From: an uncultured Gammaproteobacteria bacterium
Lineage (GTDB): Bacteria; Pseudomonadota; Gammaproteobacteria; UBA6429; Thiohalophilaceae
DNA: 64,000 nucleotides
Assembly (NCBI GenBank): GCA_913064945.1
Contig: CAJYAN010000002.1
Span: 124,001 to 188,000 of the forward strand
Reading direction: 5' to 3'
The notes under the pieces are model-generated. The model saw only the letters and a list, made by a program, of their open reading frames with translations, did no database searches and had not been told where the DNA came from. The translations under genes and the position numbers were made by a program. How positions within the stretch are numbered: the stretch's first letter is position 1; every line of letters begins with the position of its first letter. Below, one piece after another: positions 1-64,000 of the stretch.

Positions 1-1
1 A

Positions 2-697
2 CCTATCGTCAACCTTTTGCCGCTAACTGAGGGTGAGCGCATAAACGCGATTTTACCGATCCGTGAGTATGACGACGAACATTTTATTTTCTTTGCCACC
101 GAAAGCGGTACCGTGAAGAAGACGCCACTCAAAGATTTCTCACGTCCACGCGCCTCCGGTATTATTGCGATCGAGCTGCGTGAGGGAGATGCCCTGGTGG
201 GTGCCGAACTGACTAGCGGCAAGAGCGACGTCATGCTGTTCTCCAGTTCCGGTAAGTGCATTCGATTTAATGAAGCCGATGTGCGTCCGATGGGGCGTGC
301 CTCTGTCGGGGTCCGTGGTATTAAAATGCTGGCCGAGCAAAAGGTCATTTCCCTGATTATTGAAGGTGAGGGACATGTCCTGACGGCCACTGAAAATGGT
401 TACGGTAAACGTACTGCTATCGATGACTACCCACGTCATGGCCGCGGTGGCATGGGGATTATTTCTATTCAGACGACGGAACGCAATGGCGATGTGACGG
501 GAGCCGAACTGGTCGGTGAAGACGACGAGATCATGTTGATCACGACCAATGGTACATTGGTGCGTACCCGCGTTAACGAAATAAGCGTCATGGGAAGAAA
601 TACCCAGGGTGTCAGATTGATTAGTCTGGGCGCGGATGAGAAGCTCTCCGGGATAGAGCGTATTGAAGGTATCCAGGAAGACGAACAAGAATTATAG
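2..697 (+). CDS. gyrA: DNA gyrase subunit A, C-terminal part (5' end outside window)
   Basis: This is the C-terminal DNA-wrapping beta-pinwheel of GyrA, which with GyrB introduces negative supercoils. The reading frame is open from the first bases and enters as PIVNLLPLTEGERI, a typical GyrA CTD segment. Repeated blade motifs are visible, for example GRASVGVRG and GRGGMGI, and the protein ends in an acidic tail (EDEQEL). The breakage-reunion domain lies upstream of the window. serC follows after about 100 bp, an order common in gammaproteobacteria. ParC is a possible alternative, but the GRGG-type motifs and the neighbours favour GyrA. Confidence 0.95.
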   Translation, partial: PIVNLLPLTEGERINAILPIREYDDEHFIFFATESGTVKKTPLKDFSRPRASGIIAIELREGDALVGAELTSGKSDVMLFSSSGKCIRFNEADVRPMGRASVGVRGIKMLAEQKVISLIIEGEGHVLTATENGYGKRTAIDDYPRHGRGGMGIISIQTTERNGDVTGAELVGEDDEIMLITTNGTLVRTRVNEISVMGRNTQGVRLISLGADEKLSGIERIEGIQEDEQEL

Positions 698-713
698 ATT
701 CCAGACTGTGTAA

Positions 714-732
714 ACCGGAGTATCGCTCCGGT
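714..732 (+). terminator. Stem-loop after gyrA, weak terminator
   Basis: A perfect 7-bp inverted repeat (ACCGGAG / CTCCGGT, 5-nt loop) lies 17 bp after the gyrA stop. It is followed by GTTGTTG rather than a clean T-run, so it is a weak terminator or an mRNA 3'-end structure. Confidence 0.45.
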
Positions 733-801
733 GTTGTTGCATAAACTGCATTTTATCTTTGATTGATCAAATACAATTTGCCGACGTAAGGAGTGTGTTA
801 A

Positions 802-1884
802 ATGTCTCGCCCGTTTAATTTTAGTGCTGGCCCCGCCATGTTGCCACAAGCTGTACTGGAAAAGGCGCAAGCCGAAATGCTGGACTGGCATGGCAGCGGC
901 ATGTCCATTATGGAAATGAGTCATCGTGGCAAAGAGTATTTGTCCGTTGCCGAGAAGGCCGAGTCGGATCTGCGCTCACTGATGAACATTTCCGATGACT
1001 ATGCCGTCCTGTTTTTACAGGGTGGTGCCAGTAGTCAGTTTGCTATGGTGCCTATGAATCTATTGCGGGGGAAGCGCAAGGCGGATTATATCAATACCGG
1101 TGCCTGGTCGAAAAAGGCAATTGCCGAAGCTAAATTATTCTGTGATGTCAACGTGGCGGCCAGTAGTGAAGATAAAAAGTTCAGCTATGCCCCTGCACAG
1201 GATACCTGGCAGCTGAGTAATGATGCCGCCTTTGTACACTATACGCCGAATGAAACAATCGGCGGTGTTGAGTTTCACTGGGTGCCTGAGACGGGCGATG
1301 TGCCCTTAGTTGCCGATATGTCATCGACAATTTTATCCCGCCCCATTGAGGTATCAAAATTTGGTGTGATCTATGCCGGCGCGCAAAAAAATATCGGTCC
1401 GGCAGGACTGACGCTGGCAATCGTTCGCAAGGATCTTATGGGACAAACCCTCGCCGGTACGCCGAGCATGTTTGACTACAAGATCCATGCGGATAACGAC
1501 TCGATGTACAATACACCGTCTACCTATGCATGGTATCTGGCCGGGCTGGTGTTCGAGTGGCTACAGGAGCAGGGTGGCCTGGAAGGTATGGCGAGGATCA
1601 ACCAGCGCAAGGCACAAAAGCTCTATGCCGCGATCGATAATTCAGATTTTTATGCCAATCCTGTACAGGTAGACTGTCGTTCCTGGATGAACATTCCGTT
1701 CACTCTGGCAAATGCCGATCTGGATAAGACCTTCCTGGACGAAGCCCTCAAGGCCAATCTTAAAACCTTAAAAGGTCACCGCTCTGTGGGTGGTATGCGC
1801 GCCAGTATTTATAATGCCATGCCAGAGGCTGGCGTCGATGCGCTGGTTGAATTTATGCAGGACTTTGAAAAACGCTACGGCTAA
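802..1884 (+). CDS. serC: Phosphoserine aminotransferase
   Basis: SerC is a cytosolic PLP enzyme that converts 3-phosphohydroxypyruvate and glutamate to phosphoserine; it also acts in pyridoxine synthesis. The 360-residue length is normal for the family. The N-terminus NFSAGPAMLP, the QGGASSQF segment (residues 73-80) and the PLP-lysine motif AGAQKN with Lys196 are clear, and HRSVGGMRASIYNAMP marks the C-terminal substrate site. The ATG is preceded by TAAGGAG at 8-nt spacing, which fixes the start. A serA-type gene follows after about 30 bp, so the two serine steps are adjacent. Confidence 0.97.
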   Translation: MSRPFNFSAGPAMLPQAVLEKAQAEMLDWHGSGMSIMEMSHRGKEYLSVAEKAESDLRSLMNISDDYAVLFLQGGASSQFAMVPMNLLRGKRKADYINTGAWSKKAIAEAKLFCDVNVAASSEDKKFSYAPAQDTWQLSNDAAFVHYTPNETIGGVEFHWVPETGDVPLVADMSSTILSRPIEVSKFGVIYAGAQKNIGPAGLTLAIVRKDLMGQTLAGTPSMFDYKIHADNDSMYNTPSTYAWYLAGLVFEWLQEQGGLEGMARINQRKAQKLYAAIDNSDFYANPVQVDCRSWMNIPFTLANADLDKTFLDEALKANLKTLKGHRSVGGMRASIYNAMPEAGVDALVEFMQDFEKRYG

Positions 1885-1914
1885 TAAAAAAGCATAACGA
1901 TAAGGAATTGATGG

Positions 1915-3078
1915 ATGTACAAGATTCGCACGCTAAATAATATTGCTATTGCCGGACTGGAACGCTTACCTCGTGCTACCTATGAGGTTGCCTCAGAGAT
2001 CCAGCATCCCGATGGCATCTTATTACGCTCTTTCAACATGCATGATATGGAACTGCCTGACAGTCTTATGGCGGTGGGCCGTGCCGGGGCAGGCGTGAAT
2101 AATATTCCGGTCGACAAAATGTCGGCGCGCGGTATCCCGGTGTTTAATGCCCCCGGGGCCAACGCCAATGCGGTCAAGGAACTGGTGATTGCCGGTATGC
2201 TGATGGGCTGTCGTAACCTTTGTCAGGCATGGGATTACTCCCGACAGCTAAACGGTGATGACAAGGCGATTAATAAAGCAGTTGAGGCAGGCAAAAAACA
2301 ATATGCCGGATTTGAATTACCAGGTCGAACCCTGGGTGTGATTGGTCTGGGTGCCATTGGACGCAGTATTGCCAATGCCGCCATTGACCTCGGCATGAAC
2401 GTGATTGGTTTTGACCCTGGCCTGACGGTCGAAGGGGCCTGGCAATTATCGGCAACGGTAGAGAAGGCAACGAGTGTTGATGCCTTGTTGGCCAAGGCCG
2501 ACTTTGTGACGTTTCACGTGCCTCTGATTGATGCTACTAGAAATATGATCAATGCCGAGCGCTTGAAGATCATGAAAGACAATGTCGTTATCCTGAATTT
2601 TGCACGTAACGGCATTATTGATGATGAAGCCGTATGTGCTGCTATCAAGACTGGCAAGGTCTATGCCTATGTCTGTGACTTCCCGAGTAATCTGCTAAAA
2701 GATCATGAACGCGTAATTGCTCTGCCACATCTGGGGGCATCGACGACGGAGGCAGAGGACAACTGTGCCGTAATGGTCGCGGAGCAGGTCAGGGACTATC
2801 TGGAAAATGGCAATATTCATAACGCCGTCAATTTCCCCGAGATGATAATGCAGCGTAGTGAAGGTAGTCGCCTAACTATTGCCAATAACAATGTCCCTAA
2901 CATGGTAGGACAGATATCGACGGCCCTGGCAGATAAAGGCCTGAATATTGTTGATATGCTCAACCGCTCGCGTGGTGACCTTGCCTACACCATTATCGAT
3001 GTCGATCAGCCCCCCGGTGATGACTTGCTGTCAAAGATAGCGTCTATCGAGGGTGTTTTGAAAGTACGGACGTTGTAG
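1915..3078 (+). CDS. serA: D-3-phosphoglycerate dehydrogenase, short ACT-containing form
   Basis: This NAD-dependent 2-hydroxyacid dehydrogenase catalyses the first committed step of serine synthesis. The Rossmann fingerprint GVIGLGAIG sits at residues 141-149. Arg231 (NFARNG) and His272 (LPHLGAST) occupy the usual catalytic positions. Residues from about 318 to 387 form an ACT-like regulatory domain. At 387 residues it is the short type found in many bacteria, without the extra intervening domain of long SerA forms. Context (serC upstream, pheA downstream) supports a role in serine rather than another hydroxyacid. Confidence 0.93.
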   Translation: MYKIRTLNNIAIAGLERLPRATYEVASEIQHPDGILLRSFNMHDMELPDSLMAVGRAGAGVNNIPVDKMSARGIPVFNAPGANANAVKELVIAGMLMGCRNLCQAWDYSRQLNGDDKAINKAVEAGKKQYAGFELPGRTLGVIGLGAIGRSIANAAIDLGMNVIGFDPGLTVEGAWQLSATVEKATSVDALLAKADFVTFHVPLIDATRNMINAERLKIMKDNVVILNFARNGIIDDEAVCAAIKTGKVYAYVCDFPSNLLKDHERVIALPHLGASTTEAEDNCAVMVAEQVRDYLENGNIHNAVNFPEMIMQRSEGSRLTIANNNVPNMVGQISTALADKGLNIVDMLNRSRGDLAYTIIDVDQPPGDDLLSKIASIEGVLKVRTL

Positions 3079-3113
3079 ACTGGTAAGTATCTATAGATTT
3101 CTACTGGCGAGTT

Positions 3114-4199
3114 ATGTCGGACACACTTCCAAAATTGCGAAAAAAAATCGATGATCTGGATGAGCAAATACAATCGCTCATCAGTCAGCGTGCCCAGGTG
3201 GCGGTGGAAGTCGCTGAGGCCAAAACCGCAAGTGGAAATAGCGCCCCCAGTTTTTACCGTGCCGAGCGTGAAGCCGAAGTCTTACGCAAGGTCATGGAAC
3301 GCAATCAGGGTCCACTTTCGGATCAGGAGATTGCACGTCTGTTTCGTGAAATCATGTCGGCCTGTCTGGCCCTGGAACAGGTCATGTCGATCGCCTACCT
3401 GGGACCGGAAGGCACTTATACCCAGACGGCGGCGCTCAAACACTTCGGACACTCGGTGGCGACCCTTCCTCAGGCAAGTATTGCCGATGTCTTTCATGAG
3501 GTGGAATCGGGCAATATGGCCTATGGTGTGGTCCCCATTGAAAATTCGACGGAAGGTATGGTGACCCATACCCTTGATGAATTCATGAACTCGTCACTGC
3601 ATATTTGTGGAGAAGTCGAGCTACGCATTCACCACTGCCTGTTATCACAAACCGATGATATCTCGCAGATCCACAAGGTCTACTCACACCGCCAATCCCT
3701 CGCGCAATGTCATCGCTGGCTGGATGCCAATCTGGCGACAGTTGAACGCATCGATGTCAGTAGTAATGCGGAGGCCGCCCGACGTGCGGCGGCGGAAAAA
3801 GGCACCGCCGCCATTGCCGGTGATATGGCCGCCGAGATTTATGCGCTGCGGACGCTGGCCAAAAATATTGAAGATGAAACCAACAATACCACGCGTTTTC
3901 TGGTGATTGGTAAACGAGCGACGCCGGCCTGTGGCAAGGACAAAACCTCAATACTCGTTTATGCCGATAACAAACCGGGGTCTCTGCATCGTATCCTGGC
4001 ACCATTGGCTAACAATAATGTTTCGATGACTCGTATCGAGTCACGCCCTTCTCGTCAGGGGGTGTGGAACTATGTCTTTTTTATCGATATTGAAGGTCAC
4101 CAGACAGATGTCACCGTTACCAAGGCTTTAAGTGAGTTAAGGCAGGAAGCCAATATGGTGAAAGTGCTGGGCTCTTATCCCAGGACTGTCATCCTTTAA
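3114..4199 (+). CDS. pheA: Bifunctional chorismate mutase / prephenate dehydratase (P-protein)
   Basis: PheA takes chorismate through prephenate to phenylpyruvate. An AroQ-type chorismate mutase occupies residues 1-90. Prephenate dehydratase follows, with AYLGPEGTYTQ (94-104), VPIENSTEGMV (140-150) and the TTRF catalytic motif (259-262). A C-terminal ACT domain (about 277-361) carries the phenylalanine-site motif ESRP (309-312); the partner GALV-type motif reads GSLH here. Allosteric feedback by phenylalanine is known for this architecture. The 361-residue length is standard. Confidence 0.96.
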   Translation: MSDTLPKLRKKIDDLDEQIQSLISQRAQVAVEVAEAKTASGNSAPSFYRAEREAEVLRKVMERNQGPLSDQEIARLFREIMSACLALEQVMSIAYLGPEGTYTQTAALKHFGHSVATLPQASIADVFHEVESGNMAYGVVPIENSTEGMVTHTLDEFMNSSLHICGEVELRIHHCLLSQTDDISQIHKVYSHRQSLAQCHRWLDANLATVERIDVSSNAEAARRAAAEKGTAAIAGDMAAEIYALRTLAKNIEDETNNTTRFLVIGKRATPACGKDKTSILVYADNKPGSLHRILAPLANNNVSMTRIESRPSRQGVWNYVFFIDIEGHQTDVTVTKALSELRQEANMVKVLGSYPRTVIL

Positions 4200-4227
4200 T
4201 CCTTTTACTTGGAAACAGGGCGGTCTT

Positions 4228-5658
4228 ATGATTCAACCAGTCATACTCTCAGGAGGTTCAGGGACACGCCTGTGGCCTTTATCACGTGAACTTTATCCGA
4301 AGCAATTGTTACCCCTGATCTCCGATGACACCATGCTCCAGGAAACGGTGAGTCGTCTGGAGGGTATCCCCCAGTTGGCCGCGCCTCTCGTGGTGTGTAA
4401 TGAAGAACACCGTTTTCTGGTGGCCGAGCAACTCCGTGCCATCGACAACATGGCGGACAGAATTATCCTGGAACCCGTCGGCAGAAACACCGCCCCGGCC
4501 TTAACACTGGCGGCCCTGGCAATCGCCGATCAACAAGACACCATCATGCTGGTAATGCCGGCAGATCATGTGATCCAGGATATAACGGCTTTTCAGGCGG
4601 CGGTCAGTGAAGGTACGCAATTAGCCCAGCTCGGCTATCTGGTGACATTTGGAATTGTGCCTGAGAGTGCCGAAACCGGTTATGGTTATATCCAACGCAG
4701 TGAGCCGATCGCAGGGCATGCGGCACTCAAAATCAACACCTTTGTCGAGAAACCGGATAAGGCTACCGCCGAGGACTATCTGGCTTCAGGCGACTATTAC
4801 TGGAACAGCGGTATGTTCATGATGACGGCCGCTGTGTGGTTAAATGAAATTTCGCATCGCTGCCCGGAAATCTATCAACACTGTGAGCAGGCTTATCGTC
4901 AGGGTATTCAGGATACCGATTTTTATCGTGTGGATGCGGAAGTCTTTGCTGCCTGTCCGAGCGATTCTATTGACTATGCCGTGATGGAAAAGGCCGTTGG
5001 TGAGACCACCGCTCACCCGGCGGCCGTGGTGCCCTTGTCGGCTGGCTGGTCGGATGTAGGCGTGTGGTCGTCACTCTGGCAGGTAGGCGTTAAAGATAAC
5101 CAGGGTAATGTCATTAAGGGCGAGGTTATGGCGCAGAATACGGAAAATTCATTATTATTTTCCAGTCATCGTCTGGTGGCGACGGTAGGACTAAAGAATA
5201 CGATCGTGGTGGAAACGGCCGATGCCCTATTGGTGGCCGATAGAGACCATACCCAGGATGTCAAGCAGGTCGTCGAGTGGTTAAAGACACAGAAACGCAG
5301 CGAGCATCTCACCCACCGTCGCGTTCACCGTCCGTGGGGGAGTTACGAAACCATCGACCTGGGAGAGCGTTATCAGGTGAAACGGATCACCGTAAACTGT
5401 GGTGCCGCACTGTCGTTACAGTTGCACCACCATCGAGCGGAACACTGGATCGTGGTCAAGGGCACCGCCCAGGTGACGCGTGGCGATGACGTTTTTCTGG
5501 TCACAGAAAATCAGTCCACCTATATACCATTGGGGGTTAAGCATCGACTGGAAAATAAGGGGTCCATGCCGCTGGAAATGATTGAGGTGCAGTCAGGCAG
5601 TTATCTGGGGGAAGACGATATCGTCCGCTTTGAGGATGTCTATGGACGTTCAAAATAA
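4228..5658 (+). CDS. manC: Mannose-1-phosphate guanylyltransferase / mannose-6-phosphate isomerase
   Basis: This bifunctional AlgA/ManC/XanB-type enzyme makes GDP-mannose. The N-terminal nucleotidyltransferase shows GGSGTRLWPLSRELYPKQ (9-26) and FVEKPD (172-177). The C-terminal cupin isomerase domain has RPWGSY (368-373) and the metal-binding stretch QLHHHRAEHW (398-407). It sits inside an amino-acid biosynthesis run rather than in the polysaccharide island. Its product is the substrate of the gmd at 30.6 kb, so it may be the GDP-mannose source for the whole locus. The 3' end overlaps the likely hisC start by 17 bp. Confidence 0.95.
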   Translation: MIQPVILSGGSGTRLWPLSRELYPKQLLPLISDDTMLQETVSRLEGIPQLAAPLVVCNEEHRFLVAEQLRAIDNMADRIILEPVGRNTAPALTLAALAIADQQDTIMLVMPADHVIQDITAFQAAVSEGTQLAQLGYLVTFGIVPESAETGYGYIQRSEPIAGHAALKINTFVEKPDKATAEDYLASGDYYWNSGMFMMTAAVWLNEISHRCPEIYQHCEQAYRQGIQDTDFYRVDAEVFAACPSDSIDYAVMEKAVGETTAHPAAVVPLSAGWSDVGVWSSLWQVGVKDNQGNVIKGEVMAQNTENSLLFSSHRLVATVGLKNTIVVETADALLVADRDHTQDVKQVVEWLKTQKRSEHLTHRRVHRPWGSYETIDLGERYQVKRITVNCGAALSLQLHHHRAEHWIVVKGTAQVTRGDDVFLVTENQSTYIPLGVKHRLENKGSMPLEMIEVQSGSYLGEDDIVRFEDVYGRSK

Positions 5659-6796
5659 TCGTAATAAGTCGCTAACAAATATGACATGTGATTTTACTGA
5701 ATTGGCCGTTTCCGGGGTAAGAGGTTTAATGCCTTACCAACCGGGGAAACCCCTTGCCGAACTCGAACGAGAATACGGTGTCAGGAATGCCGATAAGCTC
5801 GCCTCTAATGAGAATCCTCTTGGCCCCAGTCCGATGGCAGTGGAGGCAATGTCAAAAGCGCTGACTTCCACCTGGCTTTATCCGGATGGCGGTGGTTTTG
5901 CCTTAAAGCAAAGATTGGCGACGTATCTTGGCGTCCCGGCTGGTCAGATCACACTGGGCAATGGTTCCAGTGATATCCTCGATTTTGTAGTACGTACCTT
6001 CGTCTCAGCCGATTCAGAAGTCGTTTTCTCGCAGCACTCTTTTGCGGTCTATCCGATTCTGACGCAAATGGCAGGAGCCAGGGCGGTGGTGCCGGCGGCC
6101 AAAGACTGGGGCAATGACCTGCAGGCCATGCGTGCCGCGATTACAGACAAGACCCGTGTCGTCTTTATTGCCAATCCCAATAATCCGACGGGGACCTGGT
6201 TGCCTGCGCGTGAGCTAGAGGCATTTATTCGTGACGTACCCGAAAATGTCATTGTCGTGGTCGATGAAGCCTATTACGAATATGCCAGCGCTCCGCCGAT
6301 GATGGCGGTAGATTATCCGAACACCATTCAGTGGCTGGATCGATATCCCAACCTGGTGGTGTCACGTACCTTCTCCAAAGTGTATGGTCTGGCGGGACTG
6401 CGTATTGGCTATGGTGTGTCACACCCTCAGGTGGCGGATTTATTAAACCGTGTGCGTCCACCCTTTAATGTCAATTCACTGGCATTAGAAGCGGCGGTGG
6501 CGGCGCTCGATGATACCGAACATCTGCAACGTTCCATCGACATTAATTGTCAGGGCATGCAACAGTTAACTCAGGGGTTCAAGTCTCAGGGGCTTGACTA
6601 CATTCCTTCGGTGGCCAATTTTGTTGCCGTGGATGTGGGCCGAGAGGCCGCCCCTGTGTATGACGCATTGCTATATGAAGGTGTAATTGTCCGACCGGTG
6701 GCCAATTATCAAATGCCACATCATTTACGCATTACGATTGGTAGCGAGGCACAAAATGCCCGGGTACTGACAGCGCTACAGAAGGTGTTGTCTTGA
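5642..6796 (+). CDS. hisC: Histidinol-phosphate aminotransferase
   Basis: HisC is a PLP-dependent fold-type I aminotransferase that acts in histidine synthesis and often also in aromatic amino acid transamination. From the chosen start, NPNNPTG is at about 178-184 and the PLP lysine is Lys246 in SRTFSKVYGLAGLRIGYG. The ATG at 5642 has GAGG 6 nt upstream, inside the end of manC, implying translational coupling. An alternative ATG at 5681 (MTCDF...), closer to where homologues begin, has no good ribosome binding site. The next gene starts inside its stop codon. Placement between pheA and tyrA supports a dual role in histidine and Phe/Tyr synthesis. Confidence 0.92.
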   Translation: MDVQNNRNKSLTNMTCDFTELAVSGVRGLMPYQPGKPLAELEREYGVRNADKLASNENPLGPSPMAVEAMSKALTSTWLYPDGGGFALKQRLATYLGVPAGQITLGNGSSDILDFVVRTFVSADSEVVFSQHSFAVYPILTQMAGARAVVPAAKDWGNDLQAMRAAITDKTRVVFIANPNNPTGTWLPARELEAFIRDVPENVIVVVDEAYYEYASAPPMMAVDYPNTIQWLDRYPNLVVSRTFSKVYGLAGLRIGYGVSHPQVADLLNRVRPPFNVNSLALEAAVAALDDTEHLQRSIDINCQGMQQLTQGFKSQGLDYIPSVANFVAVDVGREAAPVYDALLYEGVIVRPVANYQMPHHLRITIGSEAQNARVLTALQKVLS

Positions 6797-7656
6797 TCAA
6801 TAAACTCACATTGATTGGCGTGGGCCTGATTGGTGGTTCGCTGGTGCGTGCCCTGCGGCGTGCACAATTGGTCAAAGAAGTGATTGGCGTGGGGCGTCAT
6901 GTTGCCAATCTGGAATTGGCCAAGGGTCTAGGTGTTATAGATGATTATGAAACCGACCCGGCGCTGGCAGTGATTGATGCCGACGTGGTGGTGTTGGCCG
7001 TGCCATTGGGGGCGATGAAAAGTATTATGCAGGCCATTGCCCCGCACCTCTCAGTCAGCACAGTTCTCACCGATGTGGGTAGCGCCAAAGGCAGTGTGCT
7101 TGCTGATGCGAAGACGGTTTTTAACGACAGGATTGAAAACCTTGTGCCAGGCCATCCGATCGCCGGTACCGAAAAGAGTGGTGTCGAGGCATCGTTTGCT
7201 GAATTGTTTCAACAGCGTCGTGTGATCCTGACACCGCATGCCGCCATCTCGGCCACTGCGCTCGGTGTCGTGCGGCAAATGTGGCAGGCCTGTGGCGCCG
7301 AGGTCATTGAGATGTCCGTGGAGCATCACGATGAGGTGTTGGCCGCCACCAGTCACTTGCCGCATATGTTGGCTTATGCATTAGTGGATACGCTGGCACG
7401 CATGGAGGATCGTAAGGATATCTTTGACTATGCGGCCGGCGGTTTTCGAGATTTTACCCGCATCGCCTCATCGGACCCGCAAATGTGGCATGATATCACC
7501 ATGGCCAACCAGACCGCGCTGGTCGAGGTGATGAAACGATTTCGTACCGACCTGGATCAATTAATTACGGCCATAGAGAGTAATGATAGTGTCTTTGTCC
7601 AGGAGACCTTTGAACGCGCCAAAAAGGCGCGCGATGCCTTTTGTGACAGCAAGTAA
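6793..7656 (+). CDS. tyrA: Prephenate dehydrogenase
   Basis: This monofunctional TyrA oxidatively decarboxylates prephenate to 4-hydroxyphenylpyruvate in tyrosine synthesis. The NAD fingerprint LIGVGLIGGSLVRALRR is at the N-terminus, with GxGxxG at residues 9-14. VPGHPIAGTEKSGVEA and ATSHLPHMLAYAL are family motifs. It starts at TTG overlapping the hisC stop (TTGA), so translation is coupled. The 287-residue length fits the dehydrogenase without a mutase domain. It could be cyclohexadienyl (arogenate/prephenate) specific; sequence alone does not decide. Confidence 0.93.
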   Translation: MINKLTLIGVGLIGGSLVRALRRAQLVKEVIGVGRHVANLELAKGLGVIDDYETDPALAVIDADVVVLAVPLGAMKSIMQAIAPHLSVSTVLTDVGSAKGSVLADAKTVFNDRIENLVPGHPIAGTEKSGVEASFAELFQQRRVILTPHAAISATALGVVRQMWQACGAEVIEMSVEHHDEVLAATSHLPHMLAYALVDTLARMEDRKDIFDYAAGGFRDFTRIASSDPQMWHDITMANQTALVEVMKRFRTDLDQLITAIESNDSVFVQETFERAKKARDAFCDSK

Positions 7657-7680
7657 GTTCAACCTACCGAAGTAACCAAC

Positions 7681-9003
7681 ATGTCAGCTAAACATAACGT
7701 GATCTTTACCATCGCACCGGGTGGCAACCTGCAAGGCAGTCTGCGGGTCCCCGGTGATAAATCGATTTCACATCGCAGCATTATGCTCGGTGCCCTCGCA
7801 GAAGGCGTGACGGAGGTCAGTGGTTTTTTGCAGGGCGAAGACAATCTGGCAACGCTCAATGCCTTTCGTGCCCTGGGTGTCAAGATTGAGGGGCCGGATA
7901 AGGGTAAGGTGACGATTCATGGTGTCGGTATGGATGGTTTGAAAGCGCCGACTGCACCGCTTGACCTGGGAAACTCGGGCACTGCCATGCGGCTTCTGTG
8001 TGGTCTGTTGGCAGCGCAGGCCTTTGATTGTGTGTTAACCGGTGATGCCTCTTTGAGTACACGCCCCATGCGCCGGGTGACTGAGCCGCTGGCACGAATG
8101 GGGGCCAAGGTCGAAACCAGTGCAACGGGCACGCCACCCTTAACGTGCCATGGTGGCCGGGCGCTGAAAGGGTTTGAGTATGAAATGCCGGTGGCAAGCG
8201 CTCAGGTAAAATCCTGTCTATTGCTTGCCGGTTTGTTTGCCATGGGTGAAACCTGTGTCATAGAACCCGCCCCGACCAGGGACCATACCGAGCGCATGCT
8301 CATGGGATTTGGCTATCCGGTTGACGTTGACGGCAAGCGAATCTGTGTGGCAGGCGGCGGCAAGCTGACGGCCACCAGTATTGATGTCCCCGCGGATATC
8401 TCTTCGGCGGCCTTTTTCCTGGTGGGGGCGAGCATCTGTCCTGGCGCGGACCTGCTGCTGGAACACGTCGGCATCAACCCGACACGTGACGGGGTGATCA
8501 ATATTCTCAGGTTAATGGGCGCAGACATCGAGCTGCTCAATCGACGCGAGATGGGAGGCGAGCCGGTGGCGGATATCCGTGTGCGCTACTCACCACTAAA
8601 GGGGATCACGATACCGGAGGCCCAGGTACCTCTCGCCATTGATGAGTTTCCTGTCCTGTTTGTGGCGGCCGCCTGTGCCGAGGGTGAAACAGTCCTGACA
8701 GGGGCGCGTGAGCTACGGGTCAAGGAGAGCGACCGTATACAGGTGATGGCCGATGGTCTGCGGATTCTAGGTGTCGATGCGACACCGACGGAAGATGGTA
8801 TGGTCATCCAGGGTGGCAAAATTGGCAGCGGCCGACTGCAGAGCCACGGCGACCATCGCATTGCCATGGCGTTTGCCATGGCGTCATTAAGGGCTAGTGG
8901 GCCGATTGAAATTGAGGACTGTGCCAACGTCAACACCTCATTCCCCGATTTTGTCGGCCTGGCCACGGGGGTTGGCCTGAAAGTCACACAGGTGTCGGCA
9001 TGA
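7681..9003 (+). CDS. aroA: 3-phosphoshikimate 1-carboxyvinyltransferase (EPSP synthase)
   Basis: AroA joins shikimate-3-phosphate and phosphoenolpyruvate in the sixth shikimate step. Motifs seen are PGDKSISHRS (24-33), GNSGTAMRLL (97-106), SAQVKS, TRDHTERML, RVKESDRI and HGDHRIAMAFA. The first two, together with SAQVKS and RDHTE, resemble the class II (CP4-like) enzymes more than the E. coli type; this subclass call is inference and glyphosate response is untested. The stop overlaps the cmk ATG (ATGA), giving a coupled tyrA-aroA-cmk run. Length 440 is usual. Confidence 0.96.
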   Translation: MSAKHNVIFTIAPGGNLQGSLRVPGDKSISHRSIMLGALAEGVTEVSGFLQGEDNLATLNAFRALGVKIEGPDKGKVTIHGVGMDGLKAPTAPLDLGNSGTAMRLLCGLLAAQAFDCVLTGDASLSTRPMRRVTEPLARMGAKVETSATGTPPLTCHGGRALKGFEYEMPVASAQVKSCLLLAGLFAMGETCVIEPAPTRDHTERMLMGFGYPVDVDGKRICVAGGGKLTATSIDVPADISSAAFFLVGASICPGADLLLEHVGINPTRDGVINILRLMGADIELLNRREMGGEPVADIRVRYSPLKGITIPEAQVPLAIDEFPVLFVAAACAEGETVLTGARELRVKESDRIQVMADGLRILGVDATPTEDGMVIQGGKIGSGRLQSHGDHRIAMAFAMASLRASGPIEIEDCANVNTSFPDFVGLATGVGLKVTQVSA

Positions 9004-9689
9004 CCGCTCCAGTGATCACCATTGATGGCCCCAGCGGCACGGGCAAGGGGACGATTAGTCGTTTACTGGCAAAAAACCTGGGCTGGCACATGCTCGATAG
9101 TGGTGCATTGTACCGCCTGGTCGCCTTTGGTGCCGAAAACAACGGCTATGCGCTAGATGATGAGACAAGTCTGGCTGAGTATGCCCGGCACCTGGAGGTA
9201 CGATTTTTGACCGATTCGGCCCATGGAGAACCCCTGGTGATGCTGGAAAATGCCGATGTTACGGATACGATACGTACGGAAGTGGCGGGTAACAATGCCT
9301 CGAAGGTGGCGGCCCTGCCCGCGGTGCGTGAGGCCTTATTGGCGAGACAGCGGGACTTTTGTCAGGATCCGGGTCTGGTTGCCGACGGCCGGGACATGGG
9401 CACCACGATCTTTCCTGATGCCTTACTCAAAATATACCTTACCGCCAGTGCCGAAATTCGCGCCGAACGCCGACATAAACAGTTGAAAGAAAAGGGAATA
9501 AGTGTTAGTCTCCCCGGCCTTGTAAAAGAGATTGCCGAGCGCGATGAACGAGACAGTCAGCGTTCCGTATCACCCTTAAGGCCGGCCCAGGATGCCGTTG
9601 TCATCGACACGACAGACATGGGTATTGAGGCGGTTTTCGAGAGGGTTGAGCTGCTCTGTAAAGAGCGGTTGGAACCGACCAACGTTTAG
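9000..9689 (+). CDS. cmk: Cytidylate kinase
   Basis: Cmk phosphorylates CMP and dCMP. The P-loop GPSGTGKGT is at residues 10-18, and the DGRDMGT motif and a lid region rich in arginine (ERDERDSQR) follow. The 229-residue length is normal. The start overlaps the aroA stop by 4 bp. The order aroA-cmk-rpsA-ihfB is widely conserved in gammaproteobacteria. It also recycles CMP released by CMP-sugar-dependent glycosyltransferases, which could matter given the nonulosonate genes, though that link is not specific. Confidence 0.96.
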   Translation: MTAPVITIDGPSGTGKGTISRLLAKNLGWHMLDSGALYRLVAFGAENNGYALDDETSLAEYARHLEVRFLTDSAHGEPLVMLENADVTDTIRTEVAGNNASKVAALPAVREALLARQRDFCQDPGLVADGRDMGTTIFPDALLKIYLTASAEIRAERRHKQLKEKGISVSLPGLVKEIAERDERDSQRSVSPLRPAQDAVVIDTTDMGIEAVFERVELLCKERLEPTNV

Positions 9690-9756
9690 TCTTGTGCAAT
9701 CTTGTGGTTGGGGTTTGTGAACATCCTCAAGATGCGATCCCCGTTTTGTTATCAGC

Positions 9757-9802
9757 CCACAATCCAGATTGTGGTTAATTTATATGACCTAGAAGGTCGA
9801 GG
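9757..9802 (+). promoter_or_regulatory. Structured rpsA leader (two hairpins next to the ribosome binding site)
   Basis: The 124-bp gap before rpsA contains a perfect 8-bp hairpin (CCACAATC / GATTGTGG, 9757-9774) and a 5-bp hairpin (GACCT / AGGTC, 9786-9798) immediately before the GAGG ribosome binding site. In gammaproteobacteria S1 represses its own translation through leader hairpins. The layout is consistent with that, but no alignment to known rpsA leaders was possible. Confidence 0.4.
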
Positions 9803-9813
9803 AAGTATCCCAA

Positions 9814-11490
9814 ATGAGTGAAAGTTTCGCCGAATTATTTGAAGAAAGTTTAGCCAAGACCCAGATGCAGCCCGGTTCGATTATCACCGGTACGGTTGTC
9901 CATGTGGGCGATGATTTTGTCGTTGTGAGTGCAGGATTGAAATCCGAAGGTGTGATTCCAATCGATCAATTCATGAGCGAAACGGGCGAACTCGAAGTTA
10001 GTGTTGGTGATGCCGTTGATGTTGCTCTCGATGCTGTCGAAGACGGTTTTGGTGAAACCCGTCTGTCCCGTGAAAAAGCCAAGCGTGCCGAAACCTGGAC
10101 CCGCCTGGAAGCCTCGCATGCCGCTGGCGAGATCGTTACCGGTATCATTACCGATAAGGTCAAAGGTGGTTTTACTGTGGTGCTGGATAATATCCGCGCC
10201 TTCCTGCCAGGTTCACTGGTGGATGTCCGTCCTGTACGCGACACCAGTTACCTCGAAGGCAAAGAACTCGAATTCAAAGTTATCAAGCTGGATCGTCGTC
10301 GCAATAATGTCGTTGTTTCACGCCGTGCGGTTGTGGAAGAAGAAGGCGGCGAAGAGCGCGAAGCCATGCTGGCCAGTATGGAAGAGGGTGCCGTCGTCAA
10401 GGGTGTGGTCAAGAACCTGACCGACTACGGTGCATTTATCGACCTGGGTGGCATTGATGGTCTGCTGCATATTACGGATATGGCCTGGAAGCGTGTTAAG
10501 CATCCAAGCGAAATCGTACAGGTCGGTGACGAGATTGACGTTAAGGTCCTGAAATTTGATAAAGAAAAAATGCGCGTTTCCCTCGGTCTGAAACAAATGG
10601 GTGATGACCCCTGGGTTGATATCGCGCGTCGTTACCCGGTTAATACACGCCTGTTTGGTAAGATCACTAACATTGCCGACTACGGTTGTTTTGTTGAGAT
10701 CGAAGAGGGCGTCGAAGGTCTGGTGCATGTCTCCGAACTGGACTGGACCAATAAGAACATTCATCCCAGCAAGGTTGTCCAGCTGGGTGATGAGGTCGAG
10801 GTGATGGTGCTCGACATCGACGAAGAACGTCGCCGCATTTCACTGGGTATGAAACAGTGTCAGGATAATCCCTGGGAAAACTTCGCTGGCCGCTTTAATA
10901 AAGGTGACAAGGTCTCTGGTGCTATCAAGTCGATTACGGATTTCGGTATCTTTATTGGTCTGGACGGTGGTATCGACGGTCTGGTGCATATGTCTGACAT
11001 TTCCTGGAGCGAGAACGGTGAAGAAGTCATCCGTGATTACAAGAAGGGTGATGTCGTTGAGGCCGTTGTGCTGGCGGTTGACCCTGAGCGTGAGCGCATT
11101 TCCCTGGGTGTCAAACAGCTGGAACAGGATCCGGTTTCAAACTTTGTCGCGGCCAACCCCAAGGGTAGTATCGTGAAAGGTACGGTTCGTGAAGTGGATG
11201 CCAAGGGTGCGATTATTGATCTCGGTGATGAACTCGAAGGCTATTTACGGGCCTCCGAAATTTCGCGTGACCGCATTGAAGATGCACGTAGCATTCTAAA
11301 AGAAGGTGAGGAAGTCGAAGCCAAGTTTATGGGCATTGATCGCAAGAACCGCACTATTTCCCTGTCTATCAAGGCCAAGGATACAGATGAGGAGAAAAAT
11401 GCGATTGAAGACTATACTCGTGGTACAGGTGGCGCCACCACGACGCTTGGCGACCTTCTCAAGGGTCAAATTGAAAGTGGTACCGAGTAA
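9814..11490 (+). CDS. rpsA: 30S ribosomal protein S1
   Basis: S1 is the mRNA-binding ribosomal protein needed for initiation on leaders with weak ribosome binding sites. At 558 residues with six OB-fold S1 repeats it matches the gammaproteobacterial form. Repeats are marked by segments such as [41 protein letters not shown] and [21 protein letters not shown], each followed by RISLG-type endings. GAGGAAG lies upstream of the ATG. It is cotranscribed with ihfB downstream as judged by the short gap. Confidence 0.98.
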
Positions 11491-11506
11491 AAGTTAGGCT
11501 AGATAT

Positions 11507-11530
11507 GGCCTACCCGCTATTGGGTAGGCC
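11507..11530 (+). terminator. rpsA-ihfB intergenic hairpin without T-run
   Basis: A perfect 9-bp stem (GGCCTACCC / GGGTAGGCC) with a 6-nt loop lies between rpsA and ihfB. It is followed by CCTT instead of a T-tract, so it is more likely an RNA-processing or stability element, or a partial terminator that lowers ihfB expression relative to rpsA, than a full stop. Confidence 0.5.
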
Positions 11531-11555
11531 CCTTAACCGGCGACGGGGAATGCTA

Positions 11556-11861
11556 ATGACAAAATCGGAATTAATCGAAATCCTCGCACAAAAGCAGAAG
11601 CAACTGGCTTTCAAGGACGTCGAACTCGCGGTCAAGACCATGCTGGAACATATGGCACTGACGCTGGCGACGGGTGAGCGAATTGAAATCCGGGGCTTTG
11701 GCAGCTTTTCATTACATCACCGTCCACCAAGGATGGGGCGTAATCCCAAAACCGGTGACTCTGTGGATCTGGAAGAGAAGTATGTCCCACATTTCAAGCC
11801 AGGCAAGGAGATGCGTGAACGGGTTAATGAAAGTATGCAAAGAGTAGAAATCACCAATTAG
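11556..11861 (+). CDS. ihfB: Integration host factor subunit beta
   Basis: IhfB pairs with IhfA to bend DNA at specific sites. The 101-residue product begins [12 protein letters not shown] and contains the beta-ribbon arm region with [10 protein letters not shown], diagnostic for the HU/IHF family. [20 protein letters not shown] favours IHF beta over HU. The start at 11556 has GGGGAA about 5 nt upstream; an ATG two codons earlier (11550) is possible. A strong terminator follows. Confidence 0.96.
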
Positions 11862-11889
11862 TCCTGTGGTGTAAATTATTGAATTTCAG

Positions 11890-11922
11890 ACGGCATGGTG
11901 TCTTTGACCCATGCCGTTTTTT
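11890..11922 (+). terminator. Rho-independent terminator after ihfB
   Basis: A 9-bp perfect stem (ACGGCATGG / CCATGCCGT) with a 10-nt loop is followed by a run of five further T residues. This is a classical intrinsic terminator closing the rpsA-ihfB unit. Confidence 0.9.
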
Positions 11923-12022
11923 GTGTCAGTGATTTTGGTATAGTTCGATGTATCTGGTCTATTAATTGCTTGTTTAACAAATTTATAACCGGTAGCTAAA
12001 TGGTACTGGGAGGAACTCTGGA

Positions 12023-12313
12023 ATGAAAATACTATACATTGGATTCTGGTTGTTGCTGGCCATACTGGGTATTGTCTTTGCGGCACTCAATGCGGATAAA
12101 GTCACGCTAAATTATCATTTTGGAGAAGTGCATATTGCAATTTCACTTGTCATTGCGGGTGCGCTTTTTATTGGTGCCTGTCTTGGTGTGCTTGCCAGTC
12201 TGAGAATCGTTCTTCGTACACGCCATGAACTGTCCCGACTGAAAAAACGGGCCGAGATGACCGAAAAAGAAGTTTTGAATTTGCGTGCCATACCCCTCAG
12301 GGATAAGCATTAA
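12023..12313 (+). CDS. lapA: LapA-type inner membrane protein
   Basis: LapA (YciS) is a small inner membrane partner of LapB in control of lipopolysaccharide assembly and LpxC turnover. The 96-residue protein has two hydrophobic helices (about residues 4-24 and 38-60) and a short charged C-terminal helix that could form a coiled coil (RTRHELSRLKKRAEMTEKE). AGGA lies just upstream of the ATG. The stop is immediately followed by the lapB ATG. The lapA-lapB-pyrF order matches many gammaproteobacteria. Confidence 0.88.
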   Translation: MKILYIGFWLLLAILGIVFAALNADKVTLNYHFGEVHIAISLVIAGALFIGACLGVLASLRIVLRTRHELSRLKKRAEMTEKEVLNLRAIPLRDKH

Positions 12314-13495
12314 ATGGTTATCGAGCTTACGCTTTCATTATTATTTTTACTTCTGCCTGTCGCGTTCTATACCGGCTGGCTATCGGGGCGTAAAAACAAT
12401 GCTGCGCGTCGAGAAAAAAAACTCTTTGAGATTCCACCGGATTATCTCAAGGGATTGAACTATCTGTTGAATGAACAGCCGGATAAGGCAATCGAACTCT
12501 TTATCCAGATGCTGGAGGTCGATAGTGAGACAGTCGAAACACATTTGGCACTCGGCAGCCTGTTTCGTCGTCGTGGCGAGGTGGATAGAGCGATCCGTAT
12601 TCATCAAAATCTCATAGCACGTCCCTCTCTGACACAAAGCCAGCGCACGCAGGCTTTGTACGAATTAGGGGAGGACTATATGAGGGCAGGCTTGCTGGAT
12701 CGTGCAGAAGCCTTGTTTAGAGAACTAATCGAGGCATCACCGCATTCCGAAGTTGCACTGCGACAGTTAATCGATATCTACCAGCAGGAGAAAGACTGGG
12801 CCAAGGCGATTGAAATGGCACGTTTATTGTCCATGAAAACCGGCGACAATATGCAGTCTATTATCTCGCAATATTATTGCGAAATGGCAGAGACCGCGTT
12901 TCACCTGGGTGAGATTGGTGCGGGGCACAAGTGGCTAAAGCGGGCCCTGGCCAGCGATCGAAATTGTGTGCGCGCTAGTTTATTAGAGGGACAAAGTGAA
13001 CAACGTAATGGCAATGATAAAGCAGCCCTAAAGGCGTACTTACGTATTGAACAACAGGATACGGACTATTTACCTGAAGTTGTCACGCCTTTGATTGAAT
13101 GCTATCGAACTTTGGGCAAGATGAATGAGGCGAAGGAATATCTAATCCACCTTATAAAAGAATATGGCAGTATTACAATTATGCTCAAGCTGGCTGAATT
13201 AATTCGAAGCGACGATGGTGATGAAGCGGCCATTGATTTTATCACAGAGCACCTTCGGCTACGGCCATCAGTCCGCGGCATGGATCGTCTGATTAATCTG
13301 AATCTTGCACATGTAAAAGATTCTGTACGGGATAAGCTGCTGGTACTTAAAGAGGTCACAACACAGTTGTTGGTGAATAAGCCGGTTTATAAATGCCGCA
13401 GCTGTGGTTTTAGTGGGAAGTCTATGCACTGGCAATGCCCCGGTTGTCGTCAGTGGAATAGTGTAAAACCAATTCAGGGGGTTGAAGGGGAATGA
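12314..13495 (+). CDS. lapB: LapB lipopolysaccharide assembly regulator
   Basis: LapB (YciM) is an inner membrane TPR protein that recruits LpxC to FtsH and coordinates LPS synthesis. An N-terminal membrane anchor (about residues 3-22) is followed by TPR repeats across residues 45-350. A C-terminal rubredoxin-like metal knuckle has two CxxC pairs, CRSC and CPGC, near residues 358-376. Length 393 is standard. Its last codons overlap pyrF by 4 bp. Its presence implies a conventional LPS, consistent with an O-antigen role for the island. Confidence 0.95.
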
Positions 13496-14193
13496 GCATT
13501 CTCGAATCACGCGTGATAGTGGCACTGGATTATCCCGATGCAAAGTCAGTCTGGCAATTTGTTGATAAAATCGAACCATCGCTGTGTAAATTAAAAGTGG
13601 GGAAGGAACTGTTTACCCGTGAAGGACCGTCGTTGGTGAGGGAATTGGTTAAACGTGGCTATGCGGTATTTCTGGATTTAAAGTTTCATGATATTCCAAA
13701 CACTGTTGCCAGAGCATGTCATGCGGCGGCAGATCTAGGTGTCTGGATGATGAACGTACACGCCGCCGGTGGACGTAAAATGATGGAGGCTGCGCGGGAA
13801 TCGCTGGAACAGCACGCCGTGGCAAGACCGCGCTTAATTGCCGTCACTGTGCTCACCAGTATGGGCGTAGAGGACCTGATGGAGATTGGGGTAGACGTAA
13901 CACCCGAGGAGCAGGTAATGCGACTCGCCAGGTTGACACAGAACTCTGGACTGGATGGTGTCGTCTGTTCGGCTCAGGAAACACCTCGCTTAGTCGCGGA
14001 GCTTGGCAGGCAGTTTTGTCTGGTAACGCCAGGAATCCGCCCTGCGGGAAGTGATCATGCCGATCAGAAAAGAGTAATGACCCCCGCGGAGGCAATTCAG
14101 GCGGGAAGTCAATATCTGGTAATCGGTCGACCGATTACGCAATCATTAGACCCATTGGGAACGCTGATTGCAATAAACGACCAAATTACATAA
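13492..14193 (+). CDS. pyrF: Orotidine 5'-phosphate decarboxylase
   Basis: PyrF makes UMP from OMP, the last pyrimidine step. The TIM-barrel catalytic motif [11 protein letters not shown] (Asp-x-Lys-x-x-Asp) is intact, and [11 protein letters not shown] near the N-terminus and GRPITQS near the C-terminus fit the family. Length 233 is normal. It starts inside the end of lapB (ATGA overlap). Confidence 0.97.
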
Positions 14194-14316
14194 CGTGCAG
14201 AGTTTTCTTACAGCGAGATCAGAATATTCCTACAACCGATATCTTGCCCGGTTAATATCGTTTGGGCATGATGACGTCGTGGTAATGGACCACCTGGACT
14301 TATCAACAAGGAAACT

Positions 14317-14583
14317 ATGATGAAAAATCTCATTGTATTGTTACTGACCTCGCTCCTACTTTTGACTTCGAATCAGCTGTGGGCTGATGCCGTCAACATT
14401 AATACTGCCGATGCGACGGCACTGGCGGCCAATATCAAGGGTATTGGTATCAAAAAGGCGGAGGCCATTGTGGCGTATCGACAGCAGCACGGCAAATTTA
14501 GTCGTGCCGAGGATTTAGCCAAGGTGCGTGGGATTGGCAAGAAAACCGTCGAAAAGAATCTCGACAGCATAAAAACTGAGTAA
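14317..14583 (+). CDS. Secreted ComEA-like helix-hairpin-helix protein
   Basis: This is an 88-residue protein with a signal peptide (hydrophobic core LIVLLLTSLLLLT, likely cut after about residue 23, QLWA) followed by two helix-hairpin-helix motifs, NINTADATALAANIKGIG and VRGIGKKTVEKNL. ComEA-family proteins bind DNA in the periplasm and can support uptake during transformation. Small free-standing members like this are common in gammaproteobacteria and their role is often unproven. AAGGAA precedes the start. It is a single gene ended by a strong terminator. Confidence 0.85.
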   Translation: MMKNLIVLLLTSLLLLTSNQLWADAVNINTADATALAANIKGIGIKKAEAIVAYRQQHGKFSRAEDLAKVRGIGKKTVEKNLDSIKTE

Positions 14584-14612
14584 AAATTATTCAAAGCCGG
14601 GTTGTTTTTGTG

Positions 14613-14638
14613 AAAGGGTGCGCCTCGCACCCTTTTTT
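14613..14638 (+). terminator. Rho-independent terminator
   Basis: The stem AAAGGGTGCG / CGCACCCTTT with a CCT loop runs straight into a T-tract. It closes the helix-hairpin-helix gene and insulates the regulator downstream. Confidence 0.92.
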
Positions 14639-14705
14639 ATTTGCAATGCCGGCTACGTGCGTTAGACTTCCTGATGTTCAATTACTGAACAATAAGGATT
14701 CCTGC

Positions 14706-15065
14706 TTGGACGACGAAACGGCCTATAAGATATTAAAATTAGTGCATGCCGAGCCCAATATTAGCCAACGAGAATTGGCGGAGGAACTGGGTGTTAGCGT
14801 TGGCAAGGCGAACTATTGCCTCAAAGCCTTGATGGAAAAGGGATTTATCAAAGTGAGGAATTTTTATAAAAGCTCCAACAAGCGCGGCTATGTGTATTTA
14901 TTGACGAGCAGGGGCTTTACAGAGAAAGCACAGGTGACGTTCCGTTTTCTTAAATACAAAATGCAGGAATATGAAGATTTAGAGTCCGAGATAGCGCAAA
15001 TCAGAAGTGAAGCGGAACAGATGACTAACGATAATATTCCCCTGGCTGAAGATCAAGGATCCTGA
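14706..15065 (+). CDS. MarR-family EPS-associated transcriptional regulator
   Basis: This 119-residue winged-helix regulator resembles the MarR-type family linked to exopolysaccharide loci. The helix-turn-helix region is ISQRELAEELGVSVGKANY followed by LKALMEKGFIKV, and a C-terminal helix (EYEDLESEIAQIRSEAEQ) may dimerise. The TTG at 14706 is chosen because AAGGA lies 7 nt upstream and the product then begins like its relatives; the open frame extends further upstream into the preceding terminator, which argues against an earlier start. It ends 2 bp before the RfaH-like gene, so the two are probably cotranscribed. Confidence 0.85.
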   Translation: MDDETAYKILKLVHAEPNISQRELAEELGVSVGKANYCLKALMEKGFIKVRNFYKSSNKRGYVYLLTSRGFTEKAQVTFRFLKYKMQEYEDLESEIAQIRSEAEQMTNDNIPLAEDQGS

Positions 15066-15067
15066 GT

Positions 15068-15613
15068 ATGAATTCCCCCGTCAAGATTTCCGAGTGTCAG
15101 CAACCGGCGAGTCAGAGAGCCTGGTATCTGGTGTATACCAAGCCAAAGGGTGAAAAGACGGCACAGGAAAATCTTGTACGCCAGGGATATGAAACTTATT
15201 TACCACTCTTCAGTCTTAGCAAACGCCGTCGGGGACGCTATATTACGGTAATTGAGCCAATGTTCTCGCGTTACCTGTTTATTCAGTTGAATCAGACGAG
15301 TGATAACTGGGCACCTATTCGTTCGACGCTGGGCGTCACTGATATGGTTCGATTTAGTGGCTACCCCGCCAAAGTACCTGTTGAATTGATTGATAGCTTG
15401 CGTGTGGGAGAAAATAGCGCTGGCCTGCAACAAATTGCTGTTGAGGAACTTAAGAGCGGTAATTGTGTGCAGATTATTGAGGGACCTATGACAGGATATA
15501 AAGGTATCTATCAGGCACAGACAAGTGCCGAACGTGCAATTATTTTGCTTGATGTCGTCGGTAAACATACGCGGGTCATGGTCGATCGCCATCATCTACA
15601 ATTATCAGAATAA
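15068..15613 (+). CDS. rfaH: RfaH-like transcription antiterminator (NusG paralogue)
   Basis: The 181-residue protein has a NusG-type N-terminal domain (WYLVYTKPKGEKTAQENL, then EPMFSRYLFIQL) and a C-terminal KOW region (VQIIEGPMTGYKGIYQ). RfaH-type factors load on RNA polymerase paused at ops sites and suppress termination and Rho in long surface-polysaccharide operons, while recruiting ribosomes. The location at the head of a polysaccharide locus, separate from the secE-nusG-rplK cluster, supports the specialised paralogue. A perfect ops site lies at 28353. Whether it switches its KOW fold like E. coli RfaH cannot be told here. Confidence 0.9.
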   Translation: MNSPVKISECQQPASQRAWYLVYTKPKGEKTAQENLVRQGYETYLPLFSLSKRRRGRYITVIEPMFSRYLFIQLNQTSDNWAPIRSTLGVTDMVRFSGYPAKVPVELIDSLRVGENSAGLQQIAVEELKSGNCVQIIEGPMTGYKGIYQAQTSAERAIILLDVVGKHTRVMVDRHHLQLSE

Positions 15614-15653
15614 GCTTGATACTGACCGACATCGAAAATTATTTTAAGTCTCT

Positions 15654-16535
15654 ATGAATAACTATTTACGACTGTTTATCAAATCTGCCCGATTGCACCA
15701 ATGGGTAAAAAATATACTGGTTTTTATTCCATTATTTTTGTCACACGAGCTTGTTAATTCAAGCCTGGTGCTGGATAGCCTAGAGGCATTCATGGCCTTT
15801 TGCTTTTGTGCGTCGAGTGTTTATTTTATCAATGACATTCATGACATCGAGGCAGATCGAAGGCATCCGGTAAAATGTCATCGACCCCTGGCATCAGGCG
15901 CCTTGGCCGTGAGTCATGGATGGGGCTGGGCTGTCTTGTTGATGGTTTGTGGATTGTTATTAGCGTTTTATGTGCATAAAAGTTTTTTTTACGTTGTGTT
16001 ACTCTATGTGCTTGTAACAAATCTTTATTCCTATTTTTTTAAAAGCGTTGCTCTCGCTGACGTTGTGATTTTGGCCGCACTCTATACGTTACGTATTGTC
16101 GGCGGTGCTGTTGCGATACAGTCAGCCATCACCTTCTGGTTACTGGCATTTTCGCTCTTCTTCTTCTTTAGTCTGGCGATGGTAAAGCGTTACTCCGAAG
16201 TAGCATCGTTGGCAGAGCGTGGTGAGACTGAAGTCACTGGACGTGGCTACTTTGCGTTGGACGCCAATCTAATATTAACGCTGGGTGTGGCCTCTGGTTA
16301 CTTGTCAGTATTGATTTTTTCTCTATATCTTAATGATAGTAATATATTAGTACAGTATTCCAGTCCGATGTGGTTGTGGGGTATTACCCCGATATTATTA
16401 TTCTGGATCAGCCGGGTCTGGATGCTGGCCAATCGTCGAGAGATAACAGAAGACCCTGTACTATTCGCGGTGAAGGATAAAGTGTCTTATCTGGCTGGCT
16501 TGATTTGTATAATATCCATAGTCCTGGCTCGGTAA
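15654..16535 (+). CDS. UbiA-family polyprenyl-phosphate phosphoribosyltransferase (DPPR synthase-like)
   Basis: This is an integral membrane prenyltransferase-fold protein of 293 residues with about 8-9 hydrophobic helices. The active-site signature is NDIHDIEADRRHPVKCHRP (residues 60-78), which matches enzymes that transfer 5-phosphoribose from PRPP to a polyprenyl phosphate more closely than quinone-pathway UbiA. It is followed at 3 bp by a DprE1-like oxidase and then a DprE2-like reductase, the known next steps to polyprenylphosphoryl-arabinose. No phosphatase for the intervening dephosphorylation is seen nearby. Substrate is inferred from family and context. Confidence 0.85.
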   Translation: MNNYLRLFIKSARLHQWVKNILVFIPLFLSHELVNSSLVLDSLEAFMAFCFCASSVYFINDIHDIEADRRHPVKCHRPLASGALAVSHGWGWAVLLMVCGLLLAFYVHKSFFYVVLLYVLVTNLYSYFFKSVALADVVILAALYTLRIVGGAVAIQSAITFWLLAFSLFFFFSLAMVKRYSEVASLAERGETEVTGRGYFALDANLILTLGVASGYLSVLIFSLYLNDSNILVQYSSPMWLWGITPILLFWISRVWMLANRREITEDPVLFAVKDKVSYLAGLICIISIVLAR

Positions 16536-16538
16536 GCG

Positions 16539-17849
16539 GTGAGTTATCACTATCGCTCCTGGGGTCTCAATCCTCAAATAAAGCAAATTGCCTGCGTGCT
16601 TAACGGTGCGACAGAGCAGGATCTGGCAGGGCCTCATAAAGCGCAGAAATTATTAGCCTACGGTTGTGGTAGTAGCTATGGTGATGTTTGCCTGAATGAT
16701 GAAGGTGTTTTGCTCGACAGTCACAGGCTTGACCACTTCCTGAACTTTAATCCCGATACGGGTGTTCTGCGTTGTCAGTCAGGTGTTACCTTGCGCGCAA
16801 TAAACCAGCAGCTGATTAAATATGGCTGGTTTTTACCGGTAACACCGGGGACTCAGAATGTAACTCTTGGTGGGGCGATTGCCAATGATGTGCACGGTAA
16901 AAATCATCATTTGGCGGGTAGTTTTGGCTGTCATGTACTAAAACTTGGCTTATATCGCAGCCAGGAAGGTAGTATAGAATGTCAGCCGGATAAAAATGCA
17001 GAGCTGTTTCGGGCCACAATTTCTGGCCTGGGCTTGACCGGATTTATACAATGGGCGGAAATACAGCTTAAGAAAATTTCCAGCCCGTATCTGCGTACTG
17101 AAAAAATGGTGTTTACAGGACTACAGGAATTTGATGCACTGTCAAACGATGCCGATAAGGCATATGAATATACAGTGGCCTGGATTGATTCTGTTGCCGC
17201 TGCAAAATACAGGGGCAGGGGAGTATTGTTTTGCGGTGAGCATGCAGACTCCAGTGCCGATAGAAGGCCATCTAAAAAGAGAATACTCTCAATTCCATTT
17301 AATGCACCGACAGGCTTATTGAGTTACCCGGTAATCAAAACATTCAATCTGGCCTATTATAATATGCACAGACTGACATCCAGTAAGGCATTGACTTATT
17401 ACGAGCCCTTCTTCTACCCGCTGGATAGCCTTGGACACTGGAATCGGCTGTATGGTAAAAAAGGCCTTTATCAATACCAATGTGTAATACCGGCAGAAGG
17501 AGGGGTGGAAGTTGTTGAGGAACTGTTGGCCATCTGCGCACATTATCGGCAGGGTTCATTCCTCTCGGTCCTGAAAAAGTTTGGTAGTATTAAGTCGCCT
17601 GGAATGCTGTCATTCCCTCGACCTGGTTATACCCTGGCGCTCGATTTTCGCAATCTTGGCGAGTCGACGCTCAAACTGTTCTCTGCATTAGACAAGGTTG
17701 TGTTTGCGAATCAGGGTGCGCTTTATCCCGCCAAGGATGCACGTATGAGTCGAGAGGGATTTAGACAGTCTTTCATTGAGACAGAGCGCTTTAAAAATTA
17801 TATTGATCCCCTGTTTTCATCAAATTTTATGCGAAGAGTTATCATATGA
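16539..17849 (+). CDS. DprE1-like FAD-dependent polyprenylphosphoryl-ribose 2'-oxidase
   Basis: This 436-residue VAO/PCMH-type flavoprotein oxidises the 2'-OH of polyprenylphosphoryl-ribose. FAD-domain motifs are CGSSYGDV (43-50), PGTQNVTLGGAIANDVHG (103-120) and the DprE1 hallmark HGKNHHLAGSFG (119-130). Lys399 in AKDARMS corresponds to the catalytic lysine. The residue equivalent to mycobacterial Cys387, the benzothiazinone target, is Ala367 (YTLALDF). Translation starts at GTG. The stop overlaps the next gene by 4 bp. Confidence 0.87.
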   Translation: MSYHYRSWGLNPQIKQIACVLNGATEQDLAGPHKAQKLLAYGCGSSYGDVCLNDEGVLLDSHRLDHFLNFNPDTGVLRCQSGVTLRAINQQLIKYGWFLPVTPGTQNVTLGGAIANDVHGKNHHLAGSFGCHVLKLGLYRSQEGSIECQPDKNAELFRATISGLGLTGFIQWAEIQLKKISSPYLRTEKMVFTGLQEFDALSNDADKAYEYTVAWIDSVAAAKYRGRGVLFCGEHADSSADRRPSKKRILSIPFNAPTGLLSYPVIKTFNLAYYNMHRLTSSKALTYYEPFFYPLDSLGHWNRLYGKKGLYQYQCVIPAEGGVEVVEELLAICAHYRQGSFLSVLKKFGSIKSPGMLSFPRPGYTLALDFRNLGESTLKLFSALDKVVFANQGALYPAKDARMSREGFRQSFIETERFKNYIDPLFSSNFMRRVII

Positions 17850-18601
17850 GCAAGCCCCCAATGACCCCTGCTGTCGTCATCATCGGTGCTACTTCAGCAA
17901 TTGCGGAACAAATATCACGACTATATGCTGAACAAGGGGCAAAATTATTTCTCGTCGGACGCAATGAAAAGAAGCTTGAAATAATCTCAGATGACTTGAA
18001 AGTGAGAGGGGCGGCGTGTGTTGCCACTATTGCCATGGACCTGACAGATACTCGTTTACATGCAAAACTGGTTGAGCAGGCAGTAAGTTTTCTGGGTGAC
18101 ATAACGCATTTATATGTTGCCCATGGCACCTTAGCCGATAACGAAGCCTGTGAGAATAATCCTCAGCTGGCGATGACCGAGATTACTCTAAATCTAAATT
18201 CACCTGTATCATTGCTTCTGCACTTCGCCGGGCGTTTTCGCACTCAACAATATGGAACGATAGCGGTAATTTCATCAGTTGCCGGTGACCGTGGGCGACA
18301 AAGTAACTATATATATGGTGCGGCAAAAGGTGGCTTATCTGTTTTTCTGCAAGGGCTACGAAACCGACTTTATGTGGATAATATACATGTTGCCACGGTA
18401 AAACCGGGTTTCGTCGACACCCCAATGACAACCGATTTTAAAAAAGGCATGATGTGGGTGTCGGCGAAAAAGGCGGCGAAACTGACTGTTTATGGGGTCG
18501 ATAAAAAACGTAATGTTATTTATGTGCCGGGTTTCTGGCGGTTTATCATGCTTATCATTTTGCATATCCCTGAATTTATTTTTAAACGTTTAAAACTTTG
18601 A
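17846..18601 (+). CDS. DprE2-like short-chain reductase
   Basis: This 251-residue SDR has the cofactor motif IGATSAIAEQIS near the N-terminus and the catalytic pair in YIYGAAKGGL (Tyr-x3-Lys). By family and by overlap with the DprE1-like gene it should reduce the 2'-keto intermediate to the arabino epimer, completing a polyprenylphosphoryl-arabinofuranose. A hydrophobic C-terminal stretch (FWRFIMLIILHIPEFIF) may attach it to the membrane, as expected for a lipid-linked substrate. Confidence 0.84.
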   Translation: MSKPPMTPAVVIIGATSAIAEQISRLYAEQGAKLFLVGRNEKKLEIISDDLKVRGAACVATIAMDLTDTRLHAKLVEQAVSFLGDITHLYVAHGTLADNEACENNPQLAMTEITLNLNSPVSLLLHFAGRFRTQQYGTIAVISSVAGDRGRQSNYIYGAAKGGLSVFLQGLRNRLYVDNIHVATVKPGFVDTPMTTDFKKGMMWVSAKKAAKLTVYGVDKKRNVIYVPGFWRFIMLIILHIPEFIFKRLKL

Positions 18602-18614
18602 GTATGTGATTAAA

Positions 18615-19544
18615 ATGAAAATTGTAATTACGGGCGCTGCTGGTCTGGTTGGACAGAATCTGATTATTGAGTTACTGAAATCAGGTGGCCACGAAGTCGT
18701 AGCTATCGACAAACATCCCTCAAACACAAAAATTCTTAAACAGCTGCATCCAGCGGTCACCGTTTATGAGGCGAATGTCGCCGAAAGTGGTAAGTGGGAA
18801 AAGGAACTATCTAATGCCGATGTGCTTGTTCTGTTGCATGCCCAGATTGGTGCCCTGGATCATCAGGAGTTCATGAAAAATAATGTTGAAGCGACGAAAC
18901 ATGTTCTGTCTGTTGCCAGAAGTAATCATATTGCCTACCTTGTACACGTCAGTTCCTCAGTTGTTGAGTCCGTTGCGGATGATGGATATACGAACTCAAA
19001 GAAAGAACAGGAAGCACTGGTGGTGGAAAGTGGCCTGACGTATTGTATTTTACGTCCTACGCTGATGTTTGGCTGGTTTGATCGAAAGCACCTCGGCTGG
19101 TTGTCGCGTTTTATGAAGCGTATACCGATATTTCCTATTCCGGGGCATGGGCGATATATGCGTCAACCGCTGTATGTACGGGATTTTTGCCGTATTATTG
19201 TCGCCTGTATCAATAAACCAAAACAGAATGAAATATTTAATATCACTGGTAAGGAAAATGTTGACTATATCGATATTATTCGTGCTATCAAAAAGTCGAT
19301 ACATGCCTTTACCTTTATTATAAAGATTCCCTACCTGCTCTTCTGGTGGTTGCTCAGAATATATGCCGTATTTGATAAAGACCCGCCTTTCACTACAGAA
19401 CAGTTGCAGGCATTAATGGCTGGTGATGAATTTGAAATAATTCCCTGGTGGGACATCTTTGAAGTGACACCGACGCCGTTTAAAGAGGCGATCTCAGAGA
19501 CATTCACTGATCCTCAATATTCCAGAATAGAGTTGAAGTTTTGA
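18615..19544 (+). CDS. NAD-dependent epimerase/dehydratase, extended SDR
   Basis: The 309-residue protein begins KIVITGAAGLVGQN (NAD-binding GxxGxxG). HVSSSVVE lies about 20 residues before the YTNSKKEQE segment, which supplies the catalytic Tyr-x3-Lys. GRYMRQPLYVRDF is typical of sugar-nucleotide epimerases. A helix near residues 236-250 (IIKIPYLLFWWLLRIYAVF) is hydrophobic. The start at ATG 18615 is preferred over GTG 18606 because it places the glycine motif at the N-terminus. Substrate is not recognisable; the neighbours suggest a lipid-linked or nucleotide-linked sugar. Confidence 0.75.
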   Translation: MKIVITGAAGLVGQNLIIELLKSGGHEVVAIDKHPSNTKILKQLHPAVTVYEANVAESGKWEKELSNADVLVLLHAQIGALDHQEFMKNNVEATKHVLSVARSNHIAYLVHVSSSVVESVADDGYTNSKKEQEALVVESGLTYCILRPTLMFGWFDRKHLGWLSRFMKRIPIFPIPGHGRYMRQPLYVRDFCRIIVACINKPKQNEIFNITGKENVDYIDIIRAIKKSIHAFTFIIKIPYLLFWWLLRIYAVFDKDPPFTTEQLQALMAGDEFEIIPWWDIFEVTPTPFKEAISETFTDPQYSRIELKF

Positions 19545-19545
19545 T

Positions 19546-20823
19546 ATGAAAAAAGTTGTGGTATTGGGTGCGGGAGTGATGGGGCTTGCCTGTGCCAGAG
19601 ATCTGGCAGGTAAAGGTTATGAGGTGTCAATATACGAGGCGGATGATCGCGTTGGCGGTATGTCGGCACACTTCGATTTTGACGGTTTGAATATCGAACG
19701 TTATTATCATTTTATTTGTAAACCGGATACGGATTATTTCAGTTTGTTGGCCGAACTGGGTATTAGTCATACGCTACGCTGGCGTGAAACCAAAATGGGT
19801 TATTTCTATAAAGGCAAGCTCTACCCCTGGGGAAATCCGGTCGCCCTCCTGAAATTTCCAGAGTTGGGTCTCTTGGCTAAGCTGCGCTATGGCGTGCAGA
19901 TGTTCCTAAGTACAAAGCGATCTCACTGGCAAGATTTGGACAAAATTAATGCCAGGGACTGGATTGTAAAGTGGATAGGGGAAGAGGCTTATGAAGTACT
20001 CTGGGGAGCGCTTTTCCGTAAAAAGTTTTACGAGTTTACTGAGAACCTCTCCGCAGCGTGGATATGGACCCGAATCAAACGTGTTGGGGTATCTCGAAAA
20101 AACCTTATGCATGAAGAAATGGGTTATCTTGAAGGTGGTTCCGAAACGTTATTAAAGGCACTTGAATCTGATTTAAAGCTGAAAGGCGTGCCGATATTTT
20201 TGTCTTCACCAGTCAGTAAGGTGCATCATGCTAATAGTAAAATTACAGGTATTGAAGTCGGCGATAGGCTTATTTCATGCGATGCCGTAATTTCAACGAT
20301 ACCATTGCCTTTTGTCAATAAAATAGTCCCGGATATGAGTCAGGACTTTCTGAAGAAGTATCAGGCAATTAACAATATTGGCGTGGTCTGTGTAATATTT
20401 AAGCTAGACAAAACAGTTACCGAGAATTTCTGGCTGAATGTTAATGACCCGGAGATGGACATTCCTGGAATTATTGAGTTTTCGAATCTGCGGGTACTGG
20501 AAACAAACGTTGTCTATGTTCCATTTTATCTGCCGCATGATCATCATAAAAACAGGCAGACGGACAAGGAGTTTATTGCAGAAGCAAAACGCTACCTTAA
20601 AAAGATCAACACATCACTCGAGGATGATGATTTTAGAGGCAGCTGTGTCTCTCGATATCGTTTTGCACAGCCTATCTGTCCACCAGGCTTTCTTGATCAT
20701 TTACCACCAATTAAAACGAATATTGAGGGTCTCTATATTGCGGACACCTCGTATTACTATCCTGAAGATCGGTCGATATCAGAGAGTACGCGTTTAGGAC
20801 GTGAAATTGCGGAAATGATCTGA
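19546..20823 (+). CDS. FAD-dependent amine oxidase-fold oxidoreductase
   Basis: The 425-residue flavoprotein has the FAD fingerprint VVVLGAGVMGLACARDLAGK and YEADDRVGGMSA, and ends with a GLYIADTSYY / RSISESTRLGREIA FAD-contacting region. It belongs to the protoporphyrinogen-oxidase/phytoene-desaturase-like group often found in polysaccharide clusters. The gene is packed between the epimerase (1 bp) and the GtrA protein (0 bp), so it is part of the same pathway. A haem role is unlikely in this context; a sugar or polyprenyl substrate is inferred. Confidence 0.72.
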   Translation: MKKVVVLGAGVMGLACARDLAGKGYEVSIYEADDRVGGMSAHFDFDGLNIERYYHFICKPDTDYFSLLAELGISHTLRWRETKMGYFYKGKLYPWGNPVALLKFPELGLLAKLRYGVQMFLSTKRSHWQDLDKINARDWIVKWIGEEAYEVLWGALFRKKFYEFTENLSAAWIWTRIKRVGVSRKNLMHEEMGYLEGGSETLLKALESDLKLKGVPIFLSSPVSKVHHANSKITGIEVGDRLISCDAVISTIPLPFVNKIVPDMSQDFLKKYQAINNIGVVCVIFKLDKTVTENFWLNVNDPEMDIPGIIEFSNLRVLETNVVYVPFYLPHDHHKNRQTDKEFIAEAKRYLKKINTSLEDDDFRGSCVSRYRFAQPICPPGFLDHLPPIKTNIEGLYIADTSYYYPEDRSISESTRLGREIAEMI

Positions 20824-21231
20824 ATGTTGCTTTCGGGTCAATTTAGCAAATTTGTCGTGGTCGGTGGGATTGCGGCACTCATCAACTTCGTCAGTCGAAT
20901 TTTTTTTAGTTATGCTATCTCATATCGCTGGGCGATAGTATGGGCATACCTGCTTGGGATGTTAACGGCCTATGTGTTACAGCGTATCTTTGTCTTTGCC
21001 GCCTCAGGCAAGCATCCACTGAAAGAGTTTGTCCATTTTACTCTGGTCAATATGGTCGCCATCATTCAGGTGTGGGTAATTAGTGTTGGTCTGGCTGAGT
21101 ATCTATTCCCCTCGCTGGGGTTTGAGTGGTTTGCAAAAGAAATTGCACATGCGATTGGCATTACCATCCCTGCCATCAGTAGTTATTATGGCCACAAATA
21201 TATTTCATTTAAAAAAGCCATTGATTCGTAA
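20824..21231 (+). CDS. GtrA-family membrane protein
   Basis: This is a 135-residue protein with four transmembrane helices (starts GQFSKFVVVGGIAALINF, typical of GtrA). GtrA proteins are thought to flip polyprenyl-phosphate-linked monosaccharides across the inner membrane. Directly abutting the lipid-pentose genes, it is a good candidate for exporting that donor to the periplasm. A glycosyltransferase using the exported donor was not seen in the same operon. Confidence 0.83.
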   Translation: MLLSGQFSKFVVVGGIAALINFVSRIFFSYAISYRWAIVWAYLLGMLTAYVLQRIFVFAASGKHPLKEFVHFTLVNMVAIIQVWVISVGLAEYLFPSLGFEWFAKEIAHAIGITIPAISSYYGHKYISFKKAIDS

Positions 21232-21300
21232 TACAATGACAGGAAATGGGTAGTATGCTGTAGAAGATAACTAGTAGATGATAACTATAAGGGTGTCAGG

Positions 21301-22629
21301 ATGAAGGTAACGATATTTGGTTCAGGTTATGTGGGATTGGTAACGGGGACTTGCCTTGCTGAGGTTGGTAATGACGTACTTTGCATCGATATTGACGAGC
21401 AAAAAATAAGCAAGTTAAATGAGGGTATAATTCCAATCTATGAGCCTGGGCTTGATGACCTGGTGCATAAAAATGTTGCAGCGGGACGACTTAAATTCAC
21501 TACCAATATTGATGCCGGCGTTAAACACGGACTCTTTCAGTTTATTGCGGTGGGTACACCGCCGGATGAAGATGGCTCAGCAGACCTTCAGTATGTCCTG
21601 GCCGTGGCTAATAGTATTGCGACTCATATGAATGAGTATCGGGTGGTTATTGACAAGTCGACGGTCCCTGTCGGGACAGCAGATAAAGTCGCGGCAAGCA
21701 TTCAGTCACGACTCGCCGAACGTGGTAAAAAAATTGATTTTGATGTGGTGTCAAACCCGGAATTTCTTAAAGAAGGGGCGGCGATTGATGACTTTATGAA
21801 ACCTGACCGTATTGTTATCGGTACCGACAATCAGCGCGCAACTGAGTTGTTGCGTGATTTATATGGTCCCTTTAACCGAAATCATGATCGCATGGTAGTC
21901 ATGGATATCCGTTCAGCTGAGCTGACGAAGTATGCGGCAAACGCCATGTTGGCCACCAAAATCAGTTTTATGAATGAATTGTCCAATATTGCTCAATTAG
22001 CCGGTGCCGATATCGAAGAGGTACGCAGAGGGATCGGTTCCGATCCTCGTATTGGCTACCATTTTATCTATCCAGGCGCGGGGTATGGCGGCTCCTGTTT
22101 CCCCAAGGATGTAAAGGCGCTGGCAAAGACAGCCCAGCAGTTGGGACATGAGCCGACATTGCTAAATAGTGTCGAGGTCGTCAATGAGAATCAAAAACGT
22201 GTTTTGGTCAATAAAATTAAAAAGTTTTTCGGGACCGACTTAGCAGGTAAAACCATTGCGCTTTGGGGGCTTTCATTTAAGCCCAACACCGATGATATGC
22301 GCGAGGCTTCGAGCCGGGTGTTAATGGAATCGCTCTGGGAACATGGCGTCAAGGTACAGGCATATGACCCGGAAGCCATGGAGGAAACACAACGGATCTA
22401 TGGCGAGCGAAGTGATTTAAGTTTATGTGATTCTCCCGAAGCGGCACTCAATTCTGCTGATGCCTTAGTGATACTTACTGAATGGAATATATTCCGCAGT
22501 CCGGATTTTGAAATGATTAAACAAGCCTTAAAGACGGCTGTGATCTTCGATGGTAGGAATCTATATGATCCGGAGCATATGAATGAACTCGGTATTGCCT
22601 ATTATGCCATTGGCCGTGGTTTAAATTAG
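21301..22629 (+). CDS. ugd: UDP-glucose 6-dehydrogenase
   Basis: Ugd oxidises UDP-glucose to UDP-glucuronate with NAD. The N-terminal Rossmann motif is [19 protein letters not shown], followed by [13 protein letters not shown], the catalytic cysteine segment YGGSCFPKD and [14 protein letters not shown]. Length 442 is normal. A 70-bp gap with a repeated GATAACTA precedes it. galU follows at 6 bp, so UDP-glucose synthesis and oxidation are paired. Confidence 0.96.
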
Positions 22630-22635
22630 AGTGAA

Positions 22636-23517
22636 ATGATGAAACCAATTAAAAAAGCCGTTTTTCCAGTTGCCGGACTCGGGACCAGATTTTTGCCTGC
22701 AACCAAGGCCAGTCCCAAGGAAATGTTGACGGTCGTCGATAAACCACTTATTCAGTATGCAGTGGAAGAAGCCGTAGAAGCCGGGATTGACCAGATTGTT
22801 TTTATTACAGGTCGAACCAAGCGGGCCATTTCTGATCACTTCGATAAGGCCTATGAATTAGAGGCGGAACTGGAGAGTAAGGGTAAGACAAAATTACTCG
22901 AACTGGTTCGCGATGTATTGCCGTCACACGTCTCCTGTATCGACATCCGTCAGTCAGAGGCGCTTGGACTTGGACATGCGGTTCTGTGTGCCAAACCGGT
23001 CGTCGGTAACGAGCCTTTTGCGGTAATCCTCGCCGATGACCTAATCGATGCGAAACCCAGGGGCTGTATGACGCAGATGGTGGATCACTATAACCAGCAT
23101 CAGGTCAGTGTGCTTGGTGTGCAGGAAGTCGACCCGTCAGAAACAGAAAAATATGGTGTCGTCAAAGTTCGTCCTATAAATGACCATGTCTCAAAGGTTG
23201 AAGCCATCGTCGAAAAACCAAAACCGTCAGAGGCACCTTCAAATCTGGCAGTGGTAGGTCGCTACATTCTGACACCGCGTATTTTTTCACTATTGGAAAA
23301 TATGGAAAAAGGCGCTGGTGGTGAATATCAACTCACCGATGCGATTGCGTTACTCCTGAACTATGAGGCCGTACATGCCTATCGATTCGAGGGGAAGCGT
23401 TATGATTGCGGGAGTAAGTTGGGCTACCTCGAGGCCACTGTTGAGCATGCGCTGCAGCATCCTGAATTGAAAGATGACTTTCTCGCCTATCTGAAAGACT
23501 TCACCGCCAGCCTCTAG
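22636..23517 (+). CDS. galU: UTP-glucose-1-phosphate uridylyltransferase
   Basis: GalU makes UDP-glucose. The nucleotide-binding motif [20 protein letters not shown] is near the N-terminus, with VEKP in the substrate loop ([20 protein letters not shown]). The 293-residue length fits. Two ATG codons at 22636 and 22639 are possible starts. It is the last gene of the first polysaccharide run; no convincing intrinsic terminator was found directly after it. Confidence 0.96.
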
Positions 23518-23705
23518 TTCAAATCGTATTTTCAACGCCTGGCCGCAGGGATTTAAGACTAACCCGGTCTTATTTGCGTCTTTGCGTTTGAGATTCAGTG
23601 TCGTAGGTAAATAAAATAAGCACCGAGATGTTCTATCTGGACTTTTCTGTAAAAGGATTCGGTAAATAAAGCCAGTGACCTGAGGCAACTGTTTTTTTCT
23701 GTGAA

Positions 23706-23727
23706 TGGCTCCCCGGCCTAGGCTCGA
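23706..23727 (-). pseudogene. tRNA-Asn 3'-end fragment, copy 1
   Basis: Twenty-two bases match the CCA end, acceptor strand and T-arm of the intact tRNA-Asn with one difference (CCTAGG for CCCGGG). The sequence then diverges into a perfect inverted repeat CAATTCAC / GTGAATTG. The rest of the tRNA is absent. Confidence 0.75.
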
Positions 23728-23784
23728 CAATTCACCATGTGAATTGAACGCACATTTAAATAAAATAGATAGGGGGTGCTGAAA

Positions 23785-23852
23785 CAATTTTGTTCGGAAC
23801 AAAATTGGTCGCATAAAGTGTGCCCGCAGGGTGAAAATCATGGATGATTTTC
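23785..23852. repeat. Palindromic intergenic element, copy at tRNA-Asn
   Basis: Two perfect inverted repeats occur in tandem: 11-bp arms CAATTTTGTTC / GAACAAAATTG (23785-23807) and 9-bp arms GAAAATCAT / ATGATTTTC (23833-23852), separated by a GCCCGCAGGG-containing linker. A homologous element lies by tRNA-Val at 60491. Confidence 0.7.
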
Positions 23853-23926
23853 AACAACCAGCGAGAGCTCGAATAGGATTCGGCAATAAAAAAGCTAGTG
23901 ACCGAGGCAACTGGCTTTTCTGTGAA

Positions 23927-23948
23927 TGGCTCCCCGGCCCGGGCTTGA
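23927..23948 (-). pseudogene. tRNA-Asn 3'-end fragment, copy 2
   Basis: Twenty-two bases match the intact tRNA-Asn 3' end with one change, again followed by CAATTCAC / GTGAATTG in the same position as copy 1. A terminator-like hairpin with GGCTTTT lies on its other side, as next to the full tRNA. Confidence 0.75.
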
Positions 23949-24037
23949 CAATTCACAGTGTGAATTGAACGCACACATTAAAAAAATTAGATAGGGGGGT
24001 GCGGTAACCAGTGAGAGCCCGAAAATGATTCGGTTAT

Positions 24038-24070
24038 AAAAAAGCCAGTTACCTTGGGCAACTGGCTTTT
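24038..24070 (-). terminator. Rho-independent terminator of tRNA-Asn
   Basis: Read on the minus strand, an 11-bp stem (AAAAGCCAGTT / AACTGGCTTTT) with a 9-nt loop ends in six T residues, 8 bp past the tRNA CCA end. Confidence 0.88.
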
Positions 24071-24077
24071 CTGTGAA

Positions 24078-24153
24078 TGGCTCCCCGGCCCGGGCTCGAA
24101 CCAGGGACCCAATGATTAACAGTCATTTGCTCTACCAACTGAGCTACCGGGGA
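24078..24153 (-). tRNA. tRNA-Asn (anticodon GTT)
   Basis: The 76-nt minus-strand gene starts TCCCCGGTAGCTCAG and ends with an encoded CCA. The acceptor stem TCCCCGG pairs with CCGGGGA, the T-loop is GTTCGAG and the anticodon loop is CTGTTAA with GTT. All arms close. Confidence 0.97.
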
Positions 24154-24208
24154 ATAGGGTGCGTATGGTACTTTCGGAGGCCCCGATGGTCAATAGATTA
24201 TCGCTGCT

Positions 24209-24817
24209 TCATGGGCATTTCAGTGGTTTGCCGGCATAGCCGGTTTGGCTGACACGCAGGCGTCCTGATTTTGACAGGATCAGGGCCTTTTTTATTTTGG
24301 GCCTGTTTTTTATACAGAGTGTGAAGGTGCCGTTGGTCTCGGTGAATCCATCTGCCTGATAAGCGATGTAACCACGTGGACCAAAGGCCTTGTAACGTAG
24401 TGTCGTGGCCGTTAATGCGCTCTGAACCCGTAGTACTTCATCGCCTTTTTCTGTATTTAGAGTGCGGTCTCCATCTTTATCGAAATAGATAATCCAGCCA
24501 TTTTCCCATTTGGCCTTGACGTCACAGTCCTGGCCATTGGAACTCTTACAGATAATGGCGGCCTGATTATGTAGCACCGCGACGGAGCGGGTATAGGCCA
24601 TTGCCGCAGAGAGCAGGTTGATGTGAGTGGTGAGACGATTCGTCGCCAGAATAGATGAAATTCCGGGCAGACCAATGCCGAACAGGATAGCCGTGATGGC
24701 AAGCGCTACCAGAAGCTCAATGAGCGTAAACCCGATATTGGCTGATCGCTTGTGGTATTGATTAAAGTATCCCCCTGAACCGCATGGCTCAGGGGGACGA
24801 GAGTCTGTGACATCCAT
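24209..24817 (-). CDS. FimT/GspH-type minor pseudopilin
   Basis: The 202-residue protein carries a type IV prepilin signature GFTLIELLVALAITAILFGI, with predicted cleavage after Gly29 and the conserved Glu at mature position 5. The C-terminal domain matches the FimT/GspH general pattern (globular beta-rich, two cysteine regions ICKSSNGQDC and LCIKNRP...KCP). The leader before cleavage is unusually long (29 residues, rich in Pro, Gly and Ser), and no closer in-frame start exists. It stands alone; no pilus operon is adjacent. FimT-like pilins can bind DNA during uptake, which is a possible link to the ComEA-like protein at 14.3 kb. Confidence 0.82.
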   Translation of the reverse strand: MDVTDSRPPEPCGSGGYFNQYHKRSANIGFTLIELLVALAITAILFGIGLPGISSILATNRLTTHINLLSAAMAYTRSVAVLHNQAAIICKSSNGQDCDVKAKWENGWIIYFDKDGDRTLNTEKGDEVLRVQSALTATTLRYKAFGPRGYIAYQADGFTETNGTFTLCIKNRPKIKKALILSKSGRLRVSQTGYAGKPLKCP

Positions 24818-24898
24818 GTCAGTCCCCCCACGTCCGTGTAGGTGTTCAGATTAGGTGATATGACTGGCCAACGTCTGTAGGCAATCTCTCCAAGCCTG

Positions 24899-24916
24899 TG
24901 TAGGAAAATTCCTACA
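24899..24916. promoter_or_regulatory. Palindrome TGTAGGAA-AA-TTCCTACA between aspC and the pseudopilin gene
   Basis: A perfect 8-bp inverted repeat with a 2-nt centre lies 9 bp past the aspC stop, on the upstream side of the pseudopilin gene. Too tight for an RNA hairpin loop, it looks like a dyad operator or a remnant repeat. The protein that would bind it is unknown. Confidence 0.4.
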
Positions 24917-24925
24917 GCCAGACTT

Positions 24926-26104
24926 TCACTTGATACCTGCAAGCCGGTCAATGGCATTGTCAAGGTTTGCCATGCTGGTTGCATAGGAGAGGCGAATAAA
25001 ATCGGCAGCACCAAAGGCCGAGCCGGGGACCAGAGCGACGCCGGTTTTTTCCAGGATGATTTCACTTAAGGCAACATCGTCGGTCACGCCCAGCCTGGCC
25101 ATAAATCCAGCAACATGCGGAAAGGCATAGAAGGTCCCCTGGGAGGAGAGACAGTCAATACCGTCGATCTCGTTGAGTCGAGCAACCACACGGTCATGGC
25201 GAGATTTAAACGCCGCCAGCATTTCCTGGATACAGTCCTGTGGGCCGTTCAGTGCCGCGACCGCGGCTGCCTGGGAGATAGAGGCAGGGTTTGAAGTGCT
25301 CTGTGACTGGACGTTCTTCATGGCCTGAATCAGGGCTTTCGGGCCCGCGGCATAGCCTATGCGCCAGCCGGTCATGGAATAGGCCTTGGAGACGCCATTT
25401 AGCACGATGGTGCGCTCTAATAAATCGGGGGCAATATTGGCGATATTGGCAAAGGGCTCATCCGTCCAGATGATGTGTTCATACATATCATCGGTGGCAA
25501 CCAATACCTCGGGATGTCGGCGCAGGACCTCCGCAACGGCCTCCAGCTCGGTACGGCTATAGACCATGCCGGTTGGGTTGGAGGGGCTATTGATGACGAC
25601 CAGGCGTGTCCTGGGGGTAATGGCGGCTTCCAGTTCCTCAGCCGTCATCTTAAACTGGTTATCCATGAGGGTATCGACAATCACCGGGCTACCATCGGCA
25701 AGCAGTACCATGTCAGGATAGGAGACCCAATAGGGTGCCGGGATAATGACTTCATCACCTGGGTTCAGCAGGGCCTGTACCAGGTTATAAAAGCTCTGCT
25801 TGCCACCACAGGAGACCAGCACCTGGTCCGCCTGAAAGTCCAGGCTGTTCTCCCGAGCAAACTTGTCGACGATGGCCTGTTTTAGTTCGGCCGTGCCGTC
25901 CACAGCGGTGTATTTGGTCATGCCTTGTTGAATGGCTGCAATGGCGGCCTGTTTGATGTGTTCAGGCGTATCAAAGTCCGGTTCACCGGCACCGAGGCCG
26001 ATAATATCCTTACCAGCGGCCTTGAGGGCATTGGCCTTGGCCGTCACCGCCAGTGTAGGGGAGGGTTTAATGCGTTGAACGCGGTCTGAGAGTGTGATTT
26101 TCAA
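24926..26104 (-). CDS. aspC: Class I aspartate/aromatic aminotransferase (AspC-type)
   Basis: This 392-residue PLP fold-type I aminotransferase resembles the 1-gamma aspartate aminotransferases. Motifs are [15 protein letters not shown] near residues 37-51, [10 protein letters not shown], and the PLP lysine in [17 protein letters not shown]. It transfers amino groups between aspartate or an aromatic acid and 2-oxoglutarate. It is divergently arranged with uvrB across an 85-bp gap. Prephenate aminotransferase activity is known for some 1-gamma members and would fit the aromatic genes at the start of the window, but this is not decidable here. Confidence 0.9.
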
Positions 26105-26189
26105 CGGTTTATCTCAATGTTGTTATTCGGCTAACCAAAGTGGCGCAAAGGCGTGTAATATACTTGAAACTTACCCGATTCAGAAAGAC

Positions 26190-28199
26190 GTGGACAAGAT
26201 TTTTCAGCTAAATTCGCAGTTTAAACCCGCCGGAGACCAACCGACCGCCATCGCCGGACTGGTGGAGGGCCTTCACGATGGTGAGGCAGGTATGACCCTG
26301 CTGGGTGTGACCGGCTCGGGCAAGACGTTTACCATTGCCAACGTCATCGATCAGGTGCAGCGCCCGGCGTTGATCCTGGCGCACAACAAGACCCTGGCGG
26401 CACAACTCTATGGTGAAATGAAGGAGTTTTTCCCGCTTAACGCCGTTGAGTACTTTGTCTCCTACTACGACTACTATCAGCCCGAGGCCTATGTCCCATC
26501 GACGGACACCTTTATCGAGAAGGACGCCTCCATTAATGAGCACATTGAGCAAATGCGGCTCTCCGCCACCAAATCCCTGCTGGAACGGCGCGATACCATC
26601 ATTATCGCCAGCGTCTCCGCTATCTATGGTCTGGGTGACCCCAAGTCTTATTTAGGAATGGTGCTGCACCTGAATCGTGGCGAGCGGGTCAATCAGCGAG
26701 ACATTCTCTTGCGCCTGGCCGAGCTGCAGTACAAGCGCAATGATGTGGAACTGCACCGTGCCACCTATCGGGTGCGGGGTGAGGTCATCGATATCTATCC
26801 GGCCGAGTCGGATCGGGATGCGGTGCGTATCGAGCTGTTCGATGATGAAATTGAGAGCCTGAGTTACTTCGACCCGTTGACAGGCGAGGTCATCAAACGG
26901 GTACCACGCCTGACCATCTACCCCAAGACCCATTATGTGACGCCACGTTCCACCATCCTGGCTGCCATTGACCAGATCAAGACCGAGTTGAAGCAGCGGC
27001 TTGAGGATTTGCGTAACAATGAAAAGCTGGTGGAGGCTCAGCGCCTGGAGCAGCGCTGCCAATATGATATTGAGATGATGGTGGAACTGGGGTATTGCTC
27101 CGGTATCGAGAATTACTCGCGCTATCTGTCCGGCCGTAACCCTGGCGAGCCACCACCGACGCTGATGGACTACCTGCCCGACGATGCGCTATTGGTCATT
27201 GACGAATCCCACGTCACGGTCTCCCAGGTGGGAGCTATGTATAAGGGCGACCGTTCGCGCAAAGAGAACCTGGTCGAATACGGTTTTCGTCTGCCCTCGG
27301 CACTGGACAACCGGCCGCTGAAATTCCCGGAATTTGAAAGGCTGGCACCGCAGACCATCTACGTCTCCGCCACCCCGGCCGATTATGAAAAGGCCCACAG
27401 CGGCGTCATCGTCGAGCAGGTGGTTCGACCGACAGGCCTGCTGGACCCGGAAATCGAGGTACGCCCCGCGACCAGCCAGGTCGATGACCTGCTGTCGGAG
27501 ATTGGTAAAATTACCGCCAGAGGCGAACGGGTCCTGGTCACTACCCTGACCAAACGCATGGCCGAGGACCTGACCGACTACCTCAATGAGCACGGCGTGC
27601 GGGTGCGCTATATGCACTCTGATATCGACACCGTTGAACGCATTGAGATCCTCCGCGACCTGCGTTTAGGCAATTTTGATGTCCTGGTTGGCATCAACCT
27701 GCTCCGCGAGGGGCTGGATATCCCCGAGGTCTCTTTGGTGGCAATACTGGATGCCGATAAAGAGGGTTTCCTACGCTCTGAACGCTCCCTGATCCAGACT
27801 ATCGGCCGAGCCGCCCGTAATGTGCGCGGCAAAGCCATACTCTACGCCGATAAAATGACCGGTTCCATGGAGCGTGCGATCAGTGAGACCGAACGCCGCC
27901 GGCAAAAGCAGATTGAGTATAACGAGGAAAACGGCATCACCCCCATGACCATCAACAAGGCCGTGGCCGACATCATGGAAGGGGCCTATGCGGCTACCCA
28001 TTACTCGCCACAGCAGTTTGCAAAGATTGCTGAAGAATATGCCGAGTATGAGGGTATAAGCTCACAGAAATTACAGGAAAAGATCCAGCAGCTGGAAAAA
28101 CAGATGTACAGCCATGCCCAGAATCTGGAATTTGAAGAAGCGGCGAAAATTCGGGATAAAATCCAGAAAATCCAGGAACGGCAACTGGTGGTTTTATAA
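26190..28199 (+). CDS. uvrB: Excinuclease ABC subunit B
   Basis: UvrB is the DNA-damage-verifying helicase-like subunit of nucleotide excision repair. Walker A is [14 protein letters not shown]; the beta-hairpin [16 protein letters not shown], helicase motifs DESHVT and IGRAARN, and a C-terminal UvrC-binding UVR motif ([20 protein letters not shown]) are present. The GTG at 26190 is chosen since the product (669 residues, [18 protein letters not shown]) then begins like its homologues; an upstream ATG at 26094 would overlap aspC and add 32 atypical residues. No clear LexA box was seen in the short upstream gap. Confidence 0.96.
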
Positions 28200-28513
28200 T
28201 CACATTTTAGAAATATCCTGACATTTTACATTTGAATATCAATGGTATAGGCTTCGTTCAAGTGTTGAACAAGGGTCAAAATCTAACAGGCCCCACACTG
28301 CGTGTGCCATGTCGAAAATGAAGCTTATGTTGAGTCAGAAATGACACGACAGGGCGGTAGCGTGGTGAATTTTTCAATTGGTATAGAGTTTTTATGCGAA
28401 GCAGAATTTTCAATAATTATCAACAAAATACAAAATTTTAATCATAATTTTTAGGCTTAAAATCTGGTTAGGCAAACTTTGTAGTTGTGTCTGAATCTTA
28501 GACACATACCCTA
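28200..28513 (+). other. 314-bp leader of the polysaccharide island
   Basis: No gene is supported. The region is AT-rich and marks the composition change into the island. It contains an imperfect promoter-like pair (TTTACA at 28225 and TATAGG at 28246, only 15 nt apart), a hairpin CACAC-TGC-GTGTG (28294-28306), the ops site (28353-28364) and a 7-bp hairpin TGTGTCT / AGACACA (28486-28506) just before the first start codon, which lacks a Shine-Dalgarno sequence. Confidence 0.6.
28353..28364 (+). promoter_or_regulatory. ops element (RfaH recruitment site)
   Basis: The 12-mer GGCGGTAGCGTG is an exact match to the operon polarity suppressor core known from enterobacterial LPS, capsule and F operons. 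It lies in the leader 150 bp upstream of the first gene of the roughly 29-kb island, in the transcribed orientation. An RfaH-like gene is present at 15.07 kb. Confidence 0.88.
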
Positions 28514-30460
28514 ATGACGAATATAAGACATAGAACAGACATCGATGGACTGCGAGGCATAGCTGTACTAGCAGTATTATTTTTTCATGCAGGATATAGC
28601 ATTGCGTCCGGTGGTTATGTCGGTGTTGATGTGTTTTTTGTGCTGAGTGGTTTTTTAGTTGCAGGATCGATTCAAGCTAGCATAGAGAAAAATAAATTTA
28701 GTTTAGCTGACTTTTATAAGAGAAGAATTCTTCGAATAATTCCAGCTGCACTCACTGTTTCGGTAATAGTTAGTATCGTTGGATTTAAGGTACTATTTCC
28801 AGAAGAGTTAAAAGAGCTTTTTACAAGTGTATTTTATTTTTTAACGCTAAGAGCTAATGTTTGGGCTCCAACGGCTGTTAGTTATTTCGGTATTGAGGTG
28901 ATTTATAAACCTTTAATACATTTCTGGAGTTTATCAGTAGAATTTCAATATTACATCATATTTCCAATATTTATAAATTTTTTACTGCAACATAAAAAAA
29001 CAAAATCATTGATGATTTTGTCTGCTGTAATAATTTTAGTTTCACTCGCATATGCAACGGCATATACAAAGGTTCATCCAAATAAAGGATATTTTTCTTC
29101 AATACTCAGAATGTGGGAGTTTTCGCTTGGTACTATTTTAAGTATATCAAATATACGGCATAGAATTAATTTTAATAAATCAGTAGTAAATAATGCATTA
29201 ACTGGTTTGGGGATTCTTCTTATATCTTTTGCAATATTTAAATTTAACCAAAATTCAGATTTCCCAGGGTTGTTTGCATTGGTACCGTGTATTGGAACAG
29301 CACTAATTTTGATTTTTAGTGATAATAAGCTCTTTTTTGGCAGATTGCTTTCATTCTCCGGGCTTCGTTTTGTCGGTATTATATCATTTAGTCTATACCT
29401 GGTTCATCAGCCAATACTTGCATACTTTAGATTGATTGAAGGAAGAAATTTATATGCACATGAAACTGTAATAGCAATAACAGCTTCATTAGTTCTTGCG
29501 GCAATCCTTTATTTATTGGTCGAGAGAAGATACCGAAAAAAGATAAAAAAAACGTCTGCTATTGTACTGATCGCAATGTATCTGATTTTATGCGGTATAT
29601 CTTATTTGTTTATTAATGGTGGAATCTCCTATCCGACATATTCAAGTAATACAAAAAATTATTTGAAATATCGAAATGACAATAACCCGAGAGTTGATGA
29701 ATGTCGAGTAAGTGGGGGTGTAATAATACCAGAAAAGGCATGTTTGTATGGCAGCTCAACTTTACCGAAGGTTGCATTATGGGGAGATAGTCATGCCGAT
29801 CAGATTGTTGTTCCATTGTCAAAAGAATTCGAGAAAAGAGGTTACAGCGTAAAAGAGTTCGCAATAGCAGGCTGTCCACCTTTGATTAATATCAATGCTG
29901 TATCACCTGGGCGTAGGTGTGTCGAAAATGAGTCTTTAATATTTGAATATTTAAAGCATCACAAAGAAATAAAGCATGTCATCCTCATGGCTTATTGGAT
30001 TGGGTATATTGATGAAAATTTAGCATATCCTGTAGATGCAAAAAATGAAGGCAGATATACCGCCATTTTTAATTCATTTCGTGATGTTGTAAAAGGACTA
30101 ATTGATTCTGGAAAAATTGTTCATATCGTTTATCCAACACCAAAAATGAAAGTTGATCCGCCGTTATTTATGGCACGTAGAGAATTGTTATTTGATGGAA
30201 GCTTTGACGGGAATGTGCAGTTGACGCAGAAAGAATTTTCTAAACAAAAAATGCACTCAGAAAATATTCTAGATAGAATATCAAAGAAATATAAGGTAGA
30301 TACGCTTCATATTGAAAAATTTCTTTATAACAGAAAGCTTTCGAGTTATCAAGCCGTAGATGGAAAAGTGGTATTGTATCGAGATGATAACCACCTTTCC
30401 ATGACTGGAGGTGCGATAAAAGTATCGAAACCTATGGTTGACCATATACTAGGCCAATAG
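28514..30460 (+). CDS. OafA/YrhL-type O-acyltransferase with SGNH domain
   Basis: This 648-residue membrane acyltransferase probably O-acetylates the polysaccharide. The acyltransferase-3 domain covers residues 5-370 with about ten membrane helices; His25 (LFFHAGY), the GGYVGVDVFFVLSGFL segment and RRILRIIPA are family landmarks. The C-terminal periplasmic SGNH esterase-like domain shows GDSH (424-427) and the terminal D-x-x-H (Asp624, His627). This two-domain layout is known for peptidoglycan and O-antigen acetylases. It is the first gene of the island and has no Shine-Dalgarno sequence, as is common behind RfaH-controlled leaders. Confidence 0.9.
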   Translation: MTNIRHRTDIDGLRGIAVLAVLFFHAGYSIASGGYVGVDVFFVLSGFLVAGSIQASIEKNKFSLADFYKRRILRIIPAALTVSVIVSIVGFKVLFPEELKELFTSVFYFLTLRANVWAPTAVSYFGIEVIYKPLIHFWSLSVEFQYYIIFPIFINFLLQHKKTKSLMILSAVIILVSLAYATAYTKVHPNKGYFSSILRMWEFSLGTILSISNIRHRINFNKSVVNNALTGLGILLISFAIFKFNQNSDFPGLFALVPCIGTALILIFSDNKLFFGRLLSFSGLRFVGIISFSLYLVHQPILAYFRLIEGRNLYAHETVIAITASLVLAAILYLLVERRYRKKIKKTSAIVLIAMYLILCGISYLFINGGISYPTYSSNTKNYLKYRNDNNPRVDECRVSGGVIIPEKACLYGSSTLPKVALWGDSHADQIVVPLSKEFEKRGYSVKEFAIAGCPPLININAVSPGRRCVENESLIFEYLKHHKEIKHVILMAYWIGYIDENLAYPVDAKNEGRYTAIFNSFRDVVKGLIDSGKIVHIVYPTPKMKVDPPLFMARRELLFDGSFDGNVQLTQKEFSKQKMHSENILDRISKKYKVDTLHIEKFLYNRKLSSYQAVDGKVVLYRDDNHLSMTGGAIKVSKPMVDHILGQ

Positions 30461-30572
30461 GCTAATTGGCAGATCGAATTGACAGACAACCAAGTCGATT
30501 GATTTTGCTGAAAAAATAGTTCTAGATGATTCGTATTTAATATGAGCTCTTATAAACAAACTTGGAAATCTT

Positions 30573-31604
30573 ATGAAAAAAGCATTTATAACCGGGATAA
30601 CAGGACAGGACGGCTCTTATCTTGCCGAACTACTTCTAGAAAAGGGTTACGAAGTTCATGCGATTTTGCGAAGATCATCTGTCTTTACAACAAAAAGAAT
30701 TGATCACATTTTTAATCATGAAAGATTATTCGGCTATCATGGCGATTTAACTGATTCCAGTAATCTGCATAGGCTTTTGACAAAAATACAGCCTGATGAA
30801 GTTTACAATCTTGGAGCACAATCACATGTAGCAGTTTCTTTTGAAGTGCCTGAATATACAGCGGAAGTTGTTGGAGTCGGTGCCGTGCGTCTTCTAGATG
30901 CTATCCGTGATGTCGAGTTGAATTGTAAATATTATCAGGCGTCAACTTCTGAATTGTTCGGTGGTATACCTGGTACAGAACCACAAAACGAAGAAACCCC
31001 CTTTTATCCAAAATCTCCATATGGTGCAGCAAAACTTTATGCATATTGGGTGACAGTAAATTATAGGGAATCCTATGGGCTATTCGCCTGCAACGGTATT
31101 TTGTTTAATCATGAGTCACCGAGGCGGGGAGAGACCTTCGTTACTAAAAAAATCACGCAAGCCGTTGCTCGAATATATAAAGGTAAGCAAGATGTTCTAA
31201 AGCTAGGTAATTTAGATGCAAAACGTGATTGGGGGCATGCAAAAGACTTCGTTTATGCTCAATGGTTAATGCTCCAGCAGGAGACTCCGAAAGACTATGT
31301 TATTGCTACAGGAGAAACTCATACGGTAAGAGAATTTGCCGAATTAGCATTTAAAGAAGTTGGTATAAATATTGACTGGCAAGGAAGCGGCATAAACGAG
31401 AAAGGGGTTGATAAGAAGACCGGTAAAGTGCGTGTCGAGGTAGATAAAAGATATTTTCGCCCAGCTGAAGTTGAGCTTCTCCTAGGTGATCCAAGCAAGG
31501 CAGAAAAAGAGCTTGGTTGGAAACGCACTATTTCATTCGAAGAGCTTGTGTCAAAAATGGTTCAATATGATCTTAAGTATGATGATTTTGGTGGCGAAGA
31601 GTAA
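30573..31604 (+). CDS. gmd: GDP-mannose 4,6-dehydratase
   Basis: Gmd converts GDP-mannose to GDP-4-keto-6-deoxymannose. The NADP motif [20 protein letters not shown] and the signature [15 protein letters not shown] are characteristic, with STSELFGG and [10 protein letters not shown] (Tyr-x3-Lys) for catalysis. Length 343 is standard. Substrate would come from manC at 4.2 kb. The fucose-synthase-like gene at 47.1 kb is the likely next step. Confidence 0.95.
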
Positions 31605-31631
31605 CAAAAGAATATTAAATAGTTAAATATT

Positions 31632-32831
31632 ATGTTGACGACTGAAAAACTTTTAGCATTAATCGGAAGAGATGATGTTCTTTTTAAAGAAGATCTGGAA
31701 AAAAATAAAAAACAAATCGAAAATATTGTTTCTAACTCTTCATTCCTTGTTCTGGGTGGCGCAGGCTCAATTGGGCAAGCGGTGACGAAAGAAATATTCA
31801 AACGCAACCCTAGGAAGCTTCATGTTGTAGATTTGAATGAAAATAACTTGACTGAACTGGTAAGAGATATTCGAAGCTCAAGCGGTTATATTGAAGGTGA
31901 TTTTAGAACCTTTTCATTGGATATTGGCTCTTTGGAATATGACGCTTTTATCAAATCCGATGGGCAGTATGATTATGTGTTGAATTTATCAGCGTTAAAA
32001 CACGTACGAAGTGAAAAAGATCCATACACTTTAATGCGAATGATTGATGTAAACATCTTTAATACTGAAAAAACCATAATTCAATCAATTGAAAATAAGT
32101 CAAAAAAGTATTTTTGCGTTAGCACAGATAAAGCTGCAAACCCAGTCAATATGATGGGCGCAAGCAAGAGAATTATGGAAATGTTTTTAATGAGACGCTC
32201 ATTAGGAGTGAATATTTCTACTGCAAGATTTGCAAATGTTGCGTTCAGTGATGGTTCACTTTTGCATGGTTTTAATCAACGCCTGGATAAACAACAACCA
32301 ATAACAGCGCCAAACGATATTAAAAGATATTTTGTTACACCCCAGGAAAGTGGTGAGCTATGCCTGATGAGTTGCTTGTTTGGCGAAAACAGAGACATCG
32401 TTTTTCCAAAATTAAGTGATGCTCTGCATCTGATTTCATTTGCCGATATTGCAGTTAAATATTTGACTGATAGAGGCTATGAACCATACTTATGCGAATC
32501 TGAGGATGAGGCACGTAGATTAGCAACAGTATTACCTGCGCAGGGTAAATGGCCATGTTTTTTTACAGAAAGTAATACAGTCGGCGAGAAGGATTTTGAA
32601 GAATTTTATACGGAAAATGAAATCCTGGATATGACAAGGTTTAAGAGCTTAGGGGTGATTAAAAACAATGCAGAATTCGATGATGCAAAGCTAAATGCTT
32701 TTGAGGAACATATTAATTTTCTAAAAAGCAATTTAAATTGGACGAAAGGACAGATAGTAGAACAGTTTTTTAAAATGATTCCAGATTTTTCTTACACGGA
32801 CTCAGGTTATTACCTTGATGGAAAAATGTAG
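31632..32831 (+). CDS. legB: LegB-type NDP-N-acetylglucosamine 4,6-dehydratase
   Basis: This 399-residue extended SDR of the CapD/FlaA1 type has GGAGSIGQAVTKEIF (42-56), STDKAANPVNMMGASK (164-179) with Met replacing the usual Tyr of the Tyr-x3-Lys motif as in this subfamily, and no membrane domain. It is immediately followed by a LegC-type aminotransferase (2 bp), the NulO pathway order legB-legC. PtmE downstream points to a GDP-linked substrate, as in the Campylobacter legionaminate route; a UDP-linked substrate is the alternative. Confidence 0.85.
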   Translation: MLTTEKLLALIGRDDVLFKEDLEKNKKQIENIVSNSSFLVLGGAGSIGQAVTKEIFKRNPRKLHVVDLNENNLTELVRDIRSSSGYIEGDFRTFSLDIGSLEYDAFIKSDGQYDYVLNLSALKHVRSEKDPYTLMRMIDVNIFNTEKTIIQSIENKSKKYFCVSTDKAANPVNMMGASKRIMEMFLMRRSLGVNISTARFANVAFSDGSLLHGFNQRLDKQQPITAPNDIKRYFVTPQESGELCLMSCLFGENRDIVFPKLSDALHLISFADIAVKYLTDRGYEPYLCESEDEARRLATVLPAQGKWPCFFTESNTVGEKDFEEFYTENEILDMTRFKSLGVIKNNAEFDDAKLNAFEEHINFLKSNLNWTKGQIVEQFFKMIPDFSYTDSGYYLDGKM

Positions 32832-32833
32832 TA

Positions 32834-33973
32834 ATGCGCGGCCTCGTTAATTTTGTTCGAGATTTATACCAAACTGATGGTTTCATTCCATTGCACGAAC
32901 CCAGGTTTTGCGGCAATGAAAAGAAATATTTATTGAACTGTATTGATTCAACATTCGTTTCATCTGTTGGCGAGTTTGTTGATCTATTTGAAGATGAGGT
33001 TGCAAAATATACTGGTGCAAAGTATGCAATTGCAACCAGTAACGGGACATCTGCACTTCATGCTTCACTAATATTAGCTGATATTTCAATTAATGACGAA
33101 GTTATCACGCAATCATTGACATTTGTCGCTACGTCTAATGCGATTCGTTATTGTAATGCTATACCAGTATTCTTAGATGTTGATAAAGATACGCTGGGCC
33201 TATCGCCAATAAGTTTACAGACATTCCTCGACGATAACACTAAAGTAATAGATGGAAAATGTATAAATATACATACAGACAGGATTGTTAAAGCTTGCGT
33301 ACCTATGCATACTTTTGGCCACCCTTGTCGAATAGATAAGATTAAAGAAATATGTGAAAAACATCATATTACGGTTATTGAAGATTCTGCAGAAAGCTTG
33401 GGTAGTTTTTATAAAAATAAACACACAGGTGTCTATGGAGATATGGGCGTATTAAGTTTTAATGGCAATAAAATCATTACCACAGGTGGTGGCGGCATGA
33501 TTTTGACTAATAATAAAGAAAGCGCAATTAGAGCAAAACATATCACAACAACTGCCAAAGTGCCACACCGTTGGGCATTTGAGCATGATACTGTCGGTTA
33601 CAATTATAGACTGCCAAATCTTAATGCTGCGTTGGGTCTGGCCCAAATAGAATTATTACCCGAATTTTTGGAAAGTAAGCGTAGACTTGCGCTGCAGTAT
33701 CAGGAGTGGGGCGAGGATAATGGTATTACATTTTTAAAAGAGCCGGAAAATTGTAAATCAAACTATTGGTTAAACGGTTTAATAGCATTTGATAGTTCTA
33801 AACGTGATGAAATACTGGATTATACAAATAATAGAAAAGTTATGACGCGACCGCTTTGGTTGCCAATGCATATGCTGCCGATGAATCGTGATTTTTATCG
33901 AGATACAATGACTAACACAGAATGGTTGTACAATAGAGTGGTTAATATACCTAGTAGTGTGATAGGAAAATGA
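32834..33973 (+). CDS. legC: LegC-type sugar aminotransferase
   Basis: This DegT/DnrJ/EryC1-family PLP aminotransferase has 379 residues. The N-terminus LVNFVRDLYQTDGFIPLHEP is characteristic of the LegC subfamily. ATSNGTSALH marks the phosphate-binding region, and the PLP lysine is Lys213 in SFNGNKIITTGGGG. It should aminate C4 of the 4-keto-6-deoxy intermediate from LegB. Its 3' end overlaps legG by 4 bp. Confidence 0.87.
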   Translation: MRGLVNFVRDLYQTDGFIPLHEPRFCGNEKKYLLNCIDSTFVSSVGEFVDLFEDEVAKYTGAKYAIATSNGTSALHASLILADISINDEVITQSLTFVATSNAIRYCNAIPVFLDVDKDTLGLSPISLQTFLDDNTKVIDGKCINIHTDRIVKACVPMHTFGHPCRIDKIKEICEKHHITVIEDSAESLGSFYKNKHTGVYGDMGVLSFNGNKIITTGGGGMILTNNKESAIRAKHITTTAKVPHRWAFEHDTVGYNYRLPNLNAALGLAQIELLPEFLESKRRLALQYQEWGEDNGITFLKEPENCKSNYWLNGLIAFDSSKRDEILDYTNNRKVMTRPLWLPMHMLPMNRDFYRDTMTNTEWLYNRVVNIPSSVIGK

Positions 33974-35136
33974 CCGCAAAGAGAAAAATTTGTGTTGTTA
34001 CTGGGACGCGTGCTGAGTATGGTCTTTTGTATTGGTTAATGAAAGAAATATATGCAGATAATGATCTCGAGCTACAAATAATAGCTACAGGAATGCATTT
34101 ATCTCCAGAATTTGGTTTGACATATAAACAGATAGAAAATGATGGATTCATAATTAACAACAAAGTTGAAATGTTACTTTCTTCGGATAGTGAAGTTGGT
34201 ATTACAAAATCATTAGGGTTAGGGCTGATTGGAATTGCTGATGCCTACAATGAATTAAAGCCAGATTTAGTCGTATTATTGGGTGACCGGTTTGAGACAT
34301 TTGCGGCGGCGGCGGCGGCGACTCTTGCAAAAATTCCCATTTCTCATCTGCATGGAGGTGAAATTACTGAAGGCGCGTTTGATGAGGCTCTGCGTCACTC
34401 AATAACAAAAATGTCTCATCTCCATTTTACTTCTACTGATGAATATAAAAATCGTGTCATCCAGCTAGGTGAGCAGCCAGAACGTGTGCATAATGTAGGC
34501 GCTGTTGGTATTGACAATATTATGAAACTCAAACTCCTATCAAGGGAGGAGTTCGTCGCTTCTATTGGTTTTAACCTGGCGAATAAAAATTTACTTGTAA
34601 CATTTCATCCGGTGACTTTAGAAAATTCTACTGCAGCCCAACAATTTAAATATTTACTTGATGCTATAGATGTACTGAAGGAAACAAATATTATTTTTAC
34701 AAAATGTAATGCGGATACTGACGGACGTATCATTAATAACCTAATAGATCGCTATGTCGACAATCACCCTGAAAAATCTATTGCGTTTACATCCCTTGGG
34801 CAATTGAGGTATCTATCTGCAATGCAATATGTTGATGGTGTTGTAGGTAATTCTTCAAGTGGCTTGTTAGAAGCGCCAAGTTTTAAGATTGGTACGATTA
34901 ATATCGGTGATCGACAAAAAGGTCGTATTAAAGCAAAAAGTGTTATTGATTGTGAGCCTATTGTTGAAGATATATTAAATGGATTCGCTGTGCTTTATTC
35001 GCGAGAGTTTCGTGATAATTTACAAACGGTAGTAAATCCGTATGGGAGTGGCGGGGCTACAGATAAAATTTTGCATGTTATAAAAAATTCGCCATTAAAA
35101 AATATCTTAAAGAAACAGTTTTATGATTTGTCGTAA
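33970..35136 (+). CDS. legG: NeuC/LegG-type hydrolysing NDP-sugar 2-epimerase
   Basis: This 388-residue GT-B-fold 2-epimerase releases the nucleotide while inverting C2. Motifs are VVTGTRAEYGLLYWLM at the N-terminus, GDRFE, and HLHGGEITEGAFDEALRHSITK. It is LegG rather than NeuC by position between legC and legI. A run of six GCG codons (34303-34320) encodes six alanines within the helix after GDRFETF; the repeat is in frame. Confidence 0.88.
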   Translation: MTAKRKICVVTGTRAEYGLLYWLMKEIYADNDLELQIIATGMHLSPEFGLTYKQIENDGFIINNKVEMLLSSDSEVGITKSLGLGLIGIADAYNELKPDLVVLLGDRFETFAAAAAATLAKIPISHLHGGEITEGAFDEALRHSITKMSHLHFTSTDEYKNRVIQLGEQPERVHNVGAVGIDNIMKLKLLSREEFVASIGFNLANKNLLVTFHPVTLENSTAAQQFKYLLDAIDVLKETNIIFTKCNADTDGRIINNLIDRYVDNHPEKSIAFTSLGQLRYLSAMQYVDGVVGNSSSGLLEAPSFKIGTINIGDRQKGRIKAKSVIDCEPIVEDILNGFAVLYSREFRDNLQTVVNPYGSGGATDKILHVIKNSPLKNILKKQFYDLS

Positions 35137-35177
35137 CATTGTTTTATGTGTAGATTGATTTTTAGCAATATAGTTGG

Positions 35178-36290
35178 ATGCCCTGTATGAATGTTGCCAG
35201 AAGTAATGAGCCTGTCTATATTATAGCGGAAGCAGGTGTTAATCATAATGGTAATAAAGACCTTGCATATCAATTGATTGATGTGGCTGTGGCAGCTGGT
35301 GCGGATGCAGTTAAATTCCAGACATTCAGGGCAGAGAACCTTGTCACAATAGATGCTGATAAGGCAGATTATCAGAAACAAACAACAAATTCAGATGAAA
35401 CTCAGTTCGCTATGCTAAAGCGACTTGAGTTGGAATATGATGTCCACCATGAGCTACTAACGTACTGTGATAAAAATGGTATTGATTTTTTATCAACGGC
35501 TTTTGATATGGAAAGCCTTGATTTTTTAGTTAATGAACTAAAGCTAAAGACCTTAAAAATTCCGTCAGGTGAAATTACTAATGCGCCATTAATTTTGGCG
35601 CATGCAATGACGGATTGTAATTTAATATTATCGACAGGGATGGCTAGACTATCAGAGATAGAGGCAGCGCTAGGGGTGTTGGCATATGGCTTACTATCTA
35701 ACAATGAAATAAATTTTATGCCATCTAAGAAAGAGTTTGAAAAGGCATATTTGTCTGAGGCTGGTCAAAAAAAATTAAATGAGAAAATCACAATATTACA
35801 TTGTACTAGTGAATATCCCGCCCCACCTGAAGAAATAAATTTGAATGCGATGATAAGCATGAAAAACGCATTTGGGTTAAAGATCGGATATTCTGATCAT
35901 AGTGAAGGTATCGTGGTTCCTATAGCAGCAGTTTCGCTAGGTGCAGGGTTAATTGAAAAACATTTTACTTTGGATAAATCTTTCCCTGGCCCGGACCATA
36001 AGGCATCTCTCGAGCCAGGCGAACTAAAAGAAATGGTGGCTGCAATTAGAACTGTTGAAAAAGTTATGGGCACAGGTATTAAAGGTCCAATGCCTTCTGA
36101 ATTTAAAAACAGGGATATTGTGAGAAAGAGTATTTATGCAACGACAGATATTAAAATAGGTGAAACATTTACAGAATACAATATTGGTATGAAAAGACCT
36201 GGTACAGGAATCAGTCCTATGGAATATTGGGAGATATTAGGTAACGTTGCAGAACGTTCATATTCAAAAGAGGAAATAATTAAAAAGTGA
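35178..36290 (+). CDS. legI: Legionaminic/N-acetylneuraminic acid synthase family enzyme
   Basis: This 370-residue NeuB-type TIM barrel condenses a 6-deoxy diacetamido sugar with PEP. Canonical catalytic elements are intact: IIAEAGVNHNG (Glu18, His23), AVKFQTF (Lys47), LKIPSGEITN, CTSEYPAP, GYSDHSEG and IEKHFTLD. The C-terminal SAF (antifreeze-like) domain covers about residues 300-370. An alternative ATG three codons in (35187) is possible. LegI rather than sialic acid synthase is inferred from legB and legC. Confidence 0.9.
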   Translation: MPCMNVARSNEPVYIIAEAGVNHNGNKDLAYQLIDVAVAAGADAVKFQTFRAENLVTIDADKADYQKQTTNSDETQFAMLKRLELEYDVHHELLTYCDKNGIDFLSTAFDMESLDFLVNELKLKTLKIPSGEITNAPLILAHAMTDCNLILSTGMARLSEIEAALGVLAYGLLSNNEINFMPSKKEFEKAYLSEAGQKKLNEKITILHCTSEYPAPPEEINLNAMISMKNAFGLKIGYSDHSEGIVVPIAAVSLGAGLIEKHFTLDKSFPGPDHKASLEPGELKEMVAAIRTVEKVMGTGIKGPMPSEFKNRDIVRKSIYATTDIKIGETFTEYNIGMKRPGTGISPMEYWEILGNVAERSYSKEEIIKK

Positions 36291-36937
36291 ATGGTAATCC
36301 GGTCATCATTCTGGGTGCTGGTGGGCATGCAAAAGTTATTGCGGACATCCTTAGAATAACAAATCGAAAAATCCTTGGTTTTGTAACACCCGATGCAAAA
36401 CCTCAAATGGAATTTTTTGGATCCGTGATTCTAGGAGATGATTCATTTATTGAAAAATATTCTACTGACGAAATAAACTTAGTAAATGGTATTGGCTCGC
36501 TGCCTGATCAAGACATAAGATGGGTGGTTGCTGAGAATTTACGTAACAAGGGTTATCGGTTTCAACAGGTGATTCATCCGAATGCCGTCATAGCGAGAAA
36601 CGTTACCCTTGAAGAAGGAATTCAAATTATGGCTGGTGTCATAATCCAACCAGATGTAAAAATTGGTACAGATTCAATCATAAATACCGGGGTTATCATA
36701 GATCATGATTGCGTTATTTCGGATAACTGCCATCTGGCGCCGGGTGTTTGTTGTAGTGGTAGTGTTTCTGTTGGAAAAAATGTGCACATTGGGACTGGTG
36801 CAAATATTATTCAGGGAGTAAATATTGGTGAAAAAACTGTTATTGCAGCAGGCACTACGTTGTATAAAGATATACCTCCTGGGTCTCTAGTGAAAGAGCG
36901 GAAAAATCTTGGAATTGAAGATTTGGGTGAAGAATAA
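36287..36937 (+). CDS. NeuD/PglD/LegH-like sugar acyltransferase
   Basis: This 216-residue protein has an N-terminal Rossmann-like part (VIILGAGGHAKVIADIL) and a C-terminal left-handed beta-helix of hexapeptide repeats (VIARNVTLEEGIQIMAGVII onward), with the His-based catalytic stretch NTGVIIDHDCVI. It starts at GTG overlapping the legI stop. It is the best candidate for the LegH N-acetyltransferase step, the only leg step otherwise missing. A NeuD-like O-acetylase is the alternative. Confidence 0.82.
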   Translation: MNGNPVIILGAGGHAKVIADILRITNRKILGFVTPDAKPQMEFFGSVILGDDSFIEKYSTDEINLVNGIGSLPDQDIRWVVAENLRNKGYRFQQVIHPNAVIARNVTLEEGIQIMAGVIIQPDVKIGTDSIINTGVIIDHDCVISDNCHLAPGVCCSGSVSVGKNVHIGTGANIIQGVNIGEKTVIAAGTTLYKDIPPGSLVKERKNLGIEDLGEE

Positions 36938-36938
36938 C

Positions 36939-37991
36939 GTGTATAAGTGGAGGAATGTAATTCTTAAACAAACAGACGATATGAAGTCGGCTATAGAAGT
37001 GCTAAATACTGAAGCGCTGCGTATCGTCATAATTGTGGATGATGACGAACGTCTTGTTGGAACTGTGACGGATGGAGATATCAGACGTGGTCTTATAAAT
37101 CATCTAACGATGGATAGTACAATCAAAGAATTTATGTACACAGATCCAACTGTGGCATATGAAGAAGATAGTCGTGAATCAATTCTAGACAAAATGAAAA
37201 AACTTAACATTTTTCAGATTCCAATCATTGATGCAAACAGGAAAGTTGTTGGTCTTGAAACGTTACAACATTTATTAGAAAAAGCCAGATATGATAACGC
37301 AGTATTTCTCATGGCGGGTGGATTTGGTAAAAGATTACGTCCGTTAACTGACAATCTTCCTAAGCCGTTGCTTAGAATTGGCGAGAAGCCCATACTTGAA
37401 ACTATTCTTGAACAGTTCATTACCACTGGTTTTCATAATTTTTACATATCAACACATTACAAAGCAGAGTTAGTAAAGAAACATTTTGGAGATGGTAGTA
37501 AATGGGATGTTTCAATAAAATATATCTATGAAGATAAACCGCTTGGCACAGCCGGTGCACTTGGCTTGCTACCGAAAGATGCTGTGGACTTACCATTAAT
37601 TATGATGAATGGTGATCTCCTAACAAAAATCGATTTTGAAAAGTTGTTGAAGTTCCATGTTAAGCAGGGTGGTGACGCAACTATGTGTGTACGTGCATAT
37701 GATTTTCAAGTCCCATATGGAGTGATAAAGGCAGATGGTAACCGTATTACAAATATTATTGAAAAACCAATTTATAAATTCTTTGTGAATGCTGGTATCT
37801 ATGTGCTTGGCAAGTCTATTATTGAATCTGTCGATGGGAAAACATATCTAGATATGCCGAATATGCTCGAATCAAAAATTGAACAAGGGGGTAAGGTCAA
37901 TATGTTTCCGGTGCATGAATACTGGTTGGATATTGGAAGAATGGAACAATTCGAACAAGCTCAACGAGACAACGAAACAGAATTTAATTAG
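36939..37991 (+). CDS. ptmE: PtmE-like CBS-domain sugar-1-phosphate nucleotidyltransferase
   Basis: The protein has two CBS motifs (residues 1-120, with GTVTDGDIRRGLI) followed by a nucleotidyltransferase domain (MAGGFGKRLRPLTDNLPKPLL, then NGDLL and IIEKP). In Campylobacter the same architecture makes GDP-glucosamine-type precursors for legionaminate. The GTG at 36939 is chosen because it lies 1 bp past the previous stop and gives a start (VYKWRNVILKQ) like relatives; longer TTG or GTG starts would overlap the preceding gene. Product about 350 residues. Confidence 0.85.
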   Translation: MYKWRNVILKQTDDMKSAIEVLNTEALRIVIIVDDDERLVGTVTDGDIRRGLINHLTMDSTIKEFMYTDPTVAYEEDSRESILDKMKKLNIFQIPIIDANRKVVGLETLQHLLEKARYDNAVFLMAGGFGKRLRPLTDNLPKPLLRIGEKPILETILEQFITTGFHNFYISTHYKAELVKKHFGDGSKWDVSIKYIYEDKPLGTAGALGLLPKDAVDLPLIMMNGDLLTKIDFEKLLKFHVKQGGDATMCVRAYDFQVPYGVIKADGNRITNIIEKPIYKFFVNAGIYVLGKSIIESVDGKTYLDMPNMLESKIEQGGKVNMFPVHEYWLDIGRMEQFEQAQRDNETEFN

Positions 37992-38002
37992 AGGATTTTA
38001 TC

Positions 38003-39034
38003 GTGAATAGCACATTCATAATTGCAGAAATGGCCTGGGCGCATGATGGCTCAATTGAAAAGTCTATAAACATAATGAACGCCGCGAAGGATTCGGGTGC
38101 TGATGCAATTAGTATACACTTAACAGAACTGTCAACATACATGGTCCCACATTATGGTAGTGGTGAAGGTCGTGTGTCAGCAGGCAGGGAAAACATGGAA
38201 GTGTACAAGTATCTTGACGACATTAATATCAATAATGACGACTGGAAAGTTTTTTGTGAAGCAGCGCGTAAAAAAGATATTAAATTATGCATTATGCCAA
38301 ATGATATGAATAGTCTGCAATTTTGTGAAAAAAATATTGAACCAGATTTCTATGTGTTATCGGCTGCTGCATTTGTTGAAAAAGAGTTTATCACCGCAGT
38401 AGCGAAGACGGAGCGTCAAACTATTTTCCGTGTTGGTGGAGCTACTATTGGTGAAATTGAAAATGCTGTGAATATATTTAAAGATAATAATGGCGGCGAA
38501 GTTACTCTTTTACATGGATTTCAAAATTACCCAACAAAGCTTGAAGATACAAACCTCCTTCAGATGCGATCATTAAAAGCACTCTTTGGCGTGCCTGTTG
38601 GATTGGCTGATCATATCGACGGAAGCGATCCCTTGGCAAAAGTAGTTCCTGCTATGTCTATTGCACTTGGTGCTTCTGTAATCGAAAAGCATATAACGTG
38701 GAACAGAGACGAGAAAGGAGAGGATTTTGAAGCTGCACTAAACCCCGCGGATTTTAAAGAATTTGTATCATATGTCCGTGGTTGTGAGATTGCTTTAGGT
38801 CAGGAATGCTGGGGTCAACTATCCGATGCAACGAAGCGTTATCGTGATGTCTCGCGGAAGCGTATGGTTGCGGCTCGGGATATTAAGTCTAACAAGGTCA
38901 TTGAGCGAGATGATATAACCTTTAAGAGAGCAGATGTAGGGATAAGCCCTGCCGATGCAGAGTATGTGATTGGCAGGACTGCCAAAGTTGATTTGAATGA
39001 AAATGACGGCATTACCCTGGGAGATCTTCTTTGA
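38003..39034 (+). CDS. Divergent NeuB-fold paralogue with SAF domain
   Basis: This 343-residue protein aligns along its length with NeuB/LegI but is altered at the active site. Glu9 and His14 (IIAEMAWAHDG), Asp203-His204 (GLADHIDG) and Glu228-Lys229-His230 (SVIEKHIT) are kept, so the metal site looks intact. The two PEP-binding lysines are replaced: the AVKFQ position reads AISIH (Ser37) and the KIPSG position reads YVLSA (Tyr117). A SAF domain occupies about 285-343. It starts at GTG and overlaps the next gene by 4 bp. A new acid-sugar synthase, or an enzyme using another ketoacid, is inferred. Confidence 0.75.
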   Translation: MNSTFIIAEMAWAHDGSIEKSINIMNAAKDSGADAISIHLTELSTYMVPHYGSGEGRVSAGRENMEVYKYLDDININNDDWKVFCEAARKKDIKLCIMPNDMNSLQFCEKNIEPDFYVLSAAAFVEKEFITAVAKTERQTIFRVGGATIGEIENAVNIFKDNNGGEVTLLHGFQNYPTKLEDTNLLQMRSLKALFGVPVGLADHIDGSDPLAKVVPAMSIALGASVIEKHITWNRDEKGEDFEAALNPADFKEFVSYVRGCEIALGQECWGQLSDATKRYRDVSRKRMVAARDIKSNKVIERDDITFKRADVGISPADAEYVIGRTAKVDLNENDGITLGDLL

Positions 39035-39792
39035 AAATAGGCTGTTTATTATCTGTCCGTGAGAAGGCTACCCGACTTCCGGGTAAGGTATTATTGGATA
39101 TAGCAGGCAAGCCTGTAACCGCTTGGTTACTGTCACGTTTATCTATGGCAAATGAAATTGATCAAGTTATTTTATCAACTTCGACGCATGAAGATGATGC
39201 AGTTCTTGAAACTCTAGCGATAACTGAAAGTTTTGCTTCATATCGTGGTAGTGAAGACGATAAATTAAAGCGATATTACGATACGGCGCTAGCATATGAG
39301 CTTGACGCTGTCGTTATAGTGGATGGTGATGATCCATTCTGTTTTCCTGAAGTTGTAGACAGGGTTGCTTTAGAGCTGCGTTCAAATATGTTTGACTGTG
39401 TGTATGTTTCAGGTTTGCCGCTGGGTGCGGCGTCTACTGGATTAACTGTCGCCGCGTTACGTAAAGTTCTCGAAATAAAGGATGAAGAAGATACCGAGGT
39501 ATGGGGTGGTTATTTTATCAATTCAGGGAAGTTTGATAGCAAAGAAATAAAGATCGAGGAAAAAATTTATCAACATCCTGAAATCAGATTGACATTGGAT
39601 TATCAGGAAGATTATGAATTCATTACGAAAGTGATCGAGAAGTTGAGGTATAGAAAAGATTTTTCATCTGAAGAGTTAATGAGATTGCTAGTTGTTGATA
39701 ATCCAGAATTAGTAGCAATTAATGCGGATGCGCAAAAGCGTTATGAGGCTCATATACAAAACGCGGCACCTGTGAAATTTAAAGAGGTCTAA
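39031..39792 (+). CDS. SpsF/NeuA-like cytidylyltransferase
   Basis: This 253-residue nucleotidyltransferase has LLSVREKATRLPGKVLLDIAGKPV, matching the SpsF-type cytidylyltransferase group, and VIVDGDDPF for metal binding. The NeuA/LegF hallmark (SKGIPxKN-type loop) is absent, and no other CMP-sugar synthetase is in the window. It therefore activates either the legionaminate, the product of the neighbouring paralogue, or both. The TTG start overlaps the preceding gene. Confidence 0.78.
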   Translation: MKIGCLLSVREKATRLPGKVLLDIAGKPVTAWLLSRLSMANEIDQVILSTSTHEDDAVLETLAITESFASYRGSEDDKLKRYYDTALAYELDAVVIVDGDDPFCFPEVVDRVALELRSNMFDCVYVSGLPLGAASTGLTVAALRKVLEIKDEEDTEVWGGYFINSGKFDSKEIKIEEKIYQHPEIRLTLDYQEDYEFITKVIEKLRYRKDFSSEELMRLLVVDNPELVAINADAQKRYEAHIQNAAPVKFKEV

Positions 39793-39797
39793 ACAAA

Positions 39798-40811
39798 ATG
39801 CAAAATTTGAAATTCACAGTGGTTGGTTTGGGTTCTATGGGTAAACGACGCGTGCGAAACTTACTGGCTAATGGGGTTTCGGTAAATCATATAAAAGGAG
39901 TTGACTGTAAGCCGGAGCGTGCTTCTGAAGCATCCGATAAATATGGAATTCAAACTTATGCTGAACTTTCAGATGAAATTATCAAGTTCTCGGATGCGTT
40001 TATAATCTCTACTCCGCCCGATCAACATTTATTATACGCAAAAGAGGCTGCAGAAAATAATATACATATGTTTATTGAGGCGAGCGTGTTGTCAGAAGGA
40101 TTAGAAGAGCTGGCAGCGCAAGTTAGAGAAAAAAAACTGATTGCTTTTCCATCTTGCACAATGAGATTTTTCCCTGGTCCTAAGAAAGTAAATGAAACGA
40201 TAACTAGTGGGAAAATTGGAAAAGTCTTGGCATGGCAATATCAAAGTGGGCAATATCTACCAGACTGGCACCCATGGGAATCAATAAAAGACTTTTATGT
40301 ATCAAACCCTCTAACGGGTGGTTGTCGTGAAATTGTCCCTTTTGAAATGGTATGGTTGGAGCCTGTTTTTGGTAAGGTCGTTGATGTAGATGCAAGGCAT
40401 GCAAAATTATCAGATATGCCTGCTGAAATTGACGACATATATATGCTACAACTTCGTCATGAAAGCGGAACATTAGGGCAACTAATCGTTGATGTGTTAG
40501 GCCGAACAGCAATCCGGTATCTAAGAGTAACTGGTTCAAAGGGTACCTTAGAATGGGATGATAGCACGAAAAAGGTTCGAGTTTTTTCAACGAATGACAA
40601 TGCGTGGCATGAGGAAAACTTTGGCGAAGGTACCGTTGAATCAAATTATATTAATCCTGAGGAGCCATATATTGAAGAAATTGGAAATTTCATTGATTGT
40701 ATTGCGTCAGGTAAAGAACCACTGTATACGTTGGAAAATGATGTTGATATTTTAAATATCTTATATAAAGCTGAAAAAGCAGATAATGAAAATAAACGTG
40801 TTAAAGTATAA
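39798..40811 (+). CDS. Gfo/Idh/MocA-family protein with altered catalytic motif
   Basis: The 337-residue protein has an N-terminal NAD fold (FTVVGLGSMGKRRVRNLL) and the C-terminal Gfo/Idh beta-sheet domain. The usual Glu-Lys-Pro motif is Glu-Ala-Ser (94-96, MFIEASVLSE). The later Asp/His motif region is changed to GGCREIVPFEMVWLEP. Loss of these residues suggests different chemistry or a redox role with other residues. PtmF-type proteins in flagellar glycan loci are a possible comparison. It sits in the second acid-sugar module. Confidence 0.75.
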   Translation: MQNLKFTVVGLGSMGKRRVRNLLANGVSVNHIKGVDCKPERASEASDKYGIQTYAELSDEIIKFSDAFIISTPPDQHLLYAKEAAENNIHMFIEASVLSEGLEELAAQVREKKLIAFPSCTMRFFPGPKKVNETITSGKIGKVLAWQYQSGQYLPDWHPWESIKDFYVSNPLTGGCREIVPFEMVWLEPVFGKVVDVDARHAKLSDMPAEIDDIYMLQLRHESGTLGQLIVDVLGRTAIRYLRVTGSKGTLEWDDSTKKVRVFSTNDNAWHEENFGEGTVESNYINPEEPYIEEIGNFIDCIASGKEPLYTLENDVDILNILYKAEKADNENKRVKV

Positions 40812-40864
40812 TGGGTATCAGTTTTAATTTGAGTAAATTTAACAGACGACATTGAAGATCATAT

Positions 40865-42223
40865 ATGAACTATAAAAAAAGACTAAATGCGGTTATCCCA
40901 GGCGGCGCTCATACCTATTCGCGAGGTCATGACCAATTCCCATCTAATGCACCAGAAATCCTCTCAAAAGGGAAAGGAGCATATGTGTTTGATGCGGATG
41001 GTCGCCGCTATCTTGATTACGGCATGGCGTTACGTGCAGTAAACATTGGTTATGCGGAAGATGAAATTGATAATGCTGCATTTGAACAAATTAAGAATGG
41101 CAATAATCTAACGCGCCCTTCATTAATTGAACTGGAGGCTGCGGAACTTCTTGTGGATTTAATAGATTCAGTCGATATGGTTAAATTCACAAAAAACGGT
41201 TCAACATCAGTATCCGCTGCAGTCAAACTAGCACGAGCATATACTAATCGTGACCTGGTTGCACGTTGCTCACAACATCCATTTTTTTCATACGACGACT
41301 GGTTTATTGGTTCTACACCGCTAACAAAAGGAATACCTCAATCTACAATAAGCCAAACAAAGATGTTTAACTATAATGATATTAATTCATTAAAATCTTT
41401 GGTCGATGAATATCCAGGACAGATTGCATGCGTAGTGCTTGAACCAGCAGCTGGTGATTGCCCTTCAGTAGATGGAAAGCAAGGCTGTTGCAGCGAGAAG
41501 GTATGCAATAGATACCAAGATAAGTCTGCCGAAAAAAACTTTTTACAAGAAGTGCAAGAATTATGTAATAAGAACGGCATTGTTTTTATACTCGACGAAA
41601 TGATAACTGGCTTCAGATGGCACATGAAAGGAGCGCAATACTTATATGGTGTAGAACCTGACTTGTGTACATTTGGCAAGGCAATGGCAAATGGATTTTC
41701 TGTGTCTGCTATTGCGGGTAAGAAAGAATTGATGGAACAAGGCTCGATTGATAAAATTGGCCAGGAAAGACTGTTTTTACTGTCAACAACTCATGGCGCT
41801 GAAATGTGTGGTCTTGGTGCATTTGTAAAAACTGTCGAATATATGCAGCATGAAAATGTTATTAGTCATTTGTGGGATTACGGATTCAGACTTAAAGAAT
41901 TAATCAATCAGCTAGCACTAGAGTATGATATTAATACTAGTTTTATAGCAAAAGGACCGTCATGCTCTCCGTTATTTCTGACCTATGATAAAAATGGGGA
42001 GATTTCTTTTGCATTGCGAACATTGTTTTTACAGGAAATGATTAAAAATGGAGTTTTGATGCCATGGTTAGCATTATGTTTTAGGCATGGAGATGAAGAG
42101 TTCCAAATCACTGAAAATGCACTAAGAGCTGCATTTAAGGTTTATAAAATTGGTCTAGAAGAAGGTGTGTCGAAATTAATTGATGGTGATGTTATTAAAC
42201 CAGTTTTCAGGAAATTTAATTAA
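40865..42223 (+). CDS. Class III aminotransferase, glutamate-1-semialdehyde aminomutase-like
   Basis: This 452-residue PLP enzyme resembles HemL: NAVIPGGAHTYSRGHDQFP at the N-terminus, ILDEMITGFR (Asp244 for the PLP nitrogen) and the PLP lysine Lys272 in TFGKAMANGFSVSAIAG. It is not a haem gene by context. A short cysteine-rich insert (Cys199, 208, 209, 214) between the LEPAAGD motif and the next helix is unlike typical HemL. It ends 1 bp before the nitrilase gene. Transamination or aminomutation of a sugar-acid intermediate is inferred. Confidence 0.78.
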   Translation: MNYKKRLNAVIPGGAHTYSRGHDQFPSNAPEILSKGKGAYVFDADGRRYLDYGMALRAVNIGYAEDEIDNAAFEQIKNGNNLTRPSLIELEAAELLVDLIDSVDMVKFTKNGSTSVSAAVKLARAYTNRDLVARCSQHPFFSYDDWFIGSTPLTKGIPQSTISQTKMFNYNDINSLKSLVDEYPGQIACVVLEPAAGDCPSVDGKQGCCSEKVCNRYQDKSAEKNFLQEVQELCNKNGIVFILDEMITGFRWHMKGAQYLYGVEPDLCTFGKAMANGFSVSAIAGKKELMEQGSIDKIGQERLFLLSTTHGAEMCGLGAFVKTVEYMQHENVISHLWDYGFRLKELINQLALEYDINTSFIAKGPSCSPLFLTYDKNGEISFALRTLFLQEMIKNGVLMPWLALCFRHGDEEFQITENALRAAFKVYKIGLEEGVSKLIDGDVIKPVFRKFN

Positions 42224-43006
42224 ATGAAAATCGGCCTGGTTTCCCTTGAACAAGTGTGGGAAAAAAAACTATCAAATCTCATTGTGTGTGAAAACTATTT
42301 TAAACTCGCACGCAAAAATGATATAAAGCTTATAATATTTCCTGAAATGACTTTAACAGGATTCTCAACGAATGTTATTGAAATAGCCGAAGAAAGCACA
42401 TCCTCTAGTTCAATAAGCGAATTTAAGCGTCTGGCTTCAAATTATAAAATATCATGTATTTTTGGTGTTGTTAGATCTAAAAATGGAAAATATTTTAATG
42501 ATTCAGTTTATATTGATGAAAATGGTACAGTAAAAGGCGAGTACTCTAAGATTCATCCATTCTCATTTTCAGGAGAAGATAAATATTATGCTGCCGGTGA
42601 GAGGATATGCGTTGTTGAAGATTGTGGTTTAAGTATAGGTTTGACGATATGTTATGATTTACGATTTCCTGAATTGTTTACTGCATTAGCAAAAAATTGT
42701 GACATGATTGTCAATATTGCAAACTGGCCAAAACGAAGGGTGGAACACTGGAAGGCGCTAATAAAAGCCAGGGCTATAGAGAGTCAGGTTTTTGTTGCTG
42801 GTGTTAATCGGATTGGTGTAGACGGGAATAACTTAGAATATGTAGAAAGCAGTAGCATTTTTAATGCTGATGGTGTCGAACTAGATTACATTCATATTAA
42901 TAATATGAAAATTGCTACTGTAGATAAAAACTGGACAAAAGAATTCAAAAGTAAATTTTTGACAGTTAAAGACCGAAACATCAGCTTATATAAAGAGATT
43001 ATATAG
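42224..43006 (+). CDS. Carbon-nitrogen hydrolase (nitrilase superfamily)
   Basis: The 260-residue protein has the complete nitrilase triad Glu41 (FPEMTLTGF), Lys109 (YSKIHPF) and Cys143 (TICYDLRFPE). Such enzymes cleave amides or carbamoyl groups, or run in reverse as amide synthases. In a polysaccharide locus this suggests trimming or forming an amide on an amino- or acid-sugar. It is tightly packed with the aminotransferase before it and the SDR after it (0-1 bp gaps). Confidence 0.85.
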   Translation: MKIGLVSLEQVWEKKLSNLIVCENYFKLARKNDIKLIIFPEMTLTGFSTNVIEIAEESTSSSSISEFKRLASNYKISCIFGVVRSKNGKYFNDSVYIDENGTVKGEYSKIHPFSFSGEDKYYAAGERICVVEDCGLSIGLTICYDLRFPELFTALAKNCDMIVNIANWPKRRVEHWKALIKARAIESQVFVAGVNRIGVDGNNLEYVESSSIFNADGVELDYIHINNMKIATVDKNWTKEFKSKFLTVKDRNISLYKEII

Positions 43007-43777
43007 ATGCTTAGCGATAAGGTTGTCGTTGTTACTGGTGGGGCTGGGCTTCTTGGCCAAGAGTTTATAAGAACAATAGTAAAAAATAAGGGTATAGCGA
43101 TCATCGCTGATATAAACAAAGATACGGCGAAAGAGACTAAAGATGAATTATCAGATGAGCTTGAAACGTGTGAAATAGATTTCGTAGAGCTTGATATAAC
43201 ATCAAAAATATCACTAACTTTAGCTATTAAATATCTTGATGCAAAGTTTGGAAAAATAGACGCACTTGTAAATAATGCATACCCGCGAAATAAGGCGTAT
43301 GGCAGACAATTTTTCGATGTTACTTATGAAGATTTTCTTGAAAATGCCGGTATGAACATTGGCGGTTATTTTCTGGTATCTCAGCAATTTGCACAATATT
43401 TTAATGCGCAGGGTTTTGGGAATATTATTAACTTGTCGTCTATATATGGTGTGATTGCACCGAGATTTGAAGTGTATGATAAGACTCAAATGACGATGCC
43501 AGTTGAATATGCTGCGATAAAAGCAGCTCTAATTCATCTAACTCGATATATGGCAAAATACTTTAAAGGAATGAATATAAGGGTTAATGCAATAAGTCCA
43601 GGAGGTATATTAGATCGCCAGCCTGATGAGTTTGTTTCTGCATACAATAATAATTGCATGACTAAGGGAATGTTAAGAAAATCGGATATTAATGGTACTT
43701 TGTTGTATCTGTTAAGTGACTTGAGTCAATATGTGAATGGCCAGAATATTATTGTAGATGATGGCTATTGTTTATAA
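43007..43777 (+). CDS. Short-chain dehydrogenase (PtmA-like)
   Basis: This 256-residue classical SDR has VVVTGGAGLLGQEF, VNNAYPRNKAYG, INLSSIYG (Ser) and EYAAIKAAL (Tyr-x3-Lys). The YPRN and long IYGVIAPRFEVYDKTQM segments resemble PtmA-type SDRs of flagellin-modification loci. It closes the second acid-sugar module. Confidence 0.83.
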   Translation: MLSDKVVVVTGGAGLLGQEFIRTIVKNKGIAIIADINKDTAKETKDELSDELETCEIDFVELDITSKISLTLAIKYLDAKFGKIDALVNNAYPRNKAYGRQFFDVTYEDFLENAGMNIGGYFLVSQQFAQYFNAQGFGNIINLSSIYGVIAPRFEVYDKTQMTMPVEYAAIKAALIHLTRYMAKYFKGMNIRVNAISPGGILDRQPDEFVSAYNNNCMTKGMLRKSDINGTLLYLLSDLSQYVNGQNIIVDDGYCL

Positions 43778-43785
43778 AATTCGCT

Positions 43786-44778
43786 GTGAACAAAAAAATA
43801 TTATTAATTTCGCAATCACCTAGTGATATTCGTTTTGTACTAACATTATATGAAAAATATAAAGATAGTTATGATGTTGAAATTATAGTTGTAGGTGTCA
43901 AAAATAATTATCATTTTTTGTGCCAATCACTTCCAAGCCATAATGTCCAATTTGTATCGATTCCAAAGTTTAGGGAATATATAAAGTTACTTTCTTTTAG
44001 TTTTGTGCTAAGAAGTTTAAGGAAGAAATTAGTACAAAAATACAAAGATGATCATATTTATTTTTTTTCGCGTTTTGGTGATTATGCGACAGCATATCTA
44101 ATAGATGCACTGAAGAAAAATAATACAATATTATACGTAGATAGTGTTTATAGTTATGTAAGTGAAATAATTGAGCCGAACCAGAGTGTTGTGCTTAATA
44201 TAAAAGGAAAAATAAAAAAGAATTATTTGAGATATTTATTATTTTTTGAGATGAAATTTGTAAATATATCAGGACCGGCTGTCGAGTATTATGATACTAA
44301 AAATAATGTTAGTGATATATCAATAACAATTGATGAAAAAGTATATTCCAAATACGGATATTCAGTTGAGTGCGCACACAAAAAGAAAAGTATATTATTC
44401 TTTGAATCTAATGGCATGACAGAGAGCTATTTTGAAAAATATGACATAGAACTGAAATTGATCATCGATTTTCTGTGTGATAAATATGATTTGTATATTA
44501 AACCACATCCATCGCACGGCTCGTCATCAGTGTGGGATGAATATGACGTGAACTTTCTCCCAGGCTACATTCCTGCCGAATTTATCAATGTTGAGAGTTT
44601 TGATAAGGTGGTTGGTATAGAAAGTGCTGCCCTGGCAAACATACGGCATCCAAAAAAAGTTAGCTTAATAAATTTTTTTGGATTTACCGATGAATCAATA
44701 AAACATAATTTTCAAAAATATATTACCAATCATTCTATAGATGATGTTTCGTTTCCTTGTAATATTAATTTCGTATAG
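43786..44778 (+). CDS. Sialyltransferase-like glycosyltransferase (GT-B, HP motif)
   Basis: This is a 330-residue protein. Seen directly are KPHPSHGSS (His241-Pro242), LPGYIPAEFINV (259-270) and SFDKVVGIESAALAN (271-285). Bacterial GT38/GT52/GT80 sialyltransferases share an HP motif followed by a serine-containing motif in this arrangement, so it is a candidate transferase for the CMP-nonulosonate. The GTG at 43786 is preferred to the TTG at 43768, which would overlap the SDR. Family assignment is by motif only. Confidence 0.62.
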   Translation: MNKKILLISQSPSDIRFVLTLYEKYKDSYDVEIIVVGVKNNYHFLCQSLPSHNVQFVSIPKFREYIKLLSFSFVLRSLRKKLVQKYKDDHIYFFSRFGDYATAYLIDALKKNNTILYVDSVYSYVSEIIEPNQSVVLNIKGKIKKNYLRYLLFFEMKFVNISGPAVEYYDTKNNVSDISITIDEKVYSKYGYSVECAHKKKSILFFESNGMTESYFEKYDIELKLIIDFLCDKYDLYIKPHPSHGSSSVWDEYDVNFLPGYIPAEFINVESFDKVVGIESAALANIRHPKKVSLINFFGFTDESIKHNFQKYITNHSIDDVSFPCNINFV

Positions 44779-44793
44779 AAAGATTAATTTAAA

Positions 44794-45996
44794 TTGAAGC
44801 ACTTTTCGTTTTATTTCTTTTTTTCTGTTGTTAACGCTGGTATTGCAATGTTGACGTCAGCGATACTTGCGAGGAGTCTAAGTGTTGAGCATTTTGGTCA
44901 AATTGGGATTGCGTCAGCGGTCTTGCAATTTGTGACGCCGTGTATTGTTTTTAATGCACTCGGGTTGGTTGCGATCAATAAAGTTAAATTAGAAAAAAAA
45001 TCATTCCAGGAGTTTTCCAATAATTATTTTACAGTAGCTGGCATATTAACGATTGTGTCATTTACGGCAGGTCAAATATTGGGAGGAATATATCCTGCTT
45101 ATGGTGAAGTTGCCTATATAATCCCCATTTTGTCATTTGTGATGGCTTTTAATGAATTTCAGAATGCTGAATTAATTCAGGAGTCAAAAAGTTTATATTA
45201 TGGTTTGTATATTTTTATTACACGCTTCGTAACAATACTTTTTGTTGTTACTGCTGTATATGCGCTAAACTATCCATGGTATGCTTATTTTTATGCTCTG
45301 CTTGTGGGTGAGTTGGTGTCTCTTATTGTTAGGTATAAATATCATTTTAATATACTAAGAAATTTCAGGATTTCATTCGATAAAAAAGAATTTTACGAAA
45401 TCTTAAAATACGGTTTGCCATTATTTTTTTTACTAATTGCTGGCTGGTCTCTTAATAGTATTGATAGATTTATTGTTCTAAAGTATTTCAGTTTGAAAGA
45501 AGTTGCATATTATACTCTTGCATACCAGTTGGGGATGTCAATAAATTTAGCAAATACAGCACTAACGAATTCTGTCGTACCTATTATATACAATGCTATT
45601 CATAATAATGAAAATTCGTTAAGGCTGATAAATAAATACATAGCTATTTATTCTTCTGTGATCGTGGCCGTTATATTAGTAGCTTCCATCTCTTTTACAT
45701 ACTTGATTCCAATCGTATTTGGTAAGTCTTATCATGAGAGTATAAGAATATCGATATTTATTGCGATTGCATTTGGTTTTGTCGGTGTATACAGAATACC
45801 GGTTCTTGTTATAGATTTTTATAAAAAAAATTCACTCAAAACCACTCTAACTATTATTGCCGCTGTGCTAAATTTAGTCTTTTCGCTTTATTTTATCCGT
45901 GATTTTGGGGTTATGGCGCCTGCATATGGGACTTTGTTGAGTTATTTTCTGCTAGCACTCGCATGCTATTACTATGCATATAAAGAGTTGCGATAG
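44794..45996 (+). CDS. Wzx-type oligosaccharide flippase
   Basis: This 400-residue polytopic membrane protein has about eleven to twelve hydrophobic helices and no large soluble domain. Features such as ILARSLSVEHFGQIGIASA near the N-terminus and YGLPLFFLLIAGWSLNSIDRFIVLKYF in the middle are typical of PST/MOP flippases that move undecaprenyl-PP-linked repeat units. It starts at TTG. Presence with the Wzy candidate and the phosphoglycosyl transferase supports a Wzx/Wzy-dependent polymer. Confidence 0.87.
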   Translation: MKHFSFYFFFSVVNAGIAMLTSAILARSLSVEHFGQIGIASAVLQFVTPCIVFNALGLVAINKVKLEKKSFQEFSNNYFTVAGILTIVSFTAGQILGGIYPAYGEVAYIIPILSFVMAFNEFQNAELIQESKSLYYGLYIFITRFVTILFVVTAVYALNYPWYAYFYALLVGELVSLIVRYKYHFNILRNFRISFDKKEFYEILKYGLPLFFLLIAGWSLNSIDRFIVLKYFSLKEVAYYTLAYQLGMSINLANTALTNSVVPIIYNAIHNNENSLRLINKYIAIYSSVIVAVILVASISFTYLIPIVFGKSYHESIRISIFIAIAFGFVGVYRIPVLVIDFYKKNSLKTTLTIIAAVLNLVFSLYFIRDFGVMAPAYGTLLSYFLLALACYYYAYKELR

Positions 45997-47112
45997 ATGA
46001 AAACGTTTTACATTCTTGAAAACTCTAATTCACCTCATGAAGAAGGGATTATTACTTTAATTGAAGTTTTAAAATATAAAGGTTGCAAGGTTGTTCTTTG
46101 TTTGAATCAACTGTCAGAACAGAGAATGCGAAAGTTTGCAAATATAAATCTGGTGGATGAGATAGTACGCATTGATTCAATAAAAGAACTGGTGTTGCTT
46201 CCAGCAAAAATAAATAACGCAGGAATCTTGTTGCACAATACAGTAAGTGTTCGCAATTCGTTTACAACAGTATTTCTTGGATGTCTTGTGCGTAATAATG
46301 TTTATTATATTAGGAATGCTAATTCATGGCTGTTTTTTTCTAATCATGAAGGTGCTTTTTATTACAGGGTTTTAAGATATATCTCAACCGCATTAAAAAA
46401 ATTTCTGTTAAAGCGCGCGCAATATTTGATAGTTGAAAGTGATCAAATAAAAAACTATTTATCTAAATATACCAGTATGCGTATTGAGATTATACCATAC
46501 AAATACTATACGACTGTAACAAATAAAAATTCATCAACACAAAATGTAATTTCCTTTGTTGTTCCTGGTGCTGTTGATTTGGAGCGTAAACCTCTAGATG
46601 TCGTTATTGCCGCGCTGCGCAATCTACCAAATCAATACCTTAAGAAAATTAAAATAATTCTATTGGGTCGACCTCTTGGTGAAACAGCAAGAAAACTATG
46701 TGATGAGTGGATGAAAGAATTTGGAGACTCTTTAGAGTATTTTAATGGATTTGTGGAAAATGAGGTGTTTGAAAAAACTGTTAATGATGCAACATATATT
46801 TTATGTTCTTTTAAATTAAAGCATCAAGATAGATATTTAGATGAGGTTTATGGTGAGACAAAAGGCTCAGGTGTCTTTGGTCAGGCTATTTCTTATGGAA
46901 AACCATTGATTGTAAATAAGGGGTTTAAAGTTCCTAGCGAGATAGAATCCTCGACATTATATTTTGAAGATGCATCCGAACTCTGTAATATTTTTAAAGA
47001 GGCAGTTGCTAACGAAGCAAATCGCTCAATATTGATATCAAATGCATATAAAAACTCATCTTCGTTTACAATTGAAAATATAGCAAATAGTCTCAATTTA
47101 TCTACGAGGTAA
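45997..47112 (+). CDS. Glycosyltransferase, GT-B fold
   Basis: The 371-residue cytosolic protein has a GT4/GT1-like C-terminal half: SFVVPGAVDLERKPLDVVIAA, IILLGRPLG, and ETKGSGVFGQAISYGKPLI, a form of the donor-binding E-x7-E region. Donor and acceptor cannot be inferred. It starts 1 bp after the flippase stop. Confidence 0.72.
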   Translation: MKTFYILENSNSPHEEGIITLIEVLKYKGCKVVLCLNQLSEQRMRKFANINLVDEIVRIDSIKELVLLPAKINNAGILLHNTVSVRNSFTTVFLGCLVRNNVYYIRNANSWLFFSNHEGAFYYRVLRYISTALKKFLLKRAQYLIVESDQIKNYLSKYTSMRIEIIPYKYYTTVTNKNSSTQNVISFVVPGAVDLERKPLDVVIAALRNLPNQYLKKIKIILLGRPLGETARKLCDEWMKEFGDSLEYFNGFVENEVFEKTVNDATYILCSFKLKHQDRYLDEVYGETKGSGVFGQAISYGKPLIVNKGFKVPSEIESSTLYFEDASELCNIFKEAVANEANRSILISNAYKNSSSFTIENIANSLNLSTR

Positions 47113-47114
47113 CC

Positions 47115-48029
47115 ATGATTTTAGTACTAGGTGCAACAGGATTTCTTGGCTCGCATGTATGTTTGAAGCTGGACAAGCTTGGTATTGAGTATACTCCAAG
47201 TTCTCTTAGTTTAGGTGTTGATTTGAGAAATGAGCAAGCTACTGAGGAATTGTTTTCAAGTGTGAGGCCGTCTACAGTAATCAATTGCGCATCATTTGTT
47301 GGCGGGATTCAGTTTGGCTTATCACACCCTGTTGAGTTATACACAAACAATCTTAAAATGGCGCTCAATATATACAATTCAGTGGCGAAATTTAAGGTGA
47401 AAAAGATTATAAATCCTATAACAAATTGTACTTATCCTGGCAAAGCAAGTCTTTTTCGTGTTGACGAATGGTGGGATGGACCATTGCATGAATCAGTATT
47501 GATTTATGGTTTTACCAAAAAAGCACTCTGGATAGCTTCTAAAGCATATACTAAGCAATACAATCTTGTTGCAAACCATATAGTACTCCCAAATATGTAT
47601 GGGCCAGGTGATCATCTTGATATGTATCGTGCGCACGCACTTGGTGGTATTGTTTCAAAATTCGTTAAAGCAAAAAAAGAGAATATGGCTACTGTTACAA
47701 TATGGGGTACAGGTAAGCCTGTTAGAGAATGGTTGCATGTCGATGATGGAGCAGAAGCACTCATTAGGTCGCTAGATATCGATATTGGAATCGAACCTGT
47801 TAATGTAGGCCGAGGGTATGGACAATCAATAAGGGAATTAACATTTCTAATTAAAGATGAGGTTGGTGCTGATTGTGAAGTAGTGTTTGATGAAACCAAG
47901 GAGGATGGTGCGCCTATCAAAACAATCGATGGTTCAACTGGGAAAATGGTTCTCAAGTGGGAACCAGAAATTGATATAAAGAGTGGGTTGAAAGAAACTG
48001 TTGCCTGGTATGAAAAGGTGCTTGAGTAA
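47115..48029 (+). CDS. GDP-L-fucose synthase-like NDP-sugar epimerase/reductase
   Basis: This 304-residue extended SDR has ILVLGATGFLGSHVCLKL, the pattern FVGGIQFGLSHPVELYTNNL, NCTYPGK and YGFTKKALWIASK (Tyr-x3-Lys), then LPNMYGPGDHLD. The FVGGI...P...NNL pattern is typical of Fcl/WcaG, which uses the product of Gmd. GDP-fucose, or a related GDP-6-deoxyhexose, is the inferred product. GAGGT precedes the ATG. Confidence 0.78.
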   Translation: MILVLGATGFLGSHVCLKLDKLGIEYTPSSLSLGVDLRNEQATEELFSSVRPSTVINCASFVGGIQFGLSHPVELYTNNLKMALNIYNSVAKFKVKKIINPITNCTYPGKASLFRVDEWWDGPLHESVLIYGFTKKALWIASKAYTKQYNLVANHIVLPNMYGPGDHLDMYRAHALGGIVSKFVKAKKENMATVTIWGTGKPVREWLHVDDGAEALIRSLDIDIGIEPVNVGRGYGQSIRELTFLIKDEVGADCEVVFDETKEDGAPIKTIDGSTGKMVLKWEPEIDIKSGLKETVAWYEKVLE

Positions 48030-48051
48030 GAACGCGTAAAGGTAATATATT

Positions 48052-48957
48052 GTGGCATATAATTTTATAAAAACTATTTCATCAATTGTTTTTCATCCAG
48101 GCAATAAAGGGAAGAGAATTGATGCTTTTATGAGATATTTCAAATGGCAGATTGGTAGTAGGTTGTTAGGTTTTGTAGTTGTATTTAACTGGATTGATGA
48201 TGCCAAGTTATATATGAGAACAGGTGAAGCGATGGTTACGCATAACTATTATACTGGCCTGTATGAATACTATGACATGTCATTCTTAATGCATTATACA
48301 AATGATGGTGACAAATTTTTAGATGTAGGGGCAAATGCAGGTGTGTATTCTATCTTAGCAAGCGTTGTACTTGATGTCGACGTGGTGGCGTTTGAGCCAA
48401 TTCCCGAAACTTTTGAGCGACTTACGGAAAATATCAGGCTAAATAAAAAAGAAAATGATATTAAATATCTTAATATTGGCTTATCAGATAAAAAAGGGGC
48501 ACTTTATTTTACTTGTGATCGCGATGCAACGAATCACGTCAGCGAAAACTTAGAAGAAGAAAATACGATAAAAGTCGAAGTCACTACACTTGATGAAGAG
48601 CTCGGCAGGCTGCATTATTCCCCGTCGATCATGAAAATCGATGTTGAAGGATATGAAAAATTTGTCCTAAATGGCGCTAGTTTGTTGTTGGCAAATCCGG
48701 CGCTAAACGTGATAGTAGTAGAGCTCAATGAAAGTGGTGCGCGCTATAAAATAGCTGATGAGGAAATTGTTGCTATCTTAACTAGAAATGGCTTCATCGC
48801 GTACGATTATTACCCTAATAAACATGAACTGGTAAAATTAGAAAACTGCAAATCAGAAAGACAAAACACTCTTTTTATCAGAAATATTGATTTAGCGCGC
48901 GAGCGCGTTAATAATGTCAAGAAAAACTTTGTGCACTCAACAAAGTCATATATTTAA
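48052..48957 (+). CDS. FkbM-family methyltransferase
   Basis: The 301-residue protein has SAM-binding FLDVGANAGVYSILAS (from Asp91), VVAFEPIPETFERL and the FkbM motif MKIDVEGYEKFVLNGA. FkbM enzymes O-methylate sugars or related hydroxyls. It starts at GTG. A non-reducing-end or side-chain methylation of the repeat unit is inferred. Confidence 0.85.
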   Translation: MAYNFIKTISSIVFHPGNKGKRIDAFMRYFKWQIGSRLLGFVVVFNWIDDAKLYMRTGEAMVTHNYYTGLYEYYDMSFLMHYTNDGDKFLDVGANAGVYSILASVVLDVDVVAFEPIPETFERLTENIRLNKKENDIKYLNIGLSDKKGALYFTCDRDATNHVSENLEEENTIKVEVTTLDEELGRLHYSPSIMKIDVEGYEKFVLNGASLLLANPALNVIVVELNESGARYKIADEEIVAILTRNGFIAYDYYPNKHELVKLENCKSERQNTLFIRNIDLARERVNNVKKNFVHSTKSYI

Positions 48958-48960
48958 TTC

Positions 48961-50298
48961 GTGTCGAATAATAGCATTACAAATAAGAAAATTAGTATCT
49001 ATAGCCTGATTATTGTCTTTGCTTCGCAAGTCCCTGTTGTGTCGTATTTGTTAGACTCATATTTTCAGACAAGCAAGTGCGAAAGTTGTGGTGAGTTTAA
49101 TTTGTTTTTGACGCTATTCATATATGTTATATTGTCGCTGATCAGTACTTCATTTATAAAAAAAAGTACGCATAGGAAGTTGTTGTCTGTTTATTTGATT
49201 TTAATAACGTTATTGTTGTTTGGGTTTGTCACATCTAAAAACGTATTATATCCATTTATCTCGTTGTCAAAATTTATATTATATTTAAACATACTGTTAT
49301 ACCTGTCGAGATCATCGATAGAAAAAAATTCTAATTTACTTTTAAATGTATTTAAAGTATCTATAATATCATATGCAGTTTTGAATTTCTTTAATTTATG
49401 GCGTGGTGGCAGTCCATTGTTTGCGCTTGGTTTAATACAACTACCACTGTGGCTCTTTTGCGCATATATGATTTTTACTTTTCAAAAGAAAAAAATATCA
49501 TCCTCATCACTGATATATATCTATCTATTTATTTACATACTATTCTTAAATTACATTCTTGCAAAAGAGTCTGATTTTTTTCGAATCCAGTATCTCCCTG
49601 TTGGAATGACAGCCATGCTGTTGATTGCTTTTTTGTCGATATCTACATTTCGCACAAAGACAAAAATATTTCTCATAACGATTATAGTATTGTCGACTAT
49701 TGTTATAAATTTTCACTATCTTGATCAAACATTTAAACTTGGTGATAGATTGGTTTCTTTTAAAGAAAGACTTAGCATATTTACACTTATGTTTCGAGCC
49801 TCGTTCGATTTTCTTATCCCGCAAGGTCTTGGATCGTCATTAAGAAATTATGATATTAGTGTATTTGATATAGGATATACTGAAGCTGGTAGAAGACTAT
49901 ATCCTCCGCATTCGGGGCTTGCCAGTGTGTTATATGAAAATTCTATCTATGTTTTTACATATATTGCTTTCAAGATACTATCAATAGTGAAATCAGAAAT
50001 TAAACAAAAGTTAGTGGGCGCCAAAATGCCAAGTTTAGTGGAGCATAATGGGAAAATTTTAAAGTCAAATATCTTATATAAGAAACGCGACAAATATTTT
50101 CTTATTATGCTGCTGGTGATATTTACCTGGTTTATACACAATCTACTTTACTTGAAGGGGATTGTAACGCCGGACTATTTTACTGATGATGGCGTAATTA
50201 TATACTCTTTGATATTTATACTCAGCTACGAATCATATTTAACAAAAACTATAATCGATAAAATACATTACAGGCGCAACCCTGGAAACAATATTTAA
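48961..50298 (+). CDS. Putative Wzy-type O-antigen polymerase
   Basis: This 445-residue integral membrane protein has about ten to eleven hydrophobic helices and a larger loop near residues 265-320 containing RLSIFTLMFRASFDFLIPQG and YPPHSGLASVLYENS. Wzy proteins share topology rather than sequence, so the call rests on topology, size and neighbours (flippase and transferases). It starts at GTG and ends 13 bp before the next gene. Very low GC, with long A/T runs. Confidence 0.65.
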   Translation: MSNNSITNKKISIYSLIIVFASQVPVVSYLLDSYFQTSKCESCGEFNLFLTLFIYVILSLISTSFIKKSTHRKLLSVYLILITLLLFGFVTSKNVLYPFISLSKFILYLNILLYLSRSSIEKNSNLLLNVFKVSIISYAVLNFFNLWRGGSPLFALGLIQLPLWLFCAYMIFTFQKKKISSSSLIYIYLFIYILFLNYILAKESDFFRIQYLPVGMTAMLLIAFLSISTFRTKTKIFLITIIVLSTIVINFHYLDQTFKLGDRLVSFKERLSIFTLMFRASFDFLIPQGLGSSLRNYDISVFDIGYTEAGRRLYPPHSGLASVLYENSIYVFTYIAFKILSIVKSEIKQKLVGAKMPSLVEHNGKILKSNILYKKRDKYFLIMLLVIFTWFIHNLLYLKGIVTPDYFTDDGVIIYSLIFILSYESYLTKTIIDKIHYRRNPGNNI

Positions 50299-50311
50299 GA
50301 AAGAAATATAT

Positions 50312-51565
50312 ATGAATGTTTGGATTTTTCAGTCAGGAGAGCCATTAAGTATAGATGGTCCTAATGCACGTCACATGCGGGCTATGAATTTAACTAATGC
50401 ATTGTTAGATGCTGGACATAAAGTTATTTTGTGGAGTACCGATTTCTATCACCAGGAAAAGCGTTTTCGTTTTGGTAAGACAACTTACATAAAAGTTAAA
50501 AGCGATTTTGAGGTCAGGCTTATTCATAGCAGAGGTTACAAAAAAAACATCGGAGTCGAAAGAATAATCGATCATGTTCAACTTGCTTATAATTTAAAAA
50601 AGAAATTACAAACAGAAACCATATTGCCCGATATCGTATTTATAGGATACCCGCCAATAGAAACTGCATATGTATTGAGCAAATACCTAAATAAGTTTTC
50701 GATACCGTATGTTCTGGATGTAAAGGATCAATGGCCAACGTTATTTGTCGATGCGCTGCCGAGAAACTTAAAGATTTTAGGTAGGATTGTGTTTTTACCA
50801 TATTATATAATGGCAAGGAAGATAATGTTGTCAGCAACTGGAATATCATCAATGTCAAACAGCTTTTTAAGTTGGGTGTATGCATTTTCAGGAAGAAAGC
50901 ATACACAAAACGATGATGTATTTCCTCTTGCGCCACCTGATTTTAAAATCGATAATGACAAATTATTTTCTGCAAAAGAGTGGTGGAAAACTTATGGAAT
51001 TGTAAATGATAATTTTCCTAAATTTTGTTTCATAGGGAGTCTCTCGCAGGCATTTGATTTTTTACCAATCAAAGAAGCAGCTGAGCTTTTTATAAAAAAC
51101 GATATTAATTTGAAAATCATTATCTGTGGCGAGGGGGGCGATTCAGAAAAAATTACGTCCCTTTTTGCTGGTTTACCAAATATTATTTTTGCTGGCTGGA
51201 TAGACCGTCCTAAAATTGAAATCTTATCATCGCTCTGTGCGGCATCACTAGCTCCTTATAAAAATACTGATAACTTCACTGCTAATATTCCAAATAAAAT
51301 TCTTGACTCGTTATCACTTGGTCTGCCGATAATATCTCCTTTGAATGGAGAAGTAAAAAATCTTATATTAGAATACAATGTTGGAATGTCCTACCACGAA
51401 AAGTCGGGAAATGAACTGTTTAATTGTATGAGTAAATTAATACAGAGCCCTGACCTATATAGGGTAATGTCGAAGAATGCAAAACAACTTTATGAAAAGG
51501 AATTTAACTATACCTCAGTCTATGAACGACTTGTTTCGCATTTGGTTAAATTACAAGTTAAATAA
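50312..51565 (+). CDS. Glycosyltransferase family 4
   Basis: The 417-residue GT-B enzyme has an N-terminal acceptor domain with GEPLSIDGPNARHMRAMNL and DVKDQWPTLFVD, and a C-terminal donor domain with FIGSLSQAFDFLPIKEAA, IICGEGGDSEKI and NIPNKILDSLSLGLPIISPL. It resembles WbuB-like transferases, which act on N-acetylated aminosugars, but the donor is not certain. Confidence 0.83.
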   Translation: MNVWIFQSGEPLSIDGPNARHMRAMNLTNALLDAGHKVILWSTDFYHQEKRFRFGKTTYIKVKSDFEVRLIHSRGYKKNIGVERIIDHVQLAYNLKKKLQTETILPDIVFIGYPPIETAYVLSKYLNKFSIPYVLDVKDQWPTLFVDALPRNLKILGRIVFLPYYIMARKIMLSATGISSMSNSFLSWVYAFSGRKHTQNDDVFPLAPPDFKIDNDKLFSAKEWWKTYGIVNDNFPKFCFIGSLSQAFDFLPIKEAAELFIKNDINLKIIICGEGGDSEKITSLFAGLPNIIFAGWIDRPKIEILSSLCAASLAPYKNTDNFTANIPNKILDSLSLGLPIISPLNGEVKNLILEYNVGMSYHEKSGNELFNCMSKLIQSPDLYRVMSKNAKQLYEKEFNYTSVYERLVSHLVKLQVK

Positions 51566-51568
51566 TAA

Positions 51569-52339
51569 ATGATGAAACAATCGATTGATAAAAAAATTGA
51601 ACAAGAGCGGTACAATGAAAGAGCAAAAAAATTACTAGGCTCCAGAATTGATAAATCATTAACTGGTTCAAATTCAGTTGCGATAAGCCATCGCTCCCCT
51701 TATCTTCGTTACGAAAAATTAATACTGGAAAATATTAAAGATGCTAACTCGTGTGTATTGGAATTAGGTGCTGGGACTGGGGCATTTACTGAATGTCTAT
51801 TAAATACAGGTGCAAAAGTATTGGCCACAGATATATCTGAAGCATCATTAGAGATACTACAGAAACGGTTTGCTAAATATAAGAATATTTCCGTAAAGGC
51901 AGCTGACCTGGAATTTCTCCCTTTTGATGACAATACTTTTGACTTTGTTACAAGTGCAGGTAGCTTGAGTTATGGAGACAACATGCTCGTTTTGAATGAG
52001 ATTTATCGGGTGCTTAAACCTAATGGAATGTACATTGCTGTTGATTCTCTGAATCACAACCCCGTTTATATGCTGAATAGATGGATACACTATCTACGAG
52101 GCAGGCGAACCTTAAGTACTTTAAAAAGAATGCCAACAACAAATTTAATTGATATATATAGAAAACAATTTGGGCAAAGTAGTGTTTATTACTTTGGCTC
52201 AATTACCTGGATAGTGCCTTTCTTTAAAATTTTCTTGTCAGAGAAAAAAATATCAATGACTATTGACTACTTTGATAAAATTGTAAATGTAAAAAAGTCA
52301 GCATTTAAATTTGTGATGTGCGTGAAAAAGGTCAACTAA
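51569..52339 (+). CDS. Class I SAM-dependent methyltransferase
   Basis: The 256-residue protein has motif I VLELGAGTGAFTE (63-75), the acidic motif VLATDISEASL and the post-II segment FDFVTSAGSLSYGDN, of the Methyltransf_11 type. The stop overlaps the next ATG (TAATG). It may methylate the sugar made by the ThDP/aminotransferase genes downstream or act on the glycan; no substrate is recognisable. Confidence 0.8.
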   Translation: MMKQSIDKKIEQERYNERAKKLLGSRIDKSLTGSNSVAISHRSPYLRYEKLILENIKDANSCVLELGAGTGAFTECLLNTGAKVLATDISEASLEILQKRFAKYKNISVKAADLEFLPFDDNTFDFVTSAGSLSYGDNMLVLNEIYRVLKPNGMYIAVDSLNHNPVYMLNRWIHYLRGRRTLSTLKRMPTTNLIDIYRKQFGQSSVYYFGSITWIVPFFKIFLSEKKISMTIDYFDKIVNVKKSAFKFVMCVKKVN

Positions 52340-53385
52340 TGAATGATTTAGATATTAATCAAGTTAATTACCTAATAGATCCAGCTAATTGCCATAATCC
52401 AATATATATAAAGGGTTGCGATACTAATGATCTCATTAATTATCTGAAAATGATGATGATGATTCGCAAAGTTGAACAAAAACTCGCCATAGGAAGAAGA
52501 GATGGATTTATCGGTGGACCTGTACACTTAGGTGTTGGACAAGAAGCAATTGCTGTTGGTGTTTCTGGATCATTAACATGTGATGATAGAATATTTGGTG
52601 CACATCGTTCGCATTCTCATTTGCTTGCATTAAACCCTGATCCATATCGTCTCTTCGCGGAAGTGCTTGGTAAAGTAACTGGATTTTCACGCGGTATGGG
52701 TGGATCAATGCATTTATGGGATGGACCCAGTGGGTTTTATGGGTCTGTTCCGATTGTATCAGGTACAGTATCCTTGGCTGTTGGTGCGGCGATGGCTGCC
52801 AGACTTCAAAAAACCAATCACATTGCAGTTGCTTATTTTGGTGATGGTGCGATGGAAGAAGGGGTAGTTCACGAATCACTCAATCTTGCTCGTATTCAGG
52901 AATCCCCCGTATTATTCGTTGTAGAAAATAATCTATTTGCAAGCCACATGCATATTTCACTACGCCAACCTTCAGATATGCAATCGCGCTTTGCTGTAGC
53001 AAATCACATCCCATATAAATTAGCAGATGGAAATGATGTCGTTGCTGTGAAAAATGCTGCTTCAGAATTAATCACACACTCACGAAATGGCCAGGGACCT
53101 GGTTTCCTGGAATTAATTACTTATCGATGGTATGGCCACGTTGACTGGCGTGATGATATAGACGTTGGAGTCCATCGTTCACTTGATGATGTTGATAACT
53201 GGCGTATGCGAGATCCTGTTACGCGTCTGTCGAAAGCAATGATTGAGCAGGGAATCTGGTCTGCTGAAGAAGAGAAGAAATTGATTAGTATGCTAGATAA
53301 TCAAATTAGCGATGCCTGGGAAAAAGCAATGAACGATTCATATCCTGATGAAAGCGCCACATTAAATTGCGTCTATGAAATTTAA
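52339..53385 (+). CDS. ThDP-dependent dehydrogenase E1 alpha-like subunit
   Basis: This 348-residue protein is related to pyruvate/acetoin dehydrogenase E1 alpha. GxVHLGVGQEAIAVG, HRSHSHLLA, GMGGSMHL and the ThDP motif GDG (168-170) through ENN (196-198) are present. No E2 or E3 gene is nearby, so it is unlikely to serve a central oxoacid dehydrogenase complex. The ATG at 52339 has AAGGT upstream and overlaps the previous stop; an earlier GTG at 52318 is less likely. Two-carbon transfer onto a sugar is one inferred role. Confidence 0.85.
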   Translation: MNDLDINQVNYLIDPANCHNPIYIKGCDTNDLINYLKMMMMIRKVEQKLAIGRRDGFIGGPVHLGVGQEAIAVGVSGSLTCDDRIFGAHRSHSHLLALNPDPYRLFAEVLGKVTGFSRGMGGSMHLWDGPSGFYGSVPIVSGTVSLAVGAAMAARLQKTNHIAVAYFGDGAMEEGVVHESLNLARIQESPVLFVVENNLFASHMHISLRQPSDMQSRFAVANHIPYKLADGNDVVAVKNAASELITHSRNGQGPGFLELITYRWYGHVDWRDDIDVGVHRSLDDVDNWRMRDPVTRLSKAMIEQGIWSAEEEKKLISMLDNQISDAWEKAMNDSYPDESATLNCVYEI

Positions 53386-53399
53386 GAACTGAATGAGGA

Positions 53400-54392
53400 A
53401 TGATTTTGAAAGTCAAGAAACAAAATTATGGCACGGCGATCTGCTCAGCATTCGAATATTTATTAGAGAAATATCCTGAAGTATTTGTTATAGGGCAAGG
53501 CTTATGGAGCCCGTGGTATGTAGGCAACTCCATGACTGATCTTGATAAAAAATTCGGAGTTGAAAGGATCATAGACACGCCGGTTTCAGAATCTGCCTGT
53601 ACTGGCGCAGCTGTTGGCGCATCACTGTCTGGGATGCGACCAATTTTAGTGCATCCTAGAATGGATTTTATGTTATATGCAATGGATGCAGTAGTTAATC
53701 AAGCAGCAAAGTGGTCACATATGTTTGGTGGGCAGGCTCATCCTGCAGTGACAATAAGATCGATTATTAATCGTGGTGGTGAGCAAGGTGCTCAACATTC
53801 TCAGGCACTACACTCCTGGTTTGCTCATGTTCCAGGTTTGCGAGTTGTTATGCCTTCGACTGTTAAGGACGCAAGAGATTTATTAATAGCATCAGTGTTA
53901 TGTAATGACCCCGTAATCTATATTGATGATCGCTGGTTGTATGAGCAAGAAGATGACTTGCCTCCTATAGAAGAACTAAGCCTTGCAGCACAAGGCCCAG
54001 CTTGCTTACGAAAGGGGGCTGATATAACGTTGGTGGGTTCAGGTTTTTCCACGTACCTTGCAAATAAAGCAGCTGAGATTCTGGGTAAACAAGCAGTGTC
54101 AGTTGAGGTGATTGATATACGAATTCTTAATCCATTTGATGCTTCACTTATTATAGAATCTGTCGAGCGTACAGGTGTGCTTTTAGTGGTAGATTTAGGC
54201 TGGAGAAATTCTGGATTTGCAGCTGAGGTTATTGCTCGCGTAACAGAAAATGTTGGAACGGATGTTCTTAAATGTAGACCTAGAAGAATAACATTGCCAG
54301 ATGCGCCTGCACCTACTTCGCGAGCGCTGGAATCAAGATATTATACAAGTACTGATGAAATCATTAATACCGTTAAAGAACTTTTATCTTAA
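53400..54392 (+). CDS. ThDP-dependent dehydrogenase E1 beta-like subunit
   Basis: The 330-residue partner of the E1 alpha-like protein has TPVSESACTGAAVGASLSG, RGGEQGAQHSQ and a transketolase C-terminal domain (VEVIDIRILNPFD). Alpha and beta together would form a complete ThDP site. Absence of lipoyl carrier genes suggests the acyl-ThDP intermediate goes to a small-molecule acceptor, here probably a sugar. Confidence 0.85.
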   Translation: MILKVKKQNYGTAICSAFEYLLEKYPEVFVIGQGLWSPWYVGNSMTDLDKKFGVERIIDTPVSESACTGAAVGASLSGMRPILVHPRMDFMLYAMDAVVNQAAKWSHMFGGQAHPAVTIRSIINRGGEQGAQHSQALHSWFAHVPGLRVVMPSTVKDARDLLIASVLCNDPVIYIDDRWLYEQEDDLPPIEELSLAAQGPACLRKGADITLVGSGFSTYLANKAAEILGKQAVSVEVIDIRILNPFDASLIIESVERTGVLLVVDLGWRNSGFAAEVIARVTENVGTDVLKCRPRRITLPDAPAPTSRALESRYYTSTDEIINTVKELLS

Positions 54393-54423
54393 ATCTAACA
54401 CTTAACTTAATTTGGATAGTTAT

Positions 54424-55536
54424 ATGACAAAGCGTAGCGTACCTTTTTTTGATTATCCTCGAGCATATCTTGATGATCGAGATGAATTGTTGAAAATAAT
54501 TGATGACGTGGGAAATCGTGGTGCATTTATTATGCAGAAAGATTTAATGGAGTTTGAGTCAACTCTTGCTGAATATACTGGTGCATCTCATGCTATTGGT
54601 GTGGCAAATGCAACAGATGGATTAGAATTATCATGGATGGCACTTGGGTTGCGACCAGGAGATGAAGTCATTATTTCATCGCACACAATGTTGGCTACGG
54701 CATCAGCTATAAAAACTGCTGGCGGTACACCAGTACCAGTTGAAATAGGTGAAGATAATTTGATTGATCCTGATGCAATCGAAAATGCTATAAATCCTCG
54801 TACTGTAGGCATTATGCCAACTCAGTTAAATGGTAGAACCTGTAATATGGACAGAATTATGTCTATTGCAGAAAAACATAATTTCTTTGTTGTTGAAGAT
54901 GCAGCCCAGGCATTGGGCTCTCGATTTAAAGGCAAGCATGCCGGTACCTTTGGCCATGCTGCCGCAATCAGTTTTTTTCCGGCAAAGGTACTTGGATGCC
55001 TTGGTGACGGTGGCGGTATAATTACTAATGATTCCAATCTACACGATAAACTCTTTCAGCTTCACGATCATGGCAGGGATGTTGATGGAAATGTAAAAAG
55101 TTGGGGTCGTAATAGTAGGCTTGATAATTTACAAGCCGCAATACTAAATTATCGAATTAGTGAATATGATAAAATTATTGAGCGTCGTCGAAGAATTGCT
55201 ACCATGTATGATGAACGACTTCGTGACTTAGATGAACTGCAACTTCCACCTGCGCCAAGCACTAAATCTGATCACTTTGATATTTATCAAAATTACGAAT
55301 TACAGTCAGATAAACGTGATAGTTTGAAAAAATATTTATACGAAAATAGAATTGGTACTCTAATTCAGTGGGGTGGGAAAGCGGTCCATCAGTGGGAACA
55401 TCTTGGATTTACAATAAAACTTCCTGTCGTCGAAAAATTTTTCGAGCGTTGCATTATGTTGCCAATGAATATGTTTGTGAGTGATGATGATGTTAATTAC
55501 GTGTGTGACAAGATAGTCGAATTCTATCGGAAATAA
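54424..55536 (+). CDS. DegT/DnrJ/EryC1-family sugar aminotransferase
   Basis: This 370-residue PLP enzyme is distinct from LegC. It has GVANATDGLELSWMALGL, VEDAAQALGSRFKGKHAG and the PLP lysine in FFPAKVLGCLGDGG, resembling enzymes that aminate 3- or 4-keto NDP-sugars (QdtB/WecE type). The ATG at 54424 has GGA 7 nt upstream and is preferred to TTG 54412. It sits behind the ThDP pair, suggesting a cassette for an unusual aminosugar. Confidence 0.85.
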   Translation: MTKRSVPFFDYPRAYLDDRDELLKIIDDVGNRGAFIMQKDLMEFESTLAEYTGASHAIGVANATDGLELSWMALGLRPGDEVIISSHTMLATASAIKTAGGTPVPVEIGEDNLIDPDAIENAINPRTVGIMPTQLNGRTCNMDRIMSIAEKHNFFVVEDAAQALGSRFKGKHAGTFGHAAAISFFPAKVLGCLGDGGGIITNDSNLHDKLFQLHDHGRDVDGNVKSWGRNSRLDNLQAAILNYRISEYDKIIERRRRIATMYDERLRDLDELQLPPAPSTKSDHFDIYQNYELQSDKRDSLKKYLYENRIGTLIQWGGKAVHQWEHLGFTIKLPVVEKFFERCIMLPMNMFVSDDDVNYVCDKIVEFYRK

Positions 55537-55541
55537 TATGC

Positions 55542-56267
55542 ATGAAAAGAATATTTGATATATATTTTTCTTTAATTGGACTTGTTTTTGCAAGTCCAAT
55601 TTTACTTCCAGTTATGTTTCTTGTGTGGAAGCAAGATCATCACTCTCCATTTTATATTGCACAACGTGTTGGGAAAGGAGAAAAATTATTTAATATGGTG
55701 AAGATGCGCTCAATGATTATCGGCGCTGATAGCTCTGGTGTTGACTCGACATCGGCTAATGATACAAGAATCACAAAAGTTGGCATTTTCATTAGAAGAT
55801 ATAAGCTGGACGAGGTTACACAGTTATGGAATGTTTTGATAGGTGACATGAGTCTTGTTGGGCCAAGGCCAAATGTAAAACGTGAAACTGATATTTATAC
55901 CGAAACAGAGAAAAGGTTACTTACAGTTAAACCAGGTATAACTGATTTTGCATCTATAGTCTTTTCTGATGAGGGTGATATTCTTCAGGGAAAAGAAGAT
56001 CCTGATCTGGCTTATAATCAATTAATTCGACCATGGAAAAGTCGATTAGGGTTGGTTTATATCGATAACAGTAATATTTTTCTAGATGTAAAAATAATGC
56101 TCACCACTATAATTGCAATACTTTCGAGAAATCGTGCGCTAAAAATTGTAACGCAAGAATTAAAAAAACTAAATGTTGAGCAGGATATTGTTGAATGTTC
56201 TACGCGAAGTAATAAACTCATCCCAATGCCTCCACCAGGTACAGATCATATTGTATCGGAAAGGTGA
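55542..56267 (+). CDS. Initiating phosphoglycosyl transferase (bacterial sugar transferase)
   Basis: This 241-residue monotopic PGT (PglC/WcaJ C-terminal type) has an N-terminal re-entrant helix (FSLIGLVFASPILLPVMFLVW), KMRSMI, the catalytic Asp90-Glu91 in KLDEVTQLWNVLIGDMSLVGPRP and PGITDFAS. It would place the first sugar phosphate on undecaprenyl phosphate, plausibly from a UDP-6-deoxy-HexNAc made by the WbpM homologue. It overlaps the ligase start. Confidence 0.9.
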   Translation: MKRIFDIYFSLIGLVFASPILLPVMFLVWKQDHHSPFYIAQRVGKGEKLFNMVKMRSMIIGADSSGVDSTSANDTRITKVGIFIRRYKLDEVTQLWNVLIGDMSLVGPRPNVKRETDIYTETEKRLLTVKPGITDFASIVFSDEGDILQGKEDPDLAYNQLIRPWKSRLGLVYIDNSNIFLDVKIMLTTIIAILSRNRALKIVTQELKKLNVEQDIVECSTRSNKLIPMPPPGTDHIVSER

Positions 56268-57556
56268 AATACTTCATGCGAAAGTTTTTCGATTTTGCAC
56301 GACTCAAAGAGCAACGTCTCCCTAATATACTAGTTAGTATACTTCTTTTTTTATATCCCCTTGCTGGTGTAAGTGTAAGGAACTGGTTTAGTGGGTTCGC
56401 AGTACTAATTGTGCTTATTGGGCTCTATTTAATATTTCAAGTTTTTAAGAATAATAACAACCTGAATCTGGATAGAGATGAAAAATATTTGATATTTTCT
56501 GTGTCTATGCTTTTTATAAGCTATTTAGCGAGCGGCTTTGCAAATGGATGGAATGATAATCAGCTTGACTATTTTCTGGGCGAGTTAAACTTTTTATTTT
56601 TTATACCACTTTATATTGCAATCAGAAATATTGAAAAAGCACCAGAGTATATTATAAAGGGGTCAATAATTTCTGGAATACTTTTTATAATCCCATATAT
56701 TTATGAATCGGATTTTTCTAAATATTTTTTGGGGAGTGTTGAAGGTATTTACAGTCATCTATTTACAGGGCCTGTTGCTATTATAATGGCCTTTATCATG
56801 CTGGGCGTGCTGAAGAGATTCCTTGTAATTAAATATTGGAATATTGTCATCATATTATCGATATTGAATTCTTTTAATTTTGCTATTGCAACAAGATCTG
56901 GCACGGCTTACTCGCTTGCTATTTTAATGTTTTTAATTATGCCATTAATTGTTGTGCGAAAAATGAAGTCAAGAATTCTTGTGTATGCAGGTATAATGAT
57001 TTTATTAACAGTTGCATTTGCTTTTAATGAAGATGTGCACGATGGTGTTTTGCGGGTTACAAATAGCGCGGAGAAATTTATTTCAATAAAAGATATTGCT
57101 TCATATGATGGAAACTTGGGCACTGCGGGCGAGCGCATGGCAATGTGGATGGCTAGCTGGACTGTTTTTAAAGATCATATTTTATTCGGTGTTGGACGAG
57201 GCAATTACAATCATGCTGTGAAAAAGTATTTTGCGCAGGGTTTGGTGAATAAAGTTGTGATCTTGCATAGTCATCCACATAATATTTATTTTGAGACATT
57301 ATCATCCAAAGGACTCTTTGGGATTGCAGTTTTCTTTGTGCTGATGGCACTAATTCTAAAGAAGTATTATGTTGCGTGGAAGAATAATGTTGTTTATAGC
57401 ATCTCTGGTTTGTTGCACATTACGGCAATTCTAATTGTAGGTCTTGGGATATCTGGCCCATTAATAAAAAATAATTTTACTTCTATTTTTCTGGTTTATA
57501 CGGCAGTTTTTTATAGTTATTTTAATGGACAGCTAAAACAAAAAAATACATCTTAA
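56264..57556 (+). CDS. O-antigen ligase / polymerase family protein (WaaL-like)
   Basis: This 430-residue polytopic protein has about ten to twelve helices and the Wzy_C signature: RSGTAYSLAILM before a periplasmic loop, then GRGNYNHAVKKYF and HSHPHNIYFETLSSKGLFG. The HPHN motif is typical of O-antigen ligases. Start at GTG overlapping the previous stop; ATG at 56276 is an alternative. WaaL is favoured because a separate Wzy candidate exists at 48.96 kb, but roles could be swapped. Last gene of the island. Confidence 0.82.
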   Translation: MKYFMRKFFDFARLKEQRLPNILVSILLFLYPLAGVSVRNWFSGFAVLIVLIGLYLIFQVFKNNNNLNLDRDEKYLIFSVSMLFISYLASGFANGWNDNQLDYFLGELNFLFFIPLYIAIRNIEKAPEYIIKGSIISGILFIIPYIYESDFSKYFLGSVEGIYSHLFTGPVAIIMAFIMLGVLKRFLVIKYWNIVIILSILNSFNFAIATRSGTAYSLAILMFLIMPLIVVRKMKSRILVYAGIMILLTVAFAFNEDVHDGVLRVTNSAEKFISIKDIASYDGNLGTAGERMAMWMASWTVFKDHILFGVGRGNYNHAVKKYFAQGLVNKVVILHSHPHNIYFETLSSKGLFGIAVFFVLMALILKKYYVAWKNNVVYSISGLLHITAILIVGLGISGPLIKNNFTSIFLVYTAVFYSYFNGQLKQKNTS

Positions 57557-58223
57557 AATGATGTGTGTGTCTGTGAGGCTTATAAAAATAACTTTCTTTT
57601 TCATGTGAATAATAGTAATTGTGTTTTTTTGGTTAAATATTTTGAATATGATTTCAGAAAATAGAAAACCTAGATTACATTTTTTGTCAAATGTGTTTAA
57701 GAAAAAAATATATGCAGTCTCAGCAGAGTGTGAGAGGTAAGCAAATAAAATAATTAATATTATTGGATGTGGCATTATCAAAACGTAATCTGTAAAAAAA
57801 CAAAGTTGGCTGATTGCACGATGATGGTCTATTCTCCTAGAGGTCAGTTAGTGCCTAATCTTAGAATTTCATCATATGTGTTGATGACACTTTGTTTGTT
57901 GTATTTGTCTGTGATCGATGCACAATACAAGTTACATATTGTTGTTTGGTAGTGGATTCATACGATATGACACACATCATGATGATTGCGCACCGCCTGT
58001 TCTTCGGGAAGCAAATGTTTATGAGATGTTTCCTTTTTTGCATATTACCAACTATTATTTATTTTATAGATCTTGCTGTTAGCGTCTTTTTCTGTTATTT
58101 ATAAAATAAGTCAAGGTGCGTTGCATTACTATATATTCGTATTGCTTGGTAGTTATTAAGCTGGGTTCATAGAAGAGGCTGCTGCGGTCTTATCAAGGAA
58201 TAAAATATAGTGCCAGAGGCAAT
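57557..58223. other. 667-bp AT-rich gap at the island end
   Basis: No gene is supported; short open frames show no family features or ribosome binding sites. A slightly more GC-rich patch around 57980-58020 could be a relic. Close to the WbpM homologue lies a JUMPStart-like stretch (58148-58165). No strong terminator was found after the ligase gene. Confidence 0.5.
58148..58165 (+). promoter_or_regulatory. JUMPStart-like partial motif upstream of the WbpM homologue
   Basis: GGTAGTTATTAAGCTGGG resembles the first half of the JUMPStart element (GGTAGCTGTTAAGC...), but the adjoining ops core GGCGGTAG is not present. It lies 59 bp before the dehydratase gene. Comparison is from memory of the consensus. 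Confidence 0.3.
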
Positions 58224-60224
58224 ATGACAGTTCAAAAAATTACAAAAAAATTTCTTCGCCTTTCCCGGTTCCACAAGCAAGCATTGATTGCGCTCACAGA
58301 CTCTGCCCTGTTAATTATTGCCTTGTGGTCGGCATTTTCACTCCGTCTGGGTGTCTTTTACTTACCAACGAGTGTTTCTATTAACTTGCTCTTCGCAGCT
58401 ATCCCAATAATAGCAATCCCTATTTTTATACGATTTGGTCTTTATCGGGCCATCATTCGTTACATCGGTTTTAAAGCACTCTGGGCAGTTGTGCAGGCAG
58501 TTAGTATGTATGCAATGATATGGGGTTTGCTCATTGTATTTACTCGCGAAATCGGCGTTCCACGTTCGGTTATCCTGATTAACTGGATTGTTGCTATCTT
58601 ATTAATAGGTGGTACACGCATGATTGCACGCTGGTGGTTGGCAGGTGTGCTGACTGATACTGGAGCGAGGAACAATAGTTCAAGGACGCGTGTTGTGATC
58701 TATGGTGCAGGTTCAGCTGGTGTACAACTGGCGACTGCATTGTCATATAGTAGTGAATATCGTCCAGTTGCGTTTATAGACGATAAATCCGAGCTGCATA
58801 ATACCCATGTTAATTCCTTAAAAGTTTACCCCTTTAATTATCTGCAGCGGCTAATCGAAGAATCAAATGTTGAAGAGGTGCTGCTAGCCCTGCCAACAGC
58901 CTCTCGTGCACGTCGAAACCGGATTATTGAGCAATTGGAGCCTTTCCCGGTGCATGTGCGAACACTGCCGGGGATGGCGGAGATTGCCGGCGGGCAGGTT
59001 AAAATTGATGATATCAAAGAAGTCGAGATAGAGGATCTGCTGGGGCGTGACCCGGTGGCTCCGTACAAGAACCTGCTGGATGAAAATATCCGCGCTAAGG
59101 TGGTGATGGTGACAGGTGCCGGGGGCTCGATTGGCTCCGAACTGTGTCGGCAGATTCTGTTGCAAAAACCCGAACGCCTGATTCTATTCGAACAGAATGA
59201 ATATGCGTTATATTCCATTGAATCAGAATTAAGTACGAATTGCAGTCTGTGTGCAGAGCACTACAAAACCTATGGCGTTCACCATATCGTGCCAATACTG
59301 GGTTCTGTACTTGATCAGTCACGACTGGAAGATGTTTGTAAAACCTTCAAAGTTCAAACAATCTATCATGCGGCGGCCTATAAGCATGTCCCACTGGTCG
59401 AAAAAAATCCTTTTGAGGCAATTAAGAATAATATCTATGGCACCTATCACGCAGCACAGGCAGCGGTAAATTCCGCTGTAGACACATTTCTATTGATATC
59501 GACTGATAAAGCGGTTCGTCCCACTAATATCATGGGGGCGAGTAAGCGTTTTGCGGAACTGGTGTTACAGGGACTGGCCAACGAAAATACGGCTACTCGA
59601 TTCAGTATGGTACGTTTTGGCAATGTACTGGGTTCCTCCGGGTCTGTGGTGCCGTTGTTCAGGTCACAGATACAGAAGGGGGGACCGGTTACAGTCACCC
59701 ACCCTGAAATAATTCGCTATTTTATGACGATTCCCGAAGCGGCCCAGCTGGTTATCCAGGCGGGTGCCATGGGTACCGGTGGCGATGTCTTTGTCCTGGA
59801 TATGGGTGAGCCGGTCAAAATTTCAGACCTCGCGCGGAAAATGGTGCATTTGTCTGGTTTGACGATTAAGGATGATGAAAATCCAGAGGGTGATATCAGT
59901 ATTATATACACTGGCCTTCGACCGGGTGAGAAGTTATATGAAGAACTCCTTATCGGTGACAATGCCACCGGTACCAGGCACCCACGGATTCTCACTGCTC
60001 AGGAGGAGGCACTGGGATGGTCAGAGGTGAAGTCTTATCTGGATAAATTTGAGGCTGCCTTCATGAATTCCGATTGTGAAATGATACGTAACCTGCTGCT
60101 GGAAGTGATTTCAGGCTATAAGCCTGAAACCAATATTGAAGATCTACTCTGGAAGGAAAAGCAGCTCCAACAGAACCTGAAATCTGTTGTACAACTAAAA
60201 GATTTTAAGGATAAAGCGGTATAA
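58224..60224 (+). CDS. Membrane NDP-sugar 4,6-dehydratase (WbpM/CapD/PglF-like)
   Basis: This 666-residue protein has four to five membrane helices (residues 20-140), a Rossmann domain with VVIYGAGSAGVQLA (157-170) and a catalytic SDR domain with VMVTGAGGSIGSELCRQI, STDKAVRPTNIMGASK (426-441). Enzymes of this architecture convert UDP-GlcNAc to UDP-4-keto-6-deoxy-HexNAc, precursor of QuiNAc, FucNAc or bacillosamine. Codon use and GC are closer to the chromosomal background than to the island. The gene may be transcribed separately. Confidence 0.93.
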   Translation: MTVQKITKKFLRLSRFHKQALIALTDSALLIIALWSAFSLRLGVFYLPTSVSINLLFAAIPIIAIPIFIRFGLYRAIIRYIGFKALWAVVQAVSMYAMIWGLLIVFTREIGVPRSVILINWIVAILLIGGTRMIARWWLAGVLTDTGARNNSSRTRVVIYGAGSAGVQLATALSYSSEYRPVAFIDDKSELHNTHVNSLKVYPFNYLQRLIEESNVEEVLLALPTASRARRNRIIEQLEPFPVHVRTLPGMAEIAGGQVKIDDIKEVEIEDLLGRDPVAPYKNLLDENIRAKVVMVTGAGGSIGSELCRQILLQKPERLILFEQNEYALYSIESELSTNCSLCAEHYKTYGVHHIVPILGSVLDQSRLEDVCKTFKVQTIYHAAAYKHVPLVEKNPFEAIKNNIYGTYHAAQAAVNSAVDTFLLISTDKAVRPTNIMGASKRFAELVLQGLANENTATRFSMVRFGNVLGSSGSVVPLFRSQIQKGGPVTVTHPEIIRYFMTIPEAAQLVIQAGAMGTGGDVFVLDMGEPVKISDLARKMVHLSGLTIKDDENPEGDISIIYTGLRPGEKLYEELLIGDNATGTRHPRILTAQEEALGWSEVKSYLDKFEAAFMNSDCEMIRNLLLEVISGYKPETNIEDLLWKEKQLQQNLKSVVQLKDFKDKAV

Positions 60225-60287
60225 AGCCTGACTATAGCGCTTGAATCTCGGCGATAAATTAGGTAACGTTCGCGCCCTGAATACTAT

Positions 60288-60364
60288 AGTCGCGTAGCTC
60301 AGTTGGTTAGAGCACCACCTTGACATGGTGGGGGTCGGTGGTTCGAGTCCACTCGCGACTACCA
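60288..60364 (+). tRNA. tRNA-Val (anticodon GAC)
   Basis: The 77-nt gene begins AGTCGCG, pairing with CGCGACT before ACCA at the 3' end (CCA encoded). The anticodon loop TTGACAT holds GAC between CCACC and GGTGG, and the T-loop is GTTCGAG. All arms close. Confidence 0.97.
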
Positions 60365-60490
60365 TTTTAAAAATAGGTTCTAGGGTCGAGGTGCTAGGGC
60401 CTAGGAAAGCGGATTTAGTTAATAAAATTGGCTTCTCGCATATATTTAGTTCGTGAGGGGACGAGAACGAAGTTCGACAAAATCGCCGGG

Positions 60491-60560
60491 ACCATTTTGC
60501 AGGAACAAAATGGGACTGCAGAAGGCAGCCCGAAGGACGAATATCATGGACGGTATGAGT
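60491..60560. repeat. Palindromic intergenic element, copy at tRNA-Val
   Basis: Perfect 8-bp arms CCATTTTG / CAAAATGG (60492-60513) are followed by GCAGCCCGAAGGACGAA and a decayed second stem around ATCATGGA. The order and sequence match the element at 23785-23852: both share AC-ATTTTG, GGAACAAAAT, GCCCG-AGG and ATCATGGA in register. Confidence 0.65.
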
Positions 60561-60668
60561 CAACGATTTTGAACGCGCGAAGCGCGGCCCGAAGGGCGTA
60601 GGGCACGTCTGCAAGGACGCAGGAGTTAGGGCAACGCAAGGAGCAGCTGCCGAGGAAGCCCGGAGTAA

Positions 60669-60703
60669 TCCACTCGCGACTACCAAATCAAAATAGGTTC
60701 TAG
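60669..60703 (+). pseudogene. tRNA-Val 3'-end fragment with downstream flank
   Basis: TCCACTCGCGACTACCA is an exact repeat of the last 17 bases of tRNA-Val, 321 bp downstream. After six diverged bases, AAATAGGTTCTAG also repeats the tRNA's own downstream flank (60371-60383). The rest of the tRNA is missing. Confidence 0.8.
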
Positions 60704-60765
60704 TACTTAGGGTCTAGGGAAGTAAATCTCGCTAGATGCGCTTTTCGTAAGCGTTATCTATAATC

Positions 60766-60798
60766 AAAAGGCAACCCATCGTACGGGTTGCCTTTTTT
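60766..60798 (+). terminator. Strong rho-independent terminator before thrS
   Basis: A 12-bp stem (AAAAGGCAACCC / GGGTTGCCTTTT) with a 7-nt loop runs into a T-tract. It ends the tRNA-Val transcript and could also act as an attenuator if thrS is read from further upstream. Confidence 0.93.
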
Positions 60799-60842
60799 AT
60801 TTAGCAACGGCCTTTGGTAGGGGTCTGTTGTAATAACCGCAA

Positions 60843-60863
60843 GCGGTCCACTGTACGGTCCGC
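60843..60863 (+). promoter_or_regulatory. thrS leader hairpin resembling a tRNA-Thr anticodon arm
   Basis: GCGGTCC / GGTCCGC form a stem with one T-T mismatch around a 7-nt loop ACTGTAC. TGT occupies the anticodon position of the loop, matching the tRNA-Thr(UGU) anticodon. It lies just upstream of the AAGGAG ribosome binding site, where the E. coli thrS operator has an anticodon-like hairpin used for ThrRS autorepression. Confidence 0.5.
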
Positions 60864-60887
60864 CACTGTCGAACGAAGGAGAAGTTT

Positions 60888-62801
60888 ATGCCCGTCATTA
60901 CACTGCCGGATGGCAGCCATCGTGAATATCCCCAGGCCCTTAGCGTCTATGAAGTTGCTGCCGATATCGGTGCCGGCCTGGCCAAGGCGACGCTCGCAGG
61001 CCGCGTCAATGGCCAATTGGTGGATGCCTCGTATGTTATTGATAAAGATGCTAATTTAGCCATTATTACGGATAAGAGTGAAGATGGACTGGAGGTGATT
61101 CGTCACTCTACGGCTCATTTGTTAGCGCAGGCAGTCAAGGCACTCTATCCCGAGACCCAGGTCACTATCGGCCCGGTGATCGAGGACGGTTTTTACTACG
61201 ACTTTGCCCGGAAAGAACCCTTTAGTGAGTCTGACCTGGAAAAGATCGAGGCCAGGATGGAAGCGCTGGCCAAACAGGACTTCACCGTTACTCGAAGCGT
61301 CAAGGGGCGGGATTCGGCCGTGAAGTTCTTTCGTGACATGGGCGAGGAATACAAGGCCGAGATCATTGAGTCGATACCGGCCAATGAAGACCTGTCGTTA
61401 TACGAGCAGGGCGGCTTTATTGACCTCTGCCGTGGTCCGCATGTGCCTTCGACAGGCAAGCTCAAGGCCTTTAAGCTGATGAAGGTAGCCGGTGCCTACT
61501 GGCGGGGTGACTCTAACAATGAAATGCTACAGCGCATCTACGGCACTGCCTGGGCGAATAAGAAAGACCTGAAGGCCTATCTGCACCGCCTGGAAGAGGC
61601 CGAGAAGCGCGATCACCGCAAACTGGGCCGCAAGCTGGACCTGTTCCATACCCAGGAAGAGGCACCGGGCATGGTCTTCTGGCACGACCACGGCTGGACG
61701 GTCTACCAGCAGGTGGAACAGTACATCCGCCAGAAACTGCGGGCGCATCACTACCAGGAGGTGCGTACTCCCCAGGTCGTCGATCGGGTGCTGTGGGAGA
61801 AGTCCGGCCACTGGGATAAGTTTCAGGACATGATGTTCACCACGGCCTCGGAGAGCCGTGATTATGCGGTCAAACCGATGAACTGCCCCTGTCATGTACA
61901 GATTTTCAACCAGGGCCTGAAGAGCTACCGTGATTTACCGTTGCGCATGGCCGAGTTTGGCTCCTGCCACCGTAACGAACCCTCAGGAACCCTGCATGGC
62001 CTGATGCGGGTCCGTGGCTTTACCCAGGATGACGCCCACATTTTCTGCACCGAGGACCAGATCCAGCCAGAGGTCTCGGCCTTCATTGACCTGCTTTTCG
62101 AGGTCTATAAAGACTTTGGTTTTACCGAGGTACTGGTCAAGCTCTCGACCCGCCCGGAGCAGCGCGTCGGCTCGGATGAGGTCTGGGACAAGGCGGAAAA
62201 GGCCCTGGAGACTGCGCTGAATGCCAAGGGGCTCGACTGGCAGTTACAGCCGGGTGAAGGCGCCTTCTACGGGCCCAAGATCGAATTCTCGTTGAAGGAC
62301 TGTATCGGTCGTGTCTGGCAGTGTGGCACTATCCAGGTCGATTTTTCCATGCCGGGACGACTGGGGGCGGAATATGTAGCCGAGGATGGTAATCGTCATA
62401 CCCCCGTGATGCTGCACCGTGCTATTCTGGGTTCGCTGGAGCGTTTTATCGGCATTTTGATCGAAAACTATGCCGGTGCCTTTCCGCTCTGGCTGGCGCC
62501 GGTACAGGTCGCGATACTCAATATTACTGACAGTCAGGCTGAATATTGCCAGAATGTGACTAATTCTTTGCTCAAACAGGGATTTAGGGTCATTTCAGAC
62601 TTGAGAAATGAGAAAATCGGCTTTAAGATCCGCGAGCATACGCTACAGCGTGTCCCGTACCTGATTGTTATCGGGGATAGGGAGAAAGAGAATGGTACTG
62701 TGGCCGTGCGTACACGAGAAGGCGAGGACCTGGGTGTGATGTCGCTTGAGGCATTTACCGCCAGGCTCGGCGAAGAAGTCGTGTGCCACGGCCACAGTTA
62801 G
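60888..62801 (+). CDS. thrS: Threonine-tRNA ligase
   Basis: ThrS charges tRNA-Thr and edits mischarged serine. It has a TGS domain (1-62), an editing domain with His73, His77, Cys181 and His185, and a class II catalytic core with zinc ligands Cys333 (NCPC) and His384 (DDAHIF), motif 2 [21 protein letters not shown] split across 360-380, and the C-terminal anticodon-binding domain. Length 637 is usual. AAGGAG lies 6 nt before the ATG. Confidence 0.98.
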
Positions 62802-62827
62802 TTTTTAATTACTTGGAGGATTAAAAT

Positions 62828-63352
62828 ATCGCTACAGATAAAGATACACGCATGAACGACGACATTCGTGATGCTGAATTGCGTGTGATTGGTGCCGATG
62901 GTGAGCAGCTGGGAATCATGTCTTCGGACGCGGCAAAAGCGATAGCCTACGAGGCTGAACTGGATTTGGTGGAGATATCTCCTGAGGCCAAGCCGCCGGT
63001 TTGTCGGATTATGAACCACGGCAAATATGTGTTTGAGCTCAACAAGAAAAAACACGCGGCCAAGAAGAAACAGAAACAGATCCAGGTCAAAGAAGTAAAG
63101 TTTCGACCAGGGACGGAAGAAGGGGACTATCAGGTAAAACTACGCAACCTGACACGTTTCTTAGAAAACGGTGACAAGGCCAAAGTGACCTTGCGCTTTC
63201 GCGGACGGGAAATGAGCCACCAGGAACTGGGGCTCAAATTGCTAAAACGGGTAGAGGCCGACTTAACAGAGTTGGCCGCCGTTGAGCAATTTCCAAGAGT
63301 CGAAGGGCGACAAATGGTCATGGTCTTAACACCAAAGAAAAAAGCCAAGTAA
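62828..63352 (+). CDS. infC: Translation initiation factor IF-3, AUC start
   Basis: IF-3 (174 residues from this start) has an N-terminal domain [33 protein letters not shown] and a C-terminal domain [20 protein letters not shown]. The start is taken as ATC at 62828 because GGAGGA lies exactly 7 nt upstream and eight further in-frame residues lead to the internal ATG (62852), which itself has no Shine-Dalgarno sequence. infC genes are known for rare start codons (AUU in E. coli) that allow IF-3 autorepression; AUC here fits that scheme. Confidence 0.93.
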
Positions 63353-63408
63353 GGCATATGGTGGGCAGCGAGTCTGTCCAAACATCAACAAATGCGGAGT
63401 GGTGAATA

Positions 63409-63606
63409 ATGCCAAAGATGAAAACAAACCGAGGCGCGGCCAAGCGCTTCAGCAAGACGTCTTCCGGACGTTTTAAGCGGGCTCAGTCCCATCGTCGTCA
63501 TATACTGACCAAGAAGAGCACCAAGCGTAAGCGCCATTTGCGTTCGCCTGAAGCGGTTCATGAGTCAGACAAGCGTGCCATCCAGCGCATGCTGCCTTAC
63601 GTGTAA
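63409..63606 (+). CDS. rpmI: 50S ribosomal protein L35
   Basis: This is the 65-residue basic protein beginning [14 protein letters not shown] and containing [12 protein letters not shown], diagnostic for L35. GGAG is upstream. It lies between infC and rplT in the conserved operon, where L20 controls expression in other gammaproteobacteria. Confidence 0.97.
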
Positions 63607-63621
63607 ACGGGAGAGACGACA

Positions 63622-63981
63622 ATGGCAAGAGTTAAACGTGGTGTAACGGCACATGCCCGTCACAAAAAGATTATGGACAAGGCCAAGGGTTATCGTGGCC
63701 GTCGTAAGAATGTATTTCGCGTCGCAACACAGGCCGTCACCAAGGCAGGTCAGTATGCCTATCGTGACCGTCGGCAGAGGAAGCGTCAGTTCCGCGCCCT
63801 GTGGATTACACGTATCAATGCAGCGGCACGTGAATGCGGACTGTCTTATAGCCGATTTATTAACGGCTTAAAGAAAGGCGCCATCGAAATCGACCGTAAG
63901 GTGCTGGCGGATATCGCCGTTTTCGACAAGGCCGCCTTTGCCAAATTGGCAGAACAAGCCAAGGCCAGCCTGTCAGCATAA
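63622..63981 (+). CDS. rplT: 50S ribosomal protein L20
   Basis: L20 (119 residues) begins [18 protein letters not shown] and contains [15 protein letters not shown] and [19 protein letters not shown], which are family signatures. It binds 23S rRNA early in assembly and, in enterobacteria, represses rpmI-rplT translation. GGGAGA precedes the ATG. pheS would be expected just beyond the window. Confidence 0.98.
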
Positions 63982-64000
63982 TGTCACCCGGGTCGATGTC

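Follow-up and report, generated by a model that had tools for sequence, protein, structure and literature searches.

The window analysed here (64,000 nt; contig CAJYAN010000002.1 of assembly GCA_913064945.1, positions 124,001 to 188,000, forward strand) encodes a NeuB paralogue, hereafter N2, that is real, conserved and under selection and whose PEP site is altered; it most likely does not condense PEP, as its fold and its metal and sugar residues are kept but its PEP pocket has been rebuilt. Since the same altered enzyme lies beside the same activating enzyme, an SpsF-type CMP-sugar synthetase (CT), in such clusters of many bacterial phyla and some archaea, a step of the pathway to sialic-acid-like sugars is probably still undescribed. 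At a little less than even confidence, we read the locus as one extended legionaminate operon in which N2-CT occupies the place of LegF, N2 acting in a PEP-independent, metal-assisted manner and CT making the CMP-sugar.

Altered PEP site of N2

Structure prediction, proposed as a check by the first-pass annotation of this DNA, gave an AlphaFold model (pLDDT 92.3) that, together with Pfam and fold searches, identifies N2 as a NeuB barrel with a SAF (antifreeze-like) domain, its fold matching PseI and NeuB along the entire chain (VIA Z about 33; Foldseek TM 0.82-0.85). Its scores nevertheless reach only about half of the curated cut-offs, with 210.8 bits vs 399.65 for TIGR03569 (NeuB_NnaB) and 183.8 bits vs 340.25 for TIGR03586 (PseI).

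Residues of 27 N2 sequences were compared with those of 38 ordinary NeuBs, encoded in the N2 loci or in related ones, in the numbering of N. meningitidis NeuB (Lys53, Lys129), PEP-site positions being taken from the literature (PMC7371886; PMC6795526). In the window's protein, Ser37, Met98, Val118 and Ala202 replace Lys53, Thr110, Lys129 and Ser213. Metal and sugar residues are kept, and the alignment bears out the annotated NeuB-fold protein with its metal site kept and both PEP lysines lacking, except that Tyr117, given as the replacement of the second lysine, was misplaced, Val118 being the residue aligned to Lys129. Lys129 and Ser213 are present in all 38 ordinary NeuBs and in no N2, Thr or Ser at position 110 in 36/38 vs 0/27, and Gln55 in 37/38 vs 1/27. 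Lys53, found in every ordinary NeuB (38/38), persists in 16 of the 27 N2 proteins and was lost solely in the window's sub-branch, so that the constant trait of the family is the loss of Lys129, Thr110 and Ser213. The position of Lys129 is frequently occupied by Glu in strict N2 sequences, and the Ser-Thr-Gly loop of NeuB, LegI and PseI is replaced as well.

The equivalents of Glu25, Tyr186, Asp214, His215, Glu234, His236, Asp247 and Arg314, on the metal and sugar side, are invariant wherever the 27 sequences cover them, and the rebuilt pocket is itself strongly conserved (GFQ-YPT, ADH, GG). It appears approximately charge-neutral in two of the three sub-branches, and a bound pyruvyl group, as in the idea of a C4-epimerase, therefore fits less well than a free aldose. 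An arginine at the position of Ser154 (Arg143), conserved in the window's sub-branch and present in 8 of the 27 proteins including the window's, could in principle form a new contact to a phosphate or a carboxylate. Searches of the open-access PMC literature yielded no account of this NeuB subfamily and no structure, assay or glycan analysis for any N2 protein; nor did they turn up work showing such homologues to be ordinary NulO synthases, the outcome that the first-pass annotation had named as refuting its proposal.

Distribution and evolution of the N2 family

In the tree, N2 forms one clade (support 99/94) with members in Bacteroidota, Pseudomonadota, Campylobacterota, Nitrospirota, Bacillota and archaea, and a split with support 100/99 separates N2 plus three "bridge" proteins from the whole set of 38 ordinary NeuBs. 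The bridge proteins have both lysines and are fused to CT or lie near it, suggesting that the N2-CT pair may go back to an ordinary PEP synthase, which counts against our preferred explanation. An ordinary NeuB accompanies N2 in most genomes. Three census genomes found regardless of neighbourhood (G834, G873 and G937) carry Leg genes and PtmE, then N2 and CT; the census of 248 Campylobacterota genomes contained no further N2, and a DNA-level search of E. coli genomes returned none.

A dN/dS of 0.034 in a Legionella pair indicates purifying selection on N2, and a second pair, with very few differing sites, gave 0.124; a decaying gene was rejected on these values. A viral origin was discarded too, as no N2 occurred in viral contigs or PHROGs; the phage collection held only distant NeuBs (22-25% identity), and plasmids gave at most 32% identity among the matches listed. 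An anomerase-family gene (YhcH/NanQ) adjoins N2 in about 10 distant loci and is absent from the window's genome.

Locus organization and absence of LegF

Profile searches recovered the packed six-gene module at 38003-43777 with the families previously annotated, close-set on the + strand and directly after the LegB, LegC, LegG, LegI, NeuD and PtmE genes (Table 1). LegB, LegC, LegG, LegI and PtmE all occur together, as expected of a GDP-route legionaminic acid cluster, and PtmE has a similar position in Plesiomonas shigelloides clusters (PMC4481668).

Table 1. Genes of the legionaminate locus and adjoining module, in window coordinates
Predicted product	Coordinates	Strand	Evidence
LegB-type NDP-GlcNAc 4,6-dehydratase	31632..32831	+	74% identity to same-position gene of Aliarcobacter N2 loci; under FnlA/PseB cut-offs
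LegC-family aminotransferase	32834..33973	+	TIGR04181 533.8 bits vs cut-off 420
LegG/NeuC-type hydrolysing 2-epimerase	33970..35136	+	PF02350 302.7 bits
LegI, ordinary NeuB-type synthase with both PEP lysines	35178..36290	+	TIGR03569 484.8 bits vs cut-off 399.65; motifs KFQTF, LKIPSGE, LSTGM, YSDH
NeuD/LegH-type hexapeptide acyltransferase	36287..36937	+	PglD_N and hexapeptide repeats
PtmE-type nucleotidyltransferase with N-terminal CBS pair (GDP-sugar branch)	36909..37991	+	Sugar-1-P nucleotidyltransferase profiles, residues 131-354
N2, NeuB-fold and SAF protein without PEP pocket	38003..39034	+	PF03102 158.7 bits; SAF 37.3 bits
CT, SpsF-type CMP-sugar synthetase	39031..39792	+	PF02348 75.9 bits; 4-base overlap with N2
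PtmF-like Gfo/Idh oxidoreductase with Glu-Ala-Ser	39798..40811	+	GFO_IDH_MocA domains; motifs FIEASV, QYLPDWHPWE, GGCREIVPFE, also in L038
Class-III (glutamate-1-semialdehyde aminomutase-like) aminotransferase	40865..42223	+	NF004856 667.7 bits vs cut-off 486; TFGK PLP-lysine motif kept
Nitrilase/amidase family hydrolase	42224..43006	+	PF00795 130.3 bits; FPEM, YSKIH, ICYDLRFPE
PtmA-like short-chain dehydrogenase	43007..43777	+	NF006619 364.2 bits vs cut-off 255; FlagModPtmA 274.1 bits vs cut-off 350
Possible CMP-nonulosonate glycosyltransferase	43768..44778	+	Weak alpha-2,8-polysialyltransferase match, PF07388 22.4 bits, slightly below cut-off 23.3

The locus had been interpreted as a near-complete legionaminate set followed by a separate second acid-sugar pathway, a view that did not survive the search for LegF, the NeuA-type CMP-Leg synthetase. 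The window's genome (100%-complete) has none: one strong match is read as KdsB, and the others are CT and one weak match, leaving CT as the sole strong non-KdsB match and the only spare CMP-sugar synthetase, supplied by the six-gene module itself. As LegF is missing genome-wide and N2-CT fills its operon slot, a separate second pathway is not supported. Such a replacement of LegF is not universal, since some loci (L048, L056, L065 and L113) also contain a PseF/LegF-like gene, and mutual exclusion of N2 and LegF was rejected for the same reason.

The cytidylyltransferase motifs of CT are intact (conserved Arg/Lys-rich N-terminal motif, DGDD, LTLDYxED). From SpsF of B. subtilis, whose gene supports an SpsF-type CMP-Leg step (PMC7439481), we infer that CT is a CMP-NulO synthetase transferring CMP to a nonulosonic acid. 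Wherever no contig end truncates an N2 locus, it is the immediate neighbour of N2; the distances among N2 proteins run parallel to those among CT proteins (r=0.82; 0 of 2000 permutations), and the N2-CT-PtmF block acts as a cassette. In the sister lineage, the bridge proteins of L065 and L114 are NeuB-like proteins fused to CT. All six genes, whose co-occurrence the original proposal required, recur in the same order in a Zoogloeaceae MAG (L047), Legionella moravica (L049) and L. bononiensis (L050), and an order repeated in unrelated genomes is more than chance.

Proposed pathway and alternative explanations

In the proposed pathway, LegB, LegC, the NeuD-like acyltransferase, LegG and LegI would build, in a predicted order of steps, a free nine-carbon acid from a GDP-linked precursor provided by PtmE with PtmF and PtmA. 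The N2-CT pair would stand in for the usual last enzyme LegF: N2 would perform a metal-dependent step on the free pathway sugar (epimerisation, isomerisation or aldol/retro-aldol), and CT would then convert the presumed product to a CMP-sugar. The aminotransferase and the nitrilase may modify a side group of the putative final sugar in this clade. More broadly, at somewhat less than even odds, N2 may be the founding member of a widespread, unnamed family of NeuB-fold enzymes. These would have given up PEP chemistry and would catalyse a novel metal-dependent reaction, whether epimerisation, isomerisation or of aldol type, on the way to nonulosonic acids; coupled with an SpsF-type CMP-sugar synthetase, they would give bacteria and archaea a legionaminate isomer that has rarely or never been recorded.

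N2 might instead be a non-catalytic partner, in mixed dimers with LegI or in a complex with CT, that tunes specificity or channels intermediates. In NeuB, the Arg314-bearing domain reaches the active site of the other subunit; N2 keeps its SAF domain and Arg309, is linked to CT, coexists with an ordinary NeuB in most genomes and has sister proteins fused to CT. A scaffold, however, would need neither the invariant metal and sugar residues of N2's own barrel nor a highly conserved rebuilt pocket, and we consider this role quite unlikely. A greater chance, still on the unlikely side, is given to N2-CT being a second complete synthase and activator, in which N2 condenses a keto-acid donor (PEP through other residues such as Arg143, pyruvate or another) with an aldehyde to form a second ulosonic acid, roughly as first annotated. 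The Arg143 of some N2 proteins, the two lysines retained in CT-fused bridge proteins and the resemblance to the B. subtilis SpsE-SpsF pairing (PMC7439481) agree with it, but the equivalents of Lys129, Thr110 and Ser213 are replaced in all strict N2, often with Glu at 129, and the window's genome lacks a second CMP-sugar synthetase for the LegI product, so that CT would have to serve both acids if two were made in parallel.

Only a small chance is left to a scheme in which CT, the Gfo/Idh protein and the SDR epimerise legionaminate at C8 or C7, like EpaA-EpaB, with N2 as an accessory. EpaA (a cytidylyltransferase with an aldo-keto reductase) and EpaB (an SDR) convert Pse to 8ePse (PMC12053666), and N2-CT is trailed by Gfo/Idh and SDR genes at distant loci as well (L059, L076 and L122); most distant N2-CT loci nevertheless have neither, and the window's two oxidoreductases resemble PtmF and PtmA, both of which are present in ordinary legionaminate clusters too (PMC4481668). 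Most improbable of all would be that N2 acts on a phosphorylated sugar as an animal-like synthase (NulO-9-phosphate type), as proposed by Ricaldi et al. for Leptospira NeuB2: LA_1613 of Leptospira interrogans occupies the same place and bears a C-terminal phosphatase-like domain (PMC3438082; PMC4758666), but none of the N2 proteins examined has a phosphatase domain, the PEP phosphate contacts are lost in N2, and the likeness of LA_1613 to N2 is one of gene order.

Comparison with known systems

N2 shares with the NeuB, LegI and PseI synthases (PF03102 and SAF; PDB 1xuu, 8h2c) the full-length fold, metal ligands, sugar-side residues and SAF arginine, but differs by its replaced PEP contacts (Thr110, Lys129, Ser213) and its place outside the ordinary NeuB branch. 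GDP-route clusters (Campylobacter ptm/leg; P. shigelloides, PMC4481668) have LegB, LegC, LegG, LegI, NeuD/LegH, PtmE, PtmF-like and PtmA-like genes in common with the window's operon, which differs in lacking LegF and in adding N2, CT, the class-III aminotransferase and the nitrilase. The legionaminate pathway of B. subtilis similarly joins a NeuB-family gene to an SpsF-type cytidylyltransferase (PMC7439481); its SpsE, however, acts as the synthase and retains the PEP lysine in the alignment, whereas in the window LegI is a protein apart and N2 lacks the pocket.

In L. interrogans, LA_1613 ("sas/neuB2") is a second NeuB-family gene ending a legionaminate-type cluster, located after LegB/C, NeuD, NeuB, NeuC and a nucleotidyltransferase and before neuA2, a second CMP-sugar synthetase (PMC3438082; PMC4758666). 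By the gene order reported in these papers it may be a relative of N2, although it is fused to its phosphatase-like domain and was proposed to be an animal-like Neu5Ac synthase. The Acinetobacter EpaA-EpaB and aci/ela modules likewise use cytidylyltransferase and oxidoreductase genes to alter the final NulO stereoisomer, and several K loci have a listed lga set without lgaG; in the parts of these sources available, the modules consist of SDR, oxidoreductase, aldo-keto reductase or cytidylyltransferase proteins with no mention of a NeuB-like member (PMC12053666; PMC5595891; PMC9676051), and on that composition ela/aci were rejected as the N2 system. The Pfam families of the six-gene module include no aldo-keto reductase, setting it apart from EpaA-EpaB.

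Sialic-acid-like sugars are often predicted from genomes through NeuB homologues. Should N2 not be a PEP synthase, these predictions would be wrong for every N2-carrying cluster, which may include pathogenic Leptospira. Under the preferred reading, a pathway that marks the surfaces of many bacteria and of some archaea would gain a step missing so far and perhaps a new stereoisomer, and N2 would offer a natural case of an enzyme losing its co-substrate site yet keeping its metal and sugar chemistry.

Accessory genes of the module

The Glu-Ala-Ser of the Gfo/Idh protein, formerly taken with the changes in N2 as a parallel loss of canonical residues, is real, but there is no sign of a coordinated change. 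A legionaminate cluster that has LegF and no NeuB paralogue (G082/L038) encodes a PtmF-like protein with the same motif, so that PtmF-like proteins carry it with and without N2 and the argument fails; the unrelated Gfo/Idh proteins adjoining distant N2 genes (L059, L076) carry Glu-Lys-Pro. Coordinated loss was thus rejected. The window's protein is 44% identical to that of G082/L038, with shared FIEASV, QYLPDWHPWE and GGCREIVPFE and the same place in the Leg cluster, and by this comparison it matches PtmF, as the SDR matches PtmA, both ordinary genes of legionaminate clusters. The nitrilase has the full Glu/Lys/Cys triad, as annotated, and the PLP-lysine motif of the aminotransferase is intact. 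The product might be amidated or amino-acylated, as the first-pass annotation suggested. Homologues of the possible glycosyltransferase at the end of the locus lie downstream of N2-CT in two other loci (L060 and L075).

A NeuB-fold clade with an altered PEP site

The active-site residues of NeuB were taken from published work (PMC7371886; PMC6795526). Aligned to Neisseria meningitidis NeuB, whose numbering is used here, and to LegI, the NeuB-fold protein N2 of the window has Ser37 for Lys53 and Val118 for Lys129; the first-pass annotation had placed Tyr117 at the latter position, one residue off. Across 27 aligned N2 sequences, Lys never occupies position 129 (0/27), Thr110 is replaced by Leu or Met, Ser213 by Ala and Gln55 by His in 26 sequences each, and Glu25, Tyr186, Asp214, His215, Glu234, His236, Asp247 and Arg314 are invariant wherever covered. 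Lys53, His236 and Asp247 lie outside the cited list and are included as generally recognised NeuB residues. Lys53, Lys129 and Ser213 are kept by each of the 38 ordinary NeuB/LegI/PseI proteins compared, which come from the N2 loci or related ones. The altered pocket is conserved in turn (AExAWxHxG, ND, GG, GFQNYPT, ADH), and purifying selection acts on N2.

In the tree, N2 and its sister lineage, the bridge proteins, split from all ordinary NeuBs (support 100/99), and N2 forms one clade (99/94) with members in Bacteroidota, Pseudomonadota, Nitrospirota, Campylobacterota, Bacillota, Atribacterota and four archaeal groups. Few genomes carry it: 298 Pseudomonadota genomes gave three further matches (two bridge-type), 246 Bacteroidota genomes gave three and 248 Campylobacterota genomes none. 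Within N2, Lys53 is paired with Glu or Asp at 129 (16/16) and its absence with a non-acidic residue there (11/11); because of this pairing, and since the bridge proteins (L065, L113, L114) retain both lysines by motif, the positions can be read as a series Lys/Lys, Lys/Glu, neutral/neutral. On the tree, the last of these steps appears to be a single event, so the pattern reflects history and not independent covariation.

Genomic setting and mobility of the module

The source genome (3.2 Mb, 100% complete; window on contig C2) carries its surface-polysaccharide locus in a low-GC island (GC 0.32-0.40 vs 0.52-0.56 in both flanks, with a single transitional step of 0.45); low GC and the tRNA-Val are consistent with horizontal gain.

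Features of the window and of compared loci
Feature	Location	Remark
Low-GC island	28000-58000	bounded by uvrB and a Polysacc_synt_2 gene; tRNA-Val immediately past
LegB, LegC, LegG, LegI, NeuD/LegH-like acyltransferase, PtmE	31632-37991	
N2	38003-39034	closely 3' of PtmE
CT (SpsF-type cytidylyltransferase)	39031-39792	
Gfo/Idh protein, class-III aminotransferase, nitrilase, SDR	after CT, up to 43777	
Weakly polysialyltransferase-like protein	43768-44778	after the module; L060 and L075 carry homologues downstream of N2-CT
Two-subunit thiamine-diphosphate enzyme pair (E1_dh, transketolase-like)	52318-55536	adjoins DegT aminotransferase in the polysaccharide locus; unusual company
NeuB-CT fusions	L065:9980-11776; L114 (G510:C5)	bridge-type NeuB; single proteins of ~590 residues
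Radical SAM/SPASM protein	L048:2590-3684; L052:7251-8243	near N2; also L051, L053, L056
YhcH/NanQ-family (N-acetylneuraminate anomerase-like) gene	L059:10449-10895; L067:8161-8604; L070:7107-7622, among others	~10 distant loci; either separates PtmE from N2 or follows CT

Wherever a contig end does not interrupt the N2 locus, CT directly adjoins N2; in L065 and L114 a bridge-type N2 is fused with CT into one polypeptide. The distances of N2 and of CT correlate (r=0.82), as linked inheritance alone could also produce. Most loci follow the order LegB-LegC-(NeuD)-LegI-LegG-PtmE-N2-CT, with variants, and three Bacteroidota genomes from a neighbourhood-blind census show the same type of order. A clear ordinary NeuB is also present in ~22 of the 27 N2 genomes, the remainder being metagenome assemblies.

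The co-occurrence of all six genes elsewhere, on which the first-pass proposal of a second acid-sugar module depended, was recovered in the same order in a Zoogloeaceae MAG (L047), Legionella moravica and L. bononiensis. Between the window and L047, the first three of the six genes are 68-72% identical vs 28-45% for the other three, and thus the right half was exchanged. In two Aliarcobacter genomes, dS is 0.02-0.12 for N2, CT, Gfo/Idh and aminotransferase and 0.61 for LegI; the block therefore moves as a cassette. The Gfo/Idh protein and SDR look like PtmF and PtmA, which are known in legionaminate clusters (PMC4481668). The cluster of genome G082 combines PtmE, LegF, a same-type Gfo/Idh with Glu-Ala-Ser, an aminotransferase and an SDR, with neither N2 nor CT.

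Possible function of N2

The window's genome lacks LegF, and CT would therefore have to activate the product of LegI, directly or after N2. The predicted structure of N2 is that of NeuB (pLDDT 92.3; VIA Z 33), with metal and sugar residues kept. Most likely, N2 would act on a free sugar in a metal-dependent step needing no PEP; as its substrate, a free hexosamine is slightly favoured over a nine-carbon acid by the near-neutral pocket. N2 might instead be a retro-aldol C4-epimerase.

We also retain a second synthase, a phosphosugar synthase and a scaffold as alternative explanations. A similar cluster of Leptospira interrogans has, at its end, a second NeuB beside neuA2; the authors who described it took this NeuB for an animal-like Neu5Ac synthase (PMC3438082; PMC4758666); judged by gene order in these papers, it resembles N2 in cluster place. 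Epimerisation as by EpaA-EpaB, with N2 as accessory, is likewise kept: in that system, a cytidylyltransferase with oxidoreductases can alter a NulO stereocentre, although the pair there, unlike N2-CT, has no NeuB-like part (PMC12053666). A search of the open-access PMC literature found no description of a NeuB family without the PEP pocket. The weakly polysialyltransferase-like protein is a candidate CMP-NulO transferase.
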